From the IMG/VR virus record IMGVR_UViG_3300020119_000082, positions 1 through 32,348 of that record: DNA of 32,348 nucleotides; one strand, given 5' to 3'. The position numbers and the translations under genes are program-made. Positions 1 through 32,348 of the stretch are shown here, in pieces (the stretch's first letter is position 1; each line of letters opens with the position of its first letter). Source of the stretch: a virus. The notes beneath the pieces are model-generated. The model was not told the origin of the DNA. It made no database searches and saw only the letters and a program-made list of their open reading frames with translations.

Positions 1-1
1 T

Positions 2-274
2 AAAGCAACTGAGAAGGGATTTAAGAATATTGTAGCTTTAGGTAATTGTAATATGACATCCTATCAATTTTCTGTCATTAGCAGATACACTGATAACATC
101 CATCTATTATTAGATAATGATGATGCCGGTGTGAAGGGGAGGAAAAAGATTCATACTAAGTTTGGCAAACTAGCCAATATTCAATATTTTTTCTTACCAG
201 AAAGCTACAAAGATATAGATGAGTACTTCACTAAGTCGGGTGAGGATACAGTCTCCTTTGCTGTCAGAGGTTGA
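2..274 (+). CDS. Toprim-domain protein, C-terminal fragment (primase-like)
   Basis: The reading frame is open from the left edge, so this is the 3' end of a longer gene; about 90 residues are visible. They contain the second half of a Toprim fold: a hydrophobic strand ending VALGN, then the acidic metal-binding motif LLLDNDDAG (near nt 107-133) followed by a basic helix, and a late KDIDEYF motif. In DnaG-type primases and phage primase-helicases these Asp residues hold the Mg2+ used in primer synthesis. An ATG at 53 lies inside the domain and is not a plausible start, because the Toprim strand begins upstream of it. Which Toprim family (primase, topoisomerase-like or OLD-like) cannot be settled from this fragment; primase fits best. 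It ends 77 nt before the HTH gene. Confidence 0.75.
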   Translation, partial: KATEKGFKNIVALGNCNMTSYQFSVISRYTDNIHLLLDNDDAGVKGRKKIHTKFGKLANIQYFFLPESYKDIDEYFTKSGEDTVSFAVRG

Positions 275-308
275 GATTTAAGTAAAATTTTCAAAACCTT
301 ATCATTGA

Positions 309-317
309 TATATTCTG
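309..317 (+). promoter_or_regulatory. Candidate promoter element (TATATTCTG)
   Basis: The nonamer TATATTCTG lies in the AT-rich gap before the HTH gene and recurs exactly at 932-940, in the gap before the next transcription unit. Two exact copies in two short intergenic gaps suggest a promoter -10-like or phage-specific late element. No convincing -35 box is visible. This is inference from recurrence only. Confidence 0.25.
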
Positions 318-351
318 ATTCAGTCTCTAGCCATTAAAACGTGGAGTATAA

Positions 352-792
352 ATGGAACGCAGGAAAAACAGAAGTGATAAGTATCAATGGGTTTTGTTAG
401 AAACGGTATGCTCAAATGACATGCTTGAGTCATTTTGCAACGAGGATAGCATTTCAGCAAGACTAAACCCATTCGAATACAGTGAAGACCTGATCGAGCT
501 AGAAGAACAACTGAAGAAAGAATTCTGGAGAGTAGTAGATACCCTACTCACCCCAAGACAAAGAGAAGTCATTAGATTGTACGCCGATGGCTACACCCAG
601 ATGGAAATCGCAAAGATGCTTAATGTCAACCAAAGTTCCATTACCAAGTCGCTTAACGGAAACGTTGATTACAAAAATGGTAAAAAGATTTATGGTGGCG
701 CCCGCAAAAAGATCCGTAAGATCATTGAAAATGACGATAGAATCAAAGAAATCTTGGGTAAGATGAGAGATTTAAGAGAAGAGCGCTGGTAA
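352..792 (+). CDS. Sigma-70 region 4-like HTH transcription factor
   Basis: A 146-aa protein. Residues 67-103 form a textbook sigma region 4 / LuxR-type helix-turn-helix: LTPRQREVIRLYADGYT, then EIAKMLNVNQSSITKSL. In sigma factors this domain reads -35 DNA and contacts the RNA polymerase beta flap. The N-terminal 60 residues are acidic and helical and show no recognisable region 2. The basic C-terminus (residues 115-146, GGARKKIRKII) could bind DNA or RNA polymerase. The start is chosen for a GGAG Shine-Dalgarno about 7 nt upstream. The gene is followed directly by a strong terminator, so it ends the early-type unit, and it could be the regulator of the structural operon downstream (inference). 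It is too short for a complete sigma factor. Confidence 0.75.
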   Translation: MERRKNRSDKYQWVLLETVCSNDMLESFCNEDSISARLNPFEYSEDLIELEEQLKKEFWRVVDTLLTPRQREVIRLYADGYTQMEIAKMLNVNQSSITKSLNGNVDYKNGKKIYGGARKKIRKIIENDDRIKEILGKMRDLREERW

Positions 793-814
793 TTAACCGC
801 CTCATATGAATTAA

Positions 815-850
815 GGGCCTGTCTCCGCAAGGAGGCGGGCCTTTCTTTTT
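815..850 (+). terminator. Intrinsic terminator
   Basis: An 11-bp stem (816-826 pairing with 831-841, allowing G-U pairs) is closed by a GCAA tetraloop of the stable GNRA class and is followed by a T-rich tail TTTCTTTTT at 842-850. This is a canonical rho-independent terminator 22 nt after the HTH gene. It separates that gene from the long structural operon starting at 957. Confidence 0.9.
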
Positions 851-931
851 GGCAATAAAATGGACTTATTAGTACCCCAGCCATCCCAAGAAAGTGTAAA
901 ATCGTATCAATATTCACTTATCTATGTAGGG

Positions 932-940
932 TATATTCTG
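932..940 (+). promoter_or_regulatory. Candidate promoter of the structural operon (TATATTCTG)
   Basis: Because transcription from the left stops at 815-850, the gene at 957 needs its own promoter between 851 and 950. The only distinctive element there is TATATTCTG, identical to 309-317. It ends 16 nt before the ATG, with the GGAG ribosome site in between. A related TATATTATTAG occurs at 13331 before the portal gene. No -35 consensus is evident, so a phage-modified polymerase or phage sigma factor may read it (inference). Confidence 0.35.
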
Positions 941-956
941 TTTAACAGGAGACGTA

Positions 957-1415
957 ATGTCAAAGAATTCGATTGATTACTCAGGTTTGGAGCGCAAAAT
1001 TTATAAGAAGGCTTACAAGCTCAGTGACGTTCAAGACCGTCTTGAGACCGTTGCTTTTGACATTGTTCGTTTCAAGGATAGTGATAAGGCCGCTGACCTA
1101 TGGCAGGTACAGAGTGCTGATGATGGCGAGTACATCGTAGCCTTGTATCAACCAGAAGAGGAGACTAAGACTGCTTCTCTATGGGACGTGCGAGTTAGTA
1201 AGACGGCTGGTGATTTACAGATTTCCTATAAGGGCGACCCATTGGTTCGCATTTCTTCTTCTAAGATTGGTATTCCACGTAATGAGCTGCAAAAGGCTGA
1301 AGAATATCTTCCAGAGAAGCTGGCTTCTAACAAGAAGCTAGTTAAGGCCCTGTTGAACGAGCTACCAGAATCAACTAAAAAAGAGGTATTAAGTAAATAC
1401 CCGGAGTTAGTCTAA
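957..1415 (+). CDS. Hypothetical protein, first gene of the structural operon
   Basis: A 152-aa protein that I do not recognise. The sequence suggests a short helical N-terminus, a beta-rich middle (about 40-105) with alternating hydrophobic residues, such as LWQVQSADDGEYIVALYQP and LWDVRVSK, and a helical C-terminus ending KEVLSKYPELV. There is no signal peptide, no membrane segment and no catalytic motif that I can name. The start ATG has a strong GGAG site 7 nt upstream. It lies 21 nt before the next gene, so the two are probably co-transcribed. A virion or assembly role is inferred only from position. Confidence 0.8.
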   Translation: MSKNSIDYSGLERKIYKKAYKLSDVQDRLETVAFDIVRFKDSDKAADLWQVQSADDGEYIVALYQPEEETKTASLWDVRVSKTAGDLQISYKGDPLVRISSSKIGIPRNELQKAEEYLPEKLASNKKLVKALLNELPESTKKEVLSKYPELV

Positions 1416-1436
1416 CATTACGGAATAGGTGTTTAA

Positions 1437-3044
1437 ATGAGCCTCGACAAAATACAACAATTAGTAGGTTCTCTGGCTAAGTCAGTCGAAGATAACGAGA
1501 GAATTGCTACTCCAATCTTAGCAGCCAAACTAGCTAAAGCTAGCGATGCTTATCCAGGTGATCAGACTATCGGTGCTATGTCACGTGTCATTAGCAAGAT
1601 GGCTGACAACAATACTTTGTTTATTCGCAAAGCTGAGTTGAAAGTTCTCTACACAAAACTTCATTCTCGTAACACTAAGTTCGCTGAACTGTTCCAGGAT
1701 GAATTGGGTATCGTAGATGCTTTACCTACTCCAAAGATTCACGAGCGTGATGAAGCTACTCAGGTCAATCCTTTCCAAGTAGGTGATGCTGTTTTGGCTA
1801 ACGCTCTAACCAGCGTGTTTGATAAGCATGCACCACTCAAAATGTACTCCCAAGAGTTGGCTAACAAAGCATTAGCCTCGGTGGCTAGTACTTTGGATGC
1901 CTGGAACTTGAAGCCAACTGCTCTTGCAGTCGATGATGGCAACGATAAGTTCCTTGTTATCAGAGCCGACTATGAGACTCCTAAAGGCGTGACCAGCCTA
2001 TACATCCCAGTTGAAACCCCAAACAAGAAGGTTGTCGAAGCTTCTGTGTTCATGGGAAATACGGGACCACAAGAGCTAAATCACACCGCTATCAAGACTT
2101 ACCTAACTACCCAAGCTGGTAGCAAACTAAAAATGGATGGTTCTACTATCCTATCCGTTCTAACCAAGGCCGCATCTGAGAATAGAGAAGTTAGCGATGC
2201 AGAGATTGCATTGACTAAGCTAACTGCATCTCGTCAAGGCAAGTCTGAATTCTTCCAGAATCAGATTGTTGGACAGAAGGTTGCTGAAGCTTCCGCCAAG
2301 GATGTTGAACTTCCAAAGTCTGAAGAATTTACTTCTTTCGAGAAGCAATTCACTTCTTCTTTTGGACAAGCCTCATGGCAATTTGGTAAGGACAAGGTTG
2401 AGGCTGCTAGAGCCCACATTGTTCGCGAGCTAACCGGCTACGGACACAAGAATCCTCAGGTTACCGTTGCCAAGAGTGACGACAATACCATTTTCTATAA
2501 CGTTGCATTGGATGCTGGTAGGGTTGGATTCGTAGTTCCAGTCAAGGTTGCTAGTGGCAAGATTGTCAAACCAAGCGTAATGTTATGTAACGGTTCCGTT
2601 GCTTCTTTCAGTCAAGAAGGCGTCAACGAGTTGTATGTTGCTAATGATAGTGACTTCAGAGCAGCCGCAGGAGCTTCTACTCTATCTGCTTTGAGACCAA
2701 GCGAAGTTTTGAATAATCTAAGAGCTGCATTAGCTGAAGGAAATCATGCCAAGGCAGAAGATGCTTTGAATGTATTGAATGCTTCTGGTGACACCAAGGC
2801 TTATGCTACTGGTTTCCAAATGTACTTAGCAGGTCTAGGACAAAAGAAGGAAGCTGCCGCTCAGGTTAAGTGTGCTCACGCCACTCATAGTAAAACTAGT
2901 GAACATCCAGTTTGTTCTCAGACTGGCTTGCCAGTTCACAAGGTCTATCAGGATAAGGATGGTAATTGCCGTCCTCTATACCGTAGAGGCATGGACGAGA
3001 CTTACGAAGGAGCCGTTTTCAATAACCACAAGATTTTCGGGTGA
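1437..3044 (+). CDS. Large structural-type protein with duplicated beta domain and Cys/His C-terminus
   Basis: A 535-aa protein of unknown family. Two segments, about residues 139-224 and 318-401, look like copies of one helix-plus-beta-sheet domain. Each has a helix, then a strand pair around a D-D-N turn, then a strand ending in IPVE or VPVK, then a K-V/I-V-x-x-S-V-x-x-N/G pattern. Between them lies a helical linker (230-315). Residues 425-470 form a helical hairpin (ALNVLNASGDTKAYATGF), and the C-terminus has C479, H481, H484, H490, C493, H501 and C511, a possible metal knuckle. The Shine-Dalgarno (AGGTG) is moderate. Its size and position before terminase suggest a virion protein; I could not recognise an HK97 capsid fold, but I cannot exclude one. 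Confidence 0.8.
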   Translation: MSLDKIQQLVGSLAKSVEDNERIATPILAAKLAKASDAYPGDQTIGAMSRVISKMADNNTLFIRKAELKVLYTKLHSRNTKFAELFQDELGIVDALPTPKIHERDEATQVNPFQVGDAVLANALTSVFDKHAPLKMYSQELANKALASVASTLDAWNLKPTALAVDDGNDKFLVIRADYETPKGVTSLYIPVETPNKKVVEASVFMGNTGPQELNHTAIKTYLTTQAGSKLKMDGSTILSVLTKAASENREVSDAEIALTKLTASRQGKSEFFQNQIVGQKVAEASAKDVELPKSEEFTSFEKQFTSSFGQASWQFGKDKVEAARAHIVRELTGYGHKNPQVTVAKSDDNTIFYNVALDAGRVGFVVPVKVASGKIVKPSVMLCNGSVASFSQEGVNELYVANDSDFRAAAGASTLSALRPSEVLNNLRAALAEGNHAKAEDALNVLNASGDTKAYATGFQMYLAGLGQKKEAAAQVKCAHATHSKTSEHPVCSQTGLPVHKVYQDKDGNCRPLYRRGMDETYEGAVFNNHKIFG

Positions 3045-3047
3045 ACC

Positions 3048-3995
3048 ATGAAGTTATTCAGGTTGTCCGAACTGATAGCGGTTAAATACAAAGTCGCTGC
3101 CGAAGCCTCCGATTTGGAGAAGAACGAGGCAGAGATCCGCCGCATGATTGTGGAACTTTGGAATGTTGGTTCGACTAAACCTGAACTCAATGCCAGCAAA
3201 TCTCCTTATGGTGAGATTTTGCGCGGTTTATCTACTCTTTCCCTTCAAGGCAAAGCAAAGAGCCCTTTAGAAGAGCAGGCTATGAAAGGTCATGCGCTTC
3301 TTAAAGAAGTATTGAATATTACTGACGTTTTGAAAATTAACGTCAACAAAATTGATTTACAAACTCTAAGGGCTCAACTCGAAAATTTGAGATCCTTACT
3401 TAGAGTATCTATGGAGCCTGGCACTAAAGGAACGGTTGATTTTCCTGACGTCAGCACCTTGGTATTCCTTGGTATGGAACAACGTACCAAGTTAGAGAGA
3501 GATAAATTCAAGACACCAGCTTACGTCAAAGCTAGAACTGGTTTAATTAGAATTTTTGAGATTGCTGGTAACATCATCAGTAAGCTAAATAAATTTGAAG
3601 GTCTTCCATCTACCGGAGACCCAACTGATAGACCAACCCGTTCTACTCAGAAAGCCAGGTTATATCCTCAACGCGCTCCATTGGCAGAGTATGATATTGT
3701 TCCATTTTTGAGACAATATGGCCTAGAATATGGTCTTAGAAACAATGAGGACTGGGGAACTGCATTTAGAGATGACCCACAGTTTAAAGAATCTATTACT
3801 ACTGTTATCAACGCATTAGATAGAGGTCTTCTTCCAAGAGATGAAGCTTCTGTTAAGATGGAAATTGCCCGAGTTATTAAGGAGCATGAGGAAAGAAAAG
3901 CCACCAATAAATCGGTATTTAATATGCCAGAGACTAAATTTCAAAAGGTAGTTAACGTCCCTCCTCAGGTAGATGAGGATGAGGAAAAGAGCTAA
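3048..3995 (+). CDS. Hypothetical helical protein, probable virion assembly
   Basis: A 315-aa protein of unknown family, mostly predicted helix, with heptad-like stretches at about 95-130 (LQTLRAQLENLRSLLRV). The middle section PDVSTLVFLGMEQRTKL is followed by more helix. A Pro/Arg/Thr-rich linker runs at about 188-206, and a DYD/DW-rich segment precedes an acidic tail ending DEDEEKS. The ATG is only 3 nt after the previous stop and has no clear ribosome site, so translation is probably coupled to the upstream gene. There are no catalytic motifs or membrane segments. The role is inferred from the operon only. Confidence 0.75.
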   Translation: MKLFRLSELIAVKYKVAAEASDLEKNEAEIRRMIVELWNVGSTKPELNASKSPYGEILRGLSTLSLQGKAKSPLEEQAMKGHALLKEVLNITDVLKINVNKIDLQTLRAQLENLRSLLRVSMEPGTKGTVDFPDVSTLVFLGMEQRTKLERDKFKTPAYVKARTGLIRIFEIAGNIISKLNKFEGLPSTGDPTDRPTRSTQKARLYPQRAPLAEYDIVPFLRQYGLEYGLRNNEDWGTAFRDDPQFKESITTVINALDRGLLPRDEASVKMEIARVIKEHEERKATNKSVFNMPETKFQKVVNVPPQVDEDEEKS

Positions 3996-4004
3996 GAGGA
4001 AACT

Positions 4005-4715
4005 ATGAGAATTGCGGATATGTTACAAGCCATTGCTAGCTGGCTAGAAAGCCCAAACAATGAGGCAATGCTGTTAGCAGAGTATCACGAGGACAGTGCC
4101 AAAGTGGTTGCTGAGTCTTGTGTGCTTGCTGCCGCCTTGCTCAAAAATGCTGCCGAAGAAGTTGCTCATATCGAGCCACCGGAAGTATCAAAAATCACTC
4201 CAGAATCTATTGAAGAAATTGCCGCTCTAGCTAGCGCCCTTGATTCTTCTGGAGACCCACAACTCAAGAAGCAAGCTTCTGTGCTTGACGAGCTACTACT
4301 TTCCATTGCTGCTCCTCCAGTTGATGAGCGCAAGGATTTACTAGATGCCAGACTTGATGAGTTGAAGAAGAAGTACGAGAATCCTCGTAAGGAACTTCAT
4401 GATGTAAATAAGATTGCAGATTCAGAGAAGGCTATTGATAAGAGCCAGATGACTAAGGAATACAAGATTCTTGAGGCTCCGCTAAGCTCAAGATATTGCC
4501 CAGACCACCCAGGCGTTCAAATTGCCCGTGTCGGTGAGCATATGTGGCAATGTGAGTTGGACAAAAAGTCCTACAATTTTGAAACTGGTTTTGAATTGAA
4601 CAACGGTGCCAAAGTTCCAGGTGGAGATGTTGCCCAGCAGACTCAAGGAGTCAATGTTCCTTACCACGCTATCTTCGATACTCGTGAAGGAAGATTGGGA
4701 TACAACAAGCCATGA
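4005..4715 (+). CDS. Hypothetical protein with zinc-ribbon-like C-terminal motif
   Basis: A 236-aa protein. Residues 1-60 are amphipathic helices rich in Ala and Glu. Residues 74-102 (ALASALDSSGDPQLKKQA, then SVLDELLLSIA) match the helix-Gly-helix hairpin that recurs across this operon. The C-terminal part carries C165-x2-H168 (RYCPDHPGV) and WQC at 183, with H179 nearby, then PGG at 205-207. This looks like a small zinc-binding or zinc-ribbon fold. A strong GAGGA site precedes the ATG. It is 9 nt after the preceding gene and 9 nt before the next. The function is unknown; a structural or assembly role is inferred from context. Confidence 0.75.
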   Translation: MRIADMLQAIASWLESPNNEAMLLAEYHEDSAKVVAESCVLAAALLKNAAEEVAHIEPPEVSKITPESIEEIAALASALDSSGDPQLKKQASVLDELLLSIAAPPVDERKDLLDARLDELKKKYENPRKELHDVNKIADSEKAIDKSQMTKEYKILEAPLSSRYCPDHPGVQIARVGEHMWQCELDKKSYNFETGFELNNGAKVPGGDVAQQTQGVNVPYHAIFDTREGRLGYNKP

Positions 4716-4724
4716 AGGAATTAA

Positions 4725-5489
4725 ATGAGCAAACAGCCAACGTACAAAAAGATTCTGGAGCATCCAGATAAAGATGAAGTCATCTCTAAGCTGGTGATAG
4801 GTATATCTGCGACCGATATTCACGATTGGCTAAAAGCAAAGTACACCAATGTAAGTGAGGCTAAGTTTGTTCTTTCCGAAAAGATTATTAAGTCTTTTCA
4901 AGATAACTATTTAGATTTCTACAATGATGTAATGCAAGACAAGGCCAATATGAAACAGGCCCTGGCTACCGGTACACAAGACCAATTAGAATTAGCCGTT
5001 AAAAGTAATCCAGCTTACAAAGATGCTATCTTAAAAGTTGCTAATAACGAGATTGATATAGATAGAATTATGGCTAATATGGCCATCAACATCGAAGCTC
5101 GTGTAGCTCAAATCTACGATATTGTCCAAGATAATCCGTTGGACATTAATACCAAGGTAGAGCGTGTTCTTATTGAATACGTAGATGCTTTAGGTAATCT
5201 ATTGGATAAATATCACAAGTGGCGTGAGGCGCGTACTCCTGACCAAATTATTCAACATAACGTGACTTTACAGGTTGTGGATCAGCATATTTCAGTATTT
5301 CATGATGTAATCAAAGAAGTTTTGTCACAGATGGATTTGGAGACTTCCATGTACTTTTTGGAGGTTTTCAATGAGAAAATGTCAAAACTCAAGCAACCAA
5401 CCCCAGAAACTGGCCCAAGTCAGGAAATGAAGTTGGCTGAGGCAAAGCTACTTAACGAAACCATCAATAAGAAAATCAACGAGTCATGA
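4725..5489 (+). CDS. Helical protein with N-terminal HTH-like region; candidate terminase small subunit
   Basis: A 254-aa protein. Residues 17-60 look like a helix-turn-helix: EVISKLVIGISATDIHDWL, then KAKYTNVSEAKFVLSEKII. This is the kind of N-terminal DNA-binding unit found in phage small terminase subunits. The rest is long helices (about 60-225) suited to an oligomeric ring or coiled coil, then a short polar linker and a C-terminal helix. Small terminases recognise the packaging start site and pass DNA to the large subunit. The large subunit here is 6 kb downstream, which weakens the call. The ribosome site AAGGA is good. The last bases overlap the next gene by 4 nt (ATGA). A general DNA-binding or structural protein is the alternative. 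Confidence 0.45.
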   Translation: MSKQPTYKKILEHPDKDEVISKLVIGISATDIHDWLKAKYTNVSEAKFVLSEKIIKSFQDNYLDFYNDVMQDKANMKQALATGTQDQLELAVKSNPAYKDAILKVANNEIDIDRIMANMAINIEARVAQIYDIVQDNPLDINTKVERVLIEYVDALGNLLDKYHKWREARTPDQIIQHNVTLQVVDQHISVFHDVIKEVLSQMDLETSMYFLEVFNEKMSKLKQPTPETGPSQEMKLAEAKLLNETINKKINES

Positions 5490-7342
5490 GTGAATTCTAC
5501 CGTCTTGCTAAAAAGTCTGAGGAACCTGATCTAGCTAAGCGTCCATATTCGGATGAAGAGCTAGCTATTCCAGCAGAAATGATGCCTAAGATTGAAAAGC
5601 TAATGAAGTTTTTCGATGAGCACGGTATTGATTATGATAAGTTCGATCCAGAGAATACTCCAAGATTAAGCTTTACTGATAGAAAAGCTTATCCAAACAA
5701 TATTCAGTACATGCATATGCCAGGACAGCATGATACTGAAAAATGGCTTCAGGCCATTAGTGAGATTTATCGCAAGGAAAGAAATGGCGATAACAGAATT
5801 ACCGCTATTCGTCGTGTAACTTCTGGTTGGAATTTAATGGAAACCCATGACTTTCTTAATTGGGTAAGATTTTATGAGGCAGGAGATCATATGAAGTACA
5901 AGTTTGCACAACTATGGTATGAGAATCCTGATCTTCCAGGATATGCTTTACATGTCAAGAAAGATCCACCAGCACCAGAAGTGCAGCGCTCCGATGGTCC
6001 AGCTATCGATTTTGCCGCCGCTCGTGGTACTGAGGAAGCTGAGCGTCGTGAGAAAATTGAAAAGCAACGTAACAAGATTATCGGAAGATTAGATTCCGCA
6101 GAAAAACTATTGCGTTCTCCTGAGGGCCATCTTTTTGCCGGCAAGGAATTTGAAGCCCTTCTTGAAACTATCTATCAGCTCAAGAAAAAGATTCAGATGG
6201 TTAACAAGATTAGCGTCTCTACTAGATTGTATGAGGATATGATTGTTCGTGAGGCCAACGTTCTTCGCAAGAGCGGATTCGTTAAGGCAGCTAACGTTCT
6301 TTACTCTGTTGCTCAAACTCCTGGACAAGCCGGAGAACAAGCTCAAGGTGCACCGGCTGGCGGAAAGCAAGATCCAGCTCCAGCAAGCCCTGGAGATCCA
6401 ACGGGCGCTGGTAATCCTGGTCCACCATCTGGTGGGGCTGCTACTCCAGCACAACCGCCTGGTGGCGCTACTATGCCACAAAGCGAAGACAATCAACCCC
6501 CAGCTATTAAGGGTTTGATCGATGGAATGAACAATCAGTTTACTCCTGGCGATAAATCAAAAACTGAAGATGATATGGAGGCAGAAGACCTCATCGAAGT
6601 ACTTGATGTGGATGACGAACTGTTGGTTACTGAAGCTCAGGCCGCTCCACCACCAGAGCCAATGACTACCGCTCCAGCTCCATCTCCTTTGAATCCAGCT
6701 CCTGTGTCTGCACCAAAAGTTCCAGATGCTCCAGACGCACCAGCAGGCGAAGAACCTCTTGAAGTAACTGAGGATGACATTGCTCAACCACCAGGAGAGG
6801 AAGCTAGGGAATCAGCTCAAAGTGGATTTAGTGCCAAGATGGATGCTGTCCTAAAAGGCGCAACTATTGCTGATGCCGTTGCGGAATTAGAAGACCTATC
6901 CAAAATTTTCAAGACTCGTGAAATTCCAAGAAGACTTGGCAAAGTCGATATGATTTTCGATGCTCTCGGCATCGCGCCATATTTCCCATCTCTATCAGAA
7001 GCTACCAATAAATCTTTGGAAGCTAACAACTATATTGCTACCCGTGTAGATGATATTCTTTCCAAGCTACAAGGAGCTATGGCAACTAAGGATGTTGACT
7101 TGAAGGGTGAGGACGTTAATAGACCAGAAATGGCAGGCGTCAAGCAAAATCTTCAACAGCAAGATGATAAAGAAAAAGAGCGCAAGAAGATGAGGAAAGA
7201 ACAAGAAGCCGCTGAGTTAGCTAACAAGGGTAAGGAAACTCCAGAAGTTGAAATGGGAGAAGACCTGGGTGCTCCAGCCGCTCCTCCTGCCGCCGCACCA
7301 CCAGCCGCTCCAGCTCCTCCAAGAGCAGCTCCAGCGGTATAA
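5486..7342 (+). CDS. Large multidomain structural-type protein with Pro/Ala-rich linkers
   Basis: A 618-aa protein of unknown family. The N-terminal 160 residues form a compact region with many aromatics (YMHMPGQHDTEKW, NWVRFYEAGDHMKYKF). A helical section follows (185-277) and ends in a helix-Gly-helix hairpin (IVREANVLRKSGFVKAANVL). Residues about 278-435 are Pro/Ala/Gly-rich and acidic, so flexible. A second helical domain spans about 440-540, then a charged coiled segment (KEKERKKMRKEQEAAE) and a Pro/Ala tail. The ATG overlaps the previous stop as ATGA, so translation is coupled. The layout resembles a scaffold, core or internal-head protein. The motif EPLEVTEDD near residue 430 echoes PLEV motifs in the product of 9120-10079. 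There are no enzymatic motifs. Confidence 0.75.
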   Translation: MSEFYRLAKKSEEPDLAKRPYSDEELAIPAEMMPKIEKLMKFFDEHGIDYDKFDPENTPRLSFTDRKAYPNNIQYMHMPGQHDTEKWLQAISEIYRKERNGDNRITAIRRVTSGWNLMETHDFLNWVRFYEAGDHMKYKFAQLWYENPDLPGYALHVKKDPPAPEVQRSDGPAIDFAAARGTEEAERREKIEKQRNKIIGRLDSAEKLLRSPEGHLFAGKEFEALLETIYQLKKKIQMVNKISVSTRLYEDMIVREANVLRKSGFVKAANVLYSVAQTPGQAGEQAQGAPAGGKQDPAPASPGDPTGAGNPGPPSGGAATPAQPPGGATMPQSEDNQPPAIKGLIDGMNNQFTPGDKSKTEDDMEAEDLIEVLDVDDELLVTEAQAAPPPEPMTTAPAPSPLNPAPVSAPKVPDAPDAPAGEEPLEVTEDDIAQPPGEEARESAQSGFSAKMDAVLKGATIADAVAELEDLSKIFKTREIPRRLGKVDMIFDALGIAPYFPSLSEATNKSLEANNYIATRVDDILSKLQGAMATKDVDLKGEDVNRPEMAGVKQNLQQQDDKEKERKKMRKEQEAAELANKGKETPEVEMGEDLGAPAAPPAAAPPAAPAPPRAAPAV

Positions 7343-7356
7343 GAAAAAGCGAATGA

Positions 7357-9066
7357 ATGAAACTCCGAGAACTGCTTCAACAAATGGGGGAAGTCCAAAA
7401 GAGAATAGGCTCATCTAAAGCCTATATCTGTGGAGGTACGCCTCGTGATCGTTATTTGAAGCACTTGGAAAACATTTCCGATTTGGATATTACAACCGGT
7501 GATAAGACCGTTGGATTTTTGTCCAGCGAATTTGGCGCCGAGTTAGCTAAGAAATACAACGTAACTCAGAGGAACCATGATGATGGACACAGCTCCATTT
7601 ACATCGGTTCTTTCAAGATGGATTTTTCTTCCAACTTTAATGTCCCAGGCATTGATGACATGTTGGTAAAGCAAGGTATTGCCCGTCCAACCGAGATGCA
7701 AAAAGAGATGTTTAGTAGGGATTTTACCTGCAACGCTCTTCTTCTATCTTTGGATTTAAAGAATGTAATTGATCCAACTCATAAGGGTTTTAAGGATCTG
7801 AATGATAGAGTAATTAGAACTTGTTTGAGCCCAGAAATTACCTTAACTACTAACAAGAATAGAGTTATTAGAGCTATCTATTTAGCTTCGAAGTTAGACT
7901 TCGATATTGATCCGGCTATTATTGATTATGTTTCTAAAAATCCACAATCTGTTAAAATCTCTACTGAAAAAGTAATGGCTGAAAAGCTTAATGAAGCTTT
8001 CAATAGGAACCCAGAAAGGGCAGCTTATTACATCAATAAGATGCACCTGTGGGATTACATTCCTATTACAGAAGTAGTTCAACCATACTATATGAAGGCT
8101 GTTAATATGCCACAAAAGAAGGCTTATTTTCAGGGAGGTGGCGGTGTCAACGAACCCACTCCAAAAGAGAAAAAGTACAAATCCGATCCGGCTATTGTTG
8201 TTCAACCACGTTTCAAGGAACCGTTTTATCGCAACTACGATATTTACGAAATTCCTGGGTTTGAGCACATTGGTCCTGGGGCAGGTTGGCACTCCCTACA
8301 AAATTATAAAAGCGTACAAGAGTTTCTAGAGGCCCGCCGAGAGCGACTCAAGCCCAAGTATGTAGCTGACGATTCATGGCAAGTGGATAGTGGTGCCAGG
8401 GTTAAAAAGAATCCTGACATGGCTGCTCGCGCTGCTTTATTGTCTAGAATTATAAAGATGGCTGGTGATGAAAACGACGGGCCTAATTTTGATTATGGTG
8501 ATAGTCCCTATACTGCTATGAGCGAAGGTAAGAAGATGAAAACTATTACCGATCATAAGCACAAGAGTCCCGGAGCTTTCTTTTCCGATGACCACGACAT
8601 CAATAATATTGATTTTCCAATTGATGAACAGATTGGTCCAAATCAATTTGGTTTTAATGAAGAAACTGTTACTGACCCATACTATTTAGGTCCAGAAGGC
8701 CCTCCGGGTGATATGGTTACTTTTCCAGGTGCCACTAATCTAGGAGACGAGAAAGTTTATCCATATACCGCAGAAATGGGTGGAGATACTATCCCTTATC
8801 CAGACAGAGAAGGTAAAAACATTAGTAACCTAGATTTTGGACGAGATTATGTTGATGATTTTAAGGATCATGGGGATTTTGATGATGAAACCTTAAAAAA
8901 ACTTACTGAAAAATATCTATCTCCAGCCCCAACCGCTGGCCTGTATGGTCTTCCAGATGGTGTAGATATGCCTGATGAAGATGTTGGAGATCCCAACGAT
9001 ATCAATCCAGATTATGGTACTCGTGGTCCGGAAAGCTTAATGTACGAGGATAAATGGAACATTTAA
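7357..9066 (+). CDS. CCA-adding/poly(A)-polymerase-type nucleotidyltransferase with acidic C-terminal extension
   Basis: A 569-aa protein. Residues 1-250 are a class II (bacterial-type) tRNA nucleotidyltransferase/poly(A) polymerase head and neck. GG26-27 with RD at 30-31 (CGGTPRDRYL) and D43-x-D45 (SDLDIT) form the nucleotide and metal site, and D89 (FKMDF) is the probable third carboxylate. RDFTCNALL at 121-129 matches the RRDFTINAL motif, and NRVIRAIYLASKLDF (168-182) matches the motif D helix. The usual Glu-Asp of motif D (EDxxR) is replaced by T165-N166, so nucleotide specificity may differ. The family adds 3' CCA or A tails to RNA. Residues 257-569 are not family-like: they open with YFQGGGGVNEPTP, shared with the protease-scaffold protein, then become acidic, Pro/Gly/Tyr-rich and disordered-looking. 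The ribosome site is weak. The enzyme family is solid; substrate and virion location are inference. Confidence 0.85.
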   Translation: MKLRELLQQMGEVQKRIGSSKAYICGGTPRDRYLKHLENISDLDITTGDKTVGFLSSEFGAELAKKYNVTQRNHDDGHSSIYIGSFKMDFSSNFNVPGIDDMLVKQGIARPTEMQKEMFSRDFTCNALLLSLDLKNVIDPTHKGFKDLNDRVIRTCLSPEITLTTNKNRVIRAIYLASKLDFDIDPAIIDYVSKNPQSVKISTEKVMAEKLNEAFNRNPERAAYYINKMHLWDYIPITEVVQPYYMKAVNMPQKKAYFQGGGGVNEPTPKEKKYKSDPAIVVQPRFKEPFYRNYDIYEIPGFEHIGPGAGWHSLQNYKSVQEFLEARRERLKPKYVADDSWQVDSGARVKKNPDMAARAALLSRIIKMAGDENDGPNFDYGDSPYTAMSEGKKMKTITDHKHKSPGAFFSDDHDINNIDFPIDEQIGPNQFGFNEETVTDPYYLGPEGPPGDMVTFPGATNLGDEKVYPYTAEMGGDTIPYPDREGKNISNLDFGRDYVDDFKDHGDFDDETLKKLTEKYLSPAPTAGLYGLPDGVDMPDEDVGDPNDINPDYGTRGPESLMYEDKWNI

Positions 9067-9119
9067 AAACAGCGGATATTACTACATATAAATGCATAAA
9101 GAGTGTTAGAGGTACCTAA

Positions 9120-10079
9120 ATGTCATTAGAATCAACAGCACAAGAGCTATTTGTCCTAGATCCTGCCATGGGTCCTCCAATGGCCGATGATGACGGCATG
9201 CAAATTATTCCTTTGCAAGTCGAAGAAGTTCCACATGAGCATCCTGCCGTTATGGAACCGCTTGAAGTTCACGATAAGCCAATGGAATTGGAAATCGTTA
9301 TGGAATTGCCAGGCGCTCCGCCAGGCACCAAAGATCCTGAGCCTGTTCTAGAAGTTGCTGAGCAACCACTAGAAGTTGAAGAGGATAAGGCCCAGGTTCA
9401 AGACGAAGACCCAGCCAAGGCTGCCAAAGAAGAAAAATGGAACTGGAGCAAGCGTGGTCCAACAGGATTCATTGCTTGGGTTAAAGAGCGTTGTGATGAC
9501 GTACCAAAGCACTCTGGTTACGATACCGCTGGCTTAGAAAGAGCCGTTGCTTATCTTGAAAGATTAGACAGCGAAGTTTCTAAGGCTATGAGAAACGATA
9601 CTGATGGTGAACTTGATGCTAATCAAATTGAGAAAGTTCGTTCCATCATCGATAATGGTATTGAACGTTTGCAAGATCGTCTTGATAAGGTAAAGCAAAG
9701 CAAGAAGAAGCCAAAGAAGAGCAAGAAGTCCGAAGCCGAAATGGAAGGACTTATCAAGGAAGCTCAGAAGATTACTGGCGTTCAAGGCATTTACATTGTT
9801 GTTCCGTTGCTCGCCTCTAGAATTGCTAGAGTTTGTATCAATGGTATGGTTTCTGCTGGACATGACATTGAAGATTTGTATGCAAGACAAGTTAAGAAGT
9901 ACAAGCTTAATGAGCGTGAACAAGCTGAAGTTATGCAGCTTCTAGCCGACATGGGCTATCAATTACGTCAAGACAGAGGCTTCATGCCAGATGAAGATGT
10001 AGATGTAGCTTCTAGCGACAATTTTGATTGGGCAGCTAACTACAATCCATCTGCTAATGTCTGGGGCAAGGATAGATAA
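9120..10079 (+). CDS. Hypothetical acidic/helical protein
   Basis: A 319-aa protein of unknown family. Residues 1-105 are acidic, Pro- and Met-rich and carry repeated PLEV motifs (47-50 and 83-86). Residues 107-192 look folded and helical (WNWSKRGPTGFIAWVKERCD, then coiled helices). A lysine-rich stretch follows (192-203, KKKPKKSKK), then a helical domain 207-285 beginning LIKEAQKITGVQGIYIVVP. A DE-rich tail ends DNFDWAANYNPSANVWG. The AGAGGT ribosome site sits 8 nt before the ATG. The stop overlaps the next start by one base (TAATG). The alternating acid and base blocks suggest a protein- or DNA-binding assembly factor, but this is not established. Confidence 0.75.
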   Translation: MSLESTAQELFVLDPAMGPPMADDDGMQIIPLQVEEVPHEHPAVMEPLEVHDKPMELEIVMELPGAPPGTKDPEPVLEVAEQPLEVEEDKAQVQDEDPAKAAKEEKWNWSKRGPTGFIAWVKERCDDVPKHSGYDTAGLERAVAYLERLDSEVSKAMRNDTDGELDANQIEKVRSIIDNGIERLQDRLDKVKQSKKKPKKSKKSEAEMEGLIKEAQKITGVQGIYIVVPLLASRIARVCINGMVSAGHDIEDLYARQVKKYKLNEREQAEVMQLLADMGYQLRQDRGFMPDEDVDVASSDNFDWAANYNPSANVWGKDR

Positions 10080-10735
10080 TGTCTAAATATACTAGACATC
10101 AATCAGTTGTTTCAAGACAATCTGATGAACATATCGGAGAAGATCATTGGCTCAAGCAGTTTCAAAAGACGCTGCAAAAGGGAGCTGTGCAACCTATAAA
10201 GCAACAATCTTTATTCGATCAAATTAATTCTATCATGAATGGTCAATCTAAGTATCCTTCTGTAGCGGCCGCTGTAGAAGATATGAAGGAGAGAAGCGGT
10301 TTAACTGCTTATCTAGACAAAATTAACAAAGCTTCGGAAACGAAAGATGCGCCTGTTGCCAAGAAGGCAGAGGCTTCCGACAATAATGATGTAATAGAAA
10401 AACAGGTAGACGGCACACCAATTGTAATTAAGAAGTGTCCTTCTATCAAAAAGACTTTTGAAAATTACATTGGTGACAGCAGAGGCAATCTGCCTCTTTC
10501 AGCTATCATTAGTCACGTCCAATCTATTCATAAAGGAGATGTCTCCGATGCTAAGGATTGGGATGATGAAAATTTGCTACGTTTCGTTAGCAGACTCAAC
10601 TTGGCTGAGAAGCAGAAAAATCCATCTCGCGATCTTGGAGAAATGAATCTCGGTAGACGTGATGTGGGCGCAGATTCAGAAATCGATCCATCTAACACCG
10701 ACGCTTTCAATGCCCTGACTCCTGCGAAGATATAA
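10079..10735 (+). CDS. Hypothetical protein
   Basis: A 218-aa protein of unknown family. A basic N-terminus (MSKYTRHQSVVSRQ) is followed by helix, a disordered Lys/Ala/Asp linker at about 85-105 (APVAKKAEASDNNDV), then a helical domain 106-185 with KKCPSIKKTFENYIGD and LSAIISHVQSIHKGDV. The tail is polar, with RRDVGADSEIDPSNTD. The start overlaps the previous stop by one base, with AAGGAT upstream. The last 29 nt overlap the end of the minus-strand HNH gene in opposite orientation. No function can be assigned; operon membership suggests a virion or packaging role. Confidence 0.7.
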   Translation: MSKYTRHQSVVSRQSDEHIGEDHWLKQFQKTLQKGAVQPIKQQSLFDQINSIMNGQSKYPSVAAAVEDMKERSGLTAYLDKINKASETKDAPVAKKAEASDNNDVIEKQVDGTPIVIKKCPSIKKTFENYIGDSRGNLPLSAIISHVQSIHKGDVSDAKDWDDENLLRFVSRLNLAEKQKNPSRDLGEMNLGRRDVGADSEIDPSNTDAFNALTPAKI

Positions 10736-11414
10736 TTTCATCTTTGCGAGAAAGCTTGCTACAGTTACAATTGTAGCACAGCACCTGTAATCCTAAATTG
10801 CTAGGATAATTATTTTTGATGAGCCATCTGTACATCCTAACCCCAGTATGGCACTTTAATTGACGACGTTGCTCTGCACCGTCGTCATTTTTATGATCGA
10901 TGGTTAGTCGTTCAATTCTATCTTCATTACATTCTGCACATTGGTTGCCGTAAGCTCCCATGACTTTCTTTTTGTCTCGGAGTGCGTACTTATCTTTGTA
11001 AGCAATGCTTTTGCTACAGTTGCAATTATAGCATAACACTTGATACCCATCACGCCGAATTGGGTTATTGTATAACCATTCATAGATATTATTGGTAAGT
11101 ACTTTGCGATGAGTGTTACCTCCACCAAGTTTATGATCTATTGTTAATTTGTAATAATCATCTTCACCACAAAAATTACACATATCACCATAGAAGTGAA
11201 TGATAGCGCTCTTTCGACTATGATACTTTGCAAGTTGTTTTTTGTTATAGTCTGGATCCGATTTGTGGTACTGTTTACCATAGTTACGAAAGCACAGAGT
11301 ACATATGTAATTGCTGCGCGGCTTGAGATAACTAAGCCAGTTTTCATCGGTTAACTCAACTCTACATTTGATGCATTGCTTTAGACTACGTTTTTTTTGT
11401 GAGGCCATATTCAT
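10707..11414 (-). CDS. HNH homing-type endonuclease with tandem HNH modules
   Basis: A 235-aa protein and the only minus-strand gene of the window. An N-terminal four-Cys finger (C14, C17, C38, C41) precedes two copies of one HNH-like module: residues 70-135 (C79, C82, LTIDHK with H94, C128, C131) and 152-220 (C159, C162, LTIDHK with H174, C213, C216). Both end in QVLCYNCNCSK. The family makes nicks or double-strand cuts and spreads as selfish DNA in phages; terminase and its flanks are common targets. On its own strand it has a GAGGA ribosome site 7 nt before the ATG. It overlaps the 3' end of the upstream plus-strand gene by 29 nt and ends just before the terminase ATG. A run of eight A bases early in the gene (11391-11398 on the plus strand as T) is a possible slippage site. 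Confidence 0.85.
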   Translation of the reverse strand: MNMASQKKRSLKQCIKCRVELTDENWLSYLKPRSNYICTLCFRNYGKQYHKSDPDYNKKQLAKYHSRKSAIIHFYGDMCNFCGEDDYYKLTIDHKLGGGNTHRKVLTNNIYEWLYNNPIRRDGYQVLCYNCNCSKSIAYKDKYALRDKKKVMGAYGNQCAECNEDRIERLTIDHKNDDGAEQRRQLKCHTGVRMYRWLIKNNYPSNLGLQVLCYNCNCSKLSRKDEIISSQESGH

Positions 11415-11434
11415 ACATATATCCTCATTTTAGT

Positions 11435-13321
11435 ATGAATAATCAAAGTGATAAGGATTTATTCCAGAAGCTTAAGAAAGATTTACTTAATTTAGATCCT
11501 GTTTGGTTTGTAGAGAACTATCTTACACTAGATGGTAAACCATTTAGACTAAGAGGAAATGGGTATAAACCTTTTGCAGAGGTATATCGTTATAGCGGTA
11601 TCAAGGCGCTAGAGCCAAATTCAAAACCATTAATCATTGTCAAGGGTCGTCAGGTAGGAGCTACTACGATGGCCAGCGCTCTTGAAATGTATTTCATGGG
11701 ATGTGGTTTATTTGGTAACGGTGAGAAGCCGCCCATTCGTATCATTCATGCATTCCCTCAATTGGAATTAGCTGCCGCTTATTCTAAGACCAAACTCAAC
11801 CAAATCATAAATACTTCCATTCCAGTTCCTAATGAGGACTTAAAGAAAATTAGTAAACCAAAGTCACATATGCAGGCTTTGTTGGATAATACAACCGCCA
11901 CTAGCGACTCTTTGACCTTCAAACAATTTCAAGGTGGAAACCACTTATGGATTGAGTCGGTAGGTTTAGACGGAGACCGTATCATGGGTCGTACTGCTGA
12001 CGCTTTGTTCTTTGACGAAGTTCAGAAGACTACCAGTATGGCTATCGGTAACTCGCTTAAAGTTCTTACTACTGCCAAGTACGGTGAGCCTGGTAAAGGT
12101 GTCCAAGTTTATTTTGGAACGCCAAGAAGAAAGGGCTCTGACTTCCACAAGATGTGGCAAGTTTCCTCACAACAATACTACTACCTTGGCTGCGAGAATT
12201 GCGATAAGCATTTCCCACTTTACACTCCCGGCTCCGATGACTGGAAGCAAATTTGGATTCACGGCTATGTCGTCAAGTGCCCTCACTGTGGGAAAGAGCA
12301 AAACAAACTAGAAGCCGCTGAACGTGGCAAGTGGGTAGCTCTCAAGGATCCTGATGATCCTGATTGCCAGATGGTTGGATTCCACCTCAATCAGCTTTAC
12401 ATGCCGATGTTTACCCGTGAGGCTATCGATGCTGAAATGCCGGGCAAGCATCCAATCAATACCGAACGTGTCTTTATGAACGAAGTATTGGGAGAGTTTT
12501 TTCAAGGTGATTCTAGCCCAATCACCCCAGAGGAAATCAAGGAACTTTGCAGGGATGATAGGAAATTTAGCGCCAGAATCATTCCAGTCAAAAACACTAT
12601 GCAACCACAAATAGTCGTTCTGGGAATCGACTACGGTGCTCGTGCTGACTTGGAGCAATTAGCTAATCCAGAAAGAGTCACTACAGGTGGCCAGTCCTAC
12701 AGTACGGCTGTTGTCTTGTCTGCCAAGGGTCCAAATTTGTTAAATATCGAATTTGCTACTAAGTTCAAGCGTAATGACATAGAAAGCAAAAAAGGTATTA
12801 TTGATCAAATTATGAGGCAATACAGTATTCAATTGGCCATTGGAGACATTGGTTACTCTAATGACTTCTCTGCTTTATTGCATAATGTTTATGGAGATCG
12901 ATATTTAGTTTCTCGTGCTCACAACAAGGTAAATGGTCATATAAAATTTACCATGGATGCCTTCCCCAAGGAACTTGTTTTTGAAAGAGACCATTATATT
13001 GGCGAACTATACGAACAAATGAAAAAGGGAATGATTAAGTTCCCATTTGGAGATTATGAGAAGATTGCATGGTTAATTGACCACTGTTGCAGTATGGAAA
13101 TCAAGCCATCTATTTCTAGAATGGGAGGAGATCCAACCGTCCATTATGTTAAAGGTAGCACTCCAAACGACGGTTTTATGGCTTTACTCAATGCCTATTT
13201 GGCTTATAAGTTCATAATTACTAGAGGTTTTACCAATAATAATCCTATTCTTCAAGGTCAAAACTTCGCTCAACGTAACAAACCTTTAGTAACTTCTGGC
13301 TATATCTCTCGTAAATTCTAA
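11435..13321 (+). CDS. terL: Terminase large subunit (GpA-like ATPase/nuclease)
   Basis: The DNA-packaging motor. Taking the ATG at 11435 gives 628 aa. Walker A is KGRQVGATT (residues 70-78) and Walker B is ADALFFDEVQ with D195-E196. A coupling-type segment YFGTPRRKGSDFHKMW follows. A zinc ribbon (C253-x2-C256 and C282-x2-C285), followed by W-V-A-L, is typical of the lambda GpA family. The RNase H-like nuclease domain shows D399 (VVLGIDYG), D471 (IGDIGYSND) and D579 (TPNDGFMALLNAY). The protein uses ATP to drive DNA through the portal and cuts the concatemer. A GTG at 11399 would add 12 residues but overlaps the HNH gene; neither start has a clear ribosome site, which is unusual here and may reflect the HNH insertion. 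All key residues are present, so it should be functional. Confidence 0.95.
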   Translation: MNNQSDKDLFQKLKKDLLNLDPVWFVENYLTLDGKPFRLRGNGYKPFAEVYRYSGIKALEPNSKPLIIVKGRQVGATTMASALEMYFMGCGLFGNGEKPPIRIIHAFPQLELAAAYSKTKLNQIINTSIPVPNEDLKKISKPKSHMQALLDNTTATSDSLTFKQFQGGNHLWIESVGLDGDRIMGRTADALFFDEVQKTTSMAIGNSLKVLTTAKYGEPGKGVQVYFGTPRRKGSDFHKMWQVSSQQYYYLGCENCDKHFPLYTPGSDDWKQIWIHGYVVKCPHCGKEQNKLEAAERGKWVALKDPDDPDCQMVGFHLNQLYMPMFTREAIDAEMPGKHPINTERVFMNEVLGEFFQGDSSPITPEEIKELCRDDRKFSARIIPVKNTMQPQIVVLGIDYGARADLEQLANPERVTTGGQSYSTAVVLSAKGPNLLNIEFATKFKRNDIESKKGIIDQIMRQYSIQLAIGDIGYSNDFSALLHNVYGDRYLVSRAHNKVNGHIKFTMDAFPKELVFERDHYIGELYEQMKKGMIKFPFGDYEKIAWLIDHCCSMEIKPSISRMGGDPTVHYVKGSTPNDGFMALLNAYLAYKFIITRGFTNNNPILQGQNFAQRNKPLVTSGYISRKF

Positions 13322-13330
13322 ACACTCAGA

Positions 13331-13341
13331 TATATTATTAG
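13331..13341 (+). promoter_or_regulatory. Candidate promoter element (TATATTATTAG)
   Basis: The 59-nt gap between terminase and portal contains TATATTATTAG, which shares TATATT with the elements at 309 and 932. It could give the portal its own transcript. No -35 box is evident and no terminator lies in the gap. This call rests on recurrence only. Confidence 0.2.
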
Positions 13342-13380
13342 TTGTGTATAGTAGAGGGTTGTGGAAATAAATGAGGATGC

Positions 13381-15255
13381 ATGCCAATCAACAGGTCTCA
13401 AAAAACATGGGTAGGACCCTCTAAATCTGATCAATATTTATCTGGAAGATCAGATGTCCCGCAAGTTAGCTCTCTAATGTCTCGTAGTGTTTCTGACGTG
13501 AGGAGACAACTAATTGCTGGTGAAGTATACCAAGGGCTATTTAGAGATGGCTCTGGACCAACTACCAAAGAGGATATGTCAACACCCAATGGGCGCGTTG
13601 TTTCTTCGGTTGGTGTTCATAAATATGCACAAGTAGTTAGCTCTGGAGGCGGAGCCTTTCGTGGAGGTTCTGGAGATACTGTCAAGCAAACTCCTGAAGT
13701 TTACTCCCCGCTGTGGTTAAATTCCAATCTCAATCTTCCACGTGACCGTGCTACCATTAATGCTTGGTGCCGTAGTTTTTATGCGCTGAATCCTTTCGTT
13801 CATAATGCTATCAACTTGCACAGTACGTACCCAATTAGTAAGTTGAATATCAAGTGTCCAAACAAGGACATCGAAAAGTTCTTCAATGACATGATTGAAG
13901 AAATTGATTTGATGAACATTTGCGTGCAAATCGCTCAAGAATACTGGCTCCTTGGTGAAGCCTTCGTTTATGCCGAACTAGACGAAAGCCGAGGCAAGTG
14001 GAGTCGTTTGCTTATTCAAAACCCAGACTACATGATTGTTAAACGTACCGTTGTTGCCAACGAGCCAATTATCATGTTGCGTCCTGATGAAAATTTGAAG
14101 AGAATCATCTTCTCCAATAGACCAACTGATATTGAGCAGCGCAAGCAACTAAACGCTCACATCATTGACTCGGTTAAGCGTGGTGAAAATATCCCGCTAG
14201 ATAACTTTCACGTTTCTCATTTAGCTCGTAGAATCAGCCCTTACGAAATTAGAGGAACTGGACTTCCAGTTTGTATTTTCCGTCAATTGATGCTATTTGA
14301 CAAGCTTCGTGAATCAAAGTATGCACAAGCAGATAATATGATTAATCCGCTTACTTTGGTTAAGATTGGTACTGATTCTGCTGATGGATTGCATCCAACT
14401 TTTGCTGACTTGGAAGCTTGGAGAAACATTTTCGAAGAAGCGCAATACGACAAAGACTTCAAAATTTTCACTCATGCTGGAGTTGCCGTAGAGCGCGTGG
14501 GCTATGGTCAAGGCATCTACGATATTTCCGGTGACATTACTCAAATCATCAAGGAAATCTATGTTGGTTTGCAAGTTCCTCCAGTTTTGATGGACGGTGG
14601 AGCCGATACCACATATGCCAACGGTGGTGTAGCTTTGGACGTTCTTCGTCAGAGATACATGCAGTTTCGTAATATGATGTCTCAATGGTTGAAGCGTAAA
14701 ATTTTTGCTCCAATCTCTAAGATTCAGGGATTCTACGATTACTCGGGCGGTGAGAAGCAACTTATCGTTCCAGAAGTCGATTGGAACCACATGTCTTTGT
14801 TTGACGCCGGAGATTACATCAACGGATTGGTCACATTGACTCAGGGTGAAGATGCTGCCAAGCGCGCTTCTTTGCATACCCTTTATCGTTCTTTGGGTCT
14901 TGAATTTGAAGATGAAATTCGTAAGATGCGTAAGGAAGCCATTCAGCTTGCCATTAATAAAAAAGAAAAGGCAGCTCTTGAGGCTATGGATTTGAATGCT
15001 TTAAGGTCTTTGGATGAGGAAGATGAAATTCCAGAGCCAGAAGGTCAGCCAGGCCAAGGTGGCGCTGGCGGAGCCCCTCCATTACCAGGAGAAGTTCCAG
15101 GTGGAGCCCCACCTCCAGGAGGCGGTGGCCTACCAGGATTGGATATGGGAGCCCCTCCACCAGGCGGTCCTCCAGGCGGAGCACCACCACCTCCTCCACC
15201 TCCTCCACCTTCAGGTGGTGGCGGACCACCTCCGGGGCCACCTCCTCCAGCATAA
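13381..15255 (+). CDS. Portal protein
   Basis: A 624-aa protein placed directly after terminase. Residues about 105-545 carry the portal core: NAWCRSFYALNPFVHNAIN, the wing/clip region with YWLLGEAFVYAE, the loop around VSHLARRISPYEIRGTGLP, and the long stem-like helix LMLFDKLRESKYAQADNMI. The portal is a dodecamer at one capsid vertex through which DNA enters and leaves, and it docks the terminase. The first 100 residues are Ser/Gly-rich and probably flexible. The C-terminal 75 residues (about 548-624) are almost entirely Pro/Gly/Ala and end in a polyproline run, an unusual tail for a portal. The ribosome site is GAGG, 6 nt before the ATG. A 59-nt gap with a TATATT element precedes it. Confidence 0.9.
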   Translation: MPINRSQKTWVGPSKSDQYLSGRSDVPQVSSLMSRSVSDVRRQLIAGEVYQGLFRDGSGPTTKEDMSTPNGRVVSSVGVHKYAQVVSSGGGAFRGGSGDTVKQTPEVYSPLWLNSNLNLPRDRATINAWCRSFYALNPFVHNAINLHSTYPISKLNIKCPNKDIEKFFNDMIEEIDLMNICVQIAQEYWLLGEAFVYAELDESRGKWSRLLIQNPDYMIVKRTVVANEPIIMLRPDENLKRIIFSNRPTDIEQRKQLNAHIIDSVKRGENIPLDNFHVSHLARRISPYEIRGTGLPVCIFRQLMLFDKLRESKYAQADNMINPLTLVKIGTDSADGLHPTFADLEAWRNIFEEAQYDKDFKIFTHAGVAVERVGYGQGIYDISGDITQIIKEIYVGLQVPPVLMDGGADTTYANGGVALDVLRQRYMQFRNMMSQWLKRKIFAPISKIQGFYDYSGGEKQLIVPEVDWNHMSLFDAGDYINGLVTLTQGEDAAKRASLHTLYRSLGLEFEDEIRKMRKEAIQLAINKKEKAALEAMDLNALRSLDEEDEIPEPEGQPGQGGAGGAPPLPGEVPGGAPPPGGGGLPGLDMGAPPPGGPPGGAPPPPPPPPPSGGGGPPPGPPPPA

Positions 15256-15320
15256 TCCCGCACTTACGTATGGATAATTCAGTATTTATTTACTGATTCT
15301 ACATAGGCGAAGGGTTTATC

Positions 15321-16844
15321 ATGCAGAAAACTGCTCAAAAAAGAAGCGTTCTCAATAAGTTAAGGGAGATGACCAACGTTAGTGGCATTGCCGCTGAGAA
15401 GTTCTTCAATCCTGAATTCCAGAGAGTTATGGAAAGCTTACGCGAGAAGGACGACCAAATTAGGTCACTTGTGGCTGGCGAGTCTATTGGCATGGGCGAT
15501 CCTGGCAATGATTCTATTGCTTTGAAGGATCTTCTCAAATCATCCAAGTCTAATCTAAATCGCAGAGAGTATATGTCTGCTATTGCTGATCTTGGAAGAT
15601 TTCATAAGAAGCTTTTCGATGTGGTTCAACAAATTTCTAAGCTCAGCTTTGATGTCGATCAAGTTCATCATGAATTCCTTTTTAAGGATTTAGATGACGA
15701 GAAGAAGCAACATCTACACGATTTGAAAAGTCGTTTTGCTCACAATCATCGTATGGAGATGATCAAAGAAGCCAGTGTTATGGACTTCTTTTACAATATC
15801 GGTACCAAGCGTGGTCGTGCACTTGCTGCTTGGGAAAAGAGATATCCAAAGCAAGTTGGTAAGCTTAAGAAGGATACTGCCATGTTGCAGGGCCGTTCAG
15901 AAGCTTTACTACAGCAAGTCTTATCTGCTTTGAAAGAAATGGCTTCTGCCCGCTCTACTCGTAATGTAGACTCTTACACCAAGGCCGCTGACAAGATTAC
16001 TAAGGCTTATCAAAACTATGATAAGAGCTTCCGCGATTATTATACTACTAACGTTAAAGGCTTCTTAGAAAAAGTTGAGTTAATTTCTCCAACTGAGAAG
16101 ATGGATAAGAAAGACACTAAGCAAATGGGTGGTCAAGAAGTTCCTATTGGTGCGCCTGATACCATTAAAGATCCTGAAAAGCAGTTTGGTGTACCGCCAA
16201 CTGTGGATGATCCTGGACTTCAAGGTGGCGCAGTGCCAGGTACCGCTCGTCCTGCAACTGATAATATTGGACCTCATCCTGCAATTCTTGAACAACAGAG
16301 ACAAGAGGGAGAGAGCGAGCCTATTCCATTGGTTCAGAGAAAAGCGCCAAATGTTCCGTCTTTGGATATGCCAACCAATAGAGTTGGTCCTCCATCTGGA
16401 ATGAGTGATCCTGCGCTATCTCCTACTATGTTATCTCCTGGTCAGCTTGGTCAAGCAGGCCCAGCTATCCCATCGGCTCCACGAGTTCCATCTATTTCTC
16501 AACCAGGTTATGGTTCTGGTGTAATGCTTCCATCCAATCCACCATCTCGTCACACCCAGCCATATGGCTCTGCATTTATGGGAAGTCCTGCACCAGGCAC
16601 TCAAGCTGGCGTTGCTCCTCCAGCCAATGCACCTCCTGCTGAATTTAAGAGTGATCAAGTGGCCCGTGAAATGGGATACAACGTAGAAGCTCATAAGCAA
16701 TTCTACAATGCATTAGAAAGTTTGGCAGGCGAGGATCCAATCGTTCTTGCATCTTTTATTGCTAAGTACGCACGTAAGATTCAGTCAACCGACCTTAAGA
16801 CATCTATTGAGTTACTACAAATCGTCAAACGAATCAAGGGGTAA
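15321..16844 (+). CDS. Coiled-coil protein with long Pro/Gly linker, probable head/neck component
   Basis: A 507-aa protein of unknown family. Residues 1-250 are helical and heptad-rich, for example VMESLREKDDQIRSLV and FHKKLFDVVQQISKL. Residues about 255-445 are a Pro/Gly/Ser-rich disordered linker. The last 60 residues form a compact helical cap (VAREMGYNVEAHKQFYNALE, then IVLASFIAKYARKIQ). An AAGGG ribosome site precedes the ATG after a 65-nt gap that contains a 6-bp inverted repeat (TCAGTA/TACTGA, 279-296 of kb 15). It lies directly after the portal, where neck, scaffold or core proteins often sit; that role is inferred. There are no catalytic motifs. Confidence 0.75.
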   Translation: MQKTAQKRSVLNKLREMTNVSGIAAEKFFNPEFQRVMESLREKDDQIRSLVAGESIGMGDPGNDSIALKDLLKSSKSNLNRREYMSAIADLGRFHKKLFDVVQQISKLSFDVDQVHHEFLFKDLDDEKKQHLHDLKSRFAHNHRMEMIKEASVMDFFYNIGTKRGRALAAWEKRYPKQVGKLKKDTAMLQGRSEALLQQVLSALKEMASARSTRNVDSYTKAADKITKAYQNYDKSFRDYYTTNVKGFLEKVELISPTEKMDKKDTKQMGGQEVPIGAPDTIKDPEKQFGVPPTVDDPGLQGGAVPGTARPATDNIGPHPAILEQQRQEGESEPIPLVQRKAPNVPSLDMPTNRVGPPSGMSDPALSPTMLSPGQLGQAGPAIPSAPRVPSISQPGYGSGVMLPSNPPSRHTQPYGSAFMGSPAPGTQAGVAPPANAPPAEFKSDQVAREMGYNVEAHKQFYNALESLAGEDPIVLASFIAKYARKIQSTDLKTSIELLQIVKRIKG

Positions 16845-16849
16845 CTACT

Positions 16850-17980
16850 GTGGGTAATGAGGTAGAAAAGGTTAAAACCGATGTTTCTTTGACTGAGCTT
16901 GTCAATTCATTTGCACGAGCCTGGCAGTCTTTGCTTAGTAGAAAGCCAAGCAAAGAACAATTAGCCATGTTCATTGCTCAGAATTCGCTTGAAACTGGCA
17001 ATAGAAAAAGCATGTTCAATTACAACATTGGTAATATCATAGCTGGAAATTCTGGTTATGATTACTTTTTAGGTAATGATACTAATAGGGGCAAACCTAT
17101 CGTACAGCATTTCAGGGCTTATAAAACACTTGATGAGGGCGTTCTAGATTATTTGAAACTTCTTCATAATGGATATCCTCAAGCTTTTGCCGCCGCTAGT
17201 ACGGGTGATCCTAAAAACTATGCTCATTCCTTACTCGAAAATCCAAAGCGTCAATACTATGATGCAACCGTAGAAAAGAACTATGCTATTGGTATGGGTA
17301 GAGGGTATAATCAATATATGAAGTCACCTGAATTTGATCAGGCATATAGAAGTGCAGTTGGTGGCGAAGCACCTCCAAAGGAACCTGATAATATGGTAGC
17401 AACAAAAGACAAAGATGACTTCATTAGTAGATACTTAAAGAAGCACAAAAATCAGGGAGACGTCTATCAACAGATAGGACAGTCATCCACTCCAAGCCAG
17501 TCTGCGCCATCTGGAGCGGCTCCATCCGGGAACATGCCTGCTAATATCAGTAATCTTTTGAGTGGATTTTTACAGCACGTTACCGCTTCTGAAAAACTAA
17601 ATAAGAAACTATACGAACAATTCTTGCCAATTAACCATATGGTTATTCGTGTAACTGCCAATACTACAACAGATGCTGTCGAGTTTTCTAGGATACTCTG
17701 TTCGGCACTTAAAGAAGAACTAATGGCTGACGCCTTTACCCACACAGATGGTAATGTGGTGGAAGTTGAGTGTTCTATCCGTGGACCAGGACAGGCTTGT
17801 TTTAATACTACCCAACAACTTACTAACGCTGTAGCAGATGCTTTTAAACAAGCTACCGCTAAAATAGGAGGAGTTGCGGTTAATACCCAATTCTTTACCA
17901 ATAAGACATCATCTTATCAGCAAATCAATTACAAATTTGCCGCCAATCAACACAGGAAGTTCCTGCTAAAATTTGTATAA
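16850..17980 (+). CDS. Virion-type peptidoglycan hydrolase (glucosaminidase/lysozyme-like)
   Basis: A 376-aa protein starting at GTG, with an AAGGGG ribosome site 8 nt upstream. Residues 13-155 resemble the glucosaminidase (FlgJ/LytG-like) lysozyme fold. AMFIAQNSLETGNRKSMFN carries the catalytic-type Glu48 in the L-E-T/S-G motif, followed by NYNIGNI (N-x-x-x-G-N-I), FRAYKTLDEGVLDYLKLL and a late NPKRQYYDATVEKNYA helix. These enzymes cut the sugar backbone of peptidoglycan. There is no signal peptide, and it sits among virion genes, so local wall opening during DNA entry fits better than host lysis. A Ser/Pro/Ala linker (about 200-230) leads to an unrecognised C-terminal alpha/beta domain (240-376). 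The 5-nt spacing from the preceding gene indicates one transcript. Confidence 0.78.
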   Translation: MGNEVEKVKTDVSLTELVNSFARAWQSLLSRKPSKEQLAMFIAQNSLETGNRKSMFNYNIGNIIAGNSGYDYFLGNDTNRGKPIVQHFRAYKTLDEGVLDYLKLLHNGYPQAFAAASTGDPKNYAHSLLENPKRQYYDATVEKNYAIGMGRGYNQYMKSPEFDQAYRSAVGGEAPPKEPDNMVATKDKDDFISRYLKKHKNQGDVYQQIGQSSTPSQSAPSGAAPSGNMPANISNLLSGFLQHVTASEKLNKKLYEQFLPINHMVIRVTANTTTDAVEFSRILCSALKEELMADAFTHTDGNVVEVECSIRGPGQACFNTTQQLTNAVADAFKQATAKIGGVAVNTQFFTNKTSSYQQINYKFAANQHRKFLLKFV

Positions 17981-17989
17981 GGAAACAAA

Positions 17990-18415
17990 ATGGTAACACT
18001 AGAAGAAGTTTTACAGACGGTGCAGGAATGCAATGACGGAGGCCGTACCAAGACTTTAGCCGAATTCATTGCCACTATCTTCAAAGATAAGTTCATCGAA
18101 ATTTATTTGGGCGATTCATATGAAGAAGTAAGTATGGAACAAACTTCACAGGCATATCCTGCTGTTTTCTGTGGAAAAGTAGTTGCAGCATATAAAGAAT
18201 GTTTAGTTCTTAATTCTGTTTATGTTGAAAATAAGAAACTAGTCCTTGGCAATTTAGTTTTTGTAAGTGAAAGAGCTATTAGAGGACTTAATGAAATTGA
18301 TGGTAAGGGAACTATGGAAGAAATGTTCCTGAGAAGCTCTGAGTCTATAGAAATCAAAAGACACTTTATTGACGGGTATCCTCTAAAACCACGTCCAAGA
18401 ACTCCAAAGAAATAA
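17990..18415 (+). CDS. Small beta-rich protein, possible Sm-like fold
   Basis: A 141-aa protein. The N-terminal 30 residues are helical. Residues 34-102 alternate like a five-stranded small barrel: FIEIYLGDSYEEV, then CGKVVAAYKECLVLNSVYVE, then KLVLGNLVFVSERAIRGL. The order (helix, strand, bent strand ending G-x-V-x-x-x-x-x-x-L-V-L, then L-G-x-x-x-x-x-x-x-x-I) follows the Sm1/Sm2 pattern of LSm/Hfq-type proteins, with an insertion after strand 1. That fold assignment is my pattern reading, not an established homology. An alternative is a small beta-barrel virion adaptor. The ribosome site AAGGA is good. The gene is 9 nt after the hydrolase gene and 6 nt before the next gene. Confidence 0.7.
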   Translation: MVTLEEVLQTVQECNDGGRTKTLAEFIATIFKDKFIEIYLGDSYEEVSMEQTSQAYPAVFCGKVVAAYKECLVLNSVYVENKKLVLGNLVFVSERAIRGLNEIDGKGTMEEMFLRSSESIEIKRHFIDGYPLKPRPRTPKK

Positions 18416-18421
18416 TGTCCT

Positions 18422-19072
18422 ATGCACGATACCGAATCACTTCTCAAACTAGCTTCCGAATTTGAAGCAGGCTGTGTCAACAGCTTGGAGAAGCTTGCGC
18501 GCAAGCGCAAGTCTCCAGTTGAGGAGTATCGTCGTGATAATGACAATGCTGAGGAAGAAAAGGTTATTGATCTAACTGGTGCTACCGATTTTTCTTATTC
18601 CGCTATTATGCGTGAAATGAGACAAGAAGCTGATAAAGAACAGGTTAGATTATTTTTAACTATGTTCAAGAAAGAGTTTGATAATGCTGTGAAGCAGAAG
18701 TTACAAAAGCCAGAGAAAGTAGCTTTACAAAATTCTTTAATTAGATTCAACAAGAGACATAAAGTTAAGTGTAAGAAGAAATTAATCAAGAACGCCGCTG
18801 TTTCTGAGTTAGGAGATCCCACTCTAGTAGGCAGATATTTAGCTGATATCGTTAGATTCACTATCAACAAAATTCCACTTGAAAGAAGAGCTAAGGCATT
18901 AGAGAGTCTACGTAAGAAGTTTTACGCTTTTAATGCAGATGAAATTTCTCAGAAGGTACTTCCTCCAACAGCAGCAATTGGACAGTCTATTACTTTCGTT
19001 AAGCACGTATTGATTAATCAAAATCCATCATATATTCGTGAAGTTCTTAATAACCTGGCGGGTCATTTATGA
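18422..19072 (+). CDS. Hypothetical basic helical protein
   Basis: A 216-aa protein of unknown family. An acidic segment (VEEYRRDNDNAEEEKVIDL) follows a short N-terminal helix, then basic helices run to the end. These include QKPEKVALQNSLIRFNKR, KVKCKKKLIKNAA, a segment LVGRYLADIVRFTINKIP and the final YIREVLNNLAGHL. There are no enzymatic motifs. The start lacks a visible ribosome site and lies 6 nt after the previous stop, so coupling is likely. The stop overlaps the phosphatase start as ATGA. The net basic helical character could suit nucleic-acid or capsid binding (inference). Confidence 0.7.
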   Translation: MHDTESLLKLASEFEAGCVNSLEKLARKRKSPVEEYRRDNDNAEEEKVIDLTGATDFSYSAIMREMRQEADKEQVRLFLTMFKKEFDNAVKQKLQKPEKVALQNSLIRFNKRHKVKCKKKLIKNAAVSELGDPTLVGRYLADIVRFTINKIPLERRAKALESLRKKFYAFNADEISQKVLPPTAAIGQSITFVKHVLINQNPSYIREVLNNLAGHL

Positions 19073-19845
19073 TACACAGGTTAAGAAAAGTTACTGACGA
19101 ATTGTATCGAGGCAGTGCGCCATCTCCAAAAGATGTGGCTTGGTTAAAAGAAAATCTAGGAATCAAAAAGATAGTTAGCTTAGATGAATTAGCTGGTCAA
19201 AGAATAAATAGGGCTTGCAAATTATTAGGTATCAAACACATTATGTGTCCCATTGATATACATAATGCTAAATCAGACCTTATTAAATTTCTAAGTCATG
19301 ATTTGAAAAAGCTTCTTCTAGAAGACGGTCCTACTTATGTTCATTGTGCTGAGGGTAAAGATAGAACTGGATTAGCAGTTGCTTTAGTACAATGTAAATA
19401 TCTTGGTAAAGATCCAGAAGAAGCTATTGAAGAAGCAAAAGCCCTTGGTTTTGGCTTAGATGTACCAGAAAAGCCAATCCATCTTTTTGAGAAGGTCATA
19501 CGCTCTTGTAAGCCTGCAAAGGATACTAACAGTGCTGATATAGTTTCTAACGAACGAGAGTACATTTCGGATAATCGAGATACCTTTTTGGATGAGGGGC
19601 ATCAGGGTTCCTTTGCCCCGTACCTAAATCAAACCAAGCAGAATCCGATGGATGCTCTCTATAATTTCGTAATGGAACAGAATCCTACTCGTGAGAATTA
19701 CCATCATGGTAAGCCAATAAAAGAGTATGATCCTGAGGCAGAAGAAATTCCAGAAGGTGTCCCAATGGTTGGCGTTTACGACAACGAGGCGGGCGGCCGA
19801 GGCTTCGGGCCAGCAGAAAATAACGGTGGATTTATCTATGATTAA
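19069..19845 (+). CDS. Tyrosine/dual-specificity protein phosphatase
   Basis: A 258-aa protein. Residues 1-145 are a cysteine-dependent phosphatase of the tyrosine/dual-specificity fold. It opens with ELYRGSAPSPKDVAWLKENLGIKKIVSLD, typical of the family. The P-loop YVHCAEGKDRTG holds the CX5R signature with nucleophile C93 and R99, and D63 (CPIDIH), 30 residues upstream, is a good general acid. Such enzymes remove phosphate from Tyr or Ser/Thr, or from phosphoinositides or nucleotides in some branches. Residues about 150-258 are an acidic, Pro/Gly/Tyr-rich extension with no known domain, reminiscent of the nucleotidyltransferase tail. Its ATG overlaps the preceding stop by 4 nt and its end overlaps the next gene by 8 nt. 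All catalytic residues are present. Substrate and virion location are unknown. Confidence 0.85.
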   Translation: MIHRLRKVTDELYRGSAPSPKDVAWLKENLGIKKIVSLDELAGQRINRACKLLGIKHIMCPIDIHNAKSDLIKFLSHDLKKLLLEDGPTYVHCAEGKDRTGLAVALVQCKYLGKDPEEAIEEAKALGFGLDVPEKPIHLFEKVIRSCKPAKDTNSADIVSNEREYISDNRDTFLDEGHQGSFAPYLNQTKQNPMDALYNFVMEQNPTRENYHHGKPIKEYDPEAEEIPEGVPMVGVYDNEAGGRGFGPAENNGGFIYD

Positions 19846-20476
19846 GAAGGCGTACGCAGTACAAATGACCTATGATGTGACTGATGCTGAAAAGAATCAG
19901 GCAGAAAAGGCACTTTTGTATTTTGAACATACTTCTAAGTCCCTTCAATTAGCTTCTTACCATTTAGATATCATGAATACTCCTTTTAAGGATAACCCAG
20001 AAGTGGACCCTAAGGAAGTTATGAAGGCTAGGGCCGCTATCAGAAGGTTTCGTGACAAGTCCATTGAGAACTTTAACGAATTCAAGCGCCAGGCTTTTCA
20101 GTGCGTTAATGTAATGCACGTTTTTGAATCTGATACTCAAACTTTGAAACTAATGAAATCCTTCATTTCATCTATTGATGAACTTGAGGTTAAAGTAAAT
20201 AAATTCTCAGAGCTATTTGCTGATCTTGAGGCTAAGTCGTTTCCTCAGGATGTTGTCAAGTCCCTGGAAGATATCCAGCAACAGTGTGAGGATATCGAAG
20301 AGATTATTGATGAAAGAATCAAAAATCATATTCAAACCAATATCTTAGCTACTAGCTGGGTAGATAATGTCAGTAATGACTTGCAGGTTAAGATTCAAGA
20401 AAAAACCCCACTGATTGTTGATCTTTTCAATCAAAGGCAGGACCAACTCAACGACATGATAAAGGAGAGAACCTAA
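19838..20476 (+). CDS. Hypothetical helical/coiled-coil protein
   Basis: A 212-aa protein starting MIKKAYAVQMTYDVTD. I chose the ATG at 19838 because GGTGGA lies 8 nt upstream and the frame further upstream encodes only unrelated sequence overlapping the phosphatase gene. The protein is almost all helix: residues 15-45, 60-95, then heptad-like stretches such as LMKSFISSIDELEVKVNKFS and VVKSLEDIQQQCEDIEEII, and a final amphipathic segment. It overlaps the phosphatase stop by 8 nt. There are no recognisable catalytic motifs. It could be a chaperone, scaffold or connector component, from position only. Confidence 0.75.
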   Translation: MIKKAYAVQMTYDVTDAEKNQAEKALLYFEHTSKSLQLASYHLDIMNTPFKDNPEVDPKEVMKARAAIRRFRDKSIENFNEFKRQAFQCVNVMHVFESDTQTLKLMKSFISSIDELEVKVNKFSELFADLEAKSFPQDVVKSLEDIQQQCEDIEEIIDERIKNHIQTNILATSWVDNVSNDLQVKIQEKTPLIVDLFNQRQDQLNDMIKERT

Positions 20477-20591
20477 CAACCAGGCAACTAAACTGGTGGT
20501 TATAATGGGAATATTAAAATATATGATTGAAGTTACTGCCAGAAATGGAAAATTTGTGGTAATAATCCATTATAATTAGTATCCATTGAGA

Positions 20592-20608
20592 TTCTCCCAA
20601 TTGGAGAG
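20592..20608 (+). promoter_or_regulatory. Possible Shine-Dalgarno-sequestering hairpin
   Basis: TCTCC at 593-597 of kb 20 pairs with GGAGA at 603-607 across a CAATT loop, burying the ribosome site of the 51-aa gene that starts at 20614. The stem is only 5-6 bp, so it may modulate rather than block translation. The 137-nt gap before the gene also contains two TATAAT hexamers (20501-20506 and 20571-20576), neither with a good -35 box. The gap shows nothing else recognisable. Confidence 0.3.
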
Positions 20609-20613
20609 CATAG

Positions 20614-20769
20614 ATGTTCATAAAACGCGGTGACGGAAAAATATTATCAGTTGTTGAAACTGAAGAGATGACTGAAGAGCAGAAAAAGAATGCTCGCGAT
20701 CTTGCTAATAAGAACGTTAAGCAGTCCGTCTCAACCGATGCTTCCATTGATAAGAAGCCACAGGAATAA
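20614..20769 (+). CDS. Small hypothetical protein (51 aa)
   Basis: A short gene of 51 codons plus TAA. It starts MFIKRGDGKILSVVETEEMT and continues with a charged helix (EEQKKNARDLANKNVKQS) and a polar tail. The N-terminal F-I-K-R-G-D-G-K-I-L-S-V-V looks like a beta hairpin. A GGAGAG ribosome site lies 6 nt upstream of the ATG, and the stop is 3 nt before the protease-scaffold start, a spacing typical of this operon. No family is recognised. Its position just before a protease-scaffold gene suggests a small head-assembly factor (inference). Confidence 0.7.
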   Translation: MFIKRGDGKILSVVETEEMTEEQKKNARDLANKNVKQSVSTDASIDKKPQE

Positions 20770-20772
20770 CTT

Positions 20773-23700
20773 ATGTCATTTGTTAAACTAGGCGAAGCAA
20801 CTGAAATTAAACTAGAGAACGCAGATTCCTGTGTCCCTCAAGTGAACGCAGAGATTTTGGAGAACTTTAGAAAGTTTGCACAGAACCTAAAGAAGATTGC
20901 TCCAAAAGCTGAAGACTTCTTATATTTTTCTGCTGTTATGATGCATGCCGCTGAGGCTTCAGCATTAAACGATGATGGAACTCCTAGATTAAATGTAAAA
21001 GGCGAATCCGTCCAAGTAGGATGGGATAAAAGTGGAAACACTTGGCGCTGGATGAGCAATGACCCAAGTATTAAGCCTTACAAGAATTCCAATGGAGATA
21101 TCTTTCCAGAAGAAGAACTCGTTAAAGCATATAAGAAGTGGGTCGGAAAGCCTCTTTGCATAGATCATAAGTCCTCCTCGGTAGATCATGTAAGAGGCTT
21201 TATTGTTGATACCTATTATGATCGCAATCTCAAGAGAGTAATTGCTCTATGCGCCTTAGACAAGGCTGGGTATCAACAACTAGCAAGACAAGTTGCTACT
21301 GGAGTTTCTAACTGTGTGTCCATGGGTACCGCAGTTGGTCGCGCAATCTGTTCTGATTGTGCCCGAGTAGCTAGAACCGAAGCTGATTTCTGTGACCATA
21401 TGCGCAGGAAGACTTGCTACGGTGAAATTAACGTAGACTTAAACCCAATTGAATTATCCATTGTAGTTAACGGTGCCGATCCAAAGGCTAACATCAAGCA
21501 TATCATTGCTGCCGCTAACACGCTAAATGCTTATGTTGAAAACAAGCAACAAGAGCTTAGCAAGTTGGCAGACAAATTTACAGCCAATTTCAACTTCGAT
21601 GTTGGTGGATCAGATCAAGGCAAAGTTACTAACGTAACTGTTAACGCTTCAGATTTAGAGACATTCCGTAAGGATGTTGACAAAGCTATTGCAGATTTCC
21701 AGAGTTTGCAATCTTCATTAAAAGAAGAAAATATGCAAGGACATGGTAATGATCTTGCATCTAATCAATTGTTGGGGGATGAAACTCCGACATCTGATTC
21801 TGGATTGGCTCCCCCACACGCAAGATATGCATCCTATGAAGTAGGAGCAGATGCTATCGAAACTCTTCGAGAGACTATGAAGGTCATCGAAGCCAAGTTG
21901 GGCCAAACGAAAGAAAGCTTGGAAAAGTTAGCAAAAACTTCTACAAAAACACAAGAGGAAAATATGTCAGGTACAAACATCAATAAGCAGGGTTATTACC
22001 AAGGTGCAGGTGGCGTTAACGAGCCGACCCCAGGACAAGCTAAGTATCCGAAAGATCCTCTAAACGAACAACTTCGTGAAAAAGAGGATAAGCAGATGGT
22101 CGGTCAATCTCCATTCCCAGGTGTGGGATCAGTTGACGGCATGCACCCATCTCCGGATTCTGCTGAAACATCTGATGAGTTAGAGCGCAAGAAGTTGCTC
22201 GCTCGTGCAGAAGCAGAAGAGAGAGCCCAGAAGCGTCAAGCAATTGTCGAAGCTGCTAAGAATGCTCTTAATCAAAAGACCGCATACTTTCAGGGTGGTG
22301 GTGGCGTAAACGAGCCAACCCCAGGTAAGCAAAAGTATCCAGTTGACAAACTTGAGTATACCCTTCGTGAGAAGGAAGATAAGCACATGGTTGGTCAGAA
22401 GCCATTCCCAGGTGTTGGTCCAGTTGATGGTCTTCATCCATCTCCTTCCTCCGCTGAGACTTCTGATGAACTAAAGCGTAAGGAAATGCTACGTAGAGCC
22501 AGTGCTCTATCTGCTAAGTTTGCTTATGCAACCAATACAGATGGAAGCCGCAACAAGGCTGACAGTGCTTGGGAAGTTTATCGTGGCGACAAGTTAATCC
22601 TTACCGCTTCTGTACAAGATTTATCTGGCGGTCAAGTTGATAAGCTTTATCCAGGAATTGCTACCACCGAATTCGGTGCCAGCTTACTTGAGAAAGTAAA
22701 GACTCATGGAGTACAGAAAGTTGCATCTCTTGTAAAGAGTGCACAAGCCGCTCCTCCAGCCCCACCCGGTGGCGGTGAGTCAGCTCCTCCTACAGCCGAT
22801 TCTTCTGCTCCTCCAGCGGGCGGAGCTGATGCTGGTCCTCCAGCCGAAGATAAGGGCAAGTCTGGTGATCCAAAGGCCGCTGCTGGCGAACTAGCTGAGA
22901 AGGTCAGAGACCTAAGCTCAGATTTGGTTGAAGCAGTTAGAGCATTGACTGGTGAGCAAGCAGAAATGGGAGAAATGGAAGGCGCAGCACCTCCAGCAGG
23001 TGGTCCAGAAATGGGCGCAGCCGCTTCCTTTAGTACCAAGACTCTCAACACTATCAGAAAAGACCTCAATGGTGCACTTACCCAGGCCATGAAGGAAGCA
23101 GTTGCTACCTTAAATGACCACGCACAAGAATTGGATATGATCTCTGGTCTATACGACAAGGGTGCTGTATCTGGTAATAACCAAGAGTTCGTTGGAACGA
23201 TTGTTGAGGATGCGCTAACCGAAGCCAAGACTGCTGTTGCAGATGGATTCAAGTTGATGACCGCTTTCGTCAAGTACGCTCGTGGAACTAAGGCTATTGT
23301 CAAGCGCGCAGAAATTGAACGTGAACTTGAGGCACTAGCTGAAGGAGAAACTATGACAGGCGAACAAGACGCCAACAACGGCGATGATTTAATGGACATG
23401 ATTGCCGACACCAACGCAGACTTGGATGCCGTCAATGAAATGCTTAGTGATGATAACGATCACTTCGGAACAGGTGAACCACACTTCGAATCTATGGAAG
23501 GCGAAGATGGTCTAGCTCTTATGAGCAATGATGCTACCCCATTGAAGGCAGATGATGCTAACGATGTTAAGGTTGACGTCAAGCCAGAGTTGCTAGATAA
23601 GCTTGGTCCACTAGGAACTACAGCTTCTTTCGAGACTAAGGCTGGCCGTGCTGCTCTAAGAGCTAAGCTAGCTGCTGACGCACTTGGCAAGGAAGAGGAT

Positions 23701-24390
23701 GGAGAAATCCAAGACATGTCTCACGCAAAGTTTAGCGATATGCTTCAAGAAGCAGATCGTCTTGCTGACGGCCAGACTGAATTGGACACCAAGCCATCTG
23801 ATAACCTAGGCAAGGTAGAGACTCTACCAGAAGTTAACAAGGCCATGATGGATCTTGCAAAGGCTCCACCAAAGGTTCGTAAGGAAGCAGAAGCTATCCA
23901 CAGACTAGTATCTGAAGGAAAGCTAGACCCAACCGACCTAGACGCTCTAGTAGCAGAAGGTTTGGATAAGGATGCAGTTGCTTACTACAAGAAGTACTGG
24001 GGACAGACTGACGGTGGTTCCGAATTCGCTAGCGAATTGGTCAAGGAGCACGTCAAGGCTGAATTAGAAGCAGAAATCAACAACTACAAGGTTAAGATTG
24101 CTCGTGCATACGAGTTAGCTTACGACATGGTTGACCGTGGTTTGTGCGCATCTGACAGACTAAGCGTCTCTGCTCAGGTCGAGGAAATCATGAAGTTTAA
24201 TGATGACTCCTTTGACTCTTTGAAGAGAGTTGTTGCAAGACACCCAGTAACCAACCTACGCAAGCAGGCAGGTGCATTACCACAAGTTGGCTTGATTGGT
24301 TCCGGTGAAATTAACGTTGCTGCCCCAGCAGATGATGACTGGTCAGCATTGTCCGCAGCATTTGCTAAGACTTCCAAGAGAATGTTCTAA
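20773..24390 (+). CDS. Capsid maturation protease fused to scaffold-like region
   Basis: A 1205-aa protein. Residues about 50-245 resemble a phage head-maturation protease: GKPLCIDHKSSSVDHVRGFI with candidate catalytic H132, GVSNCVSMGTAVG with candidate nucleophile S183, a Cys/His cluster (C193, C196, C207, H209), and the closing motif PIELSIVVNGADPKA, typical of these proteases. Such proteases cleave scaffold and capsid during maturation. The remainder is scaffold-like: coiled coil, two 74-aa repeats (408-481 and 505-578), a Pro/Ala/Gly linker (about 655-740), acidic helical sections and a C-terminal domain. Three in-frame ATGs (21733, 21964, 23353) follow purine-rich sites, the last two strong, so shorter scaffold products are possible, as in lambda C/Nu3. 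The protease call rests on motifs; the exact clan is uncertain. Confidence 0.78.
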   Translation: MSFVKLGEATEIKLENADSCVPQVNAEILENFRKFAQNLKKIAPKAEDFLYFSAVMMHAAEASALNDDGTPRLNVKGESVQVGWDKSGNTWRWMSNDPSIKPYKNSNGDIFPEEELVKAYKKWVGKPLCIDHKSSSVDHVRGFIVDTYYDRNLKRVIALCALDKAGYQQLARQVATGVSNCVSMGTAVGRAICSDCARVARTEADFCDHMRRKTCYGEINVDLNPIELSIVVNGADPKANIKHIIAAANTLNAYVENKQQELSKLADKFTANFNFDVGGSDQGKVTNVTVNASDLETFRKDVDKAIADFQSLQSSLKEENMQGHGNDLASNQLLGDETPTSDSGLAPPHARYASYEVGADAIETLRETMKVIEAKLGQTKESLEKLAKTSTKTQEENMSGTNINKQGYYQGAGGVNEPTPGQAKYPKDPLNEQLREKEDKQMVGQSPFPGVGSVDGMHPSPDSAETSDELERKKLLARAEAEERAQKRQAIVEAAKNALNQKTAYFQGGGGVNEPTPGKQKYPVDKLEYTLREKEDKHMVGQKPFPGVGPVDGLHPSPSSAETSDELKRKEMLRRASALSAKFAYATNTDGSRNKADSAWEVYRGDKLILTASVQDLSGGQVDKLYPGIATTEFGASLLEKVKTHGVQKVASLVKSAQAAPPAPPGGGESAPPTADSSAPPAGGADAGPPAEDKGKSGDPKAAAGELAEKVRDLSSDLVEAVRALTGEQAEMGEMEGAAPPAGGPEMGAAASFSTKTLNTIRKDLNGALTQAMKEAVATLNDHAQELDMISGLYDKGAVSGNNQEFVGTIVEDALTEAKTAVADGFKLMTAFVKYARGTKAIVKRAEIERELEALAEGETMTGEQDANNGDDLMDMIADTNADLDAVNEMLSDDNDHFGTGEPHFESMEGEDGLALMSNDATPLKADDANDVKVDVKPELLDKLGPLGTTASFETKAGRAALRAKLAADALGKEEDGEIQDMSHAKFSDMLQEADRLADGQTELDTKPSDNLGKVETLPEVNKAMMDLAKAPPKVRKEAEAIHRLVSEGKLDPTDLDALVAEGLDKDAVAYYKKYWGQTDGGSEFASELVKEHVKAELEAEINNYKVKIARAYELAYDMVDRGLCASDRLSVSAQVEEIMKFNDDSFDSLKRVVARHPVTNLRKQAGALPQVGLIGSGEINVAAPADDDWSALSAAFAKTSKRMF
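21964..21966 (+). promoter_or_regulatory. Candidate internal translation start in protease-scaffold gene
   Basis: An in-frame ATG (Met398) follows AGAGGA with about 4-5 nt spacing, immediately before the first 74-aa repeat. Initiation here would make an 808-aa product without the protease domain. A second strong candidate is the ATG at 23353 (Met861) behind GAAGGAG, and a weaker one is at 21733 (Met321). Each follows a similar Glu-rich run and begins a new-looking segment. Confidence 0.4.
21994..22215 (+). repeat. Coding repeat, copy 1 of a 74-aa unit
   Basis: Residues 408-481 of the protease-scaffold protein. The unit opens YYQGAGGVNEPTP, continues with a charged LREKEDK segment, then MVGQSPFPGVG and HPSPDSAETSDEL. 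It matches copy 2 (22285-22506) at 55 of 74 positions in my hand alignment. Its first 13 residues also match the nucleotidyltransferase at 8125-8163. Confidence 0.85.
22285..22506 (+). repeat. Coding repeat, copy 2 of a 74-aa unit
   Basis: Residues 505-578 of the protease-scaffold protein. It opens YFQGGGGVNEPTP and continues LREKEDKHMVGQKPFPGVG and HPSPSSAETSDEL. The preceding Ala plus these 13 residues are identical to residues 256-269 of the nucleotidyltransferase, although most codons differ. Copies 1 and 2 start 97 residues apart. Confidence 0.85.
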
Positions 24391-24417
24391 GCATAAAACA
24401 AAGGAATAGAGGATACT

Positions 24418-25212
24418 ATGTCTAACAAAAGTGTATCAGATTTTGTCGCTGCAACAATGGATGCAGTTCTAAAGAGCGAAGCCCACAAGTCATTGTTCGG
24501 CACGCAATACAAGTATGCATCCGATGATCATGATGGTCATGATCACAAGCCAGGCGACTCTTGCTCGGCAGATGATCAGGATGCTAAGAAGAAGAAGGAA
24601 GATTCTTCTAGCGCAGATGATCAGGATGCAAAGAAGAAGATGCCACCTTGGCTAAAAGACAAGAGCGACTCTTCTTATGCAGATGATCAAGATGCCAAGA
24701 AGAAGAAGGAAGACTCTTCAGATGCAGATGATGACAACGATGCTCGTCGTAAGGCCAAGAAAGAGGAATCTTCAAGCTCTAGCTCTGATTCTTCAAGTGC
24801 TGATGATGACAACGATGCTCGCAAAGCAAAGAAGGAAGAATCTTCTAGCAGTTCCAGCGACAGCTCCAAGGCTGACGACATGGGAGCTTCCGCAGCTTTC
24901 GATGTAGCTATCGACAGCTTGCTAACTGCTTCCGCAGCTCTTGATTCTGTTGGTATGGAGAAGTCCGCCGCATTTAGCTTGAAGCTAGCTTCTTTGGTTG
25001 TTGAAGCCAAGAAGAAGGAAAAGGATTCTAAGAAAGATTCTAAGAAGTCTTCTAAGAGTGATTCTAATGACGCCCGTGGTAAGAAGAAGGACTCTAAGGA
25101 TTCCAAGGATTCCAAGGATTCTAAGAAGAGCGATTCTAACTCCGCCAAGGACAAGAAGAGCGACAAGAAGGATTCTTCCAAGGACTCCAAAAAGTCTTCT
25201 TCCAAGAAGTAA
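24418..25212 (+). CDS. Lys/Asp/Ser-rich repeat protein with central helical hairpin
   Basis: A 264-aa protein of extreme composition. Residues 1-35 form a normal-looking helix. A His/Asp patch follows (SDDHDGHDHKPGDS), then residues 50-153 carry imperfect repeats built on ADDQDAKKKKEDSS or ADDDNDARKAKKEE with Ser runs. Residues 157-197 form the only hydrophobic unit, a helix-Gly-helix hairpin (IDSLLTASAALDSVGMEKSA) shared with neighbouring genes. Residues 198-264 are nearly all Lys, Asp and Ser (KDSKDSKDSKK). Two strong ribosome-site cores (AGGA, GAGGA) precede the ATG. Such a polyampholyte could bind DNA, cations or capsid, but no family is recognised. It directly follows the protease-scaffold gene. 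Confidence 0.75.
   Translation: MSNKSVSDFVAATMDAVLKSEAHKSLFGTQYKYASDDHDGHDHKPGDSCSADDQDAKKKKEDSSSADDQDAKKKMPPWLKDKSDSSYADDQDAKKKKEDSSDADDDNDARRKAKKEESSSSSSDSSSADDDNDARKAKKEESSSSSSDSSKADDMGASAAFDVAIDSLLTASAALDSVGMEKSAAFSLKLASLVVEAKKKEKDSKKDSKKSSKSDSNDARGKKKDSKDSKDSKDSKKSDSNSAKDKKSDKKDSSKDSKKSSSKK
24568..24888 (+). repeat. Degenerate tandem coding repeat (ADDxDA units)
   Basis: Five full units beginning with the codons for Ala-Asp-Asp start at 24568, 24613, 24679, 24724 and 24799, and a sixth, diverged one at 24871. Spacing is 45, 66, 45, 75 and 72 nt, all in frame. Copies 1 and 2 are nearly identical at the DNA level. This is the pattern left by slippage or unequal exchange in a coding repeat. 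Confidence 0.8.
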
Positions 25213-25227
25213 TAATAGGAGTTCATA

Positions 25228-25455
25228 ATGTATAAGGCTGGCAGCTTTGAAGAAGAGATCCGTCAATCGATGGAAAAGACACTGGTAGCAAACCAGGTCG
25301 AAAAGAATCATGGTTTCAAGAGATTAGCACAAGCTGCCGATTATCTGAATGCTGCTGCCGAAATTTTCGAGCAAGCTGGCATGACTGAACAAGCTGAAGA
25401 GATAACCGAAGTCTTGCAGGGATTGGCTCACCAATTTTCCGGCAAGACTTCTTGA
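25228..25455 (+). CDS. Small helical protein, paralogue of next gene
   Basis: A 75-aa protein. It consists of an N-terminal helix (FEEEIRQSMEKTL) and a helix-Gly-helix hairpin (QAADYLNAAAEIFEQAGMTE, then QAEEITEVLQGLAHQ). The whole length aligns with the first 70 residues of the next gene's product, with shared F-E-x-E, Q-A-A-x-Y-L and E-I-F-E-x-A-G positions, so the two arose by duplication. A strong AGGAG ribosome site is present. It is 11 nt before its paralogue. No function is known. It is probably a small virion or capsid-associated protein because the same hairpin occurs in several large structural-type proteins here. Confidence 0.8.
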   Translation: MYKAGSFEEEIRQSMEKTLVANQVEKNHGFKRLAQAADYLNAAAEIFEQAGMTEQAEEITEVLQGLAHQFSGKTS

Positions 25456-25466
25456 TTTGAGGACTA

Positions 25467-26375
25467 ATGATCAAGAAGAGCTTATTCGAAGATGAATTAA
25501 TCCATGGCATGCAGCGCGAGTTGCACGGCTATGAGAAGAAGCAAGGCATGGCAAACCTTGTTCAGGCCGCAGAGTATCTTCATTCTGCCGTTGAAATCTT
25601 TGAAGAAGCTGGTCTAACTGCCAAGGCTGATCAGGTTCTTCGAATTCTAGGTAAGATTGTCTTGGCTGATAAAAAGAAGGAAGAAGATTCTTCCAAAGTT
25701 GATGATAACGATACTCATCACAAGTCCAAACACGATCAAGATTTTTATGAGAAAATGTTGGAATGGATCAAGAATCCAGCCACGCCAGTAGATCCAGAGA
25801 ACCCACAACCGGGTGAAGAAATTGTTGTGAGACCACTACCACCTTCAGTGGAACCTGGCTCTGAAATTCAAATGCAGAGCCTAATGGAACCAAAGAAATT
25901 GCCAGCCGGTGATGATTTGGTGTTCCAGAGCATCGCTCAAGAACTTGGCCTAATGGATGACAACGATGCCAATGGTAAACCACGCAAACCAAAGAATCCA
26001 ACCAAGATTCACGATCCTCACACCAAGGGACTAACTCCCGACAAGATGATTGAGAATTTGAAACATCATGGTACTGAATTCAATATGGCTGATGATAACG
26101 GTGTTGACGTTCATCAACCAAAGGGTTTTGATGAGTTCTACGAGAAGTGGAAGGCTCGTCACATGAAGGAAGAGCCTATAGAAGAAGCCCCTCCAACTAT
26201 TAGAGAAACGCCTATGAGGCCACCTCCAGTAGTCAATGACCTATTTGATGACATTCCAGAAGATGGAGTGCTACAACTTGGTAAGGCTGATGACATGTTG
26301 GATGCTGATATTGATGAAAAACCACTGGTAGTTCATGAAGATAGTCTAGGTAAAACTTTTGAGGATAGCGACTAA
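25467..26375 (+). CDS. Helical-hairpin protein with long acidic/Pro-rich extension
   Basis: A 302-aa protein. Residues 1-68 are a paralogue of the preceding 75-aa protein (FEDELIHGMQ, QAAEYLHSAVEIFEEAGLTA). The rest is polar and disordered-looking. It has a KKKEEDSSKVDDNDTHH segment resembling the low-complexity gene at 24418, two similar motifs FYEKMLEW (93-100) and FYEKWKAR (224-231), further DDNDA/ADDNG motifs (165-168 and 208-211), and Pro-rich acidic linkers. A strong GAGGA site lies before the ATG. It looks like the small protein gained a linker with short binding motifs. There is no enzymatic signature, and a virion role is inferred. Confidence 0.75.
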   Translation: MIKKSLFEDELIHGMQRELHGYEKKQGMANLVQAAEYLHSAVEIFEEAGLTAKADQVLRILGKIVLADKKKEEDSSKVDDNDTHHKSKHDQDFYEKMLEWIKNPATPVDPENPQPGEEIVVRPLPPSVEPGSEIQMQSLMEPKKLPAGDDLVFQSIAQELGLMDDNDANGKPRKPKNPTKIHDPHTKGLTPDKMIENLKHHGTEFNMADDNGVDVHQPKGFDEFYEKWKARHMKEEPIEEAPPTIRETPMRPPPVVNDLFDDIPEDGVLQLGKADDMLDADIDEKPLVVHEDSLGKTFEDSD

Positions 26376-26416
26376 TCTGTTATATAGTATGAGAGCGGTA
26401 TAGATAAAGGAATCTC

Positions 26417-27106
26417 ATGCTAAGATTAGTACAGGTAGGCAACACACTTCCAGCCAGTTTTATCGTTGACCCGTCCGCTGAATTTCAGCCAGGTCAAATT
26501 GCAGAATTAACTGTTATTGGTAACCAAGTAATGGCTACCGTTAGTAACGGCACCGCCCCAATTGGTGTTATTGATGATATCAAAACCAAAGCATTTACTA
26601 ACGTTTCTTGGAACGAAGTAGTTATTGTTCCAGCCGTAGGTGTCCCTGGTCCAGGTGGCACTATTATTACTCCCATTGATATCAAGGCAGAACTTAAAAA
26701 GCCTAATATCATTCCTTCTAGTTTCAATTCGACAGTTAATGTTGTTTTAAACGCTGTCAATGGTATAGTTACATTCGTAGCTGGTACTCAACTTAATTTT
26801 GATTTGACCGGTACAGGTCAACCAAATGCTATTAGAACAATTGTAAATTATACTTATCAAGTGGCCAATATTCCTGGCGATGATAGTACTGCTGGTTCAG
26901 GAAGAATCACGGTTTGGTTTAATAGAATGTTTTTCCAGACTGACCAGTACGAAACCAATCAACAGTATCCAGTACGCGCTAATTTATACGTTAGTGAGAC
27001 TGGATTTTTGACTACAAGAAGGCCGAGTGGAATTCATCCAGCAGTTGCGATGGTAACTGCGCCACCAACGCCAATGAACCCAATGATCGAGGCTCTTTGG
27101 TTCTGA
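26417..27106 (+). CDS. Beta-rich structural protein candidate
   Basis: A 229-aa protein, mostly predicted beta strand. An N-terminal strand segment (LRLVQVGNTLPASFIVDPSA, then GQIAELTVIGNQVMATVSN) precedes a G/P-rich turn (VPGPGG), then strands to about residue 180, and the ending TTRRPSGIHPAVAMVTAPP with a terminal ALWF. This all-beta pattern with a hydrophobic aromatic C-terminus suits capsid decoration, tail or baseplate proteins. It differs sharply from its helical neighbours. The ribosome site is AAGGA. At 229 aa it is small for an HK97 major capsid protein, but I cannot rule out an abundant capsid component. The family is not recognised. Confidence 0.75.
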   Translation: MLRLVQVGNTLPASFIVDPSAEFQPGQIAELTVIGNQVMATVSNGTAPIGVIDDIKTKAFTNVSWNEVVIVPAVGVPGPGGTIITPIDIKAELKKPNIIPSSFNSTVNVVLNAVNGIVTFVAGTQLNFDLTGTGQPNAIRTIVNYTYQVANIPGDDSTAGSGRITVWFNRMFFQTDQYETNQQYPVRANLYVSETGFLTTRRPSGIHPAVAMVTAPPTPMNPMIEALWF

Positions 27107-27160
27107 GATGAAGTAAAGCCTCAAAATACCTGCATATTCTTTTATTTAGTAGAAGAAGCT

Positions 27161-27185
27161 TTCTATAATCCGGCATATTATAGAA
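27161..27185. promoter_or_regulatory. Perfect 9-bp inverted repeat overlapping a TATAAT box
   Basis: TTCTATAAT (27161-27169) and ATTATAGAA (27177-27185) are exact reverse complements around a 7-nt spacer. The left arm contains TATAAT (27164-27169), a perfect -10 hexamer, with TTTATT 17 nt further upstream as a poor -35. It lies in the 102-nt gap before the gene at 27209. It could be an operator over a promoter, or an RNA hairpin in the leader. There is no T-tract, so it is not a typical terminator. Confidence 0.45.
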
Positions 27186-27208
27186 TATCCCATTTGTTGA
27201 GGCTCCAT

Positions 27209-28357
27209 ATGACTTTTAAGCACGTAAAATTTGAGGATTCTGCTGTAATGCGTTCTCTAGAGAAACTAGCCAGAGAAAAGGGCCTAGTTAAAGATGAACC
27301 AATTACGAAAGAAGCTTCTTCCAATGTATATTTGTCTCCTACCGCTAGCTTGACGGAAAGAATTCTTCGTCTATGTGCCGGCCTTAGAGCTTCTGGTTTC
27401 GATAAGCATGCCGCCGACCTAGAAGAAAGGTTTGTTGTTTACAAGCAGGCTCAGACTCTTTATGAGACCACTTCCGAAAAGGGAGAAGACCTTGTTGACG
27501 CCGCTCATCCAAAGGGAAGCCACAAGCTAGAGAATGTTGAGGGTGATGAAGCGGTCTTCGAGACCATCGTAGATCAACACCTAAAGAATATGAAGATGGT
27601 TGAAAAGACTCCTACTGGCAAGCTTGCTTCCGGTCGTGATGTTTTGAATTCTGTCAAAATTGTATTGGGTCAGGATACTGCTACCTTGCTTGAAAATAAG
27701 ATGGTTGCTATTCGCGCTAAGATGAGCGACGTTATAGCTGCTATCAAATCTCAACCAGAAACAGCCGATCTTACATCTACTAACAAGACTGGCCAGCTTA
27801 TGGCACTTGGTGGTATTAGTCGTTGGACTGGTCAGAGACCGATCACTGTCGATACAGTTAACAAGCTAATTCAAGCAATTGCTTCTTGCAAATCTACGTT
27901 AATGTATATGGATCCTGACGAGAGAACTAAGCTCAAAGAACAATACAATAACAGTTGGAGCACCATGGCCCCAAACGATAGACAACGTTATGTAATGGCT
28001 ATGCAAAATTACTCGGCCTGGCAACAAGCTTCTACTGCACTTGATGCAATGACTAGTATGGCCAATGAAACCCTTAATCTAACTAAAGGTGACTTTGCTC
28101 TACAAAATAAGATTCAAGCATTGGCTGTCAGACTTAGCTCTTATAGATCATTACTTAATGATGAGGGATTTACTGACGATGATAGAAAGCAAGGTAATGC
28201 TTTTATTGACAGGTGGGTTGCCTCACTAAACAATATGAAGAAGGTATTTTCTGGATTGGATCCAGACACCAAAGCTCAAGAAGCTCCGCGTTATGAATCT
28301 AGACTTTCTCAAATTGAGCAAGCCGTCAATCAATTCCATGAACAACTAATCGCCTAA
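27209..28357 (+). CDS. Hypothetical all-helical protein, probable virion component
   Basis: A 382-aa protein starting MTFKHVKFED. I chose the ATG at 27209 because TTGAGG lies 6 nt upstream; a TTG at 27194 would put that ribosome site inside the gene. Residues 48-75 carry the recurrent helical hairpin (LTERILRLCAGLRASGFDKH, then AADLEERF). A conserved-looking segment ETTSEKGEDLVDAAHPKGS follows, then long helices to the C-terminus, including W-rich and Q-rich parts (YNNSWSTMAPNDRQRYVMAM). There are no catalytic motifs or membrane segments. It probably begins a new transcript because of the promoter-like palindrome upstream. Confidence 0.75.
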   Translation: MTFKHVKFEDSAVMRSLEKLAREKGLVKDEPITKEASSNVYLSPTASLTERILRLCAGLRASGFDKHAADLEERFVVYKQAQTLYETTSEKGEDLVDAAHPKGSHKLENVEGDEAVFETIVDQHLKNMKMVEKTPTGKLASGRDVLNSVKIVLGQDTATLLENKMVAIRAKMSDVIAAIKSQPETADLTSTNKTGQLMALGGISRWTGQRPITVDTVNKLIQAIASCKSTLMYMDPDERTKLKEQYNNSWSTMAPNDRQRYVMAMQNYSAWQQASTALDAMTSMANETLNLTKGDFALQNKIQALAVRLSSYRSLLNDEGFTDDDRKQGNAFIDRWVASLNNMKKVFSGLDPDTKAQEAPRYESRLSQIEQAVNQFHEQLIA

Positions 28358-28365
28358 AGGTAACT

Positions 28366-29643
28366 ATGACAAAAAAGAATCTAAAAGATATAGTTGCCGC
28401 AATAGAAAAAATGGCACAGGATAATAATCCTAGTGTTCCAAGATTTTCTGGTCGCCGTAAGAATCCAGTTGCAGATACTGGTGGTACAGTCGGTACTGGT
28501 GGAACTGGCGGTACTGGAACTACTCCAGGCGCAAAACCAACTGGTCGTTTCAGCAATCTTCCTGGCGCAAATCCAGCTCCTCCGCAACATGCTGGTGGCG
28601 GTGGAGGCGGCGGTGGTGGATACGCCGGAGTTCTGTCTATTAGAGATATGCAGCAAGCTATCAAGGATTTTGCAACCGAAGCCGTTAAGTACAACACCAC
28701 ACCACAACAACAGGGTGGAAAAGTCATTCGTACGGTTAATCCAGATGACAAGAGAAGAGACTTCAATGATTTCCTAGCTGAGCAGTTTTCTGCTAGCGCT
28801 GACATTCATGGTGAAGAATATACTACTGATCAATCAGCAACCTCTCAAAATTCTAAGCAACCAACTGACTTGGTACAGCTAAATAATGTTATTGATGGAT
28901 TGCAGAGAATTGGTCCTGGTAGCAGAGAAGGTATGGTAGACGGTGTTTGGGATTTCAGAACCAATAATGCTGTAAGAAACACCTATGCTCTTGCTGCTGC
29001 ACTTGTAACCGCTAATGAAGCATTAGGTGGCACTGCCCCAAATGATAGAAGAGTTTTTAAACGACAAGACTTGGAAGCTTTAAGAAAAGCAATCCCAGAG
29101 CAAAAGGACCCATATAAAGAAGGAGTATCTCAGGCAGAATTAGGCGAGAAGGCTAAGGCTATCTCAGCACTAGTCAAGAAGTTAACTGATTTCTATACTT
29201 ACTATTCTAAGACCATTATGGATCATCCTGCTTACAAGAGATACATCAATCAAGAACTTCCTCTCTTCACAGTTACTCCGGGTGGAGGAGATCCTGCACA
29301 GCTAAATGAAAATCAGACTAAGCAGTTACAGGAAAACGGAAAGAGATGGACAATTTTTAGTCTAGTACTTCCAAACAAGGAAGGTAAGAATGTTGATTTG
29401 AGTGGGCAGGTTCCTCTTGATTATCTATCTAGCAGAAGAAATCTACAACAGCTAATGATTGATAAACTTGGATATCAAGCCAGTGAAGTTAACAATGGGC
29501 CACTATTGGTTAAGTTAGTAAAGAGTATGGTTGCTCAAGTTAGCGACTACATCTCTAAGCATAAGCCAATTCCTGTTCCGCCAAAACAGCAACAGCCAGT
29601 GGGAGACCAAGTTGCTCCACAGGGACCTAACCAAGTAGCGTAA
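28366..29643 (+). CDS. Hypothetical protein with Gly-rich linker; possible peptidoglycan-binding-like motif
   Basis: A 425-aa protein. A short helix at the N-terminus is followed by a Thr/Gly linker (39-55) and a run of eight Gly residues (77-84). The middle contains LNNVIDGLQRIGPGS and DGVWDFRTNNAVRN (191-204). The latter resembles the D-G-x-x-G-x-x-T-x-x-A-V turn of peptidoglycan-binding repeats, but the family's full pattern is not met. The C-terminal half is helical (KAKAISALVKKLTDFYTYYS) with a small beta portion and a Pro/Gln tail. The AAAGG ribosome site is good, and the start is 8 nt after the previous stop. A virion protein is likely; the exact role is unknown. Confidence 0.75.
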   Translation: MTKKNLKDIVAAIEKMAQDNNPSVPRFSGRRKNPVADTGGTVGTGGTGGTGTTPGAKPTGRFSNLPGANPAPPQHAGGGGGGGGGYAGVLSIRDMQQAIKDFATEAVKYNTTPQQQGGKVIRTVNPDDKRRDFNDFLAEQFSASADIHGEEYTTDQSATSQNSKQPTDLVQLNNVIDGLQRIGPGSREGMVDGVWDFRTNNAVRNTYALAAALVTANEALGGTAPNDRRVFKRQDLEALRKAIPEQKDPYKEGVSQAELGEKAKAISALVKKLTDFYTYYSKTIMDHPAYKRYINQELPLFTVTPGGGDPAQLNENQTKQLQENGKRWTIFSLVLPNKEGKNVDLSGQVPLDYLSSRRNLQQLMIDKLGYQASEVNNGPLLVKLVKSMVAQVSDYISKHKPIPVPPKQQQPVGDQVAPQGPNQVA

Positions 29644-29652
29644 AGGTATAAC

Positions 29653-31353
29653 ATGTCTTTTATTTACGACGACAAACGATTAGTTCAATCCCTCATAGAT
29701 GCTGCGGAAAAGCATGTTGAGAAATTCGGCCAGCAACGCCGTCCTCAGCCGGGCGGAGCTGCGCCTATTGAACGTCAGTGGCCTGGTGATAGACCAGAGG
29801 TTATACCAACTTATGAAATTGCCCAGAAGCTCTTATATCGTTTGCAGAGAGACTTGGGCGACCAAGATGCTCCAGCAGCCGGTGCTCCAATTGGAGTCGA
29901 AGGTATGGATCCATCTCAGCCAGGCACCAAACTACCAACCGACTCAACAAAAGACCTAAGAACTCTAGGTGACTTCTTACAATGGGCTGCCGCTAACAAA
30001 ATAACTTGGCAAGGCAAGCGCTTTGCTTGGACGCCAGCAGAAGTGCAGGCTAATCAGGATAAGCCAGATGACCCAACTCAAAAGGCTTGGGAGTTTACCT
30101 CTTATCGTACAGATAGAAGCGACCGTAGAATCGATCGTACTCCACAAACTGTCCCAGCTTATGCTGATAAGGGCGGCCTGATTGCTTATCTATCTTTTCT
30201 TCGAGACACTCCTGATGCACAAAACAACAAAGTACTAGCATTCATGTTAGCAACTTTGATTGGAGAAGCTAATGCCTATTTGAGAGTCGCGGGAGAGCAG
30301 ACTATTGATCCTCGTCACAAGCCAGGACAACAAACTGATATCAATCCTGAGACTATCGTTGATGTTATCCCAGATCCTATGGAATTGGATAAGTGGAATG
30401 CCGGTATCGATGAACACCCATTCCAAACCAGTACCGATACATTGCGTCAGCTAAGAGTCAAACACTTGGCCGATGCCGGTTCTTTCCAGGCTTGGTTTAG
30501 AAACAGAAATGTCAAGGTTGTTACTCCAGCCGGTCCAAATAATCAGCCACCAGCAAAAGCAACTGTTATGGGGGCTACTGCTTCAGATGGCGACCCATGT
30601 TTAGCTATCCACGTTCTTTACAAGAGAGCCGCTTACCTTAAGCAGGTAGCTGCGGGCGATGATGGTACTGTTACCAACTATAGTAAAGCTGTTGCTTTAT
30701 ATCTACAACAAGTCACCACCTTCGGTAGAAATTACCAGAAGGATGGAAAGCCTTGCGCTGTAGTTACCCCAGGTGTTCAAGGCGATCAGCCAGGACAGCA
30801 GCCAGGACAAGGCCAGCAGCAGCCAGGACAAGTCACTCCACAAGTCATGGGAAAGATTGTTATGGCATTGCCTTTGTTGGCACGCAGTGTCGATTTCAAC
30901 AGAATCAATCAATTCTTTGAACAATACACGGCAATGATTCCTGATACCAGAATTCAGGGAATGGGAACTCTAGCAGGTGATGCTATGAATCAAATTAATC
31001 AGATGATGGCCAACCCAATACCTGGATGGGATCTTTATGCTGGCCCTGAAACAGTTGCACACTCTCTGAAAAATGCGCCTAAAGATTATGATTCTTTCTG
31101 TGGCAACCTAAGAAAGATTGTTGAGCAAACTAAGATGGCCATCCAAACTTTCTATGATACCTATATGGTCCCACGTGATCCTACTAAGCCAGATGGTGGC
31201 CAGACACCAGAAATGCGTCAGTGGGCAGCATATGTCAAGAATCAACTAGCCGTTGCTCAAGACAATGAAATGAGAATTGATGCGCTTCTAGACCAGCGTA
31301 ATCAGGTAATTCATACTAACTATAAACCACACTCACAGACATATAGAAGATGA
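29653..31353 (+). CDS. Large hypothetical protein, probable virion component
   Basis: A 566-aa protein of unknown family. The N-terminus is helical, then a Pro/Gly linker (about 27-100) leads to a domain with LGDFLQWAAANKITWQGKRF and YADKGGLIAYLSFLRDTPDA. A third part (about 225-365) is mixed alpha/beta, a PGQQPGQGQQQPGQ linker lies at about 378-391, and a helical C-terminal domain follows (392-566). The arrangement of folded units joined by Gln/Pro/Gly linkers is the same style as the preceding gene. The AAAGG ribosome site lies before the ATG. Its last bases overlap the next start as ATGA. There are no enzymatic motifs. Confidence 0.75.
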   Translation: MSFIYDDKRLVQSLIDAAEKHVEKFGQQRRPQPGGAAPIERQWPGDRPEVIPTYEIAQKLLYRLQRDLGDQDAPAAGAPIGVEGMDPSQPGTKLPTDSTKDLRTLGDFLQWAAANKITWQGKRFAWTPAEVQANQDKPDDPTQKAWEFTSYRTDRSDRRIDRTPQTVPAYADKGGLIAYLSFLRDTPDAQNNKVLAFMLATLIGEANAYLRVAGEQTIDPRHKPGQQTDINPETIVDVIPDPMELDKWNAGIDEHPFQTSTDTLRQLRVKHLADAGSFQAWFRNRNVKVVTPAGPNNQPPAKATVMGATASDGDPCLAIHVLYKRAAYLKQVAAGDDGTVTNYSKAVALYLQQVTTFGRNYQKDGKPCAVVTPGVQGDQPGQQPGQGQQQPGQVTPQVMGKIVMALPLLARSVDFNRINQFFEQYTAMIPDTRIQGMGTLAGDAMNQINQMMANPIPGWDLYAGPETVAHSLKNAPKDYDSFCGNLRKIVEQTKMAIQTFYDTYMVPRDPTKPDGGQTPEMRQWAAYVKNQLAVAQDNEMRIDALLDQRNQVIHTNYKPHSQTYRR

Positions 31354-32348
31354 TACAATCAAATAGTGAAATCAATTTTCTAGTAGATACTATGATAGTG
31401 GAAACACTATTATCGGATGAGGGTTTGTCAAAAACCGCTCAAGCTGGAAATATCATTTCTAATTTGGTTGATAAGGTTAAGAACTATTTTGGTAATCAAA
31501 TAGATCCTAACAATAAATCTGGTTCTTTACTTAACTTAATAGCTCCTGGTGCTATCTCTATAGCTTTCAAAGCTATGGGATTTGGTTGGTTAGGAATTCT
31601 TTTTGGTCTAGCCATGCGAGTTTTTAATATAGATGTAAGCGGTATTCTTAGCTCTATCTATGAAAAAATTAAGGGTTTATTAGGTGGAGGCAAGCAAACT
31701 ACTTCTACTGAAGTTGACGCTATTGTTTCTTCCTCTGTTCAAGAACACACCAAGCCAGCCACTGAAGATGAGGCCAATAAAGCATCAGAGATGCTAGGTA
31801 CTACCTCTTCACAACTTTTGCGTGATGCTAAGTTTCTTAAGTTAGCTATGGTTGAATTTGAAAAATCAAATCTTGAAATGAAAAAAGACGCAGCTCCTTC
31901 TTTGTTGTCTTTGTTTAGTTCAAGAAAGTCTACAACTTCTAACTTACTAGTTAGAGTGTTGAGTTGGATTTTCAAGATAGCCATTGCCTCTGCCGGTTTA
32001 ATGGTAGCAGGTGATGTAATCAATAAGTTTCTTGGCAGACCAAATGCGCTGGATGGCAGCATTCAGAAGGGCCATCAAACTGGTCAGACTTCTGCACCTG
32101 TTGCTCCAGTTTCAGCCGCAACTCAAACAAGATTTAAAATCAATCCATCTTATAGAAACGAACAAAGAAATGTCTCAGATACTTGGATAGAATCTATACC
32201 TAATAGTGAGTCATCAATTGAATTGATGTTGGTTAATTTCGCTAAACAGGTATATCAGGGTCTTGATGGTTTAGAAGCTTATATTAGAACTGCTCCTGGT
32301 TTTCAGGCAGTAAGAGATAGAATTGTTACCTATAATAGGCTTTCTCAA
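31350..32348 (+). CDS. Membrane-segment protein, 3' truncated by window end
   Basis: The frame stays open for 333 codons from an ATG that overlaps the preceding stop (ATGA) to the right edge, so the gene continues outside. The N-terminal 55 residues are soluble. Residues about 60-92 are strongly hydrophobic and Gly-rich (IAPGAISIAFKAMGFGWLG, then ILFGLAMRVF), and a second hydrophobic stretch is at about 199-223 (VLSWIFKIAIASAGLMVAG), suggesting two membrane passes. A Pro/Ala/Thr linker follows at 245-260, then a soluble C-terminal region. In a virion operon this could be a tape-measure or injection protein, or a holin-like membrane factor; neither can be chosen here. Confidence 0.8.
   Translation, partial: MIQSNSEINFLVDTMIVETLLSDEGLSKTAQAGNIISNLVDKVKNYFGNQIDPNNKSGSLLNLIAPGAISIAFKAMGFGWLGILFGLAMRVFNIDVSGILSSIYEKIKGLLGGGKQTTSTEVDAIVSSSVQEHTKPATEDEANKASEMLGTTSSQLLRDAKFLKLAMVEFEKSNLEMKKDAAPSLLSLFSSRKSTTSNLLVRVLSWIFKIAIASAGLMVAGDVINKFLGRPNALDGSIQKGHQTGQTSAPVAPVSAATQTRFKINPSYRNEQRNVSDTWIESIPNSESSIELMLVNFAKQVYQGLDGLEAYIRTAPGFQAVRDRIVTYNRLSQ

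Follow-up and report, generated by a model that had tools for sequence, protein, structure and literature searches.

The scaffold of phage lambda, Nu3, is an in-frame nested product of the protease gene C. Nested protease and scaffold genes with an in-frame internal start are also known in Mu-like phages (PMC4378225), and short conserved N-terminal capsid targeting sequences are known from the internal proteins and Alt of phage T4, as is an identical 15-residue N-terminus on the diverged head proteins gp53 and gp54 of phage SPN3US (PMC5694885). We analyzed IMGVR_UViG_3300020119_000082, a 32,348-base virus record in IMG/VR and hereafter the window, whose protease-scaffold gene (P2) is apparently laid out like those of lambda (C/Nu3) and Mu, in which the scaffold has its own in-frame Shine-Dalgarno (SD) and start within the protease gene. 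P2 differs from these in that it is far larger (1205 and 808 aa for the two products), in a probable second nested start, and in a leader peptide that is duplicated in two units and common to another gene, P1C. As with the T4 sequences, a short N-terminal peptide would be common to different head-cluster proteins, but there are only two carriers here, one of them the scaffold itself. SPN3US gp53 and gp54 likewise have an identical N-terminal leader and are diverged elsewhere, although those two are paralogs whereas P1C and P2 have no detectable similarity beyond the leader. In Bacillus phage G, gp19 is homologous to the P2 protease domain (HMM match, E 2.2e-38) and gp21 to the C-terminus of the scaffold (P2 profile columns 1088-1145, E 1.2e-7); unlike in P2, these are separate genes, and gp21 has no leader. 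P1C was not detected in phage G and was not found in isolated phages, by a search that was partly without a positive control.

A sequence-only reading of the window had reported an identical 14-residue peptide in a nucleotidyltransferase and in the protease-scaffold protein, with a third version in the latter, and both the positions and the peptides were exact. In the 7357-9066 product AYFQGGGGVNEPTP takes up residues 256-269 (positions 8122-8163), and in P2, the 20773-24390 product, it recurs at residues 504-517 (22282-22323), while YYQGAGGVNEPTP is found at P2 residues 408-420 (21994-22032). The same count as before, 9 of 14 codons, was obtained for the differences between the identical copies. 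Each family has its own flanks, which together with the differing codons excludes fresh DNA copying or gene conversion, and the earlier view that the peptide is kept at the protein level was borne out. A tblastn search of the record with the protease-scaffold protein also matched 8107-8304 (E 4.9e-8), and hhalign of the P2-unit profile with the enzyme-side family profile aligned exactly 25 columns (E 1.9e-14); given these two values, the sharing is not due to chance.

In these profiles AYFQGGGGVNEPTP is the core of a leader of about 25 residues, AYFQGGGGVNEPTPxxxKYxxD, which is longer than the 14-mer first noted and is conserved across IMG/VR giant-phage contigs. When the leader columns were removed from both families, hhalign found no similarity left (probability <1%). 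Homology past the leader was rejected on this ground, and the looser resemblance once suggested between PGF...GPGAGWHS in the enzyme product and FPGVG...GLHPS in the 74-aa unit of P2 has no statistical support. By the same comparison, what the two families have in common is a short linear peptide and not a domain. AlphaFold confidence for the leader is low in both proteins, mostly <50. In the fused enzyme pLDDT is 80-96 at residues 1-250 and <50 at residues 254-300, and in P2 it is <50 at residues 391-422 and 502-519, the sites of both leader copies. The proposed position of each copy between a folded region and disorder thus holds for the enzyme copy, but both P2 copies are inside disordered linkers.

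Table 1. Features of the P1C and P2 genes in the window
Feature	Position	Strand	Basis or remark
Nucleotidyltransferase domain, class II CCA-adding/poly(A) polymerase head and neck, residues 1-255	7357..8121	+	PF01743, PHROG 2244, PDB matches
P1C region, acidic, mostly disordered, fused to the enzyme in the window	8122..9066	+	pLDDT mostly <60
Leader copy in P1C, AYFQGGGGVNEPTPKEKKYKSD	8122..8187	+	Identical 14-mer is 8122-8163
Protease-scaffold gene P2, 1205 aa	20773..24390	+	PHROG 18299, IMG/VR relatives
Prohead protease domain, residues 33-267	20869..21573	+	Phage G gp19 HMM match, invariant His132 and Ser183
Internal Shine-Dalgarno GAGGAA	21955..21960	+	Codon conservation across relatives
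Inferred nested scaffold ORF, 808 aa, begins MSGTNINKQGYYQGAGG	21964..24390	+	Met398 and SD conservation
Leader copy 1 in scaffold, GYYQGAGGVNEPTPGQAKYPKD	21991..22056	+	
Leader copy 2 in scaffold, AYFQGGGGVNEPTPGKQKYPVD	22282..22347	+	Head of second ~74-aa unit
Second internal Shine-Dalgarno AAGGAG	23342..23347	+	
Probable second nested ORF, 345 aa from Met861	23353..24390	+	Spans part homologous to phage G gp21

The distribution of the leader is narrow. In 2.9 million viral contigs the motif Y[FY]QG[GA]GGVNEP matched at least 118 stretches, and among the matches listed each motif-bearing ORF is P2 or P1C. With an HMM of the P2 unit, 18 contigs of 120-481 kb were found to hold P2 with one or two copies (P2 lies beyond the reach of one 121-kb contig) and most to hold one P1C copy as well; no other gene matched in these contigs, and the leader was on no replication or RNA-polymerase gene. 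Bacterial and archaeal genomes totalling 257 Gb gave a single match, in a 383-kb contig from a Chitinophagales MAG, and the matching gene is a homologue of P2. Unrelated proteins with the motif, the possibility that the sequence-only reading had singled out for checking, were absent from the viral matches listed, the 18 contigs and the 257 Gb of prokaryotic genomes. A general cargo tag is excluded by the finding of at most two leader genes per genome in the 18 large contigs, where P1C alone, and not several different internal proteins, has the leader besides the scaffold. A short QGTEEP form of the leader occurs in P1C of G002, G005, G006 and G014 and co-occurs in P2 and P1C of G005, G006 and G014, with G002 and G015 breaking the match; this pairing of variants (Fisher p about 0.016, counted by hand and uncorrected for relatedness) is only suggestive.

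Like the nested genes of other phages, P2 combines an N-terminal prohead protease domain with a conserved in-frame internal start that has its own SD. It matches the head maturation protease family PHROG 18299 with an E of 4.8e-14, its relatives are found in dozens of IMG/VR viral contigs, several of 200-480 kb, and a fold search with the P2 model in the PDB gave no significant match. LAGLIDADG-type inteins were seen within the protease domain of three relatives (L018:10001-13132, L026:9998-13135 and L148:5377-8448 on the minus strand). Elsewhere in the region, window 24418-25212 encodes a low-complexity protein with repeated ADDQDAKKK/ADDDNDARK, and the DDNDA codon pattern was found in six large contigs solely just downstream of P2. 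The head-gene cluster also includes a dual-specificity/tyrosine phosphatase-like gene with a long disordered tail (window 19069-19845; PF03162, E 1.6e-8).

The internal start lies ahead of the first P2 leader, in a variable linker that contains EENMSG and is encoded by GAGGAAAAYATG. The Glu-Glu pair here is written GAGGAA at 54/54 sites, whereas elsewhere in these ORFs only 57/517 Glu-Glu pairs are spelled this way. In 63/67 relatives (94%) codon 395 is GAG, while the median share of GAG across 29 conserved Glu columns is 24%, which makes nested translation of the scaffold very likely. Codon 396 is GAA in 56/56, and its synonymous entropy is the lowest among the 415 conserved columns; the column control used for both codons allows for relatedness. 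Met398 is present in 69/69 relatives with an anti-SD energy of -5 kcal/mol or lower in all, whereas for 22 other conserved Met columns (Met861 aside) the median SD energy is no better than -3.3. The gene starts of the window itself have a median of -5.3. In the window alone the SD energy of Met398 ranks 12 of 247 internal ATGs and is not the best, so it is conservation across relatives, and not the energy rank, that marks Met398 as a start. We infer that translation apparently also begins at Met398 and that its product is the scaffold. With this start, the leader would be N-terminal in both carriers, as MS(x)nNKx[AG]Y[FY]QG, and a short N-terminal peptide of the T4 type would be present on the stand-alone P1C and on the scaffold.

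A second nested start is probably present at codon 861 in most relatives and would give a third, 345-aa C-terminal product. Met861 is found in 49/66 relatives with a median anti-SD energy of -8.5, mostly in the context GAAGGAGANxxxATG. On our reading P2 would give rise to the full-length fusion of protease and scaffold, to the 808-aa scaffold and, in the majority of relatives, to the 345-aa product as well.

We examined the second carrier of the leader and the enzyme to which it is joined in the window. The nucleotidyltransferase scores 44.9 bits against PF01743 (E 1.8e-11, cut-off 23), matches the tRNA nucleotidyltransferase family PHROG 2244 (E 2.1e-14) and CCA-adding enzymes and poly(A) polymerases in the PDB, and the motifs GGTPRD, DLD and SRDFTCNAL, read directly, are intact; a score above the curated cut-off and catalytic motifs place it in class II. 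It has the catalytic head and neck of CCA-adding enzymes and poly(A) polymerases, with GGxxRD, DxD and RDFTxNAL-like motifs, but at about 255 aa it lacks their usual C-terminal body and tail and is fused to P1C. The curated equivalog for a full-length CCA-adding enzyme is not reached (NF009814, 64.6 bits vs 290). In about 25 loci P1C stands alone directly downstream of the nucleotidyltransferase gene, overlapping its end, and begins MSxNKxAYFQGGGG, usually with an SD, so that the leader is 6-9 residues from the start codon. Enzyme and P1C are fused in frame in about 12 loci, some of them near-duplicates and the window among them, which keep the conserved catalytic motifs; in the window the leader is internal and not N-terminal. 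In most relatives the nucleotidyltransferase is a separate gene without the leader. The earlier assignment of the tag to the nucleotidyltransferase was therefore mistaken, the leader being the N-terminus of P1C.

The P1C family shows some variation. P1C is present without the leader in L055, L059 and G007, and in G009 P1C is seemingly absent while both P2 leader copies are kept. An internal repeat, NYDLY..GPGxGWHxxQNYKSVxEF plus GPNFDYGxGxYxxMxKYKSVxDF, lies at window 8233-8500 and is clearest in relatives. On one 446-kb contig (L184:2497, reverse-strand numbering) an in-frame stop falls in the middle of P1C, after which frame and homology resume. An ORF that by eye resembles an HNH homing endonuclease lies between the enzyme and P1C genes at L177:600-1212, and a Cys-rich ORF of similar look precedes the terminase gene in the window (10707-11414, minus strand); Pfam gave no clear family for either.

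Our best explanation, to which we give a probability of about 0.55, is that the leader is a disordered N-terminal docking peptide common to the nested scaffold and P1C, two head-cluster proteins. The scaffold would be translated in frame from Met398, and one stretch would be C-terminal in the protease fusion while also forming the start of the free scaffold. P1C, encoded directly after a CCA/poly(A)-type nucleotidyltransferase or, in the lineage of the window, fused to it, would join the same prohead core as the protease-scaffold and the free scaffold by docking through a common partner, for which the scaffold itself, the capsid protein and the portal are candidates. Where P1C is fused to it, the enzyme would be carried along. 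This is favored by the confinement of the leader to two families, by stand-alone P1C starting with it behind an SD, by the constraint on the internal SD and start in P2, by the separate gp19 and gp21 of phage G, and by the precedents of Mu-like nested genes, T4 leaders and SPN3US N-termini. It is weakened by the loss of the leader from P1C in three relatives, by the intact P2 copies where P1C is seemingly missing, by the single client besides the scaffold and by the leader-free scaffold homologue of phage G. The P2 leaders kept in G009 suggest that the first role of the leader is probably in the scaffold, with P1C as a client. Of the head-assembly tag first proposed, the docking role is still the best reading, the leader marking only the scaffold and one other head-cluster protein, but its owner is P1C and not the enzyme.

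A sub-case of this explanation that differs on the enzyme, and that we hold tentatively, is that P1C joins the scaffold via the leader as an accessory scaffold or core protein, the fusion being incidental and the enzyme acting on RNA in the cytoplasm. The leader-free enzyme of most relatives, upstream of P1C in the loci examined, is consistent with this, as are the conserved C-terminus and repeats that P1C has of its own; the retention of the fusion with its catalytic motifs in a dozen or so loci argues instead that it is tolerated or useful. A bolder version, which we consider quite unlikely, has the scaffold leader reused as a packaging tag resembling the T4 capsid targeting sequences, by which the lineage of the window would bring an active nucleotidyltransferase into the prohead and deliver it with the DNA into the next host. 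Binding of the leader to a non-structural partner unrelated to head assembly, such as a replication compartment, a chaperone or a regulatory protease, is improbable: in the 18 large contigs it is on head-cluster genes only.

The leader could also mainly be where the prohead protease recognizes and cuts its substrates, separating protease from scaffold, one unit from the other and, in the fused gene product, the enzyme from P1C; we regard this as unlikely. Its location in disordered linkers at module boundaries, in the fused genes and in P2, would suit such a role, cuts there would restore the separate proteins of relatives, and processing of N-terminal leaders and disordered linkers is common among head proteases (PMC5694885). 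Against this, the leader is already next to the start codon in stand-alone P1C, where a boundary cut would be pointless unless it trimmed the leader, and nested translation would already separate the scaffold from the protease. The known sites of giant-phage head proteases are short xxE motifs, unlike 25 conserved residues. Nothing points to the maturation-cleavage site that the sequence-only reading had offered, as the SAE/SAD tripeptides of the 74-aa unit vary or are missing among relatives. Finally, GAGGAAAAYATG might be conserved through protein-level constraint on EENMS and not for translation initiation, which is the least probable of these alternatives. The peptide EENMS is itself conserved, but the constraint falls on synonymous third positions, the flanks of EENMS are variable, and in the divergent relative L074, where the peptide is different (AAGGAGGAGCAAATAATG), an SD is still present, though another one.

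The leader is a real and highly specific feature, and its parts resemble known kinds. What is new is the combination of a probable nested scaffold in a giant-phage protease gene, a leader shared with one partner and an occasional nucleotidyltransferase fusion. P2 provides a sequence-level scaffold candidate for a giant-phage group that is little known and whose head genes relate it to phage G. With the leader defined and a single partner protein named, the identity of the scaffold, its nested translation and the recruitment of cargo become testable in an isolate.
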